A DNA stretch of 64,000 nucleotides, taken from positions 1,983,001 to 2,047,000 of the forward strand of contig NZ_AP023423.1 in the NCBI RefSeq assembly GCF_021654335.1. Direction: 5' to 3'. Below are positions 1 through 64,000 of this stretch, piece by piece. Both the position numbers and the translations under genes were made by a program. Origin of the DNA: Sideroxyarcus emersonii (GTDB lineage: Bacteria; Pseudomonadota; Gammaproteobacteria; Burkholderiales; Gallionellaceae). The notes beneath the pieces were generated by a model that saw nothing but the letters and a program-made list of their open reading frames with translations, was not told the origin of the DNA and ran no database searches. Each line of letters begins with the position of its first letter. Within the stretch, counting starts at the first letter, position 1.

Positions 1-937
1 CGACCACCAGTTTCTCCGCCTTTTCCTTCAGCCTGGCCACCAGCGCATCGGCGACTGCGCCGACCGCGACCACAGTGGAGATCGCCATGCAGCGTTCGCC
101 GGCGGAACCGTAGGCGGCGCCCATGATCGCATCGGCGGTGAACTCCAGCGGCGCATCGGGCATGACCACCGCATGGTTCTTGGCTCCGCCCAGCGCCTGC
201 ACGCGCTTGCCGTGGTGCGCGGCGGTCTCGTAGATGTATTTGGCGATCGGGGTGGAGCCGACGAAGGACACGGCGCGCACATCGGGATGGACCAGCAGCG
301 CATCGACCGCCTCCTTGTCGCCCGGCACCACGTTGAACACGCCGTCGGGCAATCCGGCTTCCTTCAGCAGTTCTCCCATGCGCAGGCTGCAGGACGGCAC
401 TTTCTCGGACGGCTTGAGGATGAAGGTGTTGCCGCAGGCGATGGCGATGGGGAACATCCACATTGGCACCATCGCGGGGAAGTTGAACGGCGTGATGCCG
501 GTACATACGCCGATGGGCTGCAGCATGGAATGGCAGTCGACGCCGCGCCCGACGTTCTCGGCATGCTCGCCCTTGAGCAGGTGCGGCGCACCGACCGCGA
601 ACTCGACCACTTCGATGCCGCGCTGCACCGAGCCGGCCGCGTCTTCCAGCGTCTTGCCGTGCTCTTCGCTCGCCAGCTGCGCCAGCTCGGCGCGATGGGT
701 CTCCAGCAGATCGCGGAACTTGTTCAGGATGCGGCTGCGGCGCAACGGCGGCGTGTCGCGCCAGGCCGGGAATGCGGCTTTCGCGGCTGCGACCGCCTTG
801 TCCACGTCGGCCCGATTGGCCAGCGGCACCTGGCGTATCACCTCGCCCCTGGCCGGGTTGGTCACGTCCGCCAGGCGTGCGCCCGAACTCTGTACGTGTT
901 GACCGTTGATCCATAATGATAGGGTTTGCTTAGCCAT
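1..937 (-). CDS. mmsA: Methylmalonate-semialdehyde dehydrogenase (CoA-acylating), C-terminus cut by window edge
   Basis: Aldehyde dehydrogenase superfamily enzyme of the MmsA class, which converts methylmalonate or malonate semialdehyde to propionyl- or acetyl-CoA with NAD+ and CoA. The first 312 residues are visible, of about 500 usual for the family. The NAD-binding stretch ITPFNFPAMVPMW lies near residue 150, the FVGSTP turn near 225 and the nucleophile Cys283 in GSAGERCM. The start MAKQTLSLW has a GGAG ribosome site. It is the last visible gene downstream of livF on the same strand, separated by a 141-bp gap holding a strong hairpin. That suggests it handles a semialdehyde made from whatever the Liv importer brings in; the substrate itself is inference. 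Family call is confident. Confidence 0.93.
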   Translation of the reverse strand, partial: MAKQTLSLWINGQHVQSSGARLADVTNPARGEVIRQVPLANRADVDKAVAAAKAAFPAWRDTPPLRRSRILNKFRDLLETHRAELAQLASEEHGKTLEDAAGSVQRGIEVVEFAVGAPHLLKGEHAENVGRGVDCHSMLQPIGVCTGITPFNFPAMVPMWMFPIAIACGNTFILKPSEKVPSCSLRMGELLKEAGLPDGVFNVVPGDKEAVDALLVHPDVRAVSFVGSTPIAKYIYETAAHHGKRVQALGGAKNHAVVMPDAPLEFTADAIMGAAYGSAGERCMAISTVVAVGAVADALVARLKEKAEKLVV

Positions 938-1020
938 TTCGTCCTCCAGATAAATTGTGTGATGCCGGTGCGGCGACCGCGATGCAGCGGCGATGGGTGG
1001 TGCTATCCAGTTCAGGGATG

Positions 1021-1042
1021 GGGCGGCCGAAACCGGCCGCCC
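1021..1042 (-). promoter_or_regulatory. GC-rich stem-loop between livF and mmsA
   Basis: A perfect 9-bp inverted repeat (GGGCGGCCG and CGGCCGCCC, 4-base loop) sits in the gap between the livF stop and the mmsA start. There is no run of T after it in either direction, so it is more likely an mRNA-processing or stability element, or an attenuator setting mmsA level relative to liv genes, than a classical terminator. Confidence 0.5.
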
Positions 1043-1078
1043 GCGGCTCATGCAACTGCGACGGACGCTGCCCGGTGG

Positions 1079-1801
1079 TTAGTGCGACGCCCCCAGGTAC
1101 GCGGCCTTCACCGCCGGATCGTCCTTCAGCTGTTGCGCCGGCCCGTGGCAGGCGATGCGGCCGTTCTCCAGCACATAGCCGTAGTCGGCCACTTCCAGCG
1201 CAGCGGCGGCGAATTGCTCGACCAGCAGCATGGTGATGCCGCGCCCTTTCAGCTCGGCGATGATGCGGAACACCTCGTTCACCAGCAGCGGGGCCAGGCC
1301 CATGGACGGCTCGTCCAGCAGCAGCACTTCCGGATTGAGCATCAGCGCGCGCCCCATGGCGAGCATCTGCTGTTCGCCGCCGGAGAGCGTGCCGGCCTGC
1401 TGGCTGGCGCGTTCCTTCAGGCGCGGGAACAGCTCGAACACGCGTGCCAGGTCGCCCTGCACATCGCCGCGCTCGCGGCCGAAGGTCAGGCGCGGGAAGG
1501 CGCCCAGCAACAGGTTGTCGGTCACCGACAGGGTGGCGAACACGCGCCGCCCCTCGGGCGAATGGGCCAGCCCGGCGCGGGCGATCTTGTTGGAGGAAAG
1601 GCCGGTGATGGCTTTGCCGTTCAGCATGATGCTGCCGCCCGAGGGCTTGATCATGCCGGAGATCGCGCGCATGGTCGTGGTCTTGCCCGCACCGTTGGAA
1701 CCGATGAGGGTCACGACTTTGCCTTTCGGCACCTCGAGCGAGATGTCGTGCAACACTTCCACTTTGCCGTAGGCCGCATGTAAATTCTGGATCTGTAACA
1801 T
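1079..1801 (-). CDS. livF: Branched-chain amino acid-type ABC transporter ATPase LivF
   Basis: Second ATP-binding subunit of a Liv/HAAT-type importer, 240 residues, usual length. Walker A GSNGAGKTT is at about residues 34-42, the signature LSGGEQ precedes Walker B LLLDEP, and the family ending is typical. I chose the ATG beginning MLQIQNLH because homologues start there; 12 further residues are open upstream but look non-coding. It follows the livMG stop by 10 bases and is in one operon with livK, livH and livMG. Liv-type importers carry branched-chain amino acids but also amides, urea and aromatic or hydroxy acids, so the ligand is open here. Confidence 0.93.
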   Translation of the reverse strand: MLQIQNLHAAYGKVEVLHDISLEVPKGKVVTLIGSNGAGKTTTMRAISGMIKPSGGSIMLNGKAITGLSSNKIARAGLAHSPEGRRVFATLSVTDNLLLGAFPRLTFGRERGDVQGDLARVFELFPRLKERASQQAGTLSGGEQQMLAMGRALMLNPEVLLLDEPSMGLAPLLVNEVFRIIAELKGRGITMLLVEQFAAAALEVADYGYVLENGRIACHGPAQQLKDDPAVKAAYLGASH

Positions 1802-1811
1802 CGTTAACTCC

Positions 1812-3755
1812 TCACGCTGTCTTGGCGCTGCCGCCAAGATAGGCTTCGATGACTTTCTCGTCGGACTGGACTGCCGCCGGTGTGCCTTCCGCGATCTTCT
1901 GGCCGAAGTCGAGCACCGTCACGGTATCGCAGATGCTCATCACCACATCCATGTGGTGCTCGATCAGGATCACGGTGATGCCATGGCTGCGGATCTTCTC
2001 GATCATCGAGATCAGTTCCTTGATGTCGGGCGCGGTCAGGCCGGCAGCCGGTTCGTCCAGCAGCAGCAGGCTCGGATTCAGCGCCAGCGCACGGGCGATC
2101 TCGAGCAGGCGCTGCTTGCCGTACGGCAGGTTGCGCGCCTCCTCGTTGGCGAGGTCGGCCAGGCCGACGAACTGCAGCAGGCTGGCGGCACGCACTTCCG
2201 CCGAATTCTTTTCCTTGCGGCAGCGCGGTGTCTGGAACACCACGTCGATCAGGCTGTGGCGAAAGGTGTGGTGCAGGCCGACCAGCACGTTCTCGATGGC
2301 GGTCATCTCGCCGAACAGCTGCACGTTCTGGAAGGTGCGCGCGATGCCCTCCCCGGCGATCGAAGAAGGCGTGGTGCCGGTGATGATCTTGCCGTTGAAC
2401 TCGATCTCGCCCGCGGTCGGGCTGTAGATGCCGGTCAGCACGTTCATGGTGGTGCTCTTGCCCGAACCGTTGGGTCCGATCAGGCCGTGCACGGAACCCT
2501 TCTTGATCTGCAGGTTGACGTCGTTCAGCGCTTTCAGGCCGCCGAACTGCATCACGATGTTGCGCGCCTCGAGCAGGAAGCCGTTGGAGGTGACCGGGTG
2601 GTCAGGCACGGCCCAGATATGCTGCTTGTCGCCGTGCTCCAGTATCTGCACATGGCGATGTATCCACTGCGGCCTGAATCGCACCACGATGCTACGCACG
2701 AAGCCCATGATGCCGTTCGGCAGGTAATACACCACGAACAGGATCATCACGCCGAAGATCGTCAGGCGGTGCTCGGAAATGTCGCTGATGAAGAATCCCG
2801 ACACGGCCAGCGAGATGGTGACGATCAGCGGCAGCGTGAGCTGCCTGACGCTGCGTATGCGCGCCGTTATCGCATAAGCGGCATACATCACCGTGATGAC
2901 GGCGATGCCGATCGAGATCTTGCGGAACAGGTCGATATCCGACAGCACGTTCGGCAGCATCACCACGATGATGGCCCCCAGGATCGGCCCGGTCCGCGTC
3001 TTGCGCCCGCCCATGATCACGGCCAGCAGGAACAGGATCGTCAGTTCGAAGTTGTAGGTGTTGGGCGAGATGTATTCTTCGGAATAGGTGAACAGGCTGC
3101 CTGCCAGGCCCGCCATCCCGGCGCTCAGCACGAAGGCGTAGACCTTGTAGGCATACACGCTGACACCCATGCAGTCCGACGCGATCGGGCTGTCGTGCAG
3201 GGCTTCGAAGGCGCGCCCCAGGTGCGACTTGAGTATGCGTTGCACGACGAACAGGGCCAGCACCAGCGCGACCAGCACGATGTAGTAATAGTCGGTACCG
3301 GTGATCTGGTGACCGAACCAGATCGGCTTGCGCACCGACAGGCCGAGCGGACCGTTGGTGAGGAAGGTCATCTCGTTGATCAATATCTGGATGATGGTGC
3401 CGAACGCCAGGGTCACCATCGCCAGATAGGGGCCGTTCACGCGCAAGGCCGGCAAGGCGAGGATGGCACCGAACAGGCCGGTGACGGCGATACTCGCCGG
3501 CACCGCCAGCAGGAACGGCACCGCCAGCTGGAAATGCAGCACCCCGGCGGTATAGGAGCCGATGCCGAACAGGGCGGCATGGCCCAGCGACACTTCGCCC
3601 ACATAGCCCACCACGATGTCCAGGCCCAGCAGCAGGATCGCGTAGATGCCTATCACCACCATCAGATGGATGTAGTAAGGATTCGGCCATACTGTCGGCA
3701 GCACTGCTGCGGCCGCAATGGCAAGAACGATGGAAATATTTTTGACCGCGCTCAT
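1812..3755 (-). CDS. livM-livG: Fused LivM permease - LivG ATPase
   Basis: A single 647-residue protein joins the LivM membrane permease (about residues 1-330, with the GYVGEVSLGHAALFGIG motif near the N-terminus) to the LivG ATPase (about 375-645). In the ATPase half, Walker A GPNGSGKST is at about 427-435, a variant signature NLPYGKQ near 543 and Walker B LLLLDEP near 563. These are usually two genes; the fusion forces a 1:1 ratio. The start MSAVKN was chosen because it lies 1 base after the livH stop. Neighbours livH and livF supply the other permease and ATPase. Confidence 0.93.
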   Translation of the reverse strand: MSAVKNISIVLAIAAAAVLPTVWPNPYYIHLMVVIGIYAILLLGLDIVVGYVGEVSLGHAALFGIGSYTAGVLHFQLAVPFLLAVPASIAVTGLFGAILALPALRVNGPYLAMVTLAFGTIIQILINEMTFLTNGPLGLSVRKPIWFGHQITGTDYYYIVLVALVLALFVVQRILKSHLGRAFEALHDSPIASDCMGVSVYAYKVYAFVLSAGMAGLAGSLFTYSEEYISPNTYNFELTILFLLAVIMGGRKTRTGPILGAIIVVMLPNVLSDIDLFRKISIGIAVITVMYAAYAITARIRSVRQLTLPLIVTISLAVSGFFISDISEHRLTIFGVMILFVVYYLPNGIMGFVRSIVVRFRPQWIHRHVQILEHGDKQHIWAVPDHPVTSNGFLLEARNIVMQFGGLKALNDVNLQIKKGSVHGLIGPNGSGKSTTMNVLTGIYSPTAGEIEFNGKIITGTTPSSIAGEGIARTFQNVQLFGEMTAIENVLVGLHHTFRHSLIDVVFQTPRCRKEKNSAEVRAASLLQFVGLADLANEEARNLPYGKQRLLEIARALALNPSLLLLDEPAAGLTAPDIKELISMIEKIRSHGITVILIEHHMDVVMSICDTVTVLDFGQKIAEGTPAAVQSDEKVIEAYLGGSAKTA

Positions 3756-3756
3756 G

Positions 3757-4629
3757 CTATACCTTTTTGATGACAGACTTGCCGAACATGCCGGCCGGCT
3801 TGATCGCCAGTACCAGCAACAGCAACAACAATCCCGGCACATCCTTGTAGCCGGTCGAGACGTAGTATCCGGTGGTGGTCTCGGCGATGCCCAGGATCAG
3901 GCCGCCCACGATCACGCCCATGCCGCTGTTCAATCCGCCGATGATGGCGACCGCAAAGGCCTTCAGGCCGAGTACCACGCCCATGGTGGCGCCGGTCAGC
4001 GTCAGCGGCGCCACCAGCACGCCGGCGAAGGCCGCAGTCATCGAGCTCAGCGCGTAGGAGAACGTGATCACCATGCCGGTGTTGATCCCCATCAGCCCGG
4101 CTGCATCGCGGTCGTTGGAAGTGGCCACCACGGCCTTGCCGTAGATGGATTTGCGGTTGAACAGCTCGACGGCGAGCATGATCGCCAGCGCGCCCACCAC
4201 CACCAGTATCTCCATCGGCAGCACGCGGATGCCCATGAACTGCAACGGCTCCGTCGGCAACGGCGACGGGAAGGTGATGTCGTCATGTCCCCAGATGTTC
4301 TCGGCGACGTTCTTGAAAATGATGGCCAGCGAGATCGTGGTCATGATCCAGCCGAATTCCGATTTTGTCTTGATCGCGGGCTGCACGCCGACGCGTTCCA
4401 CAAAGATGCCCTGCAAGGCGCCGAACACCAGCACCAGCGGGATCATCAGCCAGTAGCTCATGTGCCCGACCAGCGTGAGGCCGACCAGCGCGCCCAGCAT
4501 CAATGCCTCGCCCTGGCCGAAGTTCAGCGTTCCCGAGGTGGCGAAAGTCAGCTGATAGCCGAATGCGATCAGCGCGTAGATCATCCCGAGGGCGATACCG
4601 CTGACGATGAGTTGTGCGAGGATTTCCAT
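3757..4629 (-). CDS. livH: Branched-chain amino acid-type ABC transporter permease LivH
   Basis: Inner-membrane permease of the Liv/HAAT importer, 290 residues with about eight hydrophobic segments. The N-terminus MEILAQLIVSGIALGMIYAL and the segment GTLNFGQGEALMLGA are typical of LivH. The start was set at the ATG giving MEILAQ; eight more residues are open upstream but fall outside the family. It begins about 80 bases after livK, past a strong stem-loop, and ends 1 base before livMG, so coupled translation with livMG is likely. Confidence 0.93.
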   Translation of the reverse strand: MEILAQLIVSGIALGMIYALIAFGYQLTFATSGTLNFGQGEALMLGALVGLTLVGHMSYWLMIPLVLVFGALQGIFVERVGVQPAIKTKSEFGWIMTTISLAIIFKNVAENIWGHDDITFPSPLPTEPLQFMGIRVLPMEILVVVGALAIMLAVELFNRKSIYGKAVVATSNDRDAAGLMGINTGMVITFSYALSSMTAAFAGVLVAPLTLTGATMGVVLGLKAFAVAIIGGLNSGMGVIVGGLILGIAETTTGYYVSTGYKDVPGLLLLLLVLAIKPAGMFGKSVIKKV

Positions 4630-4653
4630 ATGTAGTGCTCCATCCGTTTGCAA

Positions 4654-4680
4654 TTTGGGCCGGGGGAAACCCGGCCCAAA
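4654..4680 (-). promoter_or_regulatory. Strong stem-loop between livK and livH
   Basis: A perfect 11-bp inverted repeat (TTTGGGCCGGG and CCCGGCCCAAA, 5-base loop) lies just after the livK stop. Such hairpins after binding-protein genes commonly protect the upstream mRNA segment or partly stop transcription, so that the binding protein is made in excess over the membrane parts. On the minus strand the 3' arm is followed by only a few T residues, so it is at most a leaky terminator. Confidence 0.6.
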
Positions 4681-4712
4681 TGCGAATTACCAAGTCATTG
4701 CACCGGCACCAA

Positions 4713-5930
4713 TTACTTCTTGGCCTTGCCCGATGCTTTTTCGCGCACCGCGTTGGCCTTGTCGGCCGCGTTGGCGTATACCACATGGCCGTCCTTGACC
4801 TGCCCCATCACCACCATGTTCATGGTGATGGCCTCGTGGTCGTCATGCGTATAGGGATGGTCGTATGTGGTGACGACGCCGTCGACTTTCTCCTGCAGGT
4901 TCTCCAGTGCCTGACGGATCTTCACGCCATCGGTATCTCCCGCCTGCTTGATGGCTGCTGCCAGGATGTACATCGAGTCGTAGCCCTGGGCTGCCGACAC
5001 CGGCGAAGGAATGCGGCCATTGGGCGGATTGTAGGCCTGCTGGTACGCTGCGATGAAAGCCTTGCGCTTGGGCGTGTTCGGCTCCTGGATGAAGGTCTGC
5101 GGCATGCGTGCGCCTTCGCCATTCTTGCCGGCGTTGTCGATGAAGTTGGCCATGGACAAGGTCCAGCTGCCGATCATCGGCACCTTCCAGCCCAGCTTCT
5201 CCATGCCGTTGGCGATCTGCGCCAGCTCGGGTCCGATGGCATAGGTCAGGATCGCCTGTGCGCCGGCTTCCTTGGCCTTGAGCAGCTGCGCGGTCATGTC
5301 CACGTCCTTGACGTTGAACTTCTCCACTGCGACCGGCTTGATGTTCTTGGCTGCCAGCGCCTTTTCCAGGTCTTCGCGGCCCAGCTGTCCATAGTTGGTG
5401 GAGTCGGCCAGGATTGCGACCTTGGTGTATTTGTTGACGTCGATGGCCTCCCGCACAATCATTGCCGACTGGATGGTGTCGTTGGCGGCATTGCGGAAGA
5501 TGTAGTTATCGGGAAACTCCGGCGGCAGGAACTGCTTGGTCACCAGCGAACCGGTGGAAACGTTGTTGATCACCGGGATCCTGGCTTCCTCGTAGAAGCG
5601 CTGCGAGGCCAGCGAAACGCCGGTATTGATGTAGCCCACCGTGGCGACGACGTGCTCCTTGTTGATCAGCTCCTGCGCCACCTGCACGCCGCGGTCGTTC
5701 TGCGCCTGGTCATCGCGCTCGACCAGCTCGATCTTGCGTCCGAGGATACCGCCCTTGGCGTTGATCTCGGCGGCAGCCAGCCTGACGCCGTCGCGCATGG
5801 AAGCGCCCATCGGGCTGGAACCGCCGGTGTAAGGACCGGAGACGCCGATCTTGATCGAATCGGCAGCGAACGCGCTGCAGGATGCTGCAAACGCCAATAC
5901 GGCAACGACAGGCATTGTTCTAATGTTCAT
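4713..5930 (-). CDS. livK: Liv-type ABC transporter periplasmic substrate-binding protein
   Basis: Type I periplasmic binding protein of the leucine/HAAT family, 405 residues. A Sec signal peptide covers about residues 1-22, with cleavage after AFA in SAFAADSIKIG. The mature protein starts with the family hallmark IGVSGPYTG and runs into PMGASMRDGVRLAAAEINAKGG. The start codon has a strong GGGAGA ribosome site. It heads the liv operon and sits 114 bases downstream of the DUF1537 kinase gene on the same strand, which links the importer to that catabolic module. The ligand cannot be read from the sequence. Confidence 0.92.
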   Translation of the reverse strand: MNIRTMPVVAVLAFAASCSAFAADSIKIGVSGPYTGGSSPMGASMRDGVRLAAAEINAKGGILGRKIELVERDDQAQNDRGVQVAQELINKEHVVATVGYINTGVSLASQRFYEEARIPVINNVSTGSLVTKQFLPPEFPDNYIFRNAANDTIQSAMIVREAIDVNKYTKVAILADSTNYGQLGREDLEKALAAKNIKPVAVEKFNVKDVDMTAQLLKAKEAGAQAILTYAIGPELAQIANGMEKLGWKVPMIGSWTLSMANFIDNAGKNGEGARMPQTFIQEPNTPKRKAFIAAYQQAYNPPNGRIPSPVSAAQGYDSMYILAAAIKQAGDTDGVKIRQALENLQEKVDGVVTTYDHPYTHDDHEAITMNMVVMGQVKDGHVVYANAADKANAVREKASGKAKK

Positions 5931-6044
5931 ATATCTCTCCCTGGATAAGGTTGATCAAAACAGCTCAGGCTCGAAAACACCTACTCACAACAAAAGCAGA
6001 CTCATGAAAACATACTATCCTTACTGCAAAATTACTGACACTGC

Positions 6045-7370
6045 TCAACGTTGATGGCCAGTCAGCCTGCCATATGCCGTTGCTACCGCATGATCGTCCC
6101 CGACGTTGCCCGGAAAAATGACCACAGGCAGGTCAGGGTAACGCGGATGATCGGACGGACAGCATACTACCGAACACCCGGGCAGTATCTGCCCGACCAC
6201 GCGCGAGGTTCGCAAGGCCAGCCCCGAGCTCAGCACATCGTTGGATGTGATGCCGCCCTTGCTGATCAGGAAACCCAGCGTCCGCGGCAGGTTGCGCACC
6301 ACGTCCATCAGGAACGCGGACACCATTTCGCCGAATGCCAGCCGCGCCGCCTGGTCGGGGAACACTTTTTCCAGGCGGCTGGTAAACACCACCGGGGTGA
6401 ATCCCGCCGCATGATTCTGCTCGCACAGCCGCACGATCTCCGCCAATAGCATATCGCGTCTTGCAGGCAACAACTCGACGTTGACCTCGATGGGGGTGAT
6501 GCCCGGCATCTTCAGCAACTGCTCGAGCTGCAGGGTGGTCTTTTTGACGTGCGAGCCGACGATGACCGCGCCCGGCTTGCCGCCGCGCACATAGCGCGCC
6601 ATGTCCTGGGCCGCCACCGGCTGCGTCGGCAGGCCCGCCAGCGCGGTCAGCAGGCTGGCCGCACTGCGGAACAGGAAACGCTTGCCCTGGCCGGCCGCCA
6701 GGCGCAACTGCCCGGCAAAATGGTTCAGGTCGCCCTGCGTTTCGGCATCAACGACGCAGCACGCATTGCCGTGCAATTGCATCAGGCGCGGCAGGCTGTC
6801 GCCGCGCACGTCCGCCAGCAGGAAGCGTTCGACCTGCGCGGCCCGGATGCGCCCGCCGGTCTTCTCCTCGACGTAGGCGGGCAGATAGCTGTGGCGGTAG
6901 CCGAACACCGAGTCGCGCGCGAACTCGGTCTCGTGCACCGGCACCGGCTGGCCCTGCACCATCAGGTAATGCACGCTGTCGCGCGTGACGCGCCCGCCTT
7001 CGAAGAACGCGGGCACCAGGAAGTGCGCATCGAACGGACCCAGCTCTTCCGCGATCACATCCGTCTCCACCGGGTAGTGGCCGCGCAGCGTCGAATCCGA
7101 ACGGCTGACCAGGATGGGATTGATGTCGCGCCCGTCCTGCTTCAGCTCGGCCAGCACCTGCTTCAGGTTGCGGCATACCTCGCGCGTGATGTCCGCCGCC
7201 GGCCTTGCCGCCATGCCGCGGGTGTTGGTCAGCACGAAGAACAGCGGCGAATCGTCCAGCACCGCCTCGCGCAGGGTCGCCGCATCCCAGCGCGTCAGCA
7301 GCAGGCAGCTATGCACCGTCTGCGATCCCGTGGGATCGTCATCCAGTACGATGATCTTGGTTTCAGCCAT
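6045..7370 (-). CDS. Four-carbon acid sugar kinase family protein (DUF1537)
   Basis: A 441-residue kinase of the DUF1537 family (SBD_N plus NBD_C domains), whose described members (OtnK, DtnK, LtnK) phosphorylate 3-oxo-tetronates, D-threonate, erythronate and related acid sugars. The N-terminal hallmark DDDPTGSQTVH is at about residues 10-20, the substrate motif SRSDSTLRGHYP near 105-116, and the C-terminal nucleotide domain has SKGGITSNDVL. The gene is 48 bases downstream of the ThDP-enzyme gene. The usual partners (PdxA2-type dehydrogenase, class II aldolase/decarboxylase OtnC, OtnI isomerase) are not next to it, so the substrate and next step are open. Family call is firm; substrate is unknown. 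Confidence 0.88.
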   Translation of the reverse strand: MAETKIIVLDDDPTGSQTVHSCLLLTRWDAATLREAVLDDSPLFFVLTNTRGMAARPAADITREVCRNLKQVLAELKQDGRDINPILVSRSDSTLRGHYPVETDVIAEELGPFDAHFLVPAFFEGGRVTRDSVHYLMVQGQPVPVHETEFARDSVFGYRHSYLPAYVEEKTGGRIRAAQVERFLLADVRGDSLPRLMQLHGNACCVVDAETQGDLNHFAGQLRLAAGQGKRFLFRSAASLLTALAGLPTQPVAAQDMARYVRGGKPGAVIVGSHVKKTTLQLEQLLKMPGITPIEVNVELLPARRDMLLAEIVRLCEQNHAAGFTPVVFTSRLEKVFPDQAARLAFGEMVSAFLMDVVRNLPRTLGFLISKGGITSNDVLSSGLALRTSRVVGQILPGCSVVCCPSDHPRYPDLPVVIFPGNVGDDHAVATAYGRLTGHQR

Positions 7371-7418
7371 GGATAGTTCCCCAAATATCCGGATACGCGG
7401 ATCCGGCTGTCGATCGGA

Positions 7419-9623
7419 TCATCCCGCCATCGCCTTCACGCGCTTGGCCATCGCTTCGCCGGTCAGGCCGTTGAATTCCATGATCTCGGCCGGGCTGGCC
7501 GTCGTCTCGCCGCGCTTCCACGCGAAGGTGTCCCGCTTGGCCGCACGGGTGCGCAACAGCACCGGCTCCAGCACGGCACTCGGTCCGCCGCTCACCGCCA
7601 GCAACGCATCGCCGTCGAACAGCGCGTTGAAATGCGCGTCATCCATGAACTTGTTGTCCGGCTCCGCCACGGTGTCCCACGCGATGTCGGTGGGACGGTA
7701 CAGGCAGCGCGGGTTCACCACCGCGACGATGCGCACCTTGTAGCCATCGGCCTCCAGCTTGTCCCTGGCCTCGAACACCGGCAGGAACACCATGTCGCCG
7801 GTGACTGCGAATACCACCGTGCCCTTGCTGCCGCTCTTGCTTTCATAGATCACCGCCGCGCCCGTTTCCACCGCATTGCGGGCCTCTTCCACGCTCATGT
7901 AGACCGGCAACGGGCTCTTGGAAGCGATGATCACCATGCACTTGTTGAAGCTGTTGGTGGCGTAATCGTAGGCAGCCTGGATCGCGTTCGCATCGCACGG
8001 GAACAACGGATAGGTGTTGCCGTTGCGCATCTGCGCGGCGAAATAGTTCTCGATCTCGGGACGCTGGTGCGTCCAGCCGTTGCGCCCCTGCTCCAGTGCG
8101 CCCGCGGTGAACATGGTCACGATGGAAGGCGTCTTGCGGCGCAGTTCGGCCATCGCCTGGGTCACCGTCTGCACGATGGGCCAGCCGTTGATCGCGAAGC
8201 TCTCGTACGACAGCCACAGGGCGCGCGAACCGAACAGGGCCAATGCAGACGCCAAGCCGGCGCAGGCATCCTCGTTCAGCGGCTCGTAAACCTGGCCGTC
8301 CGGCATCTGGTTGTAGAGCGGATCGACGGTCGGATGGCGAATCTTCAGCGCGTCGTTGATGTTCTTCATCGCCGACGCTTCGTTGCCGTCGGCATTGGTC
8401 ACCACGAAACGCCTGTCCTGGGTGCCCACGTAGGCTACCAGCGCGCCCATCGCGGTGGCCGGCACCGCCTTCTCGCCCTTGGCGTATTCATGGATCGGCA
8501 TCTTGCCGAGCGGGGCCATGTCCAGCACATGCTCGGTGACCGCGGTCCTGACCGCGGGACCGCCGCCGGCGCGCACAAAGTTCTCGCGCACGATGGTCCA
8601 TGCCTCCGGCGGCAGCGCGCGGCGCTTCAGGCCTTCGATCATGTGCGGCTTGTCCAGGCTGTCGGCCGGGTACAGGTTGTGCGACTTGGCGCCCACCGTA
8701 TGCACGCCGGTGCCTTTCATCTGCTTGATGATGAAGGCCGTCAGGGTGCCGCCCAGCGCCGACTTCGCGGCCTTGTCCACGCCTTTCAGCACGGCGGCGG
8801 CGAACGCCAGGCGCTGCTTGTGCGAGAAGTACGAGCTGTCCGCATAGGCGCTCGGCTGGTTGGTGTCGTCGAATTCCTTGGCATCGACCAGCACCACCTC
8901 CTTGAAACCGTGCCCCTTCCAGTAAGCGATCATCTCTTCGTTGGTAAAGCGCGACACCATGGAATGGTGCTCCTGGCTGTAACCGTTCCAGATCAGCGTC
9001 GGCAGGAAGTTGGTCACCTTGGGGTATGCAGTGTTGAAGTGCATCATCGAATTGAGCACGTAGGGCTCACCCATGCCGCCGTCGCCGATGGTGACCGGGA
9101 ACAGCTTGCCCGGGTGCAGCAGGGCGCCGGCCATCGCAAAATGCTGGCCCTGCCCCAGCGGGCCGGCGGGTGCCAGCAGCCCCGGAATCGCACCCGACAG
9201 GTGGCCAAGCAGGCCGTGCTTTTCGCGGAAGCGCGCCATCAGTTCGGTGACGTTCGTGATGCCCATCGACTCGAGCGAGGTGTCGAGGAACATCGCGCTG
9301 TAGAATCCGGGCGCATGGTGTCCGACCTCGGTCACGATGTTGGTGTGCCCCAGCATCACCAGCGAAGCGTAGGCCTCGGCGCTGCTGGCGAAACCGCCGG
9401 GATGCCCCGAACCTTTCGAGCCGCAGGTCTGCAGCGTCAGGTAGCGCAAGGCGTCCGCCATCAACAGCGTCTGATACGCAGCATCGGCCGCGCCGGCATC
9501 GCCGATCGCCGACTGGCCCTCCTTGATCACCGCCGCCTTGGCATGCTGGGAGAACCCCTCCCAGGCCGGGCCGAAATATTGAATACCTTCACAAAACTTG
9601 GGTGCAGCGGCTGTCATGGTCAT
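7419..9623 (-). CDS. Divergent phosphoketolase/transketolase-family thiamine-diphosphate enzyme
   Basis: A 734-residue ThDP-dependent enzyme that does not fall cleanly into transketolase or phosphoketolase. The N-terminal domain has GHPGG (73-77), GPLGQG (154-159, transketolase-like) and a ThDP/Mg site starting GDGGMG (180) and ending at Asn213 in WNGYSQ; that spacing of about 30 residues is phosphoketolase-like. The middle domain has the conserved Glu474 in LSYESFA and the phosphoketolase-like NGWTHQRPEIENYF (515-528). The expected reaction is cleavage of a ketose or 2-hydroxy-ketone with either phosphorolysis or transfer of a two-carbon unit. It is divergent from iclR and upstream of the DUF1537 kinase. 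A GGAG ribosome site supports the start. Confidence 0.75.
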   Translation of the reverse strand: MTMTAAAPKFCEGIQYFGPAWEGFSQHAKAAVIKEGQSAIGDAGAADAAYQTLLMADALRYLTLQTCGSKGSGHPGGFASSAEAYASLVMLGHTNIVTEVGHHAPGFYSAMFLDTSLESMGITNVTELMARFREKHGLLGHLSGAIPGLLAPAGPLGQGQHFAMAGALLHPGKLFPVTIGDGGMGEPYVLNSMMHFNTAYPKVTNFLPTLIWNGYSQEHHSMVSRFTNEEMIAYWKGHGFKEVVLVDAKEFDDTNQPSAYADSSYFSHKQRLAFAAAVLKGVDKAAKSALGGTLTAFIIKQMKGTGVHTVGAKSHNLYPADSLDKPHMIEGLKRRALPPEAWTIVRENFVRAGGGPAVRTAVTEHVLDMAPLGKMPIHEYAKGEKAVPATAMGALVAYVGTQDRRFVVTNADGNEASAMKNINDALKIRHPTVDPLYNQMPDGQVYEPLNEDACAGLASALALFGSRALWLSYESFAINGWPIVQTVTQAMAELRRKTPSIVTMFTAGALEQGRNGWTHQRPEIENYFAAQMRNGNTYPLFPCDANAIQAAYDYATNSFNKCMVIIASKSPLPVYMSVEEARNAVETGAAVIYESKSGSKGTVVFAVTGDMVFLPVFEARDKLEADGYKVRIVAVVNPRCLYRPTDIAWDTVAEPDNKFMDDAHFNALFDGDALLAVSGGPSAVLEPVLLRTRAAKRDTFAWKRGETTASPAEIMEFNGLTGEAMAKRVKAMAG

Positions 9624-9664
9624 TACGATTGCTCCAAAAAATGGTTCCGGAAAATGAACACCAC

Positions 9665-9676
9665 CCCGACATCGGG
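9665..9676. promoter_or_regulatory. Palindrome in leader of the ThDP-enzyme gene, possible operator
   Basis: CCCGACATCGGG is a 5-bp-arm palindrome about 42 bases upstream of the ThDP-enzyme start and downstream of its predicted transcription start. It could be an IclR-family operator acting as a roadblock; sequence alone does not prove it. Confidence 0.25.
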
Positions 9677-9702
9677 CGGCTGAAAAACGTCGTCAGATTT
9701 AT

Positions 9703-9732
9703 TTGATGGCAGAATACTGGCTGCTATATAAT
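9703..9732 (+). promoter_or_regulatory. Sigma-70 promoter for iclR
   Basis: TTGATG (9703-9708), an 18-bp spacer and TATAAT (9727-9732) point right, with a predicted start near 9739. That gives a leader of only about 19 bases before the iclR ATG. It overlaps the promoter of the opposite gene, so regulator binding could control both. Confidence 0.6.
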
Positions 9733-9739
9733 TTCACAA
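9711..9739 (-). promoter_or_regulatory. Sigma-70 promoter for the ThDP-enzyme operon
   Basis: On the minus strand TTGTGA (9739-9734), a 17-bp spacer and TATTCT (9716-9711) form a plausible promoter for the leftward operon. It interleaves with the iclR promoter on the other strand. Confidence 0.5.
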
Positions 9740-9757
9740 TACACAATCGATTTCATA

Positions 9758-10525
9758 ATGCGAAAAATGAAAAAAGAATCGAATTCCATCCAGGTGATCG
9801 ACCGCATGTCGCAATTGTTCGATGCGATCGCGATGCACGAAGAGCCGGTGAGCCTGAAGATCCTCTCGGCCGAGACGGGGCTGCACCCGTCCACCGCCTT
9901 CCGCATCCTGTCTTCGCTGGCCGAGCACGGCTTCGTGGAACGCACCACGCGCGGCAACTATCAGCTGGGCATCAGGCTGATGCAGCTGGGCAGCCGCGTC
10001 AGCACCGGGGTCGACATCAGGAAGATCGCGCTGCCCCTGATGGAAGGGCTGCGCAACCAGCTGGGCGAAACGGTCAACCTGACCGTGCGCGAAGGCGACG
10101 AGGTGGTGTACATCGAACGCGCGCTGGCCAAACGCATGATCCGCGTGGAACAGGTGATCGGCAGCCGCGCCCCCCTGCATGTGACGGCGGTGGGCAAGAT
10201 GATGCTGGGCGAACAGGGTGAAGCGGCCTGCCGCAGCTATGCCAAACGCAACAAGCTGGCCGCGTACACCCCCAACACCCTGACCAAGGTCACGTCGCTC
10301 GCACAGGACTGCATCGCCTCGGCAAAGCGGGGGTACGCGCTCGACAACGAAGAGGCCGAGTTGGGCGTGGGATGCATCGGGACCCTGGTACGCGATGCCA
10401 GCGGCCACGTCGTCGCCGGGCTGTCCGTTTCCGCCCCCATCGAGCGCCGCAAACGCGAATGGATCGCCCAGGTCATGGAAACCGGCGAGCAGCTGTCGGC
10501 CCAGCTCGGCTACCGGCCCGCCTGA
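9758..10525 (+). CDS. IclR-family transcriptional regulator
   Basis: A 255-residue IclR-type regulator. The N-terminal winged helix (about 10-75) contains SLKILSAETGLHPSTAFRIL, and the C-terminal IclR effector domain (about 85-250) contains GETVNLTVREGDEVVYIER and LTVTAVGK-like segments. IclR proteins usually control an adjacent catabolic operon and sense a small acid made in it. It is divergent from the ThDP-enzyme gene with overlapping promoters, and leads the GlcG-lutABC-aminotransferase genes, so it is the likely switch for the whole island. The ATG has no clear ribosome site; a second ATG three codons later is possible. Confidence 0.9.
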   Translation: MRKMKKESNSIQVIDRMSQLFDAIAMHEEPVSLKILSAETGLHPSTAFRILSSLAEHGFVERTTRGNYQLGIRLMQLGSRVSTGVDIRKIALPLMEGLRNQLGETVNLTVREGDEVVYIERALAKRMIRVEQVIGSRAPLHVTAVGKMMLGEQGEAACRSYAKRNKLAAYTPNTLTKVTSLAQDCIASAKRGYALDNEEAELGVGCIGTLVRDASGHVVAGLSVSAPIERRKREWIAQVMETGEQLSAQLGYRPA

Positions 10526-10571
10526 GGACATTGCACCATCCCCTTCCCCACAACAACCAAGGAACGATCGC

Positions 10572-10991
10572 ATGAAACAGAAAAATTGCCTGACGCTTGC
10601 GGATGCAAAAATCATCGCATCGGGTTGTGAAAGCGCTGCACTCGAACAAGGCTGGGCCGTGGCCATCGCCGTCGTCGACGACGGCGGGCATCCGATGTGG
10701 CTGCAACGGCTGGATGACGCACCGCTGACCAGCACGGATATCGCCATCGGCAAGGCGCGTACCTCGGCGCTGGGGCGCCGCACCTCCAAGGCCTACGAAG
10801 ACATGGTGAGCAACGGTCGCGTGGCCGTCATGTCCATGCCCGGCGACCTCACCTTCCTGGAAGGCGGGGAACCTGTCGTGGTCGCCGGCGAAGTGGTGGG
10901 GGCAGTAGGCGTCTCCGGCGTCAAATCCGCCGAGGATGCGCAAGTCGCACGTGCCGGCATCGGCGCCCTGCTTGCCAGCCTGCAACACTGA
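10572..10991 (+). CDS. GlcG/HbpS-family protein
   Basis: A 139-residue protein of the GlcG/HbpS (DUF336) family. The family hallmarks AVVDDGGHPMWLQRLD (about 35-50) and ALGRRTS are present. Members occur in glycolate (glc) and glycerol/propanediol operons; HbpS binds haem in Streptomyces, while GlcG's role is unsettled. The ATG was chosen for the AAGGAACGA ribosome site just upstream. It lies 46 bases after iclR and 63 before lutA, suggesting one transcript. Its presence beside lutABC and a glyoxylate aminotransferase fits 2-hydroxy-acid metabolism. Confidence 0.82.
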   Translation: MKQKNCLTLADAKIIASGCESAALEQGWAVAIAVVDDGGHPMWLQRLDDAPLTSTDIAIGKARTSALGRRTSKAYEDMVSNGRVAVMSMPGDLTFLEGGEPVVVAGEVVGAVGVSGVKSAEDAQVARAGIGALLASLQH

Positions 10992-11054
10992 ACTCACGTC
11001 GGCTTAGGCGTATAGTTGCAGCCTGCCGAACCAGACCATCCGGAGAACACAACG

Positions 11055-11783
11055 ATGCGAGTAGGATTTTTCGTCACCTGCCTGGTTGACACCATGCGCC
11101 CCAGCATAGGCTTCGCTTCCCTGAAACTGCTGGAAGCAGCCGGTTGCGAAGTGATCGTTCCCGAGCACCAGACCTGCTGCGGACAGCCCGGATACAATTC
11201 GGGCGACCACGAGTCCGCCCGGGCCATGGCGCTGAAATTCCTCGCCGAGTTCGAAGCGTTCGACTATGTGGTGCTGCCTTCCGGCTCCTGCGCCGGCATG
11301 GTCCGCGTGCACTACCCCGACCTGTTCAAGAACGATCCCGACCTGTCGGCAAGATTCGCCGCCCTGGCGCAGCGCACCTACGAGCTGACCGATTTCCTGC
11401 ACCGGGTCGCCAGACTGGAAAAGGCGCCCGGCACCTTCCGGGGCACGGTGACCTATCACGACTCCTGCTCCGGCCTGCGCGAGCTCGATGTCTACAAGCA
11501 GCCGCGGGCGCTGCTGGCCACCATGCCGGACGTCAAGCTGCAGGAGATGGTGGAATCGACCACCTGCTGCGGTTTCGGCGGGACGTTCTCGCTCAAGTAC
11601 GGCGAGCTGTCGACGCGCATGGCCGACAACAAATGCCAGCACATCACCGCCGCCGGCGCGGACGCGATCGTCGGCGGCGACCTCGGCTGCCTGCTGAACA
11701 TCGAAGGCCGCCTGCGCCGCACCGGCGACCATGCCACCCGCGTGCTGCACGTTGCGGAAGTGCTGTCCGGCGAGGAGAAGTGA
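11055..11783 (+). CDS. lutA: Lactate utilisation Fe-S protein LutA (LldE)
   Basis: A 242-residue CCG-domain protein, first subunit of the LutABC (LldEFG) complex that oxidises L-lactate to pyruvate, with electrons passed through Fe-S clusters to the respiratory chain. The two cysteine-rich CCG motifs are EHQTCCGQPGYNSG (about 38-51) and TTCCGFGGTFS (about 173-183). The start MRVGFFVTCLVD is the family N-terminus. The stop overlaps the lutB start (TGATG). No lactate permease is nearby, so the actual hydroxy-acid may come in through the Liv importer or the AEC carrier. Confidence 0.92.
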   Translation: MRVGFFVTCLVDTMRPSIGFASLKLLEAAGCEVIVPEHQTCCGQPGYNSGDHESARAMALKFLAEFEAFDYVVLPSGSCAGMVRVHYPDLFKNDPDLSARFAALAQRTYELTDFLHRVARLEKAPGTFRGTVTYHDSCSGLRELDVYKQPRALLATMPDVKLQEMVESTTCCGFGGTFSLKYGELSTRMADNKCQHITAAGADAIVGGDLGCLLNIEGRLRRTGDHATRVLHVAEVLSGEEK

Positions 11784-13189
11784 TGCAGAACAACGCCATC
11801 GATTTCAAGCGCCAGGTCACCGTCAAGCTGGCCGACATCAAGCTGCAGGGCGCGCTGTCGCGGCTGCAGTCCCGTTTCGTCGAAGGACGCTCCGCAGTCA
11901 TCAGCGAAATCGCCGACCTGCCGGAGACGCGCAACGCCGCAGCGGCGATCCGCGACCGCGTGCTGAACGACCTGGAACACTGGCTGCTGCAATTCGAGCA
12001 ACAGGCAACGGCGCGCGGTGCGATCGTGCACTGGGCCGAGACCGGCGAGGACGTGAACCGCATCGTCGCCGAGATCGCCAGGCAGCACAGCGTGCGCACG
12101 GCGGCGAAATCGAAGTCCATGGTGAGCGAAGAGTGCGGGCTGAACGACGCGCTGGAACAGGCCGGCGTCGAGGTGATGGAGACCGACCTGGGCGAATATA
12201 TCCTGCAGCTGGCGCACGAAGCGCCTTCGCACATCGTCGCGCCGGTCGTGCACAAGAACAAGGAAGAGGTCGCCGACCTGTTCGCGGAAAAACATCAGCT
12301 GCCGCGCAAGACCGGGATCGCCGAGCTGTGCCGCGAAGCGCGCGAGATCCTGCGCCCCGCTTTCCTGAATGCCGACATGGGCATCTCCGGCGCCAATTTC
12401 CTGGTGGCGGAGACCGGCTCCGCGCTGATCGTCACCAACGAAGGCAACGGCCGGCTGGTGACCACACTGCCGAGGGTGCATGTCGCCATCACCGGCATCG
12501 AGAAAGTGGTGCCGACGCTGGAAGACGTGAGCACGCTCCTGCGCCTGCTGCCCCGTTCGGCCACCGGCCAGTCCATCACCAACTATGTTTCCGTCCTGAC
12601 CGGAACCAGGGGCCGTGACGACCACGACGGCCCGGAACATTTCCACATCGTCCTGCTCGACAACGGCCGCAGCAAACTGCTCGGCAGCGAGATGCAGGAA
12701 ATGCTGCGCTGCATCCGCTGCGGCGCCTGCATGAACCATTGCCCGGTCTACCAGAACATCGGCGGCCATGCCTATGGCTGGGTGTATCCCGGACCGATGG
12801 GTTCGATACTCACGCCGCTGCTATCCGGCCTGGAAAAATCGCCGGACCTGCCCAACGCCTCGACCTTCTGCGGCGCCTGCGCGGCAGTATGCCCGGTCAA
12901 GATCCCCCTGCCCGACCTGTTGCGCAAACTGCGCGAGAAGCAGATGGAGCGCGGCATGAAGTCGCACCGGGAGACGTTCATGCTCAAGGCCTGGGCATGG
13001 CTGGCACTCCGTCCGAACCTGTATGCGCTGGCAACCCGGATCGCCGTGCGCGGCATGCGGCTGCTGGGCGGCAAGGAAGGGCTGCTGCATCGCCTGCCCG
13101 GCGCGCACGGCTGGAGCGATGGGCGCGACTTCCCGGCGCCGGCGGGACGGACCTTTCGGGAACTTTATCGACACGGGAGCCGCAAATGA
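11783..13189 (+). CDS. lutB: Lactate utilisation Fe-S protein LutB (LldF)
   Basis: A 468-residue LutB subunit with an N-terminal LUD domain (about 60-290) and two 4Fe-4S motifs, CIRCGACMNHCP (about 310-321) and CGACAAVCP (about 363-371). It carries electrons in the LutABC hydroxy-acid dehydrogenase. The start follows the lutA stop with a 1-base overlap, and its own stop overlaps the lutC start by 4 bases (ATGA), so the three are translationally coupled. The length is normal for the family. Confidence 0.93.
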   Translation: MQNNAIDFKRQVTVKLADIKLQGALSRLQSRFVEGRSAVISEIADLPETRNAAAAIRDRVLNDLEHWLLQFEQQATARGAIVHWAETGEDVNRIVAEIARQHSVRTAAKSKSMVSEECGLNDALEQAGVEVMETDLGEYILQLAHEAPSHIVAPVVHKNKEEVADLFAEKHQLPRKTGIAELCREAREILRPAFLNADMGISGANFLVAETGSALIVTNEGNGRLVTTLPRVHVAITGIEKVVPTLEDVSTLLRLLPRSATGQSITNYVSVLTGTRGRDDHDGPEHFHIVLLDNGRSKLLGSEMQEMLRCIRCGACMNHCPVYQNIGGHAYGWVYPGPMGSILTPLLSGLEKSPDLPNASTFCGACAAVCPVKIPLPDLLRKLREKQMERGMKSHRETFMLKAWAWLALRPNLYALATRIAVRGMRLLGGKEGLLHRLPGAHGWSDGRDFPAPAGRTFRELYRHGSRK

Positions 13190-13845
13190 ACGCGCGCGAC
13201 GCCATCCTCGGCAGGATACGAAATGCCCGCAGCGACAAGGGCCAGAGCTTGCAAGCCGCGGCCCCTGCAGATGCAATAGCCAGCCACCTCGCCCGACACC
13301 CGCGCGGCCCTGCGCCCGCGATGCCCGACGACCTGCCCGCACGTTTCAGGGAGCGCGCGCTCAAGCTGTCCAGCGACGTGCTGGAAACCGCCGACCGCAA
13401 GGAGGTGCCTGCATTGCTGGCGCGCTACCTGAACGAAAGGAAGCTGCCCCCCGGCGGCGTATGCTGGCCGTCGCTGATCGGCCTGCCCTGGAGCGGCGCC
13501 GGACTCGACATGCAGTCGCGCCCGGCCAGGGACAGCGACCTGGTCGGCGTGACCGGCGCGTTCTGCGCCATCGCGGAGACCGGCACGCTGATGCTGCTGT
13601 CGGGCGCGGAGACCCCGGCCACCACCAGCCTGTTGCCGGAGACCCATGTGGCCGTCATCGACCCGCGCCGCATCGTGGCGACCATGGAAGACGCATGGGA
13701 CCTGTTGCGCCGGGAATGCAAGCAACCGCCGCGCGCGGTCAACTTCGTGTCGGGGCCTTCGCGCACTGCCGATATCGAGCAGACCGTGACGCTGGGCGCA
13801 CATGGGCCTTACCGGGTGCTGCTGATCCTTGCACCCGCCCAATGA
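13186..13845 (+). CDS. lutC: Lactate utilisation protein LutC (LldG), LUD domain
   Basis: A 219-residue LUD-domain protein, third part of LutABC. The C-terminal LUD hallmark with GVTGAFCAIAETGTLML is at about 120-136, and the tail has HGPYRVLLILA. The N-terminus MNARDAILGRIRNA is typical. It starts in a 4-base overlap with lutB. A small hairpin follows the stop before the aminotransferase gene. Confidence 0.92.
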   Translation: MNARDAILGRIRNARSDKGQSLQAAAPADAIASHLARHPRGPAPAMPDDLPARFRERALKLSSDVLETADRKEVPALLARYLNERKLPPGGVCWPSLIGLPWSGAGLDMQSRPARDSDLVGVTGAFCAIAETGTLMLLSGAETPATTSLLPETHVAVIDPRRIVATMEDAWDLLRRECKQPPRAVNFVSGPSRTADIEQTVTLGAHGPYRVLLILAPAQ

Positions 13846-13873
13846 ATCCGGGGATCGCAAACCGCAGCAAACC

Positions 13874-13898
13874 TTTCCGGGCAGCCGTTGCCCGGGAA
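13874..13898 (+). promoter_or_regulatory. Stem-loop between lutC and the aminotransferase gene
   Basis: Arms TTTCCGGGCA and TGCCCGGGAA pair over 10 positions (one G-T) around a 5-base loop. No T-run follows, so it may be an attenuator or mRNA-stability element rather than a terminator. Confidence 0.4.
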
Positions 13899-13935
13899 TA
13901 CACTTGACCGCAGAGCAGACTGGAAAGGGAGACAC

Positions 13936-15117
13936 ATGAAAATAAAATCATTTCATCCACCTCAACGCGTCCTGATGGGACCCGGCCCTTCGGATGTCAG
14001 CCCCCGTGTGCTGGCTGCGATGGCGCGCCCCACCATCGGCCATCTCGATCCGAAGTTCGTCGAGCTGATGGACGAAATGAAATCCCTGCTGAAATACGCG
14101 TTCCAGACCCAAAACGAACTGACCATGCCGGTCTCCGCACCCGGTTCCGCCGGCATGGAGACCTGCTTCGTCAACCTGGTGGAGCCGGGCGACAAGGTCG
14201 TGGTGTGCCAGAACGGCGTGTTCGGCGGACGCATGCAGGAGAACGTCGAGCGCTGCGGCGGCATCGCCGTGATGGTGCAGGACGACTGGGGTCGCGCGGT
14301 CGATCCGCAAAAGCTGGAAGATGCGCTGAAAGCCAATCCGGATGCCAAGGTCGTGGCGTTCGTGCACGCGGAGACCTCCACCGGCGCGCTGTCCGATGCG
14401 CAGGCGCTGGTCGAAGTGGCGCACCGCCACGGCTGCCTGACCATCGTCGACGCGATCACCTCGCTGGGCGGCTCGCCGGTCATGGTCGATGCATGGGACA
14501 TCGACGCGATCTATTCCGGCACGCAGAAATGCCTGTCCTGCACGCCCGGCCTCTCGCCCGTCAGTTTCAGCCCGAGGGCGCAGGAGAAGATCAGGAACCG
14601 CAAGAGCAAGGTGCAGAGCTGGTTCATGGACCTCAACCTGGTGATGGGTTACTGGGGCGGTGCGACCAAGCGCGCCTACCATCACACCGCACCGATCAAC
14701 GCGCTGTATGGCCTGCATGAGGCGCTGGTGATGCTGCAGGAGGAAGAGCTGGAAAACGCCTGGGCGCGCCATCAGCGTAACCACCTGGCGCTGCGCGCCG
14801 GGCTGGAAGCGATGGGGCTGGATTTCGTCGTGCCGGAAAACGAACGCCTGCCGCAGCTGAACGCGATCTCCGTGCCGCAAGGCGTGGACGAAGCCGCCGT
14901 GCGTGCGCTGCTGCTGTCCGATTACCAGCTGGAGATCGGTGCCGGCCTCGGCGCAATGGCCGGAAAGGTGTGGCGCATCGGCCTGATGGGACACGCCAGC
15001 AACCCGCGCAACGTGCGTCTGTGCCTGGGCGCGCTGGACGATGTGCTTGGCCGCATGCAGGCACCGATCACGCGCGGCGTCGCAGTGGATGCGGCGAACC
15101 TGCACCTGGCTGCCTGA
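13936..15117 (+). CDS. Serine/alanine-glyoxylate aminotransferase (class V)
   Basis: A 393-residue PLP enzyme very close to the AGT/serine-glyoxylate aminotransferase group, which makes glycine from glyoxylate while turning serine to hydroxypyruvate or alanine to pyruvate. The N-terminal GPGPSDV is near residue 16, the segment YAFQTQN near 54, the PLP lysine Lys198 in YSGTQKCLS, and the C-terminal GGLG-like motif appears as GAGLGAMAGKVWRIGLMG. I chose the ATG at MKIKSFHPP because of its AAAGGGA ribosome site. It follows lutC by 90 bases. Beside glycerate 2-kinase it would feed hydroxypyruvate toward glycerate, although no hydroxypyruvate reductase is in the window. Confidence 0.87.
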   Translation: MKIKSFHPPQRVLMGPGPSDVSPRVLAAMARPTIGHLDPKFVELMDEMKSLLKYAFQTQNELTMPVSAPGSAGMETCFVNLVEPGDKVVVCQNGVFGGRMQENVERCGGIAVMVQDDWGRAVDPQKLEDALKANPDAKVVAFVHAETSTGALSDAQALVEVAHRHGCLTIVDAITSLGGSPVMVDAWDIDAIYSGTQKCLSCTPGLSPVSFSPRAQEKIRNRKSKVQSWFMDLNLVMGYWGGATKRAYHHTAPINALYGLHEALVMLQEEELENAWARHQRNHLALRAGLEAMGLDFVVPENERLPQLNAISVPQGVDEAAVRALLLSDYQLEIGAGLGAMAGKVWRIGLMGHASNPRNVRLCLGALDDVLGRMQAPITRGVAVDAANLHLAA

Positions 15118-15155
15118 CATCCGGCAGGCGCGCGCACGTTAACGCCCGCCGATAT

Positions 15156-16430
15156 TTACCCGGTGACGAGTATGGCGCGGAAGTCGTTCACATTGGTCAG
15201 CGTGGGTCCGGTGACGAGGGAATCGCCCAGCGCCCGAAAGAAGCCGTGCCCATCGTTGCGCGCCAGGCTGTCGGCCGGCCGGATGCCTTGCGCCCAGGCG
15301 CGGGCGAGCGTATCGGGCGCAAGATAAGCGCCGGCGATCTCCTCGCTGCCGTCGACGCCATCGGTATCGCCCGCGATCGCATGGATACCCGGCTCGCCTT
15401 GCAGAGCGATGCCGAGAGACAACAGGAACTCGACGTTTCTCCCGCCGCGACCGTCGCCGCGCACAGTCACCGTGGTCTCGCCGCCGGACAGCAGCACGCA
15501 CGGCGGCCGGAACGGCTGCCCGCGCCGGCTCACCTGCAACGCGATCCCGGCCATGACCTTGCCCACATCGCGCGCCTCACCCTCGATCGAATCGCCCAAG
15601 ATATGGCATGCGATGCCGTGATTGCGGGCCACAGTGGCAGCCGCCTCCAGCGCCATCTGCGGCGTGGCAATCAGGTGCGTCTCTATCGCAGGCAACCGCT
15701 CATCGCCGGGCTTGATCGACTCGCCTGCGCCGCTTGCCAGCAGGTCGATCACCCGCTGCGGGACATCGATGGCATAGCGGCGCAGGATGGCGAGCGCCTC
15801 GCTGCAGGTGCTGGCATCGGCGAGGGTCGGGCCCGAGGCGATGTCGGCCGGGTTGTCCCCGGGCACATCCGAGATGATCAGGTTCACCACACGCGCCGGA
15901 TGGCAGGCGGCGGCCAAACGGCCGCCCTTGATCGCCGACAGATGGCGGCGCACGCAATTCATCTCCGCGATGGTAGCGCCGCTCTTGAGCAGATTGCGAT
16001 TGATCGCCTGCTTGTCCTCCAGCGACAGCCCGGCGGCCGGCAACGGCAGCAGCGACGAACCGCCGCCGGAAATCAGGCAAAGCACCAGGTCGTCGGCGGT
16101 GAGGCCCGCAACGAGTTCGAGCATGCGCCTGCTGGCCGCCTCTCCCGCCTGGTCCGGCACCGGGTGCGCGGCCTCCACGATCTCGATGTGTTGGCACGGC
16201 ACCGCGTAGCCGTAACGGGTGACAACGAGCCCTTCGAGTCGGGACGGCCAGCAGTTTTCCACCGCGCGCGCCATCGCCGCCGACGCCTTGCCGGCACCGA
16301 TGACGACCAAGCGGCCTTGCGGCGGCTGCGGCAGATACCGGGGAATGCACACATCGGGCTGGGCCGCGGCGACGGCTGCGGAAAACATGTGCTGCAACAG
16401 TTCGCGCGGATTCATCTGTCCCTTATTCAT
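15156..16430 (-). CDS. Glycerate 2-kinase (MOFRL family, GckA/TtuD)
   Basis: A 424-residue enzyme of the DUF4147-MOFRL family, which phosphorylates D-glycerate to 2-phosphoglycerate; older annotations call it hydroxypyruvate reductase TtuD. The N-terminal GKASAAMARAVE is at about 50-61, the nucleotide stretch LISGGGSSLLPLP near 120, and the C-terminal MOFRL domain has LSGGETTVTVRGDGRGGRN and GDTDGVDG. Two starts are possible; I used the ATG at MNKGQMNP. It converges on the aminotransferase gene with only 38 bases between and is followed by the AEC carrier upstream on the same strand. Confidence 0.88.
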   Translation of the reverse strand: MNKGQMNPRELLQHMFSAAVAAAQPDVCIPRYLPQPPQGRLVVIGAGKASAAMARAVENCWPSRLEGLVVTRYGYAVPCQHIEIVEAAHPVPDQAGEAASRRMLELVAGLTADDLVLCLISGGGSSLLPLPAAGLSLEDKQAINRNLLKSGATIAEMNCVRRHLSAIKGGRLAAACHPARVVNLIISDVPGDNPADIASGPTLADASTCSEALAILRRYAIDVPQRVIDLLASGAGESIKPGDERLPAIETHLIATPQMALEAAATVARNHGIACHILGDSIEGEARDVGKVMAGIALQVSRRGQPFRPPCVLLSGGETTVTVRGDGRGGRNVEFLLSLGIALQGEPGIHAIAGDTDGVDGSEEIAGAYLAPDTLARAWAQGIRPADSLARNDGHGFFRALGDSLVTGPTLTNVNDFRAILVTG

Positions 16431-16496
16431 TCTCGCTCCCCCAGGGCATTGCAACCAAGAGCCGGTACCGGGATGCATGGTTGCAGCGCATCCGTC

Positions 16497-17402
16497 TCAT
16501 ACGCCCTGCATCAGCCACCACCAGCCGGTCAGCGTAACGAACGACAGCATCAACCCCACCGTCGTCATCAGCGTCGCCAGGGGCGGATCGAGATCATGCT
16601 CGGTGGCCAGGATCGCAGCGGTGATCATCGGCGGCATGGCCGCCTGGAACAGCGTGATCTGAATCGCCTGGCCGTGCGCGCCGAGCAGCGGCACATACAA
16701 CAGGAACAACACCAGCGGCGCCAGCACCAGCTTGAACGCCAGGCCTATGGCCAGGTTGCGCCCGTTGCCGGCGAGATGCCCGAGCCGCAGCTGAAAACCG
16801 ACCGCCAGCAGTGCCAGCGGCGCCATTGTATCGCTCAGGCGCTTGAGCACGACTGTCAGCCATTCCGGGTAATCGAAGGGGATGAGTACCAGCGCGAGCA
16901 GCAATGCGATGAACGGCGGGAACCGGAACACGCGTTTTGCCATCTCGCCGATGCCGGGGCGACCCGACGAATAGAGACCGGCGAAGGTGATGCCCAGGGT
17001 GGATAGCGCCAGGAAGGAACCGAGCTGGTCGACGATGATGCCGCTGGCGAGAGCCTGGTGCCCGTAGTACGCCTCGATCATCGGCAAGCCGACATAGGCG
17101 GTGTTACCCAGCCCGCCGGTCAGAATCAGCGCTCCGACGGTGGAACGGGGCAGGTCCAGCCAGCGCCCCACCAGCCAGAAGAAGCCGGCGGACATGGCGA
17201 AGTTCAGCCATCCCATCGCCGCCATCAGGCCGACATCGCCGCTGATCCTCAGCCCGTGCACCGACAGCAGCGTCAATGCAGGCAGCGAGACATGCAGGAT
17301 GACGGAGTTGAGTACGGCCGGGGCATTCACCGGCATGCGCTTGAAGCGATGCAGCGACATGCCGGCGATGAAGCAGAGAATCAGCAGGACAAGATTGTTC
17401 AT
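16497..17402 (-). CDS. AEC-family transporter (auxin efflux carrier-like)
   Basis: A 301-residue membrane protein with about ten hydrophobic segments and the AEC/BART fold. Recognisable features are the N-terminal ILCFIAGMSLHRF, the internal repeat GGLGNTAYVGLPMIEAYYG, and the C-terminal LFQAAMPPMITAAILA. Bacterial AEC members carry malonate, malate, lactate or other small organic acids. It is 66 bases upstream of the glycerate-kinase gene on the same strand, so organic-acid traffic for this pathway is a reasonable guess. Confidence 0.85.
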   Translation of the reverse strand: MNNLVLLILCFIAGMSLHRFKRMPVNAPAVLNSVILHVSLPALTLLSVHGLRISGDVGLMAAMGWLNFAMSAGFFWLVGRWLDLPRSTVGALILTGGLGNTAYVGLPMIEAYYGHQALASGIIVDQLGSFLALSTLGITFAGLYSSGRPGIGEMAKRVFRFPPFIALLLALVLIPFDYPEWLTVVLKRLSDTMAPLALLAVGFQLRLGHLAGNGRNLAIGLAFKLVLAPLVLFLLYVPLLGAHGQAIQITLFQAAMPPMITAAILATEHDLDPPLATLMTTVGLMLSFVTLTGWWWLMQGV

Positions 17403-17414
17403 GCGGCCGGGAGT

Positions 17415-18086
17415 CTACGATCCGACGCGCGATGCGACCAGATTGATGGCGAACAATGTCAGCTGGTTGCCGCTGTCCAGGTTGAGCTTCTTCTTGATAT
17501 TGGCCTTGTGCGATTCGATGGTCTTGACGCTGCGCACCAGCCTTTCGGCGATCTCGCTGGTTCCCATCCCCAGGCCGATCAGGTGCAGGACTTCCAGCTC
17601 CGCCGGCGACAGGTTGCCGACCGGCGATTCGCTCTTCTCGCTGCCCATCATCTTTTTCAGCATGCGGGAATGCATCTGGTCGCTCAGGTAAAGCTCGCCT
17701 TGCAGGATCTTGCGGATCGCGTGCAGCAAGACATCGGTCGCCATCTGCTTCATCAGGTAACCGGAGGCGCCGGCCTTCAATGCCGGCTCGGCATAAATCG
17801 CCTCGTCGTGCATCGACAGGATCAGGATGGGCAATTGCGGGAACAGGAACTGGAAACGCCGCACCAGCTCCAGCCCCGACGCATTGGACAAGGACATGTC
17901 CACAATCGCGATGTCATGGGCGCAGGCACGATTCGCATCAACCGCCTGCTCGACGCTCGCGGCCTCGCAGCAGACGTGCAGGTCCGGTTCGCGATTGATC
18001 AGCATGGACATGCCCTGCCGGATGATGGCGTGATCGTCCACCACTATCACCCTGGCTTTCCGTTCCGAATTGAATGGGTACTGCAT
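17415..18086 (-). CDS. NarL/FixJ-family response regulator
   Basis: A 223-residue two-component response regulator. The receiver domain (about 11-128) has acidic pair Asp17-Asp18, phospho-acceptor Asp63 in IVDMSLSN and Lys113. The C-terminal LuxR-type helix-turn-helix (about 157-215) contains LSPAELEVLHLIGLGMGTSE and the recognition helix region VKTIESHKANIKKKL. I chose the ATG at MQYPFNSE for its AGGAG ribosome site. It starts 12 bases before the AEC gene, ending just upstream of it on the same strand. No histidine kinase is nearby, so it is an orphan. It could control the AEC and glycerate-kinase genes. Confidence 0.9.
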   Translation of the reverse strand: MQYPFNSERKARVIVVDDHAIIRQGMSMLINREPDLHVCCEAASVEQAVDANRACAHDIAIVDMSLSNASGLELVRRFQFLFPQLPILILSMHDEAIYAEPALKAGASGYLMKQMATDVLLHAIRKILQGELYLSDQMHSRMLKKMMGSEKSESPVGNLSPAELEVLHLIGLGMGTSEIAERLVRSVKTIESHKANIKKKLNLDSGNQLTLFAINLVASRVGS

Positions 18087-18268
18087 ATGCTCCTCGTTCC
18101 TGATGCACCAAAGGCGACGCAACCGCCACGCGTGCCGCCGCAGCCTCGCGGAAAGCCTGTTCTATCGCACCGGAGAACAATCCGCGTACCGCCTGTCACG
18201 CCCCCCTGAGCGAGCCGGACAAAATCGGTGAAGCCGCTACCCGGCCGGATCCGGCAACGCGGACGGGA

Positions 18269-19702
18269 TTATTGCGGAACATTTGCAGCGATGAACGACT
18301 TCAGTTTGCCCACATCCGCATCCATCACCTCACAGCGTTGAGGCAGGTCTTCGATCCCTTCCATCGCTGCGGGACGTTCAGGCTGGCGGCTCAACGCTTC
18401 CTGGATGGTCGCGGCAAATTTCGCCGGCAGCGCGGTTTCCAGGCAGATCAGCGGCAGACTGGGGCGGCGCTGTTCCAATCCTACCTTGAGCCCGTCGGCA
18501 GTATGCGGGTCGATCATCACGCCATATTCCTGCCAGACTTCGCGGATCGTCTTCAGGCGATCCTGATGCGAGCTCTTGCCGGAAGCGAAGTTGAACCTGG
18601 ACAGGTCGTTCCAGTACGAACTGCCCTTGATGTCGAACGCGCCGCCCTTGTCCACCGCACTCCAGAACTCGCGCACCTTGGCACCATCGCGCCCGACCAG
18701 GTCGAACACGAAGCGCTCGAAGTTGGATGCCTTGCTGATATCCATCGACGGGCTGCTGGTCTCGTAGGTGTGGTCGGTGCCGCGCGGGCGATAGACGCCG
18801 GTGCGGAAGAATTCGTCCAGCACGTCGTTCTCGTTGGTCGCCAGGATGAGCTGGCCGATGGGCAGGCCCATCATGCGCGCGATGTGGCCGGCGCAGATGT
18901 TGCCAAAGTTGCCGGACGGCACGGAGAACGCGACCTGCTCGTCGTTGGATTTCGTAGCGGCGAAGTAGCCCTTGAAGTAGTAGACCACCTGCGCCGACAC
19001 GCGCGCCCAGTTGATCGAGTTGACCGTGCCGATCTTGTATCTGGCCTTGAACGCATGGTCGTTGGACACCGCCTTCACCATGTCCTGAGCGTCGTCGAAC
19101 ATGCCGTTGATGGCGATGTTGTGGATGTTCGGGTCCTGCAGCGAATACATCTGCGCACGCTGGAAGGCCGACATCTTGCCGTTCGGGGACAGCATGAACA
19201 CGCGGATGCCCTTCTTGCCGCGCATCGCGTATTCGGCGGCGGAACCGGTGTCGCCGGAAGTCGCGCCGAGGATGTTCAGTTCTTCATTTTTCTTCGCCAA
19301 TGCGTACTCGAACAGGTTGCCGAGCAGCTGCATCGCCATGTCCTTGAATGCCAGCGTCGGGCCGTTGGAGAGTTCGAGGATGTGCACGCCTTCGCTGAGG
19401 GTGCGCAGCGGAGTGATCTGCGCGGCATCGCTGTCGGCACGGCCGTTGCTGTAGACCTGTGCGGTATAGGTCTTGCCGACGATGGCTTTCAGGTCGGTTG
19501 CCGGGATATCGGTGGCGAATTTGGACAGCACCGCGAAAGCGAGATCGGCATACGACAGCTTGCGCCACGCGTCCAGCTCGGCGCGCGTCACTTGCGGGTA
19601 TTGCTCCGGCAGGTACAGCCCGCCGTCCGGCGCAAGACCACCCAGCAGGATCTCGGTGAAGGTCTTGGCGGGTGCATTGCCGCGGGTGGAAATATATTTC
19701 AT
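18269..19702 (-). CDS. thrC: Threonine synthase
   Basis: PLP enzyme converting O-phosphohomoserine to threonine, last step of the pathway. The protein has 477 residues, the longer gamma/betaproteobacterial form. Seen are MKYISTRGNAPAKTF at the N-terminus, the PLP lysine in LSNGPTLAFKDMAMQL (near 120), the SGDTGSAAEYAMRG glycine loop (near 157), and VPSGNFGNICAGH. It lies downstream of hom on the same strand with a 137-bp gap filled by a REP-like repeat. Confidence 0.96.
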   Translation of the reverse strand: MKYISTRGNAPAKTFTEILLGGLAPDGGLYLPEQYPQVTRAELDAWRKLSYADLAFAVLSKFATDIPATDLKAIVGKTYTAQVYSNGRADSDAAQITPLRTLSEGVHILELSNGPTLAFKDMAMQLLGNLFEYALAKKNEELNILGATSGDTGSAAEYAMRGKKGIRVFMLSPNGKMSAFQRAQMYSLQDPNIHNIAINGMFDDAQDMVKAVSNDHAFKARYKIGTVNSINWARVSAQVVYYFKGYFAATKSNDEQVAFSVPSGNFGNICAGHIARMMGLPIGQLILATNENDVLDEFFRTGVYRPRGTDHTYETSSPSMDISKASNFERFVFDLVGRDGAKVREFWSAVDKGGAFDIKGSSYWNDLSRFNFASGKSSHQDRLKTIREVWQEYGVMIDPHTADGLKVGLEQRRPSLPLICLETALPAKFAATIQEALSRQPERPAAMEGIEDLPQRCEVMDADVGKLKSFIAANVPQ

Positions 19703-19718
19703 TCGTTACTCGCTTTCT

Positions 19719-19837
19719 GTCATTCCGGCGCAGGCCGGAATCCAGTTCGTCAAACAGCCCCGCACAGCGGGACAAAACCTGGCGGTCGGCTTCGCCGGAT
19801 CATAATTTCGCTGGATTCCGGACTGCGCCGGAATGAC
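19719..19837. repeat. REP/BIME-like inverted repeat between hom and thrC
   Basis: Two 27-base arms, 19719-19745 and 19811-19837, are inverted copies with 26 of 27 positions matching. Each arm also folds on itself around TTCCGG...CCGGAA. Arms of this type (GTCATTCCGG...GGAATCCAG) are scattered in many betaproteobacterial genomes and resemble Neisseria dRS3 units. The element fills the hom-thrC gap, ending 3 bases from the hom stop, and would put a long hairpin in the hom-thrC mRNA. Confidence 0.85.
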
Positions 19838-19839
19838 CT

Positions 19840-21159
19840 TTATTTTCCCAGTTCTTCCAGCCGCAGCTTCGTCACCTTCCCTGCCACCACACCCAGCTTC
19901 TCGATCTTGGCGATCGCCGCATTGATGCGCTTCTCGCGGGTCTGGTGCGTGAGCATGATGAGGTCGGTCTGGTCTTCGCCTTCGCCGGGTTCCTTCTGGA
20001 TCACGGCGTCGATGGAGATCTGCTCGTCAGCCAGGATGCGCGTGATGTCGGCCAGCACGCCGGGTTTGTCCTGCACGCGCAGGCGCAGGTAGTAGCTGGT
20101 GATCACATCGTCCATCGGCAGCACCTTCAGGTCGGCCATCGCGTTCGGCTGGAACGCCAGATGGGGCACACGGTTCTGCGGATCGGAGGTTGCCATGCGC
20201 GTCACGTCCACCAGGTCGGCGATCACTGCGCTGGCGGTCGGCTCCGCACCTGCGCCCTTGCCGTAATAAAGGGTTGCGCCGACGGCATCGCCTTGCACCA
20301 CAACTGCGTTCATTGCGCCTTCCACGTTGGCGATCAGGCGCTTGGCCGGGATCAGCGTGGGATGCACGCGCAGCTCGATGCCTTCCGGCGTACGCTTGGT
20401 GATGCCCAGCAGCTTGATGCGATAGCCGAGCTGTTCGGCATATCTGATATCGGCCGCATCCAGTTTGGAGATGCCTTCGATGTAGGCCTTGTCGAACTGC
20501 ATCGGGATGCCGAAGGCGAGCGCGGACAGGATGGTGATCTTGTGCGCCGCGTCCACGCCCTCGATGTCGAAGGTCGGGTCGGCCTCGGCATAGCCCAAAC
20601 GCTGCGCTTCCTTCAGCACGGTGTCGAAGCTCAAGCCCTTGTCGCGCATCTCGGACAGGATGAAGTTGGTGGTGCCGTTGATGATGCCGGCGATCCACTC
20701 GATGCGGTTCGCGGTGAGTCCTTCGCGCAGCGCCTTGATGATGGGGATGCCGCCCGCCACCGCCGCCTCGAACGCCACCATCACGCCCTTGTCCTGCGCC
20801 GCCTTGAATATCTCGTTGCCGTGCGCGGCCAGCAGCGCCTTGTTGGCGGTGACCACATGCTTGCCGTTGGCGATCGCCTTCAGCACCAGTTCCTTGGCCA
20901 CGCCGTAGCCGCCGATCAGTTCGACGACGATATCCACTTCCGGGTCAGCCACCACCGAGAACGCATCGTCCGTCACGCGGCAGGCGCCGCCGGTGACCTT
21001 CTTCGCCAGCTCCAGATTCTTGTCCGCCACCACGGTGATGCGGATGGGACGGCCGGCACGGCGGGTGATCTCTTCGGCGTTGCGTTGCAATACGGTGAAG
21101 GTGCCGCCGCCGACCGTGCCGATACCCAACAGACCTACATTGATTGGCTTAATGCTCAT
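19840..21159 (-). CDS. hom: Homoserine dehydrogenase
   Basis: A 439-residue NAD(P)-dependent enzyme that reduces aspartate semialdehyde to homoserine. The Rossmann motif GLLGIGTVGGGT is at about 9-20, the catalytic core includes GIINGTTNFILSEM (near 175) and EADPTFDIEG, and a C-terminal ACT domain (about 350-430, DKPGVLADITRILAD) gives threonine feedback control. It sits between alaA (16-bp gap) and thrC, so alaA-hom-thrC is likely one operon. Confidence 0.96.
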   Translation of the reverse strand: MSIKPINVGLLGIGTVGGGTFTVLQRNAEEITRRAGRPIRITVVADKNLELAKKVTGGACRVTDDAFSVVADPEVDIVVELIGGYGVAKELVLKAIANGKHVVTANKALLAAHGNEIFKAAQDKGVMVAFEAAVAGGIPIIKALREGLTANRIEWIAGIINGTTNFILSEMRDKGLSFDTVLKEAQRLGYAEADPTFDIEGVDAAHKITILSALAFGIPMQFDKAYIEGISKLDAADIRYAEQLGYRIKLLGITKRTPEGIELRVHPTLIPAKRLIANVEGAMNAVVVQGDAVGATLYYGKGAGAEPTASAVIADLVDVTRMATSDPQNRVPHLAFQPNAMADLKVLPMDDVITSYYLRLRVQDKPGVLADITRILADEQISIDAVIQKEPGEGEDQTDLIMLTHQTREKRINAAIAKIEKLGVVAGKVTKLRLEELGK

Positions 21160-21175
21160 GTTTCGTTTACCTAAG

Positions 21176-22426
21176 TTAGTTGGTACCGTGCTTTTTGCGA
21201 TAGTTTTCCAGGAAGCGCGCGATGCGTGCTATGGCCTCGGTCAGGTCGTCGGAGTTCGGCAGGAACACCACGCGGAAATGATCGGTCTGCGGCCAGTTGA
21301 AGCCGGTGCCCTGCACCACCAGCACCTTCTCGGTCTCCAGCAGTTCGAGGATGAATTTCTGGTCGTCCTCGATCGGATACATTTTGGGATCGAGCCTGGG
21401 GAACATGTACAGCGCCGCCTTCGGCTTGACGCAGGTCACGCCGGGAATGGCGGTGAGCAACTGGTAGGCCAGTTCGCGCTGCTTGTACAGGCGCCCGCCG
21501 GGTGCGACCAGGTCGTTGATGCTCTGGTAGCCGCCGAGCGCGGTCTGGATGGCGTATTGCCCCGGCACGTTGGAACACAAACGCATCGAAGCGAGGATAT
21601 TCAATCCATCCAGGTAGTCCTGCGCCGATTTTTTCGCACCGGAGACGACCATCCAGCCGGAGCGGTAGCCGCAGGCGCGATAGTTCTTGGACAGGCCGTT
21701 CAGCGTGACGAACAATACGTCGTCGGCCAGCGAAGCGATGGAGGTGTGCGTCACGCCGTCGTACAGCACCTTGTCGTAGATCTCGTCGGCGAAGATGATC
21801 AGGCTATGCTCGCGCGCCAGCTGGATGATCGCCTTGAGCGTCTCGTCGGAGTACACCGCGCCGGTCGGGTTGTTGGGATTGATCACGACAATGGCCCTGG
21901 TGTTCGGCGTGATCTTGCTGCGCATGTCCTGCAAGTCGGGATTCCACTCGTTGGCCTCGTCGCAGATGTAATGGCGCGGCGTGCCGCCGGCCAGCGTCAC
22001 CGCCGCCGTCCACAAGGGATAGTCGGGCGCGGGCACCAGCACTTCGTCGCCCGGGTTGAGCAGTCCCTGCATCGACATCACGATGAGTTCGGAAGCGCCG
22101 TTGCCGATGTAGATGTCGTCGATGGTGACGCCCGCGATCTTCTTCAGCTGGGTGTAGTGCATGATCGCCTTGCGCGCGGCGAACAGGCCCTTGGAATCGG
22201 AATAGCCGGACGAGTTGGGCAGGTTCAGGATCACATCCTGCTGCACTTCCTCCGGCGCATCGAAGCCGAACGGCGCCAGGTTGCCGATGTTCAGCTTGAT
22301 GATGCGCTGGCCCTCTTCCTCCATCTGCTTGGAGCGCGCCATGACGGGCCCGCGGATGTCGTAGCAGACATTGGCCAGTTTGGCTGATTTCAGCACAGGC
22401 TTGGAGATCTCTTTTTCGGCTTTCAC
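21176..22426 (-). CDS. alaA: Alanine aminotransferase AlaA-like (class I/II PLP)
   Basis: A 416-residue fold-type I aminotransferase closely resembling E. coli AlaA, which makes alanine from pyruvate and glutamate. Matching blocks include KLANVCYDIRGPV, IGNLAPFGFDAPEE, DIYIGNGASELIV, INPNNPTGAVYS, the PLP-lysine segment FNGLSKNYR-like TLNGLSKNYRACGYR, and ASMRLCSNVPGQYAIQTALG. The start is GTG with an AGGAAG ribosome site. In many betaproteobacteria this gene stands before hom. The promoter is in the inverted-repeat region to the right. Confidence 0.9.
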   Translation of the reverse strand: MKAEKEISKPVLKSAKLANVCYDIRGPVMARSKQMEEEGQRIIKLNIGNLAPFGFDAPEEVQQDVILNLPNSSGYSDSKGLFAARKAIMHYTQLKKIAGVTIDDIYIGNGASELIVMSMQGLLNPGDEVLVPAPDYPLWTAAVTLAGGTPRHYICDEANEWNPDLQDMRSKITPNTRAIVVINPNNPTGAVYSDETLKAIIQLAREHSLIIFADEIYDKVLYDGVTHTSIASLADDVLFVTLNGLSKNYRACGYRSGWMVVSGAKKSAQDYLDGLNILASMRLCSNVPGQYAIQTALGGYQSINDLVAPGGRLYKQRELAYQLLTAIPGVTCVKPKAALYMFPRLDPKMYPIEDDQKFILELLETEKVLVVQGTGFNWPQTDHFRVVFLPNSDDLTEAIARIARFLENYRKKHGTN

Positions 22427-22461
22427 GTGGGCGCTTCCTGATTTGCCAGGCCGGCACCGAT

Positions 22462-22512
22462 GGTAGAATCAGCGGCATCCGGACAAGGCGTTGCAAAGGC
22501 CGCGATTCTACC
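22462..22512. promoter_or_regulatory. Inverted repeat carrying mirrored -10 boxes between alaA and the DUF498 gene
   Basis: GGTAGAATC (22462-22470) and GATTCTACC (22504-22512) are exact inverted copies; inside them GCGGC and GCCGC extend the pairing with one bulge. Each arm contains TAGAAT, a good -10 hexamer, one reading right toward the DUF498 gene and one reading left toward alaA. For alaA, TTGCGG (22534-22529) with an 18-bp spacer gives a -35. The two predicted transcripts overlap by about 20 bases. Confidence 0.45.
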
Positions 22513-22548
22513 GCGCCGCCACTATCCGCCGCAAATGGAGACACCGCT

Positions 22549-22917
22549 GTGGCATTACATCTGCAAACAGGCAACAACCAGAGATTGTTCACCGCACACG
22601 GGGCGGGGTATGTCGCCATCAACGGCCATCCCTACCGGCAATCCGTGGTGGTGACGGCCGCCGCCGTGCATACCGACTGGCCCGCCAGCGATTTCGCCTC
22701 GCTCGACCAGGCGCATTTCGATTATTTCATCGCCCTGAAACCGGAAGTGCTGCTGCTGGGCACCGGCGCCAGGCAGCACTTCGCCCCGCCCCAGCTCTAC
22801 CGCAACCTGGTCGCCGCAGGCGTTGCCATCGAATTCATGGACACCCCTGCCGCCTGCCGCACCTACAACATCCTCATCGCCGAAGACCGCAAGGTGGTCG
22901 CCGCGATCCTGCTATAA
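22549..22917 (+). CDS. DUF498/Mth938-like domain protein
   Basis: A 122-residue protein of the Mth938-like (DUF498, PF04430) family, related to mitochondrial NDUFAF3 and human AAMDC; bacterial function is not settled. Visible family features are YVAINGHPYRQSVVV, the central ALKPEVLLLGTGARQHF (near 63-79) and FMDTPAACRTYNILIAEDRKV. The start is GTG, with GGAG about 11 bases upstream; no in-frame ATG fits. It stands 8 bases before the moxR start, so it may share that transcript. Confidence 0.85.
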   Translation: MALHLQTGNNQRLFTAHGAGYVAINGHPYRQSVVVTAAAVHTDWPASDFASLDQAHFDYFIALKPEVLLLGTGARQHFAPPQLYRNLVAAGVAIEFMDTPAACRTYNILIAEDRKVVAAILL

Positions 22918-22924
22918 GGACATC

Positions 22925-23842
22925 ATGAGCACTGCCCTGAAGAACGTCATCGCCCAGACCGAACGAGTCATTCTCGGCAAGCCCCACCAGATCAGGCTTG
23001 CCCTCGCCTGCCTGCTGGCGCGCGGCCACCTGCTGATCGAGGACTTGCCCGGCGTCGGCAAGACCACGCTGGCGCATGCGCTGGCGCGGTCGCTCGGCCT
23101 GCAGTTCCAGCGTATCCAGTTCACCAGCGACATGCTGCCCGCCGATATCCTGGGCGTATCGGTGTATCACCGCGAGCACGAGAAATTCGAGTTCCACGCC
23201 GGCCCGATCTTCGCGCAGATGATCCTGGCGGACGAAGTGAACCGCGCCATGCCGAAGACGCAGAGCGCGCTGCTGGAAGCCATGGAAGAACAGCAGGTCA
23301 CCACCGAGGGCAGTACCCGCCCGCTGCCGACGCCGTTCTTCGTCATCGCCACGCAGAATCCCACCTACCAGATCGGCACTTTCCCGCTGCCGGAATCGCA
23401 GCTCGACCGCTTCCTGATGCGCATCCAGCTGGGTTACCCGGACGCCCAGGCGGAGCGCGGCCTGCTCGCCGGGGTGGAACGGCGCGAGATCGTCTCCGGC
23501 CTCGCGCCGCAGATGAGCGCGGCGGAACTGCTCGCCTTGCAGCAACAGGTCAGGCAGGTGGTCGTTGCGCCCGCGCTGCTCGATTACGTGCAGGCCATCC
23601 TGCGCCACACGCGCGAGTCGGCGCGCTTCATACACGGGCTGTCGCCCCGCGCCGGGCTGGCGCTGCTCGCCGCCGCGCGCGCATGGTCCCTGATCGACGG
23701 CCGCAATGCCGTGATCCCGGAAGATGTGCAGGCCGTGCTGCCCGGCGTCGCCAGCCACCGCCTGCAAAGCGTGCAGGACATGCAGGTCTCCGACGGCGAC
23801 AAACTGGCGCGCGAACTGATCGAAGCCGTCGCCATCCCGTAA
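22925..23842 (+). CDS. MoxR-type AAA+ ATPase
   Basis: A 305-residue MoxR-family AAA+ ATPase, thought to act as a chaperone or metal-insertion helper for partner complexes. Walker A LPGVGKTT is near residues 42-49, Walker B ILADEVNRA near 100, and sensor 1 FVIATQNP near 140. It opens a MoxR-DUF58-transglutaminase set, a recurring bacterial gene order. It is followed by the DUF58 gene after 12 bases. Confidence 0.9.
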   Translation: MSTALKNVIAQTERVILGKPHQIRLALACLLARGHLLIEDLPGVGKTTLAHALARSLGLQFQRIQFTSDMLPADILGVSVYHREHEKFEFHAGPIFAQMILADEVNRAMPKTQSALLEAMEEQQVTTEGSTRPLPTPFFVIATQNPTYQIGTFPLPESQLDRFLMRIQLGYPDAQAERGLLAGVERREIVSGLAPQMSAAELLALQQQVRQVVVAPALLDYVQAILRHTRESARFIHGLSPRAGLALLAAARAWSLIDGRNAVIPEDVQAVLPGVASHRLQSVQDMQVSDGDKLARELIEAVAIP

Positions 23843-23854
23843 CCCGGCTCGACC

Positions 23855-24817
23855 GTGCTCGCCGCACTCCAACAACGTTTCGACACCTGGGCATTGCGCC
23901 GCCAGCGCTACGACAGCGGCACGGTCACGCTCAACCAGCGCAGCATCTACATCCTGCCGACCCGCCAGGGGTTCGCCTTCGGTTTCGTGCTGGTGCTGAT
24001 GCTGCTGGGCGATATCAACTACAACCTGAGCCTGGGATATGTGCTCACCTTCCTGCTCGCCACCATGGGCGGCATGTCGATGCTGCACGCCTTCCGCAAC
24101 ATGGCACAGCTGCAGGTACGCGCCGGCCATGTCGAGCCGGTATTCGCGGGCGATTCTGCCCGCTTCGTCTTCCACGTCCACAACGCCAGCAAACTGCAGC
24201 GTCACTGCATCATCCTGCACGACGCGCACGGCCACAGCACGTCGTTCGGCGTGGCCGCCTTCGGTCACACCGAGGCGGAGCTGGGCATCCCCGCGCCGCA
24301 ACGCGGCTGGCTCAACCCCGGGCGGCTGACGCTGTACACGCACTTCCCGCTCGGGCTGTTCCATGCATGGTCGTACCTGCACTTCGATGTGCGCGGCCTG
24401 GTCTATCCGCGACCGGCCGCGCGGCTACCCCTGCCTGCCGCTTCGGCCGATGACGGCAGCGGCAAACAGGCCGTCGCCGGGGACGAGGATTTCGCCGGGC
24501 TGCGCGGCTATGTCGCCGGCGACGCCTTGCAGCGCATCGCCTGGAAGGCGCTGGCTCGCGAACAGGGTCTGCAGGTCAAGCAATTCAATGCTCAGCAGGG
24601 CCGCGAGCTGTGGCTGGACTGGTCGCAACTGCCCGCCATCGCGGATGAGCGCAAACTGGAATTGCTCACGCGCTGGGTGCTGGATGCCGAGGGGCAGGGA
24701 TTGCGCTACGGCCTGAGCCTGCCCGGCATCGAATTGCCGCCGGGACACGGCCCCTCGCATCGTACCGAATGCCTGCGGGCACTCGCGCTGTTCGGCCTCG
24801 GCGAGGCAGCGGCATGA
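23855..24817 (+). CDS. DUF58 domain protein
   Basis: A 320-residue protein with two N-terminal membrane segments (about 38-80, GFAFGFVLVLMLLGD and LTFLLATMGGMSML) and a C-terminal DUF58 region with DFAGLRGYVAGDALQRIAWK (near 208-227), the family hallmark. Function is unknown; with MoxR and a transglutaminase it is thought to work at the membrane. The start is GTG (MLAALQQRFDTW). The stop overlaps the next start by 4 bases. Confidence 0.88.
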   Translation: MLAALQQRFDTWALRRQRYDSGTVTLNQRSIYILPTRQGFAFGFVLVLMLLGDINYNLSLGYVLTFLLATMGGMSMLHAFRNMAQLQVRAGHVEPVFAGDSARFVFHVHNASKLQRHCIILHDAHGHSTSFGVAAFGHTEAELGIPAPQRGWLNPGRLTLYTHFPLGLFHAWSYLHFDVRGLVYPRPAARLPLPAASADDGSGKQAVAGDEDFAGLRGYVAGDALQRIAWKALAREQGLQVKQFNAQQGRELWLDWSQLPAIADERKLELLTRWVLDAEGQGLRYGLSLPGIELPPGHGPSHRTECLRALALFGLGEAAA

Positions 24818-26748
24818 AACTCACCGCCCCGCTCGTCTACGGCCTGCTTGCCTGCATCCTGCTGGTGAGCGCACCGCATGCCGACCACTTGCCGCTGTGG
24901 GTGAGCGCGGTGTGCATGATGCTGCTCGCCTGGCGCGCCTATCTGACCTATTCCGGCAACCCGCTGCCTGCGCGCTGGCTGCTGCTCGCCGTCACCGTCG
25001 CATGCGTCGTCGGCATCGCCATCAACTTCCGCACGCTGTTCGGACGCGAGGTCGGCGTCACGCTGCTGATCCTGCTCGCCACGCTCAAGCTGCTGGAACT
25101 GCGCGCGGTGCGCGACGCCACGATACTGATCTACCTGTCCTGCTTCATCATCATCACCAATTTCTTCTATTCCCAGAGCATTCCCACCGCCCTGTTCATG
25201 CTGCTGTCGCTGCTGGCGATCGTCACGACCTGGCTGCACCTGCAGACCGGCACGCTGCACCTGCTGCCGCGCATGCGCATCGCCGGCATGCTGCTGCTGC
25301 AGGCCATCCCGCTGATGCTGTTGCTGTTCATCCTGTTCCCCCGCGTGCAAGGCCCGCTGTGGGGGATGCCGCAGGATGCGTATGCCAGCAGCGGCCTGAC
25401 CGACAGGATGGCACCGGGCAGCATGAGCAAACTGTCAATGTCCGACGCGGTGGCATTCCGCGTCGCCTTCAACGGCAAAGCACCGCCGCGAGACCAGATG
25501 TACTGGCGCGGACCGGTACTGTGGGACTTCGACGGCACCACCTGGACGCGCGGTCGCAACGCAACCCTGCAGCGCCCGCAACTGGATGACGCGGCAACGC
25601 CCATCGACTACACAGTCACGCTGGAACCTCACAACAAGCCGTGGCTGTTCGCACTGGAGATGCCGACGCAGATCTCGATCCCGGCCGATCTCGCGCCGGA
25701 CTTCCAGCTGCTCAACCGGACACCGGTAAACGCACGGCTGCGTTACAACGTACGCTCGCTGCTGAGCTACCGCGCCAATCGCGGCGAACCGCCGCAGCAG
25801 CTGCGGCGCGCACTGGCACTGCCACCGGGATACGATCCGCAGGCAATGCGCCTGGCTGCCGAATGGCGTGCCGCTGGCGGCGGCGACATGGCGGTGGTTC
25901 GCACCGCACTTGCCTATTTCAACCGCAACGGCTTCGAATACACGCTGGAACCGCCGCTGCTCGGCACCAATAGCATCGACGAATTCCTGTTCACCACCAG
26001 GAAAGGCTTCTGCGAACACTATGCCGGCAGTTTCGTGTTCCTGATGCGCGCGGCCGGCATCCCGGCGCGAGTGGTGACCGGCTATCAGGGCGGCGAATAC
26101 AACGATCTCGGCGGCTACTACATCCTGCGCCAGTGGGATGCACACGCCTGGGCGGAGGTGTGGCTGCCGGACAGCGGCTGGGTGCGCATCGACCCGACCG
26201 CGGCCATCGCCCCGGCGCGGATACAGAACGGCCTGAGCGCCGCCCTGCCGGACAACGCCGCATTGCCGTTCCTTGCCCGCACGCAATCGCCCTTCCTGCT
26301 CAGGCTGCGCTTCAACCTCGATGCGCTCACCAACCAGTGGAACCAGTGGGTGCTGGGATACAACACGGAACGCCAGTTCGCCTTCCTGACCCGGCTGGGC
26401 ATGGAAGACGTCACCTGGCAAAGGCTGGCGATGAACCTGCTGGCGGGAGTCGCGCTGATCGTCGGCGTGCTGGCACTGTTCATGCTGCGCCATCTCTACC
26501 AGCGCGACATCGACGCGGTGCAGCGCGTCTACCGGCGCTTCTGCACCAGGCTCGCCAAACGCGGCATGGTGCGCGCGGCGCACGAAGGGGCACAGGATTT
26601 CGCCGCACGGGCCAGCGCGCGATTCCCGCAGCAGGCCGGCGCCATCGCCGACATCACGGCGCGCTATCTTGCGCTGCGCTATGAGGGGCGCAACGACCCC
26701 GCCTCGCTGCAAGGCTTCAGGCATGCGGTCGCGGCATTCAAGCTATAA
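24814..26748 (+). CDS. tgpA: Membrane transglutaminase-like protein TgpA (DUF3488-transglutaminase-DUF4129)
   Basis: A 644-residue membrane protein: N-terminal multi-pass DUF3488 region (about 5-180), periplasmic transglutaminase-like domain, then a further membrane segment (about 545-565) and a DUF4129-like tail. The catalytic triad is visible as Cys400 in RKGFCEHYAGSF, His444 in WDAHAWAEVW and Asp460 in VRIDPTA. It resembles Pseudomonas TgpA, an essential transglutaminase of unknown substrate. I used the ATG in a 4-base overlap with the DUF58 gene rather than an upstream start. Confidence 0.9.
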   Translation: MKLTAPLVYGLLACILLVSAPHADHLPLWVSAVCMMLLAWRAYLTYSGNPLPARWLLLAVTVACVVGIAINFRTLFGREVGVTLLILLATLKLLELRAVRDATILIYLSCFIIITNFFYSQSIPTALFMLLSLLAIVTTWLHLQTGTLHLLPRMRIAGMLLLQAIPLMLLLFILFPRVQGPLWGMPQDAYASSGLTDRMAPGSMSKLSMSDAVAFRVAFNGKAPPRDQMYWRGPVLWDFDGTTWTRGRNATLQRPQLDDAATPIDYTVTLEPHNKPWLFALEMPTQISIPADLAPDFQLLNRTPVNARLRYNVRSLLSYRANRGEPPQQLRRALALPPGYDPQAMRLAAEWRAAGGGDMAVVRTALAYFNRNGFEYTLEPPLLGTNSIDEFLFTTRKGFCEHYAGSFVFLMRAAGIPARVVTGYQGGEYNDLGGYYILRQWDAHAWAEVWLPDSGWVRIDPTAAIAPARIQNGLSAALPDNAALPFLARTQSPFLLRLRFNLDALTNQWNQWVLGYNTERQFAFLTRLGMEDVTWQRLAMNLLAGVALIVGVLALFMLRHLYQRDIDAVQRVYRRFCTRLAKRGMVRAAHEGAQDFAARASARFPQQAGAIADITARYLALRYEGRNDPASLQGFRHAVAAFKL

Positions 26749-26778
26749 TCGCGCCCGACCGTTTACTGAAACACCATC

Positions 26779-27219
26779 ATGCAAATCACCCGCCGCCTGG
26801 AATTCGATGCCGGACACCGCATTCCCAACCACAACAGCCAGTGCAAGCACCTGCACGGACACCGCTATACCATCGAGATCACGCTGTCCGGCGATGTCAT
26901 CACCACCGAAGGCGTATCGGAACAGGGCATGGTGATGGATTTTTCGGATGTGAAGCATATTGCCAAGGAACACGTGGTCGACGCATGGGACCATGCGTTC
27001 CTGGTGTATCGGGGCGACAAGGCTGTGCTGGATTTCCTGAATTCGCTGCCCGGCCACAAGACCGTGGTACTGGAAGTGATCCCGACCGCCGAGAACCTGG
27101 CCAGGGTCGCCTTCGACCTGCTGCGGGACGCCTACCACGACACCTACGGCAACCACCTGCGGCTCGAGCGCGTGCGCCTGTACGAAACGCCCAACAACTG
27201 GGCCGATCATTCGCGCTGA
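26779..27219 (+). CDS. queD: 6-carboxytetrahydropterin synthase QueD
   Basis: A 146-residue enzyme of the QueD/PTPS family that turns 7,8-dihydroneopterin triphosphate into 6-carboxy-tetrahydropterin, first committed step toward queuosine in tRNA. Zinc-binding histidines are seen in FDAGHRIP and HLHGHRY, the catalytic cysteine in SQCKHLHGH, and a downstream DHAF motif at WDHAFLV. It starts 30 bases after tgpA. The next gene is convergent. Confidence 0.93.
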   Translation: MQITRRLEFDAGHRIPNHNSQCKHLHGHRYTIEITLSGDVITTEGVSEQGMVMDFSDVKHIAKEHVVDAWDHAFLVYRGDKAVLDFLNSLPGHKTVVLEVIPTAENLARVAFDLLRDAYHDTYGNHLRLERVRLYETPNNWADHSR

Positions 27220-27302
27220 TCCGGGGCCCGCGCCGCATTCCACGCTCCCGCACATGAGGTAACGCAGGGCATCACTTCCGCGCCGGGATCGGGGCTGCCC
27301 CG

Positions 27303-28268
27303 TCAGACTTTGCCGTATTCCCCCACCGCCACCGTGTCGCGACCGTTTTTCTTGGCCTGATACAGCGCGCGATCGGCCGAGCGCAGCAGGGTCTCGAACG
27401 AGTAGCCGCTTTGCGGCAGGACGGAAACGACGCCGCAGCTGATGGTGACGCGTCGCGCCGGCGTGACGTGCGAGATGCCGAGATCGGCCACATGCTGGCG
27501 CACGTTCTCCGCCACCCAGCGTGCGCCATCGGCGTCCGTTTCGCCCAGCACCAGCGCGAACTCCTCGCCGCCGTAGCGCGCCGCCAGGTCGGCCGCCCGC
27601 GGTGCGGCGCGCGCCACCTGGCCGGCCACGGCGCGCAGGCATTCATCTCCCATCTGGTGACCATAATGGTCGTTGAACAGCTTGAAGCTGTCGATATCCA
27701 GCATCACCAGCGCAATCGGCTTCTTCATGCGTTCGCAACGGCGCCACTCGCGGATCGACAGCTCGTCGAACATGCGGCGGTTGGCAATGCCGGTCAGTCC
27801 ATCGGTGGTGGAAAGGCGCTGCAATTCCTTGTTGGCCGCATTCAGCTGGTGCGAAACGTCCACCAGCGAGCGCTGCATCTCGATCAGCCGGCGCATGGCG
27901 CGCACCTTGGCATGCAGCACCACCTCGCTGACCGGCTTCATCAGGTAATCATCGCCGCCGACTTCGATGCCCCGCGCCAGATCGGCATCCTTGCTCATGC
28001 TGGTCAGGAAGATGATTGCGGTCCAGTCGTCTTTCTGCTCCTGCGCGCGAATCTGCCTGGCGATCTCGAAACCGTCGATGTCGGGCAATTGCGCATCCAG
28101 CAGGATGATGTCGGGACGTTCCTTGCGATAGGTGTCGATGGCGCCGGCGCCGGTTTCCGCGGTCAGCGGCTTTATATCCATCCGTTCGAGAAAATTGCAC
28201 AGCACCTTCAGGGTGACCTTGCTGTCTTCCACTACCAGCACTTTGAGTGCGTCTGTTCTTTTTTTCAT
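27303..28268 (-). CDS. Response regulator with GGDEF output (PleD-like diguanylate cyclase)
   Basis: A 321-residue protein with an N-terminal receiver domain (about 9-125; Asp58 phospho-acceptor in ILLDAQLP, Lys111) and a C-terminal GGDEF domain (about 150-318). The active motif GGEEF (233-237) and the inhibitory I-site RAAD (224-227, five residues upstream) are intact, so it should make cyclic di-GMP under product feedback when phosphorylated. The start at MKKRTDALKV was preferred; nine more upstream residues are possible. It is followed on its left by convergent queD and preceded by the large cyclase gene. Confidence 0.9.
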   Translation of the reverse strand: MKKRTDALKVLVVEDSKVTLKVLCNFLERMDIKPLTAETGAGAIDTYRKERPDIILLDAQLPDIDGFEIARQIRAQEQKDDWTAIIFLTSMSKDADLARGIEVGGDDYLMKPVSEVVLHAKVRAMRRLIEMQRSLVDVSHQLNAANKELQRLSTTDGLTGIANRRMFDELSIREWRRCERMKKPIALVMLDIDSFKLFNDHYGHQMGDECLRAVAGQVARAAPRAADLAARYGGEEFALVLGETDADGARWVAENVRQHVADLGISHVTPARRVTISCGVVSVLPQSGYSFETLLRSADRALYQAKKNGRDTVAVGEYGKV

Positions 28269-28340
28269 ATCCGGCCGCTCGAGATTTTGCCGCATTATAG
28301 AGCGGAACCGGCCTCCGGCAGGTATGCATGCCTGTCCACG

Positions 28341-31300
28341 TCAGCGCCCCTCGGGAAGTTTCCCCGGATGCTTCGCTGCCGCTTCCCAGCCCTGCTGCAG
28401 CACCGGGTCGTAGAAATGCAGGTTGTTGCGCCCCGCATCCTTGGCCTGGTACATCGCGGCATCCGCATATTTGAGCAAGGCATCCATCGACTCGTCGTTG
28501 CCGTGGTACAGGCTGATACCGATGCTGGGCGAACTGGAATACTCGTGCTGCTTGAGCCGGTAAGGATGTGACAACGCCTCGCGCATCTTCTCGGCCACCA
28601 CGCCCGCCTTGAGCGAAGCCTCGTCGCGCTTGCTGCTGATGCTCTCCAGCAACACCACGAACTCGTCGCCGCCATAACGCGCCACGGTATCGACCTCGCG
28701 CACGCACAACCTGATGCGCGCCGCGACTTCGACCAGCAGCAGGTCGCCGCAATCGTGCCCGAACGTATCGTTCAATTGCTTGAAACGGTCCAGGTCGATG
28801 AACAGCAGCGCGCCGTAATCGCCATAGCGCGCCGAGGCTGCCAGCGCCGCGTGGAAACGATCCAGGAACAGGCGGCGGTTGGGCAACCGGGTCAGCGCAT
28901 CGTAGAACGCCAGGCTGCGTATCTCCTCCTCGGCCCGCTTGCGCTCGGTAATGTCGCTGAAGATGGACACGTACTGGATCGTTTCGCCGCGTTCGTTCTT
29001 CACCGCAGTGAGGTTCATCCATTTCGGGAAGATCTCGCCATTCTTGCGCCGGTCCCAGATCTCGCCCGCCCAGGAGCCCGTCTCCAGGACCTGTTTCCAC
29101 ATGGCGGCATAGAAATCCTTGTCCTGCCGCCCCGAGCTCATGAGGCGGGGATTCTTGCCCATGACCTCTTCCGCCGTATATCCGGTGACCTCGGTGAACG
29201 CGCGGTTGACGCGGACGATGTTGGCCTGGGCATCGGTGATGAGGATGGCCTCGTGCGTCTCGAAGGTCGCCGCAGCGACACGCAATGCCTGTTCCGCCTG
29301 TTTGCGCAACGTGATGTTGTGGCAGAACACAAAGATTTTTTCCATTTCCTGCAGGAAGGTCGCCGACACCGCGATATCGACGATGCGCCCATCCTTGCAA
29401 CGATGCCGGGTCTCGAAGCGGTCGTATCCGCGCACCATGAGGTTCTCGATATGCGCGCGGGTATCCGCTTCGCTCTCGTTCGCATCCAGCTGGCTGATAT
29501 GCATGCCCACCAGTTCCTGCACCGTGTAGCCGGACATTTTCGCGTACGCCTCGTTGGCCTCCTCCAGGAAACCATGGGCATTGGCCAGCCAGAAGCCGTC
29601 CATGGCGGTATCGAGCACCAGCTTGTATCGCTGCAGCGCGGCTTCGGCCTTCTTGCGCTCGGTGATGTCGCGGCAGGAGGCGAACAGATAGGCCCTGTCG
29701 TCGATCAGCGCACCATTGGCGCAGATCTCGACATCGTGCAGCCTGCCGTCCTTGCCGCGGTGCACCGTCTCGAACATCACGCTCTTGCCGATGAACGACC
29801 TGATCCGGGCACGCAGTTCTTCCGCAGTGTACTGGTCGTTCCAGTCTGCCACATTGAGCCGCAAGACCTCCTCGCGCGTGTATCCCAGCATGTCGCAGAA
29901 GGCATCGTTCGCTTCGAGCACATTGCCGTCGATGTCCAAGACATGAAAGCCTTCCATCGAACTCAGCATCAGCGCCTGGTTGCGGCGCAGCAGTTCGTGC
30001 GTCAGGCGCACGCTTTCACGCTGTTCGCTGATATCCAGGCCGAGGCCGACCAGCACCGGCGCGCCTTCGTGCATGATCCGCCGTCCGGTGAAGTGGTAAG
30101 GCGTCCTGGTGCCGTCCCTGGACACCATCTCGGCCTCCACCGAGGCATCCCCCGTCTCGAACACCTGCCGGATCGCCCGTTCGATGCCGGCCTTGTCGTC
30201 TCCCTCAAAGAACTCCAGCGGATGACAGGTCGCCATTTCCGCCGCGCTGCGCTGCACAACCTGCTCCAGGTTGTGGTTCCACATGCGGAAGCGCCCTTCA
30301 GCATCGATCATGTAGAAGACTCCGGGCAGCGCCTCGATCATCGCCTTGCGGAACGCATTCTCCTTCTCGACCAGGTCGCTATCCGACAGCTTGTCCAGCA
30401 TGACATTCAGCGCCTCGGCCAGCTCGCCGATCTCCCCCCCGCCCTTGCGCGGCAGGCGAACCTGCCGGTTGCCGGAGGATATCTCCCGGGCGGCGGCGAT
30501 GATGCGCCTGAGCGGCGCAAAGGTACGGCGCAGGATCAGCATGAACACCCCGCTCACCAGCAGCATCAGCAGCAGCGTGTAACCGGCGTTCGGCATGGAG
30601 ACGTCCTCGAACCCGCGAGCCGCCGCGCTTGCCGGAAGATGGCAGGCCAGCAACAGGAAACGCGAAGGGTCGCTGGCATCGAAGTACACCCGCTCGGCCG
30701 CCAGGTAGCCGCCCTTGCCATCGCCCACCACCAGGGGCGAAGCGCCGTCCTGCCTGGCTTGCGGGGCGAACATCGTCTTGAGCATCGGGAAATCGTCGGC
30801 AATATTCTCCTTGCCGTCCGGCCTGGAGGTAAAGGCCCGTCCCTCCTCCGGATGCAGCAGATAGCGCCCATATTGATCGGCGATATAACTGCGCATGTCG
30901 GCCGGCAACCCTTGCGATGCCGAAACCAGCAGAGAACGCGCATCCTTGCTCAGCACGACCATCCCGAATACCCGGCCGTTCGCATCGAACACGGTGGTGA
31001 CGGCATGCAACGCGGGACGGGGAGCCTCTTCTGGCTTGCCATGCTCGCGATCGAGCACGAATTCGGAAAGATGGACGCGCCCGGCCGTCAGTGTCAGGCC
31101 TGCCTTGAAATAATCCTGGTCGCCTTTCGCCTGCAGGGCATCATGCGGCACCACCTCGACGCGGCCGTTGCGGCTGTCGACACGGACCAGTTCGCGGCCT
31201 TCGCCTGCCGCAGCGATATAGCTCGCCTGGTAATACTCCGGATGGGCGCGCAGAAAGGCGGCAAGGATGTCCTGCAGGCGCGTCTCCCATTCCGCATAGG

Positions 31301-31589
31301 TCGATTTGTCGCGCGGATCGATCCCGTCGTTCGCGCTGGCGCGCACGATCCCCGAAACCGAAGGCAAGGAGGCAAGGAACAACACATCCTGGCGCAGCGA
31401 TTCGATAGCCTGGGTCAGCCGCACTTGCTCGAGATGCAGGTTCAACCCGAAGTCGGCGCTGCGCTGGTCGAGGTAGGATTCCTGCTCCCGCTCGCTGTCC
31501 TTGTCCATCCACAACAGTCCACCAGCCACCACGAAGAGCAATGCCCATAAAGTGATGCGCGTAGTCAGGCCGATGTCCCTGAGTTTCAC
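28341..31589 (-). CDS. Membrane multi-PAS sensor diguanylate cyclase
   Basis: A 1082-residue inner-membrane sensor. A first membrane segment (about 14-29) is followed by a periplasmic Cache-like domain (about 35-335), a second membrane segment (about 338-360), HAMP (about 360-412), four PAS/PAC units (about 420-925) and GGDEF. The motif GGDEF (973-977) and I-site REVD are intact; no EAL domain follows. The start is GTG in a 4-base GTGA overlap with the udg stop, with an AGAGGA ribosome site; an ATG-led longer reading would run through udg in another frame and is rejected. It likely makes cyclic di-GMP in response to an external signal. Confidence 0.9.
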   Translation of the reverse strand: MKLRDIGLTTRITLWALLFVVAGGLLWMDKDSEREQESYLDQRSADFGLNLHLEQVRLTQAIESLRQDVLFLASLPSVSGIVRASANDGIDPRDKSTYAEWETRLQDILAAFLRAHPEYYQASYIAAAGEGRELVRVDSRNGRVEVVPHDALQAKGDQDYFKAGLTLTAGRVHLSEFVLDREHGKPEEAPRPALHAVTTVFDANGRVFGMVVLSKDARSLLVSASQGLPADMRSYIADQYGRYLLHPEEGRAFTSRPDGKENIADDFPMLKTMFAPQARQDGASPLVVGDGKGGYLAAERVYFDASDPSRFLLLACHLPASAAARGFEDVSMPNAGYTLLLMLLVSGVFMLILRRTFAPLRRIIAAAREISSGNRQVRLPRKGGGEIGELAEALNVMLDKLSDSDLVEKENAFRKAMIEALPGVFYMIDAEGRFRMWNHNLEQVVQRSAAEMATCHPLEFFEGDDKAGIERAIRQVFETGDASVEAEMVSRDGTRTPYHFTGRRIMHEGAPVLVGLGLDISEQRESVRLTHELLRRNQALMLSSMEGFHVLDIDGNVLEANDAFCDMLGYTREEVLRLNVADWNDQYTAEELRARIRSFIGKSVMFETVHRGKDGRLHDVEICANGALIDDRAYLFASCRDITERKKAEAALQRYKLVLDTAMDGFWLANAHGFLEEANEAYAKMSGYTVQELVGMHISQLDANESEADTRAHIENLMVRGYDRFETRHRCKDGRIVDIAVSATFLQEMEKIFVFCHNITLRKQAEQALRVAAATFETHEAILITDAQANIVRVNRAFTEVTGYTAEEVMGKNPRLMSSGRQDKDFYAAMWKQVLETGSWAGEIWDRRKNGEIFPKWMNLTAVKNERGETIQYVSIFSDITERKRAEEEIRSLAFYDALTRLPNRRLFLDRFHAALAASARYGDYGALLFIDLDRFKQLNDTFGHDCGDLLLVEVAARIRLCVREVDTVARYGGDEFVVLLESISSKRDEASLKAGVVAEKMREALSHPYRLKQHEYSSSPSIGISLYHGNDESMDALLKYADAAMYQAKDAGRNNLHFYDPVLQQGWEAAAKHPGKLPEGR

Positions 31590-32320
31590 GTCAGCATCCT
31601 CTGTCGGGCAAAACACAGATCCTGCCAGGCTTTGGCTTTCTCGGCCGGGCTGCGCAACAGGTAGGCAGGGTGATAGGTCACGATCAGCGGCGTGCCACGA
31701 TAGTCGTGCAGCGTGCCGCGCAACGAGCCGAGTGTGGCATCTCGCCCCAGCAGCGACGTCGCCGCGGTCTTGCCCAGTGCCACGATGAGCCTGGGCTTGA
31801 TCAGTTCGATCTGCCGTTGCAGATAAGGCAGACAGGCGGCGATCTCGTCCGCCTCCGGCGTGCGGTTGCCGGGTGGACGGCATTTGACGATATTGGCGAT
31901 ATACACGTTGCTGCCGCGTTTCAACTGGATCGCCGCCAGCATGTTGTCGAGCAGTTTGCCGGCCTGGCCCACGAAAGGTTCGCCCTGCGCATCCTCGTCC
32001 GCCCCGGGCCCTTCGCCGACGAACAGCCACTCGGCTTTTTCATCGCCCACGCCGAACACCGTCTGCGTGCAACCGCCACGCAGTTTGCAGGCAGCGCAGT
32101 CATGCACCTGGCGTTTGAGTTCGGGCCAGTCCAGCGCAGAAGGAGAAGCAACAGGCGCCTGCCGCACCGTAACCGGGCCCGGCGCAACAGCGACGGGTGT
32201 CGCTTCGACCACCGGAACAGGCGTTACGGGCGCGGCCTCGGTGGACGCAACAACAGTCCGCCGCACCCACAGCGGGTAAAGATTCAGCTCGCGCAGAACG
32301 GCTTCGTCTCGAATATTCAC
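31586..32320 (-). CDS. Type 4 uracil-DNA glycosylase with Fe-S cluster
   Basis: A 244-residue family 4 uracil-DNA glycosylase that removes uracil from DNA. Fe-S ligands are visible in [10 protein letters not shown] (near 74-83) and IVKCRPP, motif A is [15 protein letters not shown] and motif B HPAYLLR. An Ala/Pro/Val-rich linker (about 25-60) joins a short N-terminal piece that is common in betaproteobacterial homologues. It overlaps rimI upstream by 4 bases and the cyclase gene downstream by 3-4 bases. Confidence 0.92.
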
Positions 32321-32754
32321 AGTTCCCGTCCCATCAGGATCGCGTCTTCGCGTCCATTCTCCGCCGGATAATAATCCCGGCGCAACCCGATATCGGCAAA
32401 GCCGGCCTTGCGGTACAGCGCGATCGCCGCCGCATTGGATGCGCGCACCTCCAGCACCATCCTGTGCTTGCCATGATGGCGCGCCAGCACCATCAGCTCA
32501 TCCAGCAGTTTTCGCCCCCAGCCACGGCGTTGCTGCCCGGCATCGATCGCAATGTCGAGCAGTTCGGATTCGTCCACGGCCAGCATCAGTATGGCGTAAC
32601 CGAGCATGAACCCGTCCGACTCGAATACTTTGCACTGGTATCTGCTGCGCAAGGCATCGCTGAAATTGCCCCGTGTCCAGGGGTGCGCATGCACCGCGCG
32701 CTCGATGCGCAGTACGGCATCCAGATCGGCCTCGGTCATGTCGCGCAATATCAT
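32317..32754 (-). CDS. rimI: Ribosomal protein bS18 N-acetyltransferase RimI
   Basis: A 145-residue GNAT-family acetyltransferase that acetylates the N-terminus of ribosomal protein S18. The acetyl-CoA loop is QQRRGWGRKLL (near 84-94), and VRASNAAAIALYRKAGF is the usual GNAT ending. It follows tsaB with no gap, a common pairing, and overlaps udg by 4 bases. Confidence 0.92.
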   Translation of the reverse strand: MILRDMTEADLDAVLRIERAVHAHPWTRGNFSDALRSRYQCKVFESDGFMLGYAILMLAVDESELLDIAIDAGQQRRGWGRKLLDELMVLARHHGKHRMVLEVRASNAAAIALYRKAGFADIGLRRDYYPAENGREDAILMGREL

Positions 32755-33468
32755 TCAGCCGTCCGTACCCGCTACTGCAGCCCCGGCACGCGCTTCCTCG
32801 CGCTCGCTGGTCTTCAGCGCGACCTTGTCGCGCAGGTAGAGCGGCAACGCCAGCGCCGCATCCAGTCCCCTGCCCCGGGCAAATTCGACAGCGGCCAGCT
32901 GCGCGATGGCACCGGCCATCGGCACCGCCTGCGCATCCACTGCAGACAATTGCTTGCCGTAATGGAGCGGGAGCGCCGCCTCGTTCACCGCAAATCCGCT
33001 GCCCGCGCCAAACCAGCCCTCCCCGGCGATGTCCGGTGCCGTCCCTGCGTTGCACAGGCAAGGCGCAATCACCGTCGCCCATGCCCCGTCCCGCTGCTCG
33101 TATGCCGCAAGATACAGCTCGCCCATGCGGGCATCCAGCGCCGCGACAACCTTGCCATGGCCGCTCGCCTGCGCCAGCGCTTCCAGCGTATTCACGCCGA
33201 CGACCTTGACATCGGCACCGAGCGCCAGACCTTGAGCCACGCCGCAGGCAATGCGCACGCCGGTGAAGGAGCCCGGCCCCTTGCCGAAGGCAATGCCGTC
33301 GACCTGCCTGATCCCGACGCCGGCGTCCTGCAACAACGCATCCAGCATTGCCATCAGGATTTCGGAGTGCTTCTGCCCGACCTGCTCGCAGCGCTCGCGC
33401 ACCATCCCGTCCTGCCACAACGCGACCGAACAGTATTCGGTGGAGGTTTCAATCGCCAGGATGTTCAT
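32755..33468 (-). CDS. tsaB: tRNA threonylcarbamoyladenosine biosynthesis protein TsaB
   Basis: A 237-residue ASKHA-fold partner of TsaD and TsaE in making t6A37 of tRNA. N-terminal [17 protein letters not shown], the middle [20 protein letters not shown] (near 64-83) and [13 protein letters not shown] are characteristic. It starts in a 4-base overlap with ispF. Confidence 0.93.
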
Positions 33469-33938
33469 CTGCTCAACAGCAATGTCACCGCCTGTGCCGC
33501 GATGCCTTCGCCGCGGCCGGTGTAGCCGAGCTGCTCGGTGGTGGTCGCCTTCACGTTCACGGCGTTATGGGCGATCCCCAGGTCGGCGGCGATGTTGGTG
33601 ACCATCAGCGGAATGTGCGGCGCCATCTTCGGCGCCTGCGCGACGATGGTGGCATCAACGTTGGCGATGCGATAGCCGAGCGCCTCGATCTTCTTCGCCA
33701 CGTCGCGCAGCAGGATGCGGCTGTCGATATCTTTGTATTTTGCATCGGTGTCGGCGAAATGCTTGCCGATATCTCCCAGCGCCGCGGCGCCGAGCAGCGC
33801 GTCGCAGATCGCATGCAGCAGCACGTCGGCATCGGAATGGCCGAGCAGGCCCTTGCTGAAGGGGATATCCACCCCCCCGATGATCAGCTTGCGGCCTTGC
33901 ACCAGCTGGTGGACGTCGAAACCTTGTCCGATACGCAT
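33465..33938 (-). CDS. ispF: 2-C-methyl-D-erythritol 2,4-cyclodiphosphate synthase
   Basis: A 157-residue zinc enzyme of the MEP isoprenoid pathway. [12 protein letters not shown] gives metal ligands Asp8 and His10; [20 protein letters not shown] and [17 protein letters not shown] are family signatures. The ATG has a GAGAGG ribosome site, better than the TTG four codons earlier. It lies 87 bases after ispD, the preceding pathway gene on the same strand (ispE, in between in the pathway, is not here). Confidence 0.95.
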
Positions 33939-34025
33939 ATAACCTCTCAATCGATATCCATGATCAAGACGGGGATCACGGAGAGGTATGACCGGCTTTC
34001 TCCGCGCTCCCTGCCTCCCCGGCAG

Positions 34026-34709
34026 CTAGTTGTTTTCCTGCCTCAACAACAATTCCGCCAGCACGATGTCCTGCGGATAGGTCACCTTGAAATTGCTGGT
34101 ATCGCTCGCCACCAGTTTCGGCTGCAGCCCCAGCGCCTCGATGGCCGATGCGTCGTCGGTGACGTTGTTGCTGCGGGCCAATGCCTGCGCCAGCAATCCG
34201 GCGCGGAACATCTGCGGGGTCTGCGCCTGCCACAGTCCTTCGCGCGGCTCGGTGTGGGCGATGCGCTGCTGCGCGTCGGCGCGCTTCAAAGTATCGGCTA
34301 CCGGCACCGCAAGGATGCCGCCGACCGGATCGTCGCGCAGCTCGGCAATCATCCGGGCCAGCAGGTGTGCGCTCAGGCAGGGCCTTGCCGCGTCGTGCAC
34401 CAGCACCCAGTCGTCCGCATCCAGCTCGGAAGCCAGCAGGCCGTTCTCCACGCTCTCGGCGCGCGTCTTGCCGCCGCAGTACAGCGGCGCCAGCTTGCCG
34501 GCACAATGCGACCAGTCATAGCGCGCAAAATATCCGTCGTCCGGCGCCAGCACCACGAACACGGTCCGGATATTGGGATTGGCGCACAAGGTGGAAAGCG
34601 CGTGCCAGATCATGGGCCGACCGGCCAGATCGAGATATTGCTTGGGCAACTCGTTACCCATGCGTGCGCCGAAGCCGGCGGCGGGAACTAAAGCATAGAA
34701 TTCGGACAT
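34026..34709 (-). CDS. ispD: 2-C-methyl-D-erythritol 4-phosphate cytidylyltransferase
   Basis: A 227-residue CTP-dependent nucleotidyltransferase of the MEP pathway. The nucleotide loop [16 protein letters not shown] is near 10-25, [12 protein letters not shown] near 101, and [11 protein letters not shown] near 175. It heads the ispD-ispF-tsaB-rimI-udg-cyclase gene string and stands 46 bases downstream of the HD-GYP gene, which points the same way. Confidence 0.95.
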
Positions 34710-34755
34710 GGGCAGAGTTTACCAAACTCCCGCATTCCGAACGCGGATTGATCGA

Positions 34756-37257
34756 TCAGGTGAACTTGAACCCGTTATCCAGCACCTGCCGGCAGGCGTC
34801 GACCACCTGCGCATCGTAGCTTACCCCGCGCTTGGCAACGATCTCCTCCACTGCAGCCGGTATGCCCAAAGCAGCGCGGTATGGCCGATGGGACGCCATC
34901 GACTCGACCACATCGGCGACCGCAACGATCCTTGCCTCCAGGCAAATCTCCTCGCCCTTGAGCCCCTGCGGGTAACCGGAACCATCCATGCGTTCATGAT
35001 GCTGGTGAACGATATCGGTTACCGGCCACGGGAAATGGACGTCCTTGAGGATATCGAACCCCATCTCGGCGTGCCCTCGCACAAGCTGCAATTCGGTCGA
35101 CATCAGCCGGCTCGGCTTGCTGAGTATTTCTGCCGGAACGGCGATCTTGCCGATATCGTGGATCGTCGCCCCCATGCGGATACCCTTGATACGCTCCTCA
35201 TCCAGCCCCATCACCTGCGCAATGGCGACTGCCAGTTCAGCCACCCGCCGCTGGTGACCTGCCGTATATGGGTCGCGCAGTTCGACTGCCATCGAAACCG
35301 TGTGGATCGTGCCTTCCAGTGCCTGTTCCAGCAAATGGTGCTGTTCGCGCAAGGCGATCTCGGCGAACTTGGTCACAGTCACGTCCTGCACCGTTCCCAG
35401 TGAGCGCAGCGGCTTGCCCTCGTCATCGAAGCTCGATTCGCACTTTTCCAGCACATACTTGATACGACCGTCCTTCATCAGCAGCCGGTGCTCGATCTGA
35501 TATGGAGAGCGGTTCTTCAGCGAGTCGGTATAGGCCCTGTTCACCGTATCTCGGTCATCCGGATGAATCGCTGCGAGGAATGCATCGTAAGTGGCGCCGA
35601 ACTGCTTCGGGTCGATCTCGAAGATGCGATAGATCTCGTCCGACCATTTCAATGCGCTGGTTTTCTGGTCGAGCTGCCAATGCCCCAGATGGGCCATGCG
35701 CTGTGCTTCCGCCAGCCTGGCTTCGCTCTCGCGCAGATCATCTTGAGCATGCTTGTGCGCAGTGATGTCCACGGAAATGCCAAGCAGGTGAGTCGGCTCG
35801 CCTTTTTCGTCATACAGGCCGATCTTGAACGTATGCAGCCATTTCTCGCTGCCGTCGGCCGTCTTGATCGGTTCCTCCGGTATCTCCAGCAAGCGACGGC
35901 TTTCCAATACCGCAATATCTTTCTGGGCAAAGAAATCAGCCTGCTCTTCGGGGAAGAAATTGTGATCGTTCTTGCCCAACAGGTCGGCTCGGGAATATCC
36001 CAGCAATTCTTCACCGGCGCGGTTGAACAGCTCAAAACGCAGATCCCTGGCGCTCTTGAGGAAGATCATGGCCGGGATGTTCTCGACGATAGCCGCCAGC
36101 AAGGCCTGCGATTGCTTCAATTCATTCTTGACGCGCAATTGTTCGGTGATGTCGAGAAAGGTCACCACTGCGCCCTGCGCATGCCCCTCGACCATCACCG
36201 GATAGGACCAGTAGGCAGCCGGGAAGCGGCTGCCATCCTTGCGCCACAGGAACTCGTCTTCGACATAGAACGACCTTCCATCCCGGATGGACAAGAAAGT
36301 CGGGCACTCCGCATAAGGATAAAGGGAGCCATCCGGGCGGGTATGGTGTACCAGTGCATGCATATTCTTGCCCAGCAGTTCGGAAGCATCCGCGTAACCG
36401 AGAGCTTGCACACAGGCCGCGTTGGCAAAGGTACAGTTGCCATCAACATCCTGCCCGTATATGGAATGCGCGATGGAATTCGCCAGCAGGGTGACCTGCG
36501 CTTCGCTTTGCTCGACCTGCCGCATCGCTCGCCGCTGCTGTTTGCCGCGCAGGAACAAGCCAAACAGGCCCAGCCCCCAGATCAGGCCATGCCCGCCGAT
36601 CAGCGCATTGCGTTCGTTTTGCTCGTCGCGCAGCTCTTCATCGACCGGTATCGAGATGCTCACCCCGCCGTGTATACCCCCCAGCTTGTCGCCATATTTG
36701 GCATGGCACTTCAGGCAATCCCGTTCCGTGACCATCGGCTTCATGAAGCGGTAATAAGTCTTGCCGTCCGCCATCAGTTCGACCGATGCCAGTTCCTTGC
36801 CGCCTTGGGCGAAGCTTTCCAGCGCCTGGCGCTCCCACGCATCCGCCGCATTGGCCGGATTGATCGGCCGCAGGCTGGCGATATGCCCGCGCAATTCGCT
36901 GCTGGCGGCCATGCCCTCATGCACCAGCCTTACGACATAAGAAGAATTCAGCAAAGTGAGATGCTTGCCGGACGGCGTGGTGATGTCTCGCTCCGGCACA
37001 TGGCTCAGCCAGGGACTGGGGATGACATTACCCCCGACCGGAACGTACACCCCGCCGTTGTGTATGACCCAGTTGCGGTATTCCAGATCCATGGTATGGA
37101 TGGCTTGTGCTTCGGCATGCAGCTCTGCTTCAATTCCACGATTCTGGAAATACAGTGTCCAGCCCAGCGAAACGAAGACGATCACGCTCCATACCGCCAC
37201 AAGGAAATGGGTATTGCGGCGCAGTAAGACGTTCCTGAGTTGTTCGGCGTTTCGCAT
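34756..37257 (-). CDS. Haem-binding-sensor HD-GYP cyclic-di-GMP phosphodiesterase
   Basis: An 833-residue membrane protein. A membrane segment (about 17-36) leads to a periplasmic DUF3365/Tll0287-like domain with a c-type haem motif CLKCH (181-185), then a second membrane segment (about 219-236), three PAS units (about 255-375, 385-505, 515-630) and an HD-GYP domain. The HD pair is His700-Asp701 in ATIHDIGKI, and HQHHERMDGSGYP (751-763) completes the motif, so phosphodiesterase activity is expected. It is divergent from mfd across 137 bases. A redox or ligand signal at the periplasmic haem would tune cyclic di-GMP; that is inference. Confidence 0.88.
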   Translation of the reverse strand: MRNAEQLRNVLLRRNTHFLVAVWSVIVFVSLGWTLYFQNRGIEAELHAEAQAIHTMDLEYRNWVIHNGGVYVPVGGNVIPSPWLSHVPERDITTPSGKHLTLLNSSYVVRLVHEGMAASSELRGHIASLRPINPANAADAWERQALESFAQGGKELASVELMADGKTYYRFMKPMVTERDCLKCHAKYGDKLGGIHGGVSISIPVDEELRDEQNERNALIGGHGLIWGLGLFGLFLRGKQQRRAMRQVEQSEAQVTLLANSIAHSIYGQDVDGNCTFANAACVQALGYADASELLGKNMHALVHHTRPDGSLYPYAECPTFLSIRDGRSFYVEDEFLWRKDGSRFPAAYWSYPVMVEGHAQGAVVTFLDITEQLRVKNELKQSQALLAAIVENIPAMIFLKSARDLRFELFNRAGEELLGYSRADLLGKNDHNFFPEEQADFFAQKDIAVLESRRLLEIPEEPIKTADGSEKWLHTFKIGLYDEKGEPTHLLGISVDITAHKHAQDDLRESEARLAEAQRMAHLGHWQLDQKTSALKWSDEIYRIFEIDPKQFGATYDAFLAAIHPDDRDTVNRAYTDSLKNRSPYQIEHRLLMKDGRIKYVLEKCESSFDDEGKPLRSLGTVQDVTVTKFAEIALREQHHLLEQALEGTIHTVSMAVELRDPYTAGHQRRVAELAVAIAQVMGLDEERIKGIRMGATIHDIGKIAVPAEILSKPSRLMSTELQLVRGHAEMGFDILKDVHFPWPVTDIVHQHHERMDGSGYPQGLKGEEICLEARIVAVADVVESMASHRPYRAALGIPAAVEEIVAKRGVSYDAQVVDACRQVLDNGFKFT

Positions 37258-37333
37258 CGTTAGGTGGGCTGTTTGTCATCATCCCTGCCGGAGGATGATA
37301 CACGCGTCCCGCCCATGACAAGCGCATCGTCGT

Positions 37334-37353
37334 CGCATCGCATCGCATCGCAT
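37334..37353. repeat. CGCAT pentanucleotide tandem repeat (four copies)
   Basis: Four exact head-to-tail copies of CGCAT lie in the short gap between the divergent HD-GYP gene and mfd, about 40 bases before the mfd start. Unit length is not a multiple of three and it sits in promoter or leader space, so copy-number change could alter spacing. Confidence 0.8.
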
Positions 37354-37394
37354 TGTCGAGGGTATAATGCGCGCCTTTGTTTCAGGCCGTTCCC

Positions 37395-40814
<3,420 letters not shown>

Positions 40815-40818
40815 ACGC

Positions 40819-41655
40819 ATGAACCTCATCATCCAGGCAGTACACGACATCCCCGCCGCCCATCTCGACCGCCTTGCCAGCCTGTCGCAGGCTGTGCGCG
40901 CCGAGCAGATCTCGCCCCATGCCTATCGTTTGCGCGCCGCCAGGCCGCACGATGCCGTGGCAGGGTTCTGCCATGAGCATCAGCTCGATTTCGGCTATGT
41001 GGACGGCGAGCAGCAGCTTGCCCATTTCGGCCTGCTGGTGATGGACATGGATTCGACGCTGATCAGCATCGAGTGCATCGACGAAATCGCCGACATGCAG
41101 GGGCTGAAGCCGCAGGTGGCGGCCATCACCGAATCGGCGATGCGTGGCGAAATCGATTTCGCCGAGAGCCTGAAACGCCGCGTGGCGCTGCTGGAAGGAT
41201 TGGACGAGCAGGCGCTGAACCGAGTGTACGACGAACGCCTGCAGTTGAATCCCGGTGCGGAGACGATGCTGGCAGCGCTGCAGAAGCACGGCATCAGGAC
41301 GTTGCTGGTTTCCGGCGGCTTCACTTTCTTCACCGACCGCCTGAAGGCACGCCTCGGTCTCGATTTCGCACACGCCAACACGCTGGAGATCTTCGGCGGC
41401 AAGCTCACCGGCAAGGTGCTGGGCAAGATCCTCGATGCGCAGGGCAAAGCCGACTGGCTCAACCACACGCGCGAAGAGCTGGGACTGAAGCGCGAGCAGG
41501 TGATCGCGATGGGGGACGGCGCGAACGACCTGAAGATGATGGCGCAGGCCGGCGTCAGCATCGCCTACCACGCCAAGCCGGTGGTGCGGGAACAGGCCAG
41601 TTATGCCCTGAATTTCGTCGGGCTGGACGGCCTGGTGCAGTTGCTGGACAACTGA
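40819..41655 (+). CDS. serB: Phosphoserine phosphatase
   Basis: A 278-residue HAD-family enzyme, last step of serine synthesis. The nucleophile motif is DMDST (76-80), motif II is VSGGFTFF (near 164), and motif III/IV is GDGANDLKMM. The N-terminal about 70 residues form a small ACT-like region. The start is only 4 bases after the mfd stop, so the two are co-transcribed. Confidence 0.95.
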   Translation: MNLIIQAVHDIPAAHLDRLASLSQAVRAEQISPHAYRLRAARPHDAVAGFCHEHQLDFGYVDGEQQLAHFGLLVMDMDSTLISIECIDEIADMQGLKPQVAAITESAMRGEIDFAESLKRRVALLEGLDEQALNRVYDERLQLNPGAETMLAALQKHGIRTLLVSGGFTFFTDRLKARLGLDFAHANTLEIFGGKLTGKVLGKILDAQGKADWLNHTREELGLKREQVIAMGDGANDLKMMAQAGVSIAYHAKPVVREQASYALNFVGLDGLVQLLDN

Positions 41656-41742
41656 CCGGTTTGCCCGGGGCGTCCCGCGGCATCATCACGGTATGCTACA
41701 GTGCAAGCGCTTTTCTAACGCATCTCGACAGAAAGGATAGCC

Positions 41743-42309
41743 ATGCAAGATGTCATCCTGAGGCTGGTGGACGTACCCATCGCGCGCATGTTCGTGCTCG
41801 GGGGATTCATCTTCCTGATGGTCGCCGTGCTGGGCAGGATCGAGGGCAAGATCGAACCCGGCAATTTCGGCCGTATCGGCGCTGCCATCCTGGGTGGCGT
41901 GCTGATCGCCATCGGCATCGTCATGCAATCGAGCGAGACGCATGATGTGTATACCAGGGTGCCGCAAAATATGGTGGCCTCCCTGCCCCTGCAGAACGTT
42001 GCTGCCGTCGCCCCTGCCAGTACGCCCGCCAATGCGGAAACCGTCGCCATCAAGGTAGTCTCGGGCAGCTATGGCCGCAACTGCAATGTCAAACCGGGCA
42101 ATGTCACCGCGCAAGTGGCCAAGGCATGCGACGGACGCGGCAGTTGCGACTTTGTCATCGATACGGCTGCGCTGGAAGATCCGGCACCGAATTGCAGCAA
42201 GGATTTCGCCGCCGAATGGAAATGCGGCAACGGCAATGCAGTGTATTCCGCCGCGCTGTCCAGCCTGGCCGGCAAGAACGACAAGTTGCGCCTGAGCTGT
42301 TCGAATTAG
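41743..42309 (+). CDS. Small membrane protein with SUEL/galactose-lectin-like domain
   Basis: A 188-residue protein of unknown role. Two hydrophobic segments (about 14-32 and 43-60) precede a linker rich in Ala/Pro/Val and a cysteine-rich C-terminal domain (about 98-187). The pattern YGRNC, VTAQVAKACDGRGSCDF, LEDPAPNCSKDF and EWKC closely follows the SUEL-type (sea-urchin egg lectin, D-galactoside-binding) layout, with six cysteines likely forming disulfides outside the cytoplasm. An AAAGGA ribosome site supports the start. It stands alone between serB and nrdJ. Confidence 0.65.
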   Translation: MQDVILRLVDVPIARMFVLGGFIFLMVAVLGRIEGKIEPGNFGRIGAAILGGVLIAIGIVMQSSETHDVYTRVPQNMVASLPLQNVAAVAPASTPANAETVAIKVVSGSYGRNCNVKPGNVTAQVAKACDGRGSCDFVIDTAALEDPAPNCSKDFAAEWKCGNGNAVYSAALSSLAGKNDKLRLSCSN

Positions 42310-42381
42310 TCGCGGCGACCGCCAAACCGGGCCGCTTCTTCCATGCCGCAGCATGGCCGGACCAGATATCCAATATTTCGC

Positions 42382-42409
42382 TTGAAAATTAATTCCAACC
42401 CCCTACAAT
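42382..42409 (+). promoter_or_regulatory. Sigma-70 promoter of nrdJ
   Basis: TTGAAA (42382-42387), a 16-bp spacer and TACAAT (42404-42409) predict a start near 42416. The -10 box lies inside the first NrdR-box-like site. Confidence 0.6.
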
Positions 42410-42446
42410 TAGTCAGAATTCAACGACTGACTACTAGATATAGTGG
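42400..42446 (+). promoter_or_regulatory. Pair of NrdR-box-like sites at the nrdJ promoter
   Basis: CTACTAGATATAGTGG (42431-42446) matches the NrdR-box consensus ACACWATATATWGTGT at 12 of 16 positions. A weaker match, CCCCTACAATTAGTCA (42400-42415, 9 of 16), begins exactly 31 bases upstream, which is the known spacing of paired NrdR boxes on one face of the helix. NrdR represses ribonucleotide reductase genes when dATP is high. Site identity is a pattern match, not proof. Confidence 0.55.
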
Positions 42447-42684
42447 TTTTTGCTTATCTTGATGAAGTAGCCAGTACAATCAAGGGGGTAGCAAAATGTT
42501 CGATACCGAAAGTGTTTTGCCCGCAATGTCCGTCCGCAACGATTCCGAATCCGGCACCACCTCCAATACCCCTTCCGATCGACACCGAAAAACCCGCTCC
42601 AGGACTCAAGTACCCCAGGCCGGACCCGAAGGTGCACCAACCAGGAATCCGGCAGATGGATCTGCCAACAAAGGAACCATCGCA

Positions 42685-45513
42685 ATGACGCAAGAGATCA
42701 GCACTGAAGTCCTGTTGGAAAAATACGCCGAGGCAGACGAGAAATCCGTACAGGACGTGCGTCGCCGGGTAGCCCGCGGACTGGCACAAGCCGAAAAGCC
42801 GGATCAGCGCGCCAAATGGGAACAAGCCTTCTTTGACGCACAGGAGAACGGCTTCGTACCGGCCGGCCGCATCAATTCCGCAGCCGGCCTGAAGATCCAG
42901 GCAACGCTGATCAACTGCTTCGTGCAGCCGGTGGGCGATGCCATCTCCGGCACCACCGACGGCAAGCCCGGCATCTACGATGCCCTGCAACAGGCCGCCG
43001 AAACGATGCGCCGCGGCGGTGGCGTCGGTTACGACTTCTCTTCCATCCGCCCGGAAGGCGCGCATGTGAAAGGCACCAACTCGCGCGCCAGCGGCCCCAT
43101 CTCCTACATGCGCGTGTTCGACCGCTCCTGCGAGACGGTGGAGTCGGCCGGCGCGCGGCGCGGCGCACAGATGGGCGTGCTGCGCTGCGACCACCCGGAC
43201 ATCGAGAAATTCATCAGCGCCAAGGACCAGGGCGACCTGCGCAACTTCAACATCTCGGTCGGCGTGACCGACACGCTGATGCAGGCCGTGGAGAAAGACC
43301 AGGAGTTCGAGCTGGTGCACGCTGCCGAACCCTCTGCGGCACTCAAGGAAGCTGGCGCAACAAAGCGCGCGGACGGCAAATGGGTGTACCGCAAAGTGCG
43401 GGCCACCAACCTGTGGAAGCAGATCATCGCCAGCACCTACGACCACGCCGAACCCGGCGTGCTGTTCATCGACCTGATGAACCGCGACAATAACCTGTCG
43501 TATTGCGAACTGATCGAGGCGACCAATCCTTGCGCCGAGCAACCGCTGCCCCCCTACGGCTGCTGCTGCCTCGGCTCCATCGACCTGACGCGCATGGTGA
43601 AGAACCCGTTCTCGAAACACGCCAGTTTCGACCATGAGCCTTTCAGGCAACTGGTGCGCGTGGCAGTGCGCATGCTGGATAACGTGCTGGACGTGACCGC
43701 ATGGCCGCTGCCGGAACAGCAACTGGAAGCGCAGAACAAGCGCCGCGTCGGCCTGGGCTTCACCGGGCTCGGCGATGCGCTGGTGATGCTGGGCCTGCGC
43801 TACGACACCGACGAGGCGCGCGCCTTCGCCGCCGACATCACGCGCGTCATGCGCGATGAGGCGTATCTCGCCTCGGTCGATCTGGCCGTCGAGCGCGGCA
43901 AGTTCCCGCTGCTGGATGCGGAAAAGTATCTCGCCGCACCGCGCTTCGCCTCGCGCCTGCCGGAGGAGATCAAGAGCAAGATCCGCAAGCACGGCATCCG
44001 CAACAGCCATCTGCTCTCCATCGCTCCCACCGGCACCATTTCGCTGGCCTTCGCCGACAACGCCTCCAACGGCATCGAACCGCCCTTTTCGTGGTTCTAC
44101 ACCCGCAAGAAGCGTATGCCCGACGGCAGCAACAAGGACTACCAGGTTGAAGACCATGCCTGGCGCTTATACAAACAGCAGGGCGGTGACGTAGACAAAC
44201 TGCCGCCCCCCTTCGTCACGGCGCTGGAGATCTCTGCCATCGACCACATGAAGATGGTGGCCGCCGTCGCACCGTTCATCGACACCTCGATCAGCAAGAC
44301 CGTCAACGTTCCCGCCGATTATCCGTACGAGGATTTCAAGGACCTTTATACCGAAGCCTGGAAGGCCGGCTTGAAAGGCCTGGCGACCTATCGCCCGAAC
44401 AGCGTGCTGGGCTCGGTGCTGTCGGTCACACCTGAGAAGAAGGCAGAAGAACAACCGCAGGATTTCGTGTTCGACCAGGACCGCCGCATCGTGCTGGAAG
44501 CCACGCCCAATCCGGCGCTGGCCTCGTTGCGCTGGCCGGGCCGTCCCAAGCTCACCGCCGGCAGCGAGGGCTGGGTGTCGCAAGTGGTGAAGCATCCGCT
44601 CGGCAGCTTCGTGACATTCGTGTCGCACACCACCAACGGCCACAACCATCCGTTCGAGGTGTGGGTGAACGGCGCGGAGCAGCCGCGCGGACTCGGCGCG
44701 CTGGCGAAGTCGCTGTCGATGGATATGCGCACGCGCGACCCGGTGTGGGTGCGCATGAAGCTGGAGATGCTGATGAAGACCGCCGGCGACGATGCCTTCG
44801 ACATGCCGATGCCGCCGGATGGCGAAGTGAAGCGCATGCCCAGCCTGGTTGCCGCCTTCGCCCATCTCCTGAAATACCGCATCGAACAGCTCGGCGCGCT
44901 GGAGGTGACCGAAGGCGTGACCACGCCGATGATGGATGCATTGTTCGCCAGGAAGGAACCGAAGACCGGCACCGACGGCACCATGAGCTGGACGGTGGAC
45001 ATCTCCAACGCCGGCACCGGCGACGACTTCGTGCTGGGACTGAAGGAACTGGTGCTGCCAGATGGCCAGCGCCGCCCCTACTCGATGTGGCTGTCCGGCG
45101 TGTATCCGCGCTCGCTCGACGGCTTGTGCAAGGTGCTCAGCCTGGACATGCGCGTGATCGATCCGGCCTGGATCGGCATGAAGCTGCGCAAGCTGCTGAA
45201 CTTCGGCGAACCGCTGGGCGACTTCATGGCGCGCGTGCCGGGCGGCAACAAGATGGAAAGCTACCCGTCGACGGTCTCTTACGTCGCCAAACTCATCATC
45301 CACCGCTATGCCATGCTCGGCATCCTCGACGAACACGGCTACCCCGTGCAGCAAATGGGCGTGCTGGAAATACCGGAGGGACAGGTCAAGCCCACCTCGG
45401 CGCTCAAGCCCATCGTCGGCAAACAGTGCAAGGAATGCGGCAACGCCACGCTGATCAAGAAGGACGGCTGCGAGTTTTGTACGAGCTGCGGGGCGATCGG
45501 GGCGTGCGGCTAG
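42685..45513 (+). CDS. nrdJ: Adenosylcobalamin-dependent ribonucleotide reductase (class II)
   Basis: A 942-residue vitamin B12-dependent enzyme that makes deoxyribonucleotides without oxygen dependence. Substrate-site Cys78 lies in LINCFVQP and the thiyl-radical cysteine Cys283 in [32 protein letters not shown] follows. After the core there are two TSCPD-like repeats (near 590-690 and 790-880) and a C-terminal zinc ribbon with CKECG and CTSCG. The ATG at [10 protein letters not shown] has an AAAGGAA site. An in-frame ATG at 42496 with an even better GGGGG site would add 63 low-complexity residues; the start is therefore uncertain. It stands alone with its own promoter and terminator. Confidence 0.93.
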
Positions 45514-45613
45514 AACTGAGAATCTTCACATAAGGCCGAAAATCGGAATTTCCCGATTAAGCGCTATTTCCTGAAAATTCTGCCAGGCCATATTCATCAA
45601 AACGTTCTGACCC

Positions 45614-45643
45614 AAGGGAGCTTTTTAGCTCCCTTTTATTTTT
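45614..45643 (+). terminator. Rho-independent terminator after nrdJ
   Basis: A 9-bp perfect stem (AAGGGAGCT and AGCTCCCTT) with a TTTT loop is followed by TTATTTTT. This is the clearest terminator in the window, about 100 bases after the nrdJ stop. Confidence 0.92.
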
Positions 45644-45719
45644 CCAGCAACAGTACCAATGTACTTGCCCGCTCATAACGGTCGCTCAGGAAAATGAATT
45701 TTTATTAATCATGCATTGC

Positions 45720-45744
45720 GATGGCAATGTTTATATTGCCCATC
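45720..45744. promoter_or_regulatory. Inverted repeat upstream of the lipoprotein gene
   Basis: GGCAAT (45723-45728) and ATTGCC (45735-45740) are exact inverted copies around a 6-base A/T-rich centre, and flanking GAT/ATC extends it with a one-base bulge. It is about 55 bases before the lipoprotein start and may be an operator. Confidence 0.35.
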
Positions 45745-45796
45745 CGTATCGCAACATCCGGGTAAGTCGATTCTCTTTCTGACTGCGAGGTGCCAA

Positions 45797-46042
45797 ATGA
45801 ATAAATTGATATTGATGGGCGCGCTGGCGTTGGCGCTGTCTGGTTGCGGAGGCATGCCCATGGAAGGCGGGTACGCCAATTACCAATCCGCTTACCCCGG
45901 ATTCGAGCCGGGCTTCGGCCCCATGGGTTTTCCGGGCATGGGGTTCGGCGGGATGGATGATGACGGCTTCGGCGGAATGGATGACGGCGGTTTTGGAGGT
46001 TTCGGCGACGGCGGCTTTGGCGGGATGGGAGATGACGATTGA
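45797..46042 (+). CDS. Small Gly/Phe/Asp-repeat lipoprotein
   Basis: An 81-residue predicted lipoprotein. The signal peptide ends in the lipobox LSGC with lipidated Cys17. The mature part is low complexity: a PGFEPGFGPMGFPGMG section, then repeats of GFGGM/GFGGF with acidic DD pairs to the end. Function is not known; the acidic repeats could bind metal ions or form a flexible surface layer. The ATG was chosen for its GAGGTG ribosome site and the clean signal peptide. It lies 70 bases before the Spy-like gene on the same strand. Confidence 0.75.
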   Translation: MNKLILMGALALALSGCGGMPMEGGYANYQSAYPGFEPGFGPMGFPGMGFGGMDDDGFGGMDDGGFGGFGDGGFGGMGDDD

Positions 46043-46112
46043 ATCGGGCAACGGTCTGCAGTATCGGTCCGGCGTATGGGCCGGCATTTTATAAATTCTG
46101 AAGGAGTGATTC

Positions 46113-46556
46113 ATGAAGAGAATGCAACTTGTGACAATGCTGATGTCGTCTCTGTTTATGGCAAGCCTGACCACAACGGCATGTGCAGAGGAACCCGCGT
46201 CGAACACCGAATCCGGCTGCAAGGCACGCCAGCATGCCGACCCGGTTGCCAATTCGGAGAAGCATCTTGCCGCATTCAAGAAGGAACTGAAGATCACAAG
46301 CAACCAGGAACCGACCTGGGGCATTTATGTCGAGAAGACCAGAAGCAGCGTCAAGGACATCCGCGACCGGATGAACGAGGCAACGCATGAGCAGCCGCAG
46401 ACCGCGCCTGAGCGTTTCGACCGCCATATCGAATTGATGAAGGAACGTCTGGCCAACTTCGAAAAGATGGATGAGGCGCTCAAGCAGCTTTACGCGGCGC
46501 TGACCCCGGAACAGAAAGCCATAGCCGACCGGCATTTCTCAAGACTGCGTCATTGA
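46113..46556 (+). CDS. Periplasmic Spy/CpxP-like LTXXQ protein
   Basis: A 147-residue exported protein. A signal peptide covers about residues 1-25 (cleavage near TACA-EE), and the mature protein is highly helical and charged with the family motif LTPEQ near residue 131. Spy and CpxP are ATP-independent periplasmic chaperones or envelope-stress sensors; this relative's client is unknown. A GAAGGAG ribosome site supports the start. It is convergent with opgD, 24 bases away. Confidence 0.75.
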   Translation: MKRMQLVTMLMSSLFMASLTTTACAEEPASNTESGCKARQHADPVANSEKHLAAFKKELKITSNQEPTWGIYVEKTRSSVKDIRDRMNEATHEQPQTAPERFDRHIELMKERLANFEKMDEALKQLYAALTPEQKAIADRHFSRLRH

Positions 46557-46580
46557 ATCGAACCTGAGCGGTGCCGGAGT

Positions 46581-48200
46581 TCAGGCGGGCTGAAACTGAT
46601 ATAGCCACGTTTCGGTGATCGTCTGCTCTCCGCTGCGCAGGAAAAGACGTATCTCGACCGGCTCTTTTGACGTACCCAGTTCTCCCAGGTCAAAGAATGT
46701 GTGCCAATGCCCCGGGATGCCGTCGGGCACCGCCTCGGCCCTGATCCGGCTCAGCGTGCCGCGCGTGGCCGACACAACTACTTCGGGAGTGACGCCCGCG
46801 GCAAGCTGGTCGAGCGCTCCGCCCTTGAATTCGACCACGAATTTATGCACCCCGGGCGGACGCTTGGCCGGCTCGCCGCCTCGTCCGATACGGGTCGCCA
46901 CGCAACGCGCGAGGGAGGTCTTGAACGGCTCTTGCGCCGTCCAGTGCAGGCGATAGCGCAAACGGTAACTGGAGCCTGCCGTCGCTTTTTCGCGCGGGAC
47001 CCACATCGCGCCGATGTTGTCGTAGAGTTCCTCGTCGGTGGGCTGTTCGACCAGTTGCACCGAACCTTCACCCCAGCCTTCGAGCGGCTCGACCCACAAA
47101 CCGGGGCGGCGCTCGTAATGAACGGCATCCAGGTATTCGCCGAAATCGCGTTCGCGCTGCATCAGGCCGAATCCGCGGGGATTGTTGTCGGCAAAGGCCG
47201 ATACGGTGATACCGTCGGGTGCGTTGAGCGGGCGCCAGATATGTTCGTTGGCGCCGGTCCACAGTGCGAGGCCGTCGGAATCGTGCACTTCCGGCCGCCA
47301 GTCTGTCTGCTTCGCCTTGTCTCTTCCGGAGAACCAGTACATCGAAGTGAGCGGCGCGATGCCGAAACGCGCAACGTCGCGCCGCAGGAACAGGTTGGCT
47401 TCGACGTCCATCACCACGCCCTTTTCCCGGGTCAGGACGAAGCGGTAGGCGCCGGTGATGCTCGGGCCGTCGAGCAATGCATAGACGACCACCGAATTGG
47501 ATATGTCGCCGGCGGATTCAAAATAGAAGCGGGTGAATACCGGAAATTCCTCCGTCTTGCCGAACTCCACCGTATCGATGGCAATGCCGCGTGCCGACAG
47601 GCCGTATTGGTATTCGTCGCCGATGGCACGGAAATAGGAGGCGCCCAGGAACGCGGCCCAGTCGTTGTGCTGCCAGTCGAGGCGCGACTGATCGCCGAGC
47701 CGGCTTTCCTGGATGCGGAAACCGGCGAAATGCGTCTGCGCCCCGAGGCGTTGGGCAGGACTGTCCGCCGGCATGTCGAAGTGGCGCTTGTCGAACAGGA
47801 TCTCGCGCGCCAGGGTGTGGGGCTGTTTATCGCTCAAGGCACGGTCAAGCCGGTACATCCTGACCGAGTCCTGGAAAAATCGCCCCGGATGGAAAAATTG
47901 CACGGGATACTGTCCGGGACCGCCGGCGAAGAGCGCATCATCCGGCTTGAAGTGGATCTTGCCGTGCGCCTCCCAATCGATCTGTTCCAGGATATCGCGA
48001 TCCGGCTGGGGATCGGGCTGATACGGCTGCTTCGACTGGCGCCGCGCTTGTTCGACCAGCCCCGCCCAGGAGAATGCCGCGGCGGAGCCCAGCGCCAGGC
48101 CAGATTCGGCGGCCATGACATTGGACCAGGGTAATGCGGTGGAAGCTGCGGCGCTGGCCAGCAGGCCCAGAAATTTTCTGCGGTCGAATTCTGACGACAT
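46581..48200 (-). CDS. opgD: Periplasmic glucan biosynthesis protein OpgD (MdoD)
   Basis: A 539-residue periplasmic protein for osmoregulated periplasmic glucan assembly. A twin-arginine signal, RRKFLGLLASAAAS (near 7-20), indicates Tat export in folded form, typical of OpgD rather than Sec-exported OpgG. Family blocks include DYDDIRFKP-like KIHFKPDDALF, YFRAIGDEYQYGLSARG (near 205) and LWTGANEHIWRPL. The ATG at MSSEFDRRKF is the only start giving a proper Tat signal. It follows opgH by 52 bases in the same direction. Confidence 0.93.
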   Translation of the reverse strand: MSSEFDRRKFLGLLASAAASTALPWSNVMAAESGLALGSAAAFSWAGLVEQARRQSKQPYQPDPQPDRDILEQIDWEAHGKIHFKPDDALFAGGPGQYPVQFFHPGRFFQDSVRMYRLDRALSDKQPHTLAREILFDKRHFDMPADSPAQRLGAQTHFAGFRIQESRLGDQSRLDWQHNDWAAFLGASYFRAIGDEYQYGLSARGIAIDTVEFGKTEEFPVFTRFYFESAGDISNSVVVYALLDGPSITGAYRFVLTREKGVVMDVEANLFLRRDVARFGIAPLTSMYWFSGRDKAKQTDWRPEVHDSDGLALWTGANEHIWRPLNAPDGITVSAFADNNPRGFGLMQRERDFGEYLDAVHYERRPGLWVEPLEGWGEGSVQLVEQPTDEELYDNIGAMWVPREKATAGSSYRLRYRLHWTAQEPFKTSLARCVATRIGRGGEPAKRPPGVHKFVVEFKGGALDQLAAGVTPEVVVSATRGTLSRIRAEAVPDGIPGHWHTFFDLGELGTSKEPVEIRLFLRSGEQTITETWLYQFQPA

Positions 48201-48252
48201 GGGAGTCTCGCTGCTCGTTCGGAAATGCCGGTATGAGAACCGGCATTCTAGC

Positions 48253-50139
48253 TTATGCCCAGGCGCGCACCAGCACGTAGGGAGTACTGCGCTCCTCGGG
48301 GGTGAGCAGCCAGTGGTTGCGGCGCAGCGAGAGCCCCCACCTGGATTCGCTCGTAAACACGGTGATCGGGACGGCCAGCAACAACGGCAGCCCCACCGGC
48401 AACAGCCACCACACGGCATTGCGCTGGAACAGGAAGATCGCCAGCAATGCCGCAGCAACGATGGCCATGACCGGCATGAAGCGGCGCAATGCGTCGCGCC
48501 ACTGGACCGATTGAGCCTCGCGGCTGGGAGATTTCCACTCCAGATTCAGGCCGGTCAGCGCACCGATGACGAACAGGGTATGGGCCACCATGCGGATCGG
48601 CGCCTGCAATGCCGACAGCCCGGCTTCGAACAGAGCGCTCTTGATCAGTGCCGCACTGCCGCCGTATGCCGCCTGTTCACCATGCTTCATGATCGCCACC
48701 ACAGCCAAGACCCTGGGCAGGAACAGCATCGTCAGCGTCAGCGTCCACAGCAGCCCCAGCGTGGACGAAAGACCCAGCCACGGGAACATCAATGCGGGGG
48801 CATGCTGCTCCAGCAGATGCAGGCCCAGGCTGGTCAGCAGGAAACAGAGCCACAACGGTGCCGACACATAGGACATGGCGCCCGTGAACAGCATGGCACG
48901 GTGCACCGCCTGGAAACCTGGTTCGGTGATCAGGCGGAAGTTCATCAGGTTGCCCTGGCACCAGCGACGGTCGCGTTGCAGTTCTTCCATCAGGTTGGAA
49001 GGCTGTTGCTCGTAGCTGCCCTCCAGGTCGGTCGTCAGCCAGGTATGGTAGCCGGCGCGCCGCATCAGGGCCGCTTCCACAAAATCGTGCGACAGAATCT
49101 CGCCCGACAGGCCGCCGCGCCCCGGCAGCAAATCGAGCGCGCAATGCTGCATGAACGGCTCGACGCGGATGATGGCGTTATGTCCCCAGTAATGTGATTC
49201 GCCCAGCTGCCAGAACTGCATGCCGGCGGTGAACAGGCGTCCGGCCACCCGACCGGCAAATTGCTGCGCACGGGCATGCAGCGTCTGCACCCCGCAAACG
49301 CGCGGAGCAGTCTGGATGATGCCGGCCTGCGGATTCGCCTCCATCATGCCCACCAGGGTGGCGATCGATTCCCCGCTCATCACGCTGTCGGCATCGAGCA
49401 CCACCATGTACCGATAGTTGCGTCCCCAGCGACGGCAGAAATCCGCTACATTGCCGGCCTTGCGGCGGGTACGGCGCTGGCGCAGCCGATAATAGATCCG
49501 GCTGCGGTCGCCCAGTTGTGCCTGTAACTCCGACCAGGCGGCCAATTCTTGCGCACGCAGATCAGGATCGCAGGTGTCGGAAAGCACATAGACATCGAAC
49601 AGCGCAGCTGCCCCGCTGGCGGCCAGGGATTCGCAGGTGGCGCGCAATCCAGCAAACACGGCCGCAACCGGCTCATTGCATATCGGCATGATGACGGCGG
49701 TGCGCGCATCTCGATCCAGGGTGCGCGGATCGAGCGCAACAAATGGCAGCGCATGCGGGTCAGGATGCGATTGCACCCAGAAACCCATCATGGCGGTAAC
49801 GAAGCCTGCAGTCACCCAGCCAAAGAGCACGACGAAGATGGCAAGCTGGATGAAGTGCAGGACCGGATGCATGCCATTCGCGGCCTGGGTATGAAAGAGC
49901 AGGCTTGCCGCGATGACCGTGCTGGCGAGCACGATGGCCACCAGCGCCGCCCGCCGCCTGGAAGCGGCAGCTTTCCAGCCCGGCGTTTGCACATCCGGCT
50001 GTACATTGCTCGCGCCAAACAACGCAAGCCACAAGCCGCGCCAGAATCCTGTCCATGGTCGCGGCACCATGCTGCCACGACAGAGGGGTGGAGTCGTTCT
50101 TGTCGACCTGATCGCATCCGGAATATCGCAAGGTTTCAT
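48253..50139 (-). CDS. opgH: Glucan glucosyltransferase OpgH (MdoH)
   Basis: A 628-residue inner-membrane GT2 glucosyltransferase that elongates the beta-glucan backbone from UDP-glucose. Motifs are MPICNEP (near 151), VVLDADSVMSGES (near 246), SHDFVEAALMRRAGY and the processivity motif RDRRWCQGN (near 390). About seven membrane segments flank the catalytic loop. It lies first in an opgH-opgD unit; enterobacteria instead have opgG-opgH. The start is the first in-frame ATG; no good ribosome site is visible, and ATG 24 is an alternative. Confidence 0.93.
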   Translation of the reverse strand: MKPCDIPDAIRSTRTTPPLCRGSMVPRPWTGFWRGLWLALFGASNVQPDVQTPGWKAAASRRRAALVAIVLASTVIAASLLFHTQAANGMHPVLHFIQLAIFVVLFGWVTAGFVTAMMGFWVQSHPDPHALPFVALDPRTLDRDARTAVIMPICNEPVAAVFAGLRATCESLAASGAAALFDVYVLSDTCDPDLRAQELAAWSELQAQLGDRSRIYYRLRQRRTRRKAGNVADFCRRWGRNYRYMVVLDADSVMSGESIATLVGMMEANPQAGIIQTAPRVCGVQTLHARAQQFAGRVAGRLFTAGMQFWQLGESHYWGHNAIIRVEPFMQHCALDLLPGRGGLSGEILSHDFVEAALMRRAGYHTWLTTDLEGSYEQQPSNLMEELQRDRRWCQGNLMNFRLITEPGFQAVHRAMLFTGAMSYVSAPLWLCFLLTSLGLHLLEQHAPALMFPWLGLSSTLGLLWTLTLTMLFLPRVLAVVAIMKHGEQAAYGGSAALIKSALFEAGLSALQAPIRMVAHTLFVIGALTGLNLEWKSPSREAQSVQWRDALRRFMPVMAIVAAALLAIFLFQRNAVWWLLPVGLPLLLAVPITVFTSESRWGLSLRRNHWLLTPEERSTPYVLVRAWA

Positions 50140-50500
50140 CTATGGTGTCATGCAGTAATTGTCATGCCACCAAGGTGAGCAACTATCGTGCCGCGCCCAG
50201 ACGAAATGTTCACGGCCCTGATTTATAGAATATTTGGTTCATGTCGAACGGGAAATGTCGGCCTTATTCCGCAACCACATGTCGCCTGATGGCGACACAA
50301 AACATGAACATATCCGACTCGATGCGATAAGCAGGTGATCGCTAATGGAAATGCCGTGTCGCCTACAGGAGACAGCGCTCGCAACGAAACGAATCAATAC
50401 ATGGGAACGGGTGTGCGGGCATTGAAACAATGCGCGACAGCGTGCGAGAATCCCCGCCGGGATTCAATCCCGCGACACAGATTCATCAACCCGATCGAGA
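50140..50500. other. Gene-free interval with several hairpins
   Basis: No plausible gene is seen in these 361 bases between opgH and the small protein at 50507. There is a perfect 7-bp hairpin TGTCGCC/GGCGACA (50280-50297) inside a wider inverted pair TTCATGT (50238-50244) and ACATGAA (50302-50308). A second stem GAATCCC/GGGATTC (50448-50465) competes with an overlapping GGGATT/AATCCC pairing that reaches 50471. Promoters for opgH should lie at the left side, but I see no strong hexamer pair. Confidence 0.5.
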
Positions 50501-50506
50501 ATGCGC

Positions 50507-50644
50507 ATGGACGAAACTGTCAAAGAAGACCTGAAAGCAATCCAGGCCCAACTGAAAACCTTGAACGGCTACCTGAGGATCATGCTGGTCTGCATCGCAG
50601 CCGTCACGGTCACCCTGGTGTCCGAAGTCGTGCGTCACTGGTAA
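50507..50644 (+). CDS. Predicted 45-residue single-pass membrane protein
   Basis: An ORF of 45 codons beginning MDETVKEDLKAIQAQLKTL: a charged amphipathic or coiled-coil-like helix (about 1-22) followed by a hydrophobic segment (about 24-40, RIMLVCIAAVTVTLVSEV) and a short basic tail. An ATG two codons earlier is also in frame. Codon use is like the neighbours. No family is recognised; the shape is like small DUF-type membrane modulators. It stands downstream of the hairpin-rich interval and is convergent with rhlE. Confidence 0.5.
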   Translation: MDETVKEDLKAIQAQLKTLNGYLRIMLVCIAAVTVTLVSEVVRHW

Positions 50645-50713
50645 ACAGCTTCCACCGCCTGCCAACCACAAGCAGCGCGCCGGTCCGGTTCGCCATGCGA
50701 ACTGGGGCGCGGA

Positions 50714-52078
50714 TCAGCCCGACCTGCGCACGAATAACGCGGGGATCTGCGCCTTGGGTTTGCCTGCCGGCGGCTCGACCGCTTTCTTTGCCGGCGGTGC
50801 AGCGCTGACGCTCGGTTCGTAAGGCTTGTCGAACCAGGGATCATGGCTGGGCTTCTTCGGTGCGGAAGCGTGATATTCGCGCCTGTGTTCGGATGCTTCG
50901 CCGCGCTGGGCACGGTGCGTTTTCGCACCCGGTCCCGGTGAGCTTACGCGCTCCTTCTGGATCTCCGTCTTGATCAGTTTCTCGATCTCCAGCAGGTACT
51001 TTTCCTCTTCCGGCGACACCAGCGAGATCGCGGTACCGGATGCGCCTGCACGGCCGGTGCGGCCGATGCGATGCACATAGTCTTCTGCCGCATGCGGTAT
51101 CTCGTAGTTGATGACCATCGGCAAACTGTCGATATCCAGTCCCCGCGCCGCCACATCGGTGGCGATCAGTACGGAGACCTTGCCTTGCTTGAAGGATTCC
51201 AGCACCTGCATGCGCTCCAGCTGGCTCTTGTCGCCGTGGATGGCATCCGCGGATACGCCTTCGCGCTGCAATTCCCTGGCCAGGCGGCTGGCCGTCAGCT
51301 TGGTCTTGGTGAAGACGATGACCTGTTTCGCATCGTCGCCCTGCAACAGCTTGGCCAGCAATTGATGCTTGTTCGCCTGTTCGACCAGGTAGACCTTCTG
51401 CGTGATGTTCTCGGCAGAGGCATTGCTCCGCGCCACCTCGATCAACGTCGGGTAATTCATGAAATCTTCGGAAAGCTTCTTGATCTCGCTCGAGAAGGTC
51501 GCGGAGAACATCAGGCTTTGCCGCTGCCTCGGCAACAGCGCCAGGATGCGCTTCAGCGCCGGCATGAAGCCCATGTCCAGCATGCGGTCGGCCTCGTCCA
51601 GCACCAGCATCTGCACCTGGTTCAGCAAGACCGTCTTCTGCTCGATATGGTCCAGCAAGCGTCCCGGTGTCGCCACCAGTATCTCCACCCCCGCCTTCAG
51701 GTGCGGCGTCTGTTGCTTGATGTCCACCCCGCCGAACACCACCAGCGAGCGCAGGTGTGTATGCCTGGCGTAGGTCTTGATGTTCTCCTCGACCTGGATC
51801 GCCAGTTCGCGCGTCGGCACCAGGATCAGCGCCCGCACCGGATGCCTGGCGGGCGAGGTGCTGGAACTGGCGTGCGGCAACAGCTTCTGCAGCATCGGCA
51901 GCGCAAATGCAGCCGTCTTGCCCGTTCCCGTCTGCGCCCCTGCCATCAGGTCATGGCCCTCCAGCACGGCCGGGATGGCTTGTGCCTGGATCGGGGTGGG
52001 AGTGGTGTAGCCGGCTTCGGCCAGCGCCTTGAGGATCTCTGGAGACAGCTTCAGATCGGTAAAACTGACGTTATTCAA
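50714..52078 (-). CDS. rhlE: DEAD-box ATP-dependent RNA helicase RhlE
   Basis: A 454-residue DEAD-box helicase for RNA and ribosome remodelling. Q-motif and Walker A AQTGTGKTAAF are near 48-58, VLDEADRMLDMG near 155, SAT in MFSATF near 186 and the C-domain HRIGRTGRAG near 328. A basic, low-complexity tail (about 370-454) ends in a short LFVRRSG, like other RhlE proteins. The minus-strand -10 TATAAT is at 52124-52119, giving a leader of about 34 bases. Confidence 0.92.
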   Translation of the reverse strand: MNNVSFTDLKLSPEILKALAEAGYTTPTPIQAQAIPAVLEGHDLMAGAQTGTGKTAAFALPMLQKLLPHASSSTSPARHPVRALILVPTRELAIQVEENIKTYARHTHLRSLVVFGGVDIKQQTPHLKAGVEILVATPGRLLDHIEQKTVLLNQVQMLVLDEADRMLDMGFMPALKRILALLPRQRQSLMFSATFSSEIKKLSEDFMNYPTLIEVARSNASAENITQKVYLVEQANKHQLLAKLLQGDDAKQVIVFTKTKLTASRLARELQREGVSADAIHGDKSQLERMQVLESFKQGKVSVLIATDVAARGLDIDSLPMVINYEIPHAAEDYVHRIGRTGRAGASGTAISLVSPEEEKYLLEIEKLIKTEIQKERVSSPGPGAKTHRAQRGEASEHRREYHASAPKKPSHDPWFDKPYEPSVSAAPPAKKAVEPPAGKPKAQIPALFVRRSG

Positions 52079-52164
52079 TTATCTTCTCTTCATCGTAATT
52101 CTGGCTTGGATGCATGACATTATACGCTCCTGCGCCAAGACCGGCCGCGACCGTCATGAAGCCG

Positions 52165-52170
52165 TATAAT
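52165..52170 (+). promoter_or_regulatory. -10 box of the HI0933-type flavoprotein gene
   Basis: A perfect TATAAT at 52165-52170 places the start near 52178, about 22 bases before the chosen ATG at 52200. No convincing -35 is seen. A TTG at 52179 would be at the very 5' end and is less likely as start. Confidence 0.4.
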
Positions 52171-52199
52171 CACCTGCTTTGATTGAGACTTTTCCCCAC

Positions 52200-53447
52200 A
52201 TGCCGCTTCCCGACCACCGCCCGTTCCCCACCATCGCCATCATCGGTGGCGGCCCTGCCGGGTTGATGGCCGCAGAAGCGATCTCGCAAGGCAATGTCCG
52301 CGTCGACATCTACGACGCAATGCCCAGCATGGGACGCAAGTTCCTGATGGCCGGCAAAGGCGGCATGAACATCACCCATGCGGAGCCGTTCGATGCCTTC
52401 CTCACACGTTTCGGCGCGCGCCGCAACGACATCGAACCGTTGTTGCTCGGTTTTCCGCCGGATGCCTTGCGCGAGTGGGTGCACGGCCTGGGTATCGCCA
52501 CTTTCGTGGGCACGTCCAATCGCGTCTTTCCTGTCGACATGAAAGCTGCACCGCTGTTGCGTGCCTGGCTGCATCGCCTGCGCGAACGCGGCGCAGGCTT
52601 CCACGTCCGGCATCGCTGGAACGGATGGGATGCGCAAGGCGACCTGCGTTTCACCACTCCCGAAGGCGAACGCATCCTGCACGCCGATGCGCTGGTGCTG
52701 GCGCTGGGCGGCGGCAGCTGGCCGCAGCTCGGCTCCGACGGCGCATGGGTGACACTGCTCGCGCAGCACGGCATAGAGATCAAGCCGTTGCGCCCAGCCA
52801 ATTGCGGCTTCGACGTCGTCTGGAGCGATTTCTTCCGCGAGCGATTTACCGGCGAACCGCTGAAATCGATCGCCGCCACTTTCGGCGACCTGCGCAAACA
52901 AGGCGAATGCGTCATCACCGAACATGGTGTCGAAGGCAGCCTGATTTATGCGCTCTCGGCGGTATTGCGCGACGAGATCGCTCGCCACGGCCAGGCCGTG
53001 CTGCATCTCGACCTGTTGCCGGACTGGCCGTTGCAGCGCGTGCAGAAAGAGGTGTCGCATCCGCGCGGATCGCGCTCCCTTTCCAGCCATCTGCACAGCA
53101 GGCTGGGATTGAAAGGCGTGAAAGCCAGCCTGTTGCGCGAGGCGCTGGATGCAGACCAGATGCACGACACGGCACTGCTGGCACGCACCATCAAATCCCT
53201 GCCGTTGCGCTTGACCGGTACGCGCCCCTTGAGCGAGGCCATCAGCACCGCAGGCGGCGTTGCATTCGAATCGCTGGATGAAAGACTGATGCTGACCAGG
53301 CTGCCCGGCGTGTTCTGCGCGGGCGAGATGCTCGACTGGGAAGCTCCCACCGGCGGCTATTTGCTCTCCGCCTGTTTCGCCAGCGGCCTCGCGGCCGGGA
53401 AAGGCGCGCTGGATTGGCTGCAGCATCGGGATCAAATGCCGGCCTGA
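52200..53447 (+). CDS. HI0933/YhiN-family FAD-dependent oxidoreductase
   Basis: A 415-residue flavoprotein of the HI0933 (YhiN, BaiN-like) family. The FAD-binding GGGPAGLMAAEAI is near 15-27, the family block GRKFLMAGKGGMNITHAEP near 44-62, ALGGGSWPQLGSDG near 171, and the C-terminal FCAGEMLDWEAPTGGYLL binds FAD. Members have uncertain natural substrates. I used the ATG at MPLPDHRP. It is divergent from rhlE and 75 bases upstream of the cytochrome b561 gene. Confidence 0.9.
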   Translation: MPLPDHRPFPTIAIIGGGPAGLMAAEAISQGNVRVDIYDAMPSMGRKFLMAGKGGMNITHAEPFDAFLTRFGARRNDIEPLLLGFPPDALREWVHGLGIATFVGTSNRVFPVDMKAAPLLRAWLHRLRERGAGFHVRHRWNGWDAQGDLRFTTPEGERILHADALVLALGGGSWPQLGSDGAWVTLLAQHGIEIKPLRPANCGFDVVWSDFFRERFTGEPLKSIAATFGDLRKQGECVITEHGVEGSLIYALSAVLRDEIARHGQAVLHLDLLPDWPLQRVQKEVSHPRGSRSLSSHLHSRLGLKGVKASLLREALDADQMHDTALLARTIKSLPLRLTGTRPLSEAISTAGGVAFESLDERLMLTRLPGVFCAGEMLDWEAPTGGYLLSACFASGLAAGKGALDWLQHRDQMPA

Positions 53448-53522
53448 GGTGCCCGGCAATTTGGCAAGCCGTACTCATGCGCTACAATGCGCAGAATCCC
53501 TCCCGAACGACAAGGAAAAATC

Positions 53523-54038
53523 ATGAAGCAATACAGCAAACGCACCGCGCTCATCCATTGGCTGGTCTTTCTGCTCGTGATCGCCGCCCTGTTCCTTGGC
53601 CATGAACTGGACGAGAGCAAGAACACCGCACAGAAGATCTCCATGTTCCCGGTACATTTCCTGATCGGCGACCTGGTCCTGCTGCTGGTGCTGTTGCGCA
53701 TCTATTTCAGGAAGAAAGACGGCGAGCCCGCACCGGCCAATGCCAACCCGCTGCTGAACAAGATCGCCGCCGCCACTCATGTGCTGCTGAACCTGTCGCT
53801 CATCGCCGTCGCGGTCTCCGGCATCGTCACAGCAGTGACTTCCGGCGTGATCGAAGCAATCAAGAAAGGCGACCCGAACCTGATCCCGGATTTCAGCAAG
53901 GTCGACGCCAAGGAATTCCATGAGTTGTTCATCGGCATCATGCTGTTGCTGGTCGCATTCCATGTCGTCGCTGCGCTGTATCACCAGTTCGTGGTGAAAG
54001 ACCATCTGCTGCGCCGCATCATGGTCCGGCGTTTCTGA
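53523..54038 (+). CDS. Cytochrome b561-family membrane protein
   Basis: A 171-residue four-helix membrane protein of the bacterial cytochrome b561 family. Histidines suited to haem b binding are His12 in ALIHWLVF, one in FPVHFLIG, one in ATHVLLNL and one in AFHVVAALYHQF. Relatives pass electrons from quinol or superoxide. An AAGGAAAA ribosome site supports MKQYSKRTALIHW. The SirB2-like gene follows closely. Confidence 0.9.
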   Translation: MKQYSKRTALIHWLVFLLVIAALFLGHELDESKNTAQKISMFPVHFLIGDLVLLLVLLRIYFRKKDGEPAPANANPLLNKIAAATHVLLNLSLIAVAVSGIVTAVTSGVIEAIKKGDPNLIPDFSKVDAKEFHELFIGIMLLLVAFHVVAALYHQFVVKDHLLRRIMVRRF

Positions 54039-54085
54039 CACGTTTGGCCGGCGGCCGGGCGAAACACTCGCCGCTCATCAGCAAC

Positions 54086-54469
54086 TTGGATACAGCATTA
54101 CTGAAATTCATCCATATCACCTGCGTGGCACTCAGTTACGCGCTGTTCGTCCTGCGCGGCATATGGATGCTGCGCGACCGGGCATCCTGGCATGCGAAAT
54201 GGATGAGGTTCGCGCCGCACATCGTGGATACGGTGCTGCTCGCCAGTGCCGTCACGCTCGCCTGGCAGCTCGGCCTGTCGCCGTTGTCCACACCGTGGCT
54301 GGCTGCCAAGATCGCGGCACTGCTGTTGTATATAGCGATCGGCGCGGTGGCGCTGAAATACGGCAAAACCCGGCGTATCCGCCTGTTTGCCTGGCTGGCG
54401 GCACAAATGGTGTTCTTTTATATGATAAGCGCGGCCGTGACGCACAACCCGGCACCGTGGAAAACTTGA
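54086..54469 (+). CDS. SirB2-family membrane protein
   Basis: A 127-residue membrane protein with four hydrophobic segments, matching the SirB2 (invasion gene expression up-regulator) family: LLKFIHITCVALSYALFVLRG near the start and MVFFYMISAAVTHNP at the end. The name comes from Salmonella; function elsewhere is unknown. No ATG fits. I used TTG in LDTALLKFIH because it gives the usual N-terminus; a TTG at 54044 is an alternative. The start is uncertain. Confidence 0.75.
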   Translation: MDTALLKFIHITCVALSYALFVLRGIWMLRDRASWHAKWMRFAPHIVDTVLLASAVTLAWQLGLSPLSTPWLAAKIAALLLYIAIGAVALKYGKTRRIRLFAWLAAQMVFFYMISAAVTHNPAPWKT

Positions 54470-54482
54470 TAGGAAATAACAG

Positions 54483-54707
54483 ATGAAGATTCCGGCTCGT
54501 TACAGCAACCTGCTTTTCGGCGGCATGCTCTCCGTCATCATGGTCACCATCATCTCCGGTACGGTGACCTTCATCAACCAGGGATATGACGCAGACTTCT
54601 TCAGCCGCTGGTTCAGGGGATTCGCCACCGCATGGCCCATCGCCTTCCCCTCGGTGCTGGTGGTTGCGCCGTTCGTGCGGCGCGTGGTGTCCAGGATCAC
54701 CGTGTGA
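54483..54707 (+). CDS. DUF2798 small membrane protein
   Basis: A 74-residue protein with two membrane segments (about 10-30 and 47-66), matching DUF2798: FGGMLSVIMVTIISGTVTFIN and WPIAFPSVLVVAPFVRRVV. Function is unknown. It is 13 bases after the SirB2-like gene and abuts the convergent dsbB stop with no gap. Confidence 0.85.
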   Translation: MKIPARYSNLLFGGMLSVIMVTIISGTVTFINQGYDADFFSRWFRGFATAWPIAFPSVLVVAPFVRRVVSRITV

Positions 54708-55211
54708 TCAGTTTTTCTTCCAGCCGACCGCCAGCGCAAACATACCCAGCAACACGAACCAGAGCAGCGACCACTCCGGGATGCCCAGCGTGAGGAATGT
54801 CCAGCCCTTGGCTGCGCATTCGCCGGAGCCATGCATCAGCTCCTGCAGCACGTCCGACATCGGGAAGTTCTTCAGCATGTAATCGAGGCCGGGGCCGCAG
54901 GCCGGCACTTGATCCTTGGGCAGGTGCTGGATCCAGATATGACGCAACGCCACCGCGACGCCAGCGATGGCGAACAGCCCGATCAGCACGGCATAAATCC
55001 TGGCGCCGATCTGCCTTGCGTTGTGCAGCGCGGCAAGGCCGAACAGCACGCCGATCACGATGAAAATCACCCGCTGCAGCATGCACAACGGACAGGGATC
55101 CTGGCGCAGCACGTATTGCAGATAGAGCGCAGCGCCGAACAGCCCTGCCACGATCAGGGCACCGGCAAGATACAGCCAGCGCCTGGAAATAGCGTCCCAG
55201 AGTCTCAGCAT
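54708..55211 (-). CDS. dsbB: Disulfide bond formation protein DsbB
   Basis: A 167-residue inner-membrane protein that reoxidises DsbA using quinone. Four membrane helices are visible. The first redox pair is CPLC (Cys40, Cys43) and the second is Cys105 in VPACGPG and Cys132 in GECAAKGW. I chose the ATG at MLRLWDA, 1 base after the iscX stop, so it may ride on the isc transcript. Confidence 0.93.
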   Translation of the reverse strand: MLRLWDAISRRWLYLAGALIVAGLFGAALYLQYVLRQDPCPLCMLQRVIFIVIGVLFGLAALHNARQIGARIYAVLIGLFAIAGVAVALRHIWIQHLPKDQVPACGPGLDYMLKNFPMSDVLQELMHGSGECAAKGWTFLTLGIPEWSLLWFVLLGMFALAVGWKKN

Positions 55212-55212
55212 G

Positions 55213-55407
55213 TCACGCCGCCTCGTCCATCCATGCGGCCTGGATGGCTTCCAGCACCTTCTCGCCGCCGCGGCTGTGATCGTCATCGAACCCGTCCAGA
55301 TCGACCACGTAGTTGTGCAGGTCGACGAAGCGCACCGTGCGCGGGTCGATGTCGGGATGCTTCTCACTCAGCGCGATGGCGATATCGCGCACGTCTATCC
55401 ATTTCAT
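55213..55407 (-). CDS. iscX: Fe-S assembly protein IscX
   Basis: A 64-residue acidic protein that binds IscS and iron and modulates cluster assembly rate. It shows WIDVRDIAIALSEKHPDIDP and FVDLHNYVVDLDGFDD, the usual IscX blocks. It overlaps the fdx stop by 4 bases. Confidence 0.95.
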   Translation of the reverse strand: MKWIDVRDIAIALSEKHPDIDPRTVRFVDLHNYVVDLDGFDDDHSRGGEKVLEAIQAAWMDEAA

Positions 55408-55748
55408 TTGCTGTGCCCCTCTTTTGCCATGTTGATGGTGTACTTGGGTATCTCGACCACCAGTTCCCGTTCACCCACGATGGCCTGGCAACTCAGGCGC
55501 GAGTTGGCTTCCAGCCCCCAGGCCTTGTCCAGCATGTCTTCTTCCAGCTCGGTCGCCTCTTCCAGGCTGTCGAAGCCCTCGCGCACGATGACATGGCAGG
55601 TGGTGCAGGCGCAGGATTTCTCGCAGGCATGCTCGATCTCGATATTGTGCTCCAGCAGTGCGTCGCAAATCGAGGTCCCCGGCGCAGCTTCGAACAATGC
55701 CCCCTTCGGGCATAGCTCCTCATGCGGCAAAACGATGATCTGGGTCAT
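55404..55748 (-). CDS. fdx: Isc-type 2Fe-2S ferredoxin
   Basis: A 114-residue adrenodoxin-type ferredoxin that supplies electrons for cluster assembly. Ligands are Cys42, Cys48, Cys51 (CEKSCACTTC) and Cys87 (RLSCQ); the extra Cys46 matches E. coli Fdx. It starts 1 base after hscA. Confidence 0.95.
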   Translation of the reverse strand: MTQIIVLPHEELCPKGALFEAAPGTSICDALLEHNIEIEHACEKSCACTTCHVIVREGFDSLEEATELEEDMLDKAWGLEANSRLSCQAIVGERELVVEIPKYTINMAKEGHSK

Positions 55749-55749
55749 T

Positions 55750-57618
55750 TCACTTTTCCAGTTCCGATAACTTGTGCCCGGTCAGCGCATGCTTGACGCT
55801 CTGGTCCATGCGCTTCTGGGCGAATTCGGTGGTAGCCAGGTTCAGCGCCTCCACCGTGCGCTTGATGGCCTGGTGGTCGCTGCCGTCCAGCGCCGTGCGC
55901 AGCGCATCCATACTGGCACGGATGCGCGCCTGCGCAGCCGCATCGAGCAGCGCATCGCCGTCCTGCTGCAGCGCATTATCCACTGCCTCCAGCAATTGCT
56001 TCGCCTCGGTCTGCTGCTCGCGCAAGGCGCGCGCCTGCATGTCCTCGCGCGCATGCTGTGCCGAGTCTTGCAGCATGCGGGTGATCTCCTCGTCGCTGAG
56101 GCCGTAGGATGGTTTCACCGTGATGTGCGACTCGACCCCGCTGCTCGTCTCTCGCGCCGAGACGCTGAGCAGTCCGTCCGCGTCCACCTGGAAAGTGACG
56201 CGGATGCGTGCCGCCCCGGCCACCATCGGCGGAATGCCACGCAACTCGAACTTCGCCAGCGAACGGCAATCGCTCACCAGTTCGCGCTCGCCCTGCACCA
56301 CGTGGATGCTCATCGCGGTCTGGCCGTCCTTGTAGGTGGTGAATTCCTGCGCCCGCGCATTCGGGATGGTGCTGTTGCGCGGGATGATCTTCTCCACCAG
56401 CCCGCCCATGGTCTCGATGCCGAGCGACAACGGGATCACGTCCAGCAACAGCCAGTCGTCGCCGCTGCGATTGCCTGCCAGCACGTTGGCCTGGATGGCG
56501 GCGCCCAGCGCCACCACCTTGTCCGGGTCGAGGTTGTTCAGCGGGATCTGGCCGAAGAACTCCCCCACCGCCTGCTGTACCTGCGGCATGCGCGTAGAGC
56601 CGCCGACCATCACCGTACCTTTGATGTCTTCCACCTTCAGCTTGGCATCGCGCAACGCCCGGCGCGTGGCCTGCAGCGTGCGGGCAACCAGGTTCTGCGT
56701 CATCTCGTAGAACGCTTCGCGCGTCAGCGTCAGATCCACCAGCTCGCCGGTGCTGAGCACCGCAGTGATCTGCGTCTGCGGATATTCGGTGAGCTGCTCC
56801 TTGGCGATGCGCGAATGCGTCAGCAGCAGGCGCGTGTCATGCGGCCCCAGCGCCGACAGGCCGGCATTCTCCAGCACCCAGCAATAGATGCGGCGGTCGA
56901 AATCGTCGCCGCCCAGTGCCGAGTCGCCGTTGGTGGCCAGCACTTCGAACACGCCTTTGGACAGCTTCAGGATGGAGATATCGAAAGTCCCGCCGCCGAG
57001 GTCGTATACCGCATAGACGCCTTCGGCGGCATTATCCAGGCCGTAGGCGATGGCTGCCGCCGTCGGTTCGTTCAGCAGGCGCAGCACATTCAGTCCGGCC
57101 AGCCTGGCAGCATCCTTGGTGGCCTGGCGCTGCGCATCGTCGAAATAGGCCGGCACGGTGATGACCGCGCCGACCAGTTCGCCGCCCAGCGAAAGCTCGG
57201 CCCGCTCGCGCAGCACCTTGAGTATCTCGGCCGAGACTTCGACCGGACTCCTGGTGCCTGCGGCCGTGCGCAATTGCAGCATGCCCGGCGCATCGACGAA
57301 GCGATACGGCAAGTTGCCGACTTCGCCCACGTCCTTCAGGCCGCGTCCCATGAAGCGCTTGACCGAAACAATAGTGTTCTGCGGATCGTCGCTTTGCACC
57401 GCCTGGGCCTCGTGGCCGACCTGGACCTTGCCGTCCGCAGCATAGCGCACCACCGAAGGCAGCATGGCGCAGCCCTGGATGTCGTTGAGCACCGTGCTGA
57501 TGCCGTTGCGCACCGTGGCGACAAGGGAATTGGTCGTACCGAGGTCGATGCCGACTGCCAGACGATGTTGATGGGGAGCGGCGCTGAGGCCGGGTTCTGC
57601 GATTTGCAACAGGGCCAT
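55750..57618 (-). CDS. hscA: Fe-S chaperone ATPase HscA (Hsp70 family)
   Basis: A 622-residue specialised Hsp70 that frees clusters from IscU with HscB. The N-terminal [14 protein letters not shown] (near 22-35), the ATPase block [12 protein letters not shown], the [11 protein letters not shown] hinge and the C-terminal substrate domain are intact; length matches HscA, shorter than DnaK. Gaps of 2 bases to hscB and 1 base to fdx show a tight operon. Confidence 0.96.
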
Positions 57619-57620
57619 GT

Positions 57621-58163
57621 TCAGGAGTCTATTTCGTCGAATGCGGAGCCGATCTCTTCCGCAAGTTTCTCAAGGAATTTGAGTTTGCGCACTATACCCG
57701 ATGCGCCAGCGTAATCGCGAGCCTCGTCGATGACGGCGGCGAGCTGCCGTTGCAGGGTATGTTCCTCATGCTGCACGCGCTGTTCCAGCGCTTCCAGCGC
57801 ATCGGCATCCCTGGCCTGCTTCGCCTCTTCCAGCGCTTCCCGCCATTCCATCTGCTGCATCAGGAAATCGGTCGGCATCGAGGTGTTGAGTTCCTCCTGC
57901 GTATCGACGCCATGCAGCGACAGCAGGTAGCGTGCGCGGTTCAGCGGATTGCGCAGCGTCTGGTAGCCTTCGTTGACGCGTGTCGCCCACTGCATGGACA
58001 GGCGGCGTTCCGACTCGGGCAGATGGGCGAACTTGTCCGGATGGACATGCACCTGCAGTGCCCGATAGCTGCGCTCCAGCGCATCTCCATCGATCAGAAA
58101 GCGGACTGGAAGATTGAAGAGATGAAAATAATCCTGCTGGAAATCCGAGGTCAGGATATCCAT
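57621..58163 (-). CDS. hscB: Fe-S co-chaperone HscB (J-domain)
   Basis: A 180-residue J-domain co-chaperone. The HPD motif sits in [13 protein letters not shown] and stimulates HscA ATPase; the C-terminal half ([15 protein letters not shown] on) binds IscU. The start ATG at MDILTSDF overlaps the iscA stop by 1 base. Confidence 0.95.
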
Positions 58164-58486
58164 CAAACCTTGAAGCTTTCCCCGCAACCGCAAGAATCCT
58201 TCACGTTCGGATTGTTGAACTTGAACCCTTCGTTCAACCCTTCGCGCGTATAGTCCAGCTCCATGCCGTCGATATACGGCAGGCTGTGCCGATCCACCAG
58301 CACGGTCACGCCGTTGCTGACAAACTGCAGGTCTTCGCTATCCACCATGTCGGCGAATTCCAGCTTGTAGGCCATGCCGGAACAGCCGCTGGTCCTCACG
58401 CCCAGGCGCAGGCCGACGCCCTTGCCGCGCTTGGCCAGGAAATTCTGCACATGTTTCGCCGCATTTTCCGTCAACGAGATCGACAT
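58163..58486 (-). CDS. iscA: Iron-sulfur cluster assembly protein IscA
   Basis: A 107-residue A-type carrier. Cluster-binding cysteines are Cys35 in [10 protein letters not shown] and the pair in CGCGESF near the C-terminus. It lies 8 bases after iscU. Confidence 0.96.
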
Positions 58487-58494
58487 GCCGCCTC

Positions 58495-58911
58495 CTATTT
58501 GTTTCCGTTGCAGGCGGCGGTCTCCACCGTTGCGCCATGCTTGGCCTTGTAGTCCGCCACCGCCGCCTTGATGGCATCTTCCGCCAGGATCGAGCAGTGT
58601 ATCTTCACCGGCGGCAACGCCAACTCTTCGGCGATATGCGTATTCTTGATCGCCAGCGCCTGATCCACCGTCTTACCCTTGACCCACTCGGTGACCAGCG
58701 AACTGGAAGCGATGGCCGAACCGCAACCGTAGGTCTTGAACTTCGCATCCTCGATGATGCCGTCCTTGCCGACCTTGATCTGCAGCTTCATCACGTCGCC
58801 GCAAGCGGGTGCGCCGACCATGCCGGTGCCGACGAAGGCATCGTCCTTGTCCAGCGACCCGACGTTGCGCGGGTGTTCATAGTGATCCAATACTTTTTCG
58901 CTATAAGCCAT
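58495..58911 (-). CDS. iscU: Fe-S scaffold protein IscU
   Basis: A 138-residue scaffold on which IscS-derived sulfur and iron form clusters. Ligands Cys37 (APACGD), Cys63 (YGCGSA), His105 and Cys106 (IHCS) and the HscA-recognition motif LPPVK (99-103) are all present. The tail is about ten residues longer than the E. coli protein. Confidence 0.96.
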
Positions 58912-58988
58912 TTGTTGCTCCTTTCAGAAGCGGGGAAAAACCGCAGGCGAACCGCTTGCCGGTAATCACCCTGGTTGCCTTGCCGCTT

Positions 58989-60203
58989 TTAATGTGCGGC
59001 CCACTGTACCGAATTCAGGTCGACGCCATCCTTGAACATCTCCCACAGCGGGGACAGGTCACGAAGTTTGGCAATCTTGTCCTGCAACAGTTTCACCACG
59101 TAATCCACTTCTTCCACGGTGGTAAAACGTCCCACGGTGAAACGGATCGAACTGTGCGCCAATTCGTCGTTGCGACCCAGGGCACGCAACACGTAGGACG
59201 GCTCCAGGCTTGCCGAGGTACAGGCCGAGCCGCTCGACACCGCGACATCCTTGACCGCCATGATCAGCGATTCGCCCTCGACGAAGTTGAAGCTCACGTT
59301 CAAATTATGCGGCACGCGATGCTCCATGTCACCGTTCAGGTAGACCTCTTCCATGCCGGACAACCCCTTCCACAGGCGGTCGCGCAACATGCGGATACGT
59401 TCATTCTCGGTCGCCATCTCTTCCTTGGCGATACGGAACGCTTCGCCCATGCCGACAATCTGGTGCGTCGGCAATGTGCCCGAGCGGAAGCCGCGCTCGT
59501 GCCCGCCGCCGTGCATCTGCGCCTCCAGGCGCACGCGCGGCTTGCGGCGCACATACAGCGCACCGATCCCCTTGGGGCCGTAAGTCTTGTGCGCGGAGAA
59601 CGACATCAGGTCGACCTTGAGCTTTTGCAGGTCGATCGCCACCTTGCCGGTCGCCTGCGCCGCATCGACATGGAACAGGATGCCGCGTTCACGGCAGATC
59701 TCGCCGATGGCGGCGACATCCTGGATCACGCCGATCTCGTTGTTGACCAGCATCACCGACACGATCGAGGTATCCGGACGCAGTGCTGCCTTGAACTTTT
59801 CCAGGTCGAGCAGGCCGTTCGGCTCCGGGTCAAGATAGGTCGCCGAGAAACCCTGGCGCTCCAGCTCGCGTACGGTGTCCAGCACCGCCTTGTGCTCGGT
59901 CTGCACCGTGACGATGTGCTTGCCCTTGTCGGCATAGAAATTCGCCGCACCCTTCAGCGCCAGGTTGTTGGATTCGGTCGCGCCCGAGGTCCACACGATC
60001 TCTTTCGGATCGGCGTTGACCAGCGCCGCGACCTGCTCGCGCGCACGCTCCACCGCCTCGTCCGCCACCCAGCCGAAGGAATGCGAACGCGAAGCGGGAT
60101 TGCCGAATTTCTCGGTGAGAAACGGAATCATCGCTTTCGCCACGCGCGGATCGACCGGCGTGGTCGCGGAATAGTCCATGTAGATCGGCAGTTGCAACGT
60201 CAT
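58989..60203 (-). CDS. iscS: Cysteine desulfurase IscS
   Basis: A 404-residue PLP enzyme that draws sulfur from cysteine for clusters and tRNA thiolation. The PLP lysine lies in [12 protein letters not shown] (near 206) and the mobile catalytic cysteine in [15 protein letters not shown] (near 328). The C-terminus LNSVQWAAH is the IscU-binding end. It stands between iscR and iscU. Confidence 0.97.
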
Positions 60204-60273
60204 TTCTTTCCTCCTATAACCACAATAGGCTCACCCGGCCTGCGCCGGTCAGCGGATGGTCAGTTGTACCGAT

Positions 60274-60750
60274 TCAGGCAGGCACGCGTTCCGAGCTGTC
60301 GTGCTTTGCCATCATGATGGATGCAGGCATATCAGCACCGTTCCTGCTGGTCTGGCCATCCACCAGTTGCTGGAGATTGATCTTGCTCAGGTATTCGTGG
60401 ATCGCCTCGTTCAGGCCGAACCACAGGTCATGCGTCATGCAAGGCTTGCCGTTATCGCAATTGCCTTTGGTGCCGCATTGGGTGGCATCCAGCGCTTCAT
60501 CCACCGCAGTGATGATATCGACCATGCTGATCTTGTTTGCGGGACGCGCCAGGCAATAGCCGCCGCCCGGGCCGCGTACGCTGGCCACCACATTGTTGCG
60601 GCGCAGCTTGCCGAACAGCTGCTCCAGATAGGACAGCGAAATCTTCTGCCGCTCGCTGATCCCGGCCAGCGTCACCGGCCCTTTGCCGCTGCGCGTCGCC
60701 AAATCCACCATTGCCGTTACCGCAAAACGTCCTTTGGTTGTCAGTCGCAT
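60274..60750 (-). CDS. iscR: Fe-S cluster-sensing regulator IscR
   Basis: A 158-residue Rrf2-family regulator. The winged helix has MRLTTKGRFAVTAMVDLA and SLSYLEQLF; the 2Fe-2S ligands are in QCGTKGNCDNGKPCMTH (three cysteines and the histidine). Holo-IscR represses the isc operon; a matching site covers its own promoter. It is first in the operon, 70 bases before iscS. Confidence 0.96.
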   Translation of the reverse strand: MRLTTKGRFAVTAMVDLATRSGKGPVTLAGISERQKISLSYLEQLFGKLRRNNVVASVRGPGGGYCLARPANKISMVDIITAVDEALDATQCGTKGNCDNGKPCMTHDLWFGLNEAIHEYLSKINLQQLVDGQTSRNGADMPASIMMAKHDSSERVPA

Positions 60751-60844
60751 AACCTTACCCCTCTCAAATTTAAACTGTCCCGGCGCATCGCCGCTCGTTA
60801 CCCCTTTTACTCATGAGGGTGTTACCCCTCCAACATCTGAGGGA

Positions 60845-60873
60845 ATCATAGAATACCTGATTCTTTTAATCAA
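60845..60873 (-). promoter_or_regulatory. isc operon promoter
   Basis: On the minus strand TTGATT (60873-60868), a 17-bp spacer and TATGAT (60850-60845) give a predicted start near 60838, about 88 bases before iscR. The -35 region reaches into the cysE stop codon. Confidence 0.75.
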
Positions 60874-60877
60874 CAAT
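60853..60877. promoter_or_regulatory. IscR type-1 binding site over the isc promoter
   Basis: The 25 bases match the published IscR type-1 consensus ATASYYGACTRWWWYAGTCRRSTAT at 21 positions and cover the -35 box and spacer of the isc promoter. This predicts autorepression by cluster-loaded IscR. Confidence 0.75.
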
Positions 60878-61597
60878 TTTATTTAGATGGTTGGGATCGA
60901 ACTTATCCGCCGTGGCACGCTCCTCTTCCACCCGCACCCCCATCTTTTCCAGCTGCTGCAGGATGAAATCGATGCGCTGGTCGACCGTGACGCTATGCCC
61001 CAGCAATCCGTGGATGGCCTTGGCGAGCGGATCGTTCTGGTCGTTGCCGATGCCGTAGGCGTTAAAACCGTGCGCGACCTTCTTTTCCTCGTCCAGGATG
61101 CGCGCGGGGATGCCCGCAGCGGTGGCGCCATCCGGCACGTCCTTCACCACCACCGCATTGGAGCCGATCTTGGCGCCATTGCCGATGTGGATCGGCCCCA
61201 GCACCTTCGCCCCCGCGCCGATCACCACGCCATTGCCCACGGTGGGATGGCGCTTGCCCTCCTTCCAGGAAGTGCCGCCCAGGGTCACGCCGTGGTACAT
61301 GGTCACATCGTCGCCGATCTCGGCCGTCTCGCCGATCACCACGCCCATGCCGTGATCGATGAAGAAACGCCGCCCGATGGTCGCCCCCGGATGAATCTCG
61401 ATGCCGGTGAACCAGCGTGCGAAGTGCGAAACGAAGCGCGCCAGCCATTTCAATCGCAAGTGCCACAGCGTGTTGGACAGGCGATGAAAGAGGCGCGCAT
61501 GCAGGCCGGGATAGCAGGTGATCACCTCGAAAGTGGTGCGCGCCGCCGGGTCGCGATCGAATACGCTGCTGATGTCTTCTCTAATGTTGTTGAACAT
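60866..61597 (-). CDS. cysE: Serine O-acetyltransferase CysE
   Basis: A 243-residue left-handed beta-helix acetyltransferase that starts cysteine synthesis. The active block [18 protein letters not shown] (near 90-107) and hexapeptide repeats [14 protein letters not shown] follow. The ATG at [10 protein letters not shown] was used for its GGAAGAG ribosome site; another ATG six codons earlier exists. The start lies inside the end of trmJ, so the two overlap by 17 bases. It supplies cysteine, the sulfur source for the isc genes next door. Confidence 0.94.
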
Positions 61598-62354
61598 CTG
61601 GGTGCTCTTCCGCATAACGTTTCTTCAGACGGGCATTGTACTCGGTTGCCACAGTCAGCATACCGCGCAGGATGTTGATCTCCTCATCCTCCAGACGGGT
61701 ACGCGAGTACAAGCGGCGCAGCCGCTGCATCAGCCGCGCCGGGTTTTGCGTGGTGAAGAAACCGATCTCGAACAGGGTCTTTTCCAGATGCGCATACAAC
61801 CCCTCCAGGCGCTCATGCGTCGCAGGCTCGATCTGCGGCACGCGCGGCACGAAGCTTTCCGCCGCCGCCACCAGTTCGTAGGCCATCACCTGCACCGCCG
61901 CCGCCACGTTGAGCGAAGAAAACTCCGGATTGGCCGGGATGTTCACCCCCAGCTGCGCCTTGCCCATCTCCTCATTGGTCAGGCCGGACATCTCGGTACC
62001 GAAGAGCAGCGCCACCGGTCCTGCCTGCGCTTCCTGCAACAACTGCGGCATCGCCTCGCGCGGCGTCCGCACCGCGATGGAGATATCGCGCAAGCGCGCA
62101 GTCATTGCCACGGTAAACACCACGCCCTGCAATGCCTCGTCGATGGAACCGCACACCACGGCGTCCTGCAGGATGTCGTCTGCCCCGGCCGCCATCGCCG
62201 TGGCCTGCGCGTCCGGGAAATGGCGTGGATTGATCAGGTACAGATGGCGCAGGCCCATGGTCTTCATCGCCCGCGCCGCGGCGCCGATGTTGCCCGGATG
62301 GGTGGTATGGCTCAGCACCACGCGGATGCCGCTCAAAGGATTAGGTTTATTCAA
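61581..62354 (-). CDS. trmJ: tRNA (cytidine/uridine-2'-O-)-methyltransferase TrmJ
   Basis: A SPOUT-class methyltransferase acting on tRNA position 32. Blocks seen are [34 protein letters not shown] (near 128-141) and the knot helix with [12 protein letters not shown]. No ATG lies at the right place; the TTG giving [15 protein letters not shown] yields 257 residues, close to the E. coli length, but lacks a clear ribosome site. It is divergent from suhB across 63 bases. Confidence 0.9.
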
Positions 62355-62417
62355 AACGCAATACCAACTAAAATACGCGCCGGATTTCCCCAGCTCATTA
62401 AAAAGGTCGTACTGATT

Positions 62418-63215
62418 ATGCACCCCATGCTCAACATCGCGGTGAAGGCCGCGCGTCGTGCCGGAAACCTGATCCACCGCGCCGCCGACAACCTCGACCA
62501 CCTCACGGTGACCAAGAAATCCCACGCGGATTATGTCAGCGAAGTGGATCGCGCCGCCGAGCGCATCATCATCGAGACCTTGCTGGAAGCCTATCCAGGC
62601 CACGCGATTCTAGCAGAAGAGAGCGGCACCCAAGGCCAGTCGGAATACGTCTGGATCATCGATCCGCTCGACGGCACCACCAACTTCCTGCATGGCGTGC
62701 CGCAGTATGCCGTCTCCATCGGACTGCAGCACAACGGCGTGCTGACCCAGTCCGTGGTGTACGACCCGACCAAGAACGACCTGTTCACCGCCACGCGCGG
62801 GCGCGGCGCTTTCCTCAACGACAAGCGCATCCGCGTCAGCAAGCGCAAGGAAATGATCGACAGCCTGATCGGCACCGGCTTCCCCTACACCCGCTTCGAA
62901 CACATGGATGCCTACATGGCGATCTTCCGCGAACTGATGCAGAAGAGCGCCGGCCTGCGCCGCCCCGGCGCCGCCTCGCTCGACCTCGCCTGGACCGCTG
63001 CCGGCCGTTACGACGGCTTCTTCGAGACCGGCCTCAAGCCCTGGGACATCGCTGCCGGGGCGCTGCTCATCAGCGAAGCGGGCGGCATCGTCACCGACCT
63101 CGCCGGCAACCAGGACTATCTCGCCAGCGGCCATGTGTGCGCGGGCAACCCGCACATCCACGAGCAACTGCTGCAGGTGATCGGACCGCACCTCACTCCA
63201 GGCTTGAAGGGCTGA
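62418..63215 (+). CDS. suhB: Inositol-1-monophosphatase SuhB
   Basis: A 265-residue Mg-dependent inositol monophosphatase family protein; SuhB also joins the rRNA antitermination complex. Metal-binding [12 protein letters not shown] (near 85-96), LAEESG and [15 protein letters not shown] are present. The ATG at [16 protein letters not shown] is the family start. Confidence 0.94.
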
Positions 63216-63243
63216 CCCACGACAGGCATCGGCAGCCCCCGGC

Positions 63244-64000
63244 ATGGATTCCACCCTCCTCGTCCTGACGATCTCGACCATCGCCATCGTCCTGATCTTC
63301 GAGTACACCAACGGTTTCCATGACGCCGCCAACATCATCGCCACGGTGATCGCCTCGCGCGCGATGACGCCGGTACAGTCGGTGCTGCTGGTCGCCTTTT
63401 TCGAGTTCCTCGGCCCGCTGCTGGGCGGTACGGCGGTGGCCAACACCATCGGCAAACTCATTACGCTGGACGACCTCGATCGCGAACTCGCGCTCACCAT
63501 CGTGCTGTGCGGACTGGTCGGCGCCATCGCCTGGAACCTGCTCACCTGGTGGCGCGGCATCCCCTCCTCCTCTTCGCACGCCCTGGTGGGCGGTCTGGCC
63601 GGGGTGGTTGTGGTATCCGCCGGTTCCAGCCATGTCGCCTGGGGTTTCGCCGAATTGCTGCACGGCGAACTGAACGGCGTCGCCAAAGTGGTCGCCGCAC
63701 TGGTGCTCTCGCCGGTCATCGGCTTCCTGGTCGGCTATGTGCTGCACAAAACCATGCTGCGGCTGCTGCGCGGCACGCACCCTTCGATCAACCGCGACCT
63801 GCGCCACCTGCAGTTCGTCACCTCGGCCGGGCTGGCCTTCTCGCACGGCGCCAACGATGCGCAGAAGAGCATGGGCATCCTGACGCTGGTGCTGGTGCTG
63901 GGCGGCTTCATCCCGACCTTCGACGTGCCGTTCTGGGTGATCCTCTCCTGCTCGCTCGCCATCACGCTCGGCATCCTCTCCGGCGGCTGGCAGATCGTGC
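63244..64000 (+). CDS. pit: PiT-family inorganic phosphate transporter, C-terminus cut by window edge
   Basis: The first 252 residues of a PiT low-affinity phosphate (metal-phosphate) symporter. The family repeats are visible: FEYTNGFHDAANIIATVI (near 20-37), GIPSSSSHALVGGL (near 107-120) and the second copy AFSHGANDAQKSMG (near 199-212). About six membrane segments fall in the visible part. It starts 28 bases after suhB. No phoU-like DUF47 gene precedes it here. Confidence 0.93.
   Translation, partial: MDSTLLVLTISTIAIVLIFEYTNGFHDAANIIATVIASRAMTPVQSVLLVAFFEFLGPLLGGTAVANTIGKLITLDDLDRELALTIVLCGLVGAIAWNLLTWWRGIPSSSSHALVGGLAGVVVVSAGSSHVAWGFAELLHGELNGVAKVVAALVLSPVIGFLVGYVLHKTMLRLLRGTHPSINRDLRHLQFVTSAGLAFSHGANDAQKSMGILTLVLVLGGFIPTFDVPFWVILSCSLAITLGILSGGWQIV

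Follow-up and report, generated by a model that had tools for sequence, protein, structure and literature searches.

A ThDP-dependent enzyme of Sideroxyarcus emersonii that groups, by sequence comparison, on a third branch beside phosphoketolase and transketolase, and its possible pairing with a DUF1537 kinase in glyoxylate salvage

Introduction

The Gcl-GlxR glycerate pathway and the malate cycle address glyoxylate disposal, the same problem that we propose below for an enzyme-kinase pair; glycolate is a by-product of RuBisCO oxygenation. A survey concluded that, outside the cyanobacteria, microbial photorespiration showed no apparent specific adaptation to the Calvin cycle (parts of PMC7895386).

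The described enzymes closest to the protein reported here are phosphoketolase (XFP) and transketolase (TktA). For phosphoketolase, nine catalytic residues (H64, H97, H142, H320, E479, Y501, Q546, N549 and H553) are listed in a section of PMC10547157, and excerpts of PMC12012885 give the roles of residues at the phosphate end (Q321, S541, H548 and K605, with S440 and R442). Known members of the DUF1537 kinase family phosphorylate acids of the 3-oxotetronate type on a route to DHAP (PMC12540250, in part).

Cyanobacteria also encode a "second phosphoketolase" (sll0529, alr1850). In the accessible portions of the literature, alr1850 is labelled a transketolase or phosphoketolase region (PMC4915528, PMC8147232) and the activity of sll0529 is called unverified (PMC7744508), while Synechocystis deleted for both sll0529 and slr0453 grew normally (photomixotrophic, ambient CO2; PMC9034593). 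Compared by published labels alone, these genes possibly belong to the subfamily described below, and the reported clustering of "second phosphoketolases" with fungal, bacterial and algal proteins does not fit it in an obvious way (PMC7744508, in part). A DUF1537 kinase or a glycolate link for sll0529 or alr1850 was not found in the available text of open-licence PubMed Central papers.

Here we describe a related enzyme, P0002, in a window of 64,000 nucleotides, the whole stretch analysed. The original prediction, made from the letters of this DNA, had read it as a ThDP enzyme mixing transketolase and phosphoketolase signatures, and possibly a separate subclass with a new ketol substrate.

Results

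P0002 is encoded by one open frame of 734 aa with an ATG start (Table 1), and the genome holds a single copy (one match at E 0.001). All the features named in the original prediction are present: GHPGG (residues 73-77), GPLGQG, NGYSQ (213-217), GWTHQRPEIENYF (516-528) and the 30 intervening residues between the GDG and N213. When P0002 was aligned with 40 relatives of 65-91% identity to it, GHPGG, GPLGQG, GDG, N213 and GWTHQRPE were invariant and NGYSQ varied solely between Tyr and Phe (33/8), so that these motifs are not due to chance. The intermediate length noted earlier was also borne out, with transketolases at 663-698 aa and canonical phosphoketolases at 797-849 aa (open frames stop to stop, except for E. 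coli TktA). P0002 passed the gathering scores of all three Pfam domains, XFP (47.9 bits, cut-off 22), XFP_N (35.8, cut-off 23.7) and, narrowly, XFP_C (25.4, cut-off 23.4). An Rfam search of window positions 1-20000 gave no match above the gathering score.

Table 1. Coordinates of the features at the P0002 locus, counted from the first nucleotide of the window.
Feature	Position	Strand	Basis
ThDP-dependent phosphoketolase/transketolase-like enzyme P0002	7419..9623	-	ORF, Pfam, tree, fold
GPLGQG motif, residues 154-159	9147..9164	-	invariant in 41/41 aligned sequences
GDG of the ThDP-binding motif, residues 180-182	9078..9086	-	translation, alignment
Arg514, in place of phosphoketolase His548 (phosphate recognition)	8082..8084	-	R in 41/41 aligned
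DUF1537 (SBD_N + NBD_C) acid-sugar kinase of 441 aa, next gene after P0002	6045..7370	-	Pfam E 1.2e-55, 1e-34
Liv (branched-chain-amino-acid-type) ABC transporter genes, following the kinase	1079..5930	-	binding protein, permeases, ATPases
IclR-family regulator, divergent	9758..10525	+	best NCBIfam match BhcR, 173.6 bits, below cut-off 350
GlcG-like (HbpS-like) protein	10575..10991	+	Pfam HbpS-like 4.1e-34
LutA/LutB/LutC-like oxidoreductase genes (starts of second and third genes approximate)	11016..13845	+	Pfam CCG; LUD_dom, Fer4_8, LutB_C; LUD_dom in third
Class V aminotransferase	13888..15117	+	models for pyridoxamine-pyruvate transaminase and BhcA score best, each short of its cut-off
Glycerate 2-kinase-like (DUF4147 + MOFRL)	15156..16478	-	229.7 bits, cut-off 550

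Phylogenetic analysis resolved three separate sides with 99-100% support: phosphoketolases (15 rows), transketolases (8 rows) and the P0002 group (14 rows). The P0002 group stood apart from the phosphoketolases with support of 100/99 on both branches, the transketolases formed their own side at 100/100, and the third clade lay nearer to phosphoketolase. The 15 phosphoketolases are uncharacterised genome proteins, one of 16 candidates having been dropped for want of the GHWG motif; the transketolase rows exclude L109 and L111-L115 (fragments and wrong frames, L114 being a phosphoketolase fragment), and L107 was left out of the final tree. None of the curated NCBIfam cut-offs was reached: the phosphoketolase models gave 80-109 bits (cut-offs 777-1518) and the four matching transketolase models 27-45 bits (cut-offs 488-788). 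In the fold comparison, made with a predicted model (pLDDT 83), 12 of 13 phosphoketolase entries scored Z 36.8-38.3 and one 32.0, with pyruvate dehydrogenase E1 at 31.3-31.7 and transketolases at 29.1-32.1. Judged by sequence, we conclude that the P0002 group forms a lineage of its own, the third, in the phosphoketolase/transketolase superfamily, in support of the separate subclass suggested earlier.

The residue comparison separates P0002 from both families. All nine catalytic residues of phosphoketolase are kept, in 14/14 tree rows and 41/41 aligned sequences, and the discriminating positions Tyr473, Gln512, Asn515 and Lys569 are phosphoketolase-type. Thus, of the mixed signatures originally proposed, the transketolase-like GHPGG and GPLGQG stand, but the active site is no mixture. 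The phosphate-binding residues, which the original prediction had wanted checked in a predicted active site, were compared by residue correspondence: five of the six at the phosphate end are changed and K605 is kept. Q321 is replaced by Asn, S541 by Ala and H548 by Arg in 41/41 aligned sequences, the last position being Arg in 14/14 of the P0002 group, His in 15/15 phosphoketolases and Glu in 8/8 transketolases. Three alignments placed the equivalents of S440/R442 at A416/A418, G413/E415 or M419/N421, never at Ser or Arg. P0002 therefore neither nests within the phosphoketolases nor conserves all phosphate ligands, the combination that the original prediction had named as marking an ordinary member. 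Compared with XFP, with which it shares the fold, P0002 has only 16-19% identity in structural alignments. With transketolase it shares, besides the two motifs above, the ThDP-binding GDG and the catalytic His and Glu; it differs in having Asn, Ala and Lys at the positions of transketolase Asp469, His461 and Arg520 (E. coli numbering). Tree, curated cut-offs and residue table together rule out an ordinary phosphoketolase or transketolase.

An isolated oddity or artefact is ruled out by the 153 relatives found in one scan. We retained 80 of them, with best-segment identities of 64-98%; among these are cyanobacteria and genera known to oxidise iron, sulfur or nitrite. Among 184 genomes of the class, 13 carry the enzyme. 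All 13 have a RuBisCO match with E below 1e-136, compared to any match in 88 of the 171 others (Fisher, 3e-4). A canonical phosphoketolase is also present in 10/13 of these carriers, and a search of 22 genomes, 10 carriers among them, gave one classical transketolase per genome; the enzyme is therefore no apparent stand-in for either. In cyanobacteria, 124 of 146 genomes have the enzyme, and the 12 searched among those without it gave one transketolase match each, with no second transketolase. In a plasmid collection 146 records matched P0002, all below 60% identity; the 40 of these that were listed had 22-25% identity and were mostly annotated as phosphoketolase.

The DUF1537 kinase, the glycolate context and the link to carbon fixers are additions beyond the earlier reading of P0002. 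The window kinase scores 189.2 and 120.9 bits with its two Pfam domains. A kinase of this family is the next gene downstream, in the same orientation, in 72 of 73 proteobacterial loci, separated from the enzyme gene by a median of 52 bp and at most 530 bp; in the sole exception the contig ends 44 bp past the enzyme gene. These 73 leave out L001, a copy of the window. Within the class, the kinase family occurs in 13/13 carriers versus 6/171 other genomes (Fisher, 9e-16), and in all 13 the enzyme and kinase matches share a strand with less than 900 bp between them. The family is present in 146/146 cyanobacterial genomes, including those of 1.6-1.9 Mb; in 8 genomes no more than 1.1 kb separates the enzyme match from the kinase match, and 41 kinase rows from cyanobacterial carriers have 59-69% identity to the window kinase. 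The only NCBIfam match of the latter was D-threonate kinase (55.5 bits, cut-off 450), and the OtnK model gave no match at E 0.001. OtnK/YgbK (3-oxotetronate kinase) belongs to the same Pfam family, but a very long branch with 100/100 support divides it from the partner kinase, long branches making this placement rough. The kinase tree used 48 of 129 rows; its "cyano" group is inflated by two proteobacterial loci so labelled (Cy_L082, Cy_L093), and L130 has no kinase row and is absent from the kinase set.

The order kinase then Liv-type transporter recurs in Gallionella-type loci. Just beyond the window start, on the same strand, the genome carries glcF, glcE, glcD, malate synthase and glxR, with 60%, 53% and 73% identity to E. 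coli for glcF, glcE and glcD and 52% for glxR. Any of glcD, glcE or glcF was found in 33/73 proteobacterial loci and none in 40/73, including 21 of the 46 with more than 6 kb downstream. Genome-wide, GlcD scored above 500 bits in 13/13 carriers and 15/20 RuBisCO-positive controls, the curated cut-off of 567.9 being passed by 2/13 and 1/20. As for the known routes, Gcl is above its curated cut-off in 0/13 carriers and malate synthase is present in only 5/13. Since Gcl is below the cut-off in 181 of the 184 class genomes (above it in 3), its absence from carriers discriminates little, and the anticorrelation of malate synthase with the enzyme, looked for as a test of glyoxylate salvage, was not found (4/20 RuBisCO-positive controls have it). 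In the operon we recognised no gene for a decarboxylase.

An IclR-family regulator is found in 55 of the 65 loci having more than 900 bp upstream. AllR, labelled "negative regulator of allantoin and glyoxylate utilization operons", ranks third among 15 PDB relatives of the window regulator, and this kinship and the BhcR best model were counted in favour of glyoxylate salvage. The GlcG-like protein has E. coli GlcG as its best match, a result shared by 12 further loci, with the window and L001 left out of this count.

Discussion

From the gene neighbours, kinase and glycolate oxidase, we infer a new ketol-related substrate for P0002. The enzyme-kinase pair probably has a role in glycolate or glyoxylate metabolism; that it recycles the glyoxylate derived from glycolate in Calvin-cycle organisms is a narrower reading to which we give slightly less than even weight. 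The linkage to the kinase, the glycolate genes at many loci, the co-occurrence with RuBisCO and the substrates of known DUF1537 kinases speak for it. Glycolate would be oxidised to glyoxylate by glycolate dehydrogenase GlcDEF, whose genes are present in the genome and whose activity we presume from the family. P0002 would form dihydroxyethyl-ThDP from a ketose donor, with Xu5P or F6P favoured and hydroxypyruvate possible, and could pass the two-carbon ketol unit on to glyoxylate; the product would be 2,4-dihydroxy-3-oxobutanoate (3-oxotetronate). The DUF1537 kinase, placed by its family, may then phosphorylate O4 of this putative substrate, and the resulting beta-keto acid would lose CO2, spontaneously or aided, to give DHAP for the Calvin cycle. 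The net reaction would be glyoxylate + Xu5P + ATP -> GAP + DHAP + CO2 + ADP. This exact chemistry of ketol transfer, phosphorylation and decarboxylation is plausible but we would not lean on it. More tentatively, P0002 may be a dedicated glyoxylate ketoltransferase from a phosphoketolase-like ancestor which, with a DUF1537 3-oxotetronate kinase, yields two triose phosphates and CO2 from glyoxylate and a ketose of the Calvin cycle; jointly with this, there may be an undescribed phosphoglycolate-salvage (photorespiratory) pathway, without amino-group chemistry, common to the majority of the sampled cyanobacteria and to many Calvin-cycle bacteria that oxidise iron, sulfur or nitrite. A link between a protein of this kind, DUF1537 and glycolate was not found in open-licence PubMed Central papers, and it may be described elsewhere.

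Several observations count against glyoxylate salvage: the loci without glcD, glcE or glcF, the GlcD matches in most controls, the missing anticorrelation with malate synthase, the operon in which no decarboxylase gene was recognised, the 22 of 146 cyanobacteria that have the kinase without the enzyme, the greater carbon loss of the proposed route than of the known glycerate route and, if sll0529 is a P0002-type gene, the normal growth of the double deletion. With three of four phosphate-recognition residues changed and two more pocket residues lost, Xu5P or F6P as the donor is uncertain. Further, Gln512 and Asn515 (the "QN loop") and Tyr473, being phosphoketolase-type, favour acetyl-forming chemistry over ketol transfer. 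P0002 might be read as a divergent phosphoketolase whose product is still acetyl-phosphate, formed from an atypical ketose (short, acidic or unphosphorylated) and used to supply biosynthesis or malate synthase with acetyl-CoA. We consider this unlikely: the nine catalytic residues, including the Y501, Q546 and N549 equivalents, the fold, closest to phosphoketolase, and the malate synthase gene beside the locus speak for it, but the phosphate end is changed, most carriers already have a canonical phosphoketolase, 8/13 lack malate synthase and the acid-sugar kinase is left unexplained. Anabaena Alr1850, possibly the same protein, reportedly showed no phosphoketolase activity, again an argument against acetyl-phosphate formation. 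The frequency of malate synthase among organisms with RuBisCO, 0% in Acidithiobacillales and 2% in cyanobacteria (PMC7486775, in part), counts against it as well.

The occurrence of the kinase family in all cyanobacteria sampled, down to their smaller genomes, would suit a supply of 2-oxo-3-hydroxy-4-phosphobutanoate or 4-phosphohydroxythreonine for vitamin B6 by the pair, filling missing Epd/PdxB steps. The B6 intermediate and the phosphorylated product that we propose are isomers, and some DUF1537 members phosphorylate 4-hydroxythreonine (parts of PMC7954711). We nevertheless find this quite improbable, as it explains neither the RuBisCO link in Proteobacteria nor the IclR/BhcR-like regulator nor the presence of glcDEF, malate synthase and glxR nearby, and gamma-, beta- and alphaproteobacteria are named as exceptions to the missing genes (PMC9997740, in part). 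It is very unlikely that the pair serves to break down a C4 sugar acid (threonate, erythronate) that comes from outside or arises by damage, the glycolate genes being incidental. The one NCBIfam match of the kinase, far below cut-off, the Liv-type transporter next to it in Gallionella-type loci and a three-step L-threonate route stated for cyanobacteria (PMC12540250, citing Guo 2024) are consistent with such a function; the sections of that source on threonate routes give a ThDP ketolase no role, the carriers coincide with RuBisCO, and YgbJ, YgbL and YgbM (threonate dehydrogenase, decarboxylase and isomerase) were the best match over 60% length for no protein chosen from 82 loci. GlxR-like proteins resemble YgbJ too (32% in the S. 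emersonii genome).

If glyoxylate salvage by P0002 and its kinase is true, the two-gene module would fill a gap, the disposal of phosphoglycolate by chemolithoautotrophs being largely open. It would also offer a possible function for a conserved phosphoketolase-like protein of cyanobacteria and for the kinase family of every cyanobacterium sampled, and the engineering of photorespiratory bypasses would gain a natural route that is short. Should the enzyme be the pket2/xfp2 of the literature, flux models with a phosphoketolase isozyme would need revision.

A separate clade beside the phosphoketolases

The transketolase- and phosphoketolase-like motifs named in the original prediction are all found in the ThDP enzyme and are conserved, or nearly so, across an alignment with 40 relatives. 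Pfam recognizes a three-domain phosphoketolase, weakly yet over threshold, the NCBIfam scores lie far below their cut-offs, and the top PDB sequence match is a phosphoketolase (90 bits). The proposal of a separate subclass is supported by phylogeny: when 14 of the group's 41 aligned sequences were placed in a tree with 15 canonical phosphoketolases and 8 transketolases, the three sets formed distinct sides with 99-100% support each, and under midpoint rooting the ThDP-enzyme group lies closer to the phosphoketolase side. The best structural alignments of the AlphaFold model (pLDDT 83, pTM 0.86) are phosphoketolases, 12 of 13 entries with Z 36.8-38.3 and one at 32.0, followed by pyruvate dehydrogenase E1 (Z 31.3-31.7) and transketolases (Z 29.1-32.1).

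Equivalents of H64, H97, H142, H320, E479, Y501, Q546, N549 and H553 (phosphoketolase numbering) are retained in all 14 tree rows of the group and all 41 sequences. A phosphoketolase study (PMC12012885) names Q321, S541, H548 and K605 for sugar-phosphate recognition and also lists S440 and R442 for the pocket. Of the four, the ThDP enzyme retains K605, with Asn for Q321, Ala for S541 and Arg for H548; S440 and R442 are replaced whichever of three alignments is used. The ordinary phosphoketolase that the original prediction had considered as the alternative is matched in fold and catalytic residues, but not in clade, curated cut-offs or phosphate ligands. With the catalytic positions retained and most phosphate-end positions replaced, the end of the site that carries out ThDP chemistry seems undisturbed, and the end that takes the far part of the substrate seems remodeled. 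The enzyme may be the cyanobacterial "pket2/xfp2", which four studies (PMC7744508, PMC4609045, PMC9034593, PMC11257934) handle as a putative isozyme of phosphoketolase.

Features at the ThDP-enzyme locus (window coordinates)
Feature	Position	Strand	Length
ThDP enzyme gene	9623-7419	minus	734 aa
DUF1537 partner kinase	6045-7370	minus	441 aa
Class V aminotransferase	13888-15117		
MOFRL glycerate 2-kinase	15156-16478		

Occurrence in carbon-fixing bacteria

A species-genome scan returned 153 relatives. The best 80, with 64-98% identity in the best segment, carry record titles of Gallionella, Sideroxydans, Thiobacillus, Nitrotoga, Nitrosospira, Acidithiobacillus, gammaproteobacterial sulfur-oxidizer genera, filamentous cyanobacteria and unclassified Proteobacteria, whose lifestyles we presume from the genus names. 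The gene occurs in 13/184 class and 3/299 phylum genomes (own genome counted in each) and, at 60-68% identity (best E < 1e-100), in 124/146 cyanobacterial genomes; the other 22 comprise 16 without a match and 6 whose only matches are weak and of canonical phosphoketolase type. Among the class carriers, one gene is split across two contigs and another, the copy in genome G111 (C28:32524-34713), is interrupted by a single in-frame TAA, either decay or assembly error. All 13 class carriers encode RuBisCO (E < 1e-136), against any RuBisCO_large match in 88/171 non-carriers (Fisher 3e-4, a guide only, because the sampled genomes are related to one another). A canonical phosphoketolase (open frame 765-839 aa) is also encoded in 10 of these 13 genomes.

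Pairing with a DUF1537 kinase

Among 73 non-redundant proteobacterial loci, the window included, a same-strand DUF1537 kinase follows the ThDP gene in 72 (median gap 52 bp); at the remaining locus the contig stops 44 bp past the gene. At two Candidatus Nitrotoga loci (L043, L045) the ThDP gene is followed by two DUF1537 kinase genes, both of the same cluster. DUF1537 is present in 13/13 class carriers and otherwise rare there (6/171 non-carriers). Two further loci stand apart: at L157 (genome G180) the kinase directly adjoins a RuBisCO_large match (E 3.2e-72), an arrangement similar to the pairing of a RuBisCO-like protein with a kinase in apionate catabolism, and the L159 kinase, on a long tree branch, shares 40% identity with the window's kinase and comes from a genome (G095) that has no match to either the ThDP enzyme or RuBisCO_large.

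All 146 sampled cyanobacterial genomes have the kinase, as do the 8/8 behind the loci read (one of these copies is incomplete and contains an in-frame stop). It is mostly sited elsewhere than the ThDP gene; the two matches lie within 1.1 kb in 8/146 (G317, G243, G331, G296, G276, G265, G250, G217). The 41 kinase rows read in cyanobacterial carriers share 59-69% identity with the kinase of the window, and a branch with 100/100 support parts the kinases of both phyla from YgbK-type kinases (48 of 129 rows, long branches).

Gene neighborhood

Of the 73 loci, 30 have a homologue of E. coli GlcD, 23 one of GlcE and 27 one of GlcF; at least one of the three is present in 33, and in 25 of the 46 loci with more than 6 kb downstream. 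A same-strand glcD lies within 3.5 kb downstream in 26/73, in the order IclR (divergent), ThDP enzyme, kinase, glcD, glcE, glcF. At Gallionella-type loci, including the window, this place is mostly taken by genes for a Liv transporter and for GlcG-like and Lut-like proteins. The genome from which the window comes nevertheless has glcF, glcE and glcD (60, 53 and 73% to E. coli) on the same strand just past the window start, along with genes for malate synthase and GlxR (52%), all within 17 kb of the ThDP gene. A divergent IclR-family regulator is present in 55 of the 65 loci with room for it; its top curated model is BhcR, below cut-off, and AllR ranks third of its 15 PDB relatives. BhcR and AllR are glyoxylate sensors. 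The aminotransferase and MOFRL kinase adjoining the locus, each found at 6 loci including the window, suggest a second glyoxylate outlet at those loci.

A possible role in glyoxylate salvage

According to one study, DUF1537 kinases act on four-carbon sugar acids en route to DHAP (PMC12540250). Ketol transfer to glyoxylate is, we infer, the simplest reaction joining a ketol-forming ThDP enzyme, glyoxylate and this kinase. The ThDP enzyme would move a ketol unit onto glyoxylate, giving 3-oxotetronate, which the kinase would phosphorylate and which would then decarboxylate to DHAP; a precedent for spontaneous CO2 loss is the PdxA product (PMC7954711).

The cyanobacteria complicate this scheme. 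The kinase occurs without the ThDP enzyme in 22/146 and must therefore have a role or supplier independent of it. It could serve vitamin B6 synthesis, where one study reports a hole in cyanobacteria (PMC9997740). Most kinases of these 22 genomes score lower than the full-length kinases of carriers, which all reach 184 bits or more: 19 fall at 140-176 bits, and 3 have 196 or above. The lower scores may be one lineage's effect. Six that were read (L146-L151) are 34-44% identical to the window's kinase, the diverged gene persisting even in 1.6-1.7 Mb genomes. Hydroxy-acid-oxidizing neighbors stand at two of these six: GlcE-like (134.5/284 bits) and GlcF-like (242.7/333 bits) proteins, both below cut-off, at L149, and an FMN-dependent alpha-hydroxy-acid dehydrogenase (best curated model lactate dehydrogenase, 325.8/376 bits) at L147.

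Glyoxylate-related genes do not separate the 13 class carriers from 20 of the 88 RuBisCO-matching non-carriers, used as controls, either for malate synthase (5/13 and 4/20) or for GlcD above 500 bits (13/13 and 15/20); GlcD exceeds its curated cut-off in only 3 of these 33 genomes. Mutation of three known glyoxylate routes in Synechocystis reportedly makes the strain dependent on high CO2, which would speak against a strong further route in that organism. Anabaena Alr1850, perhaps of this subfamily, is said to be without phosphoketolase activity. Acetyl-forming chemistry or other donors also have room, since the QN loop is of the phosphoketolase type and the phosphate end is altered. For this reason we place glyoxylate salvage just short of probable. 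What the data show is the subfamily of the enzyme, its pairing with the kinase, the presence of glycolate genes near some of the loci and the carbon-fixing nature of the hosts. Both substrates, the step order and the physiological role are what we infer: together, the ThDP enzyme and the DUF1537 kinase may return glyoxylate to DHAP in Calvin-cycle organisms.
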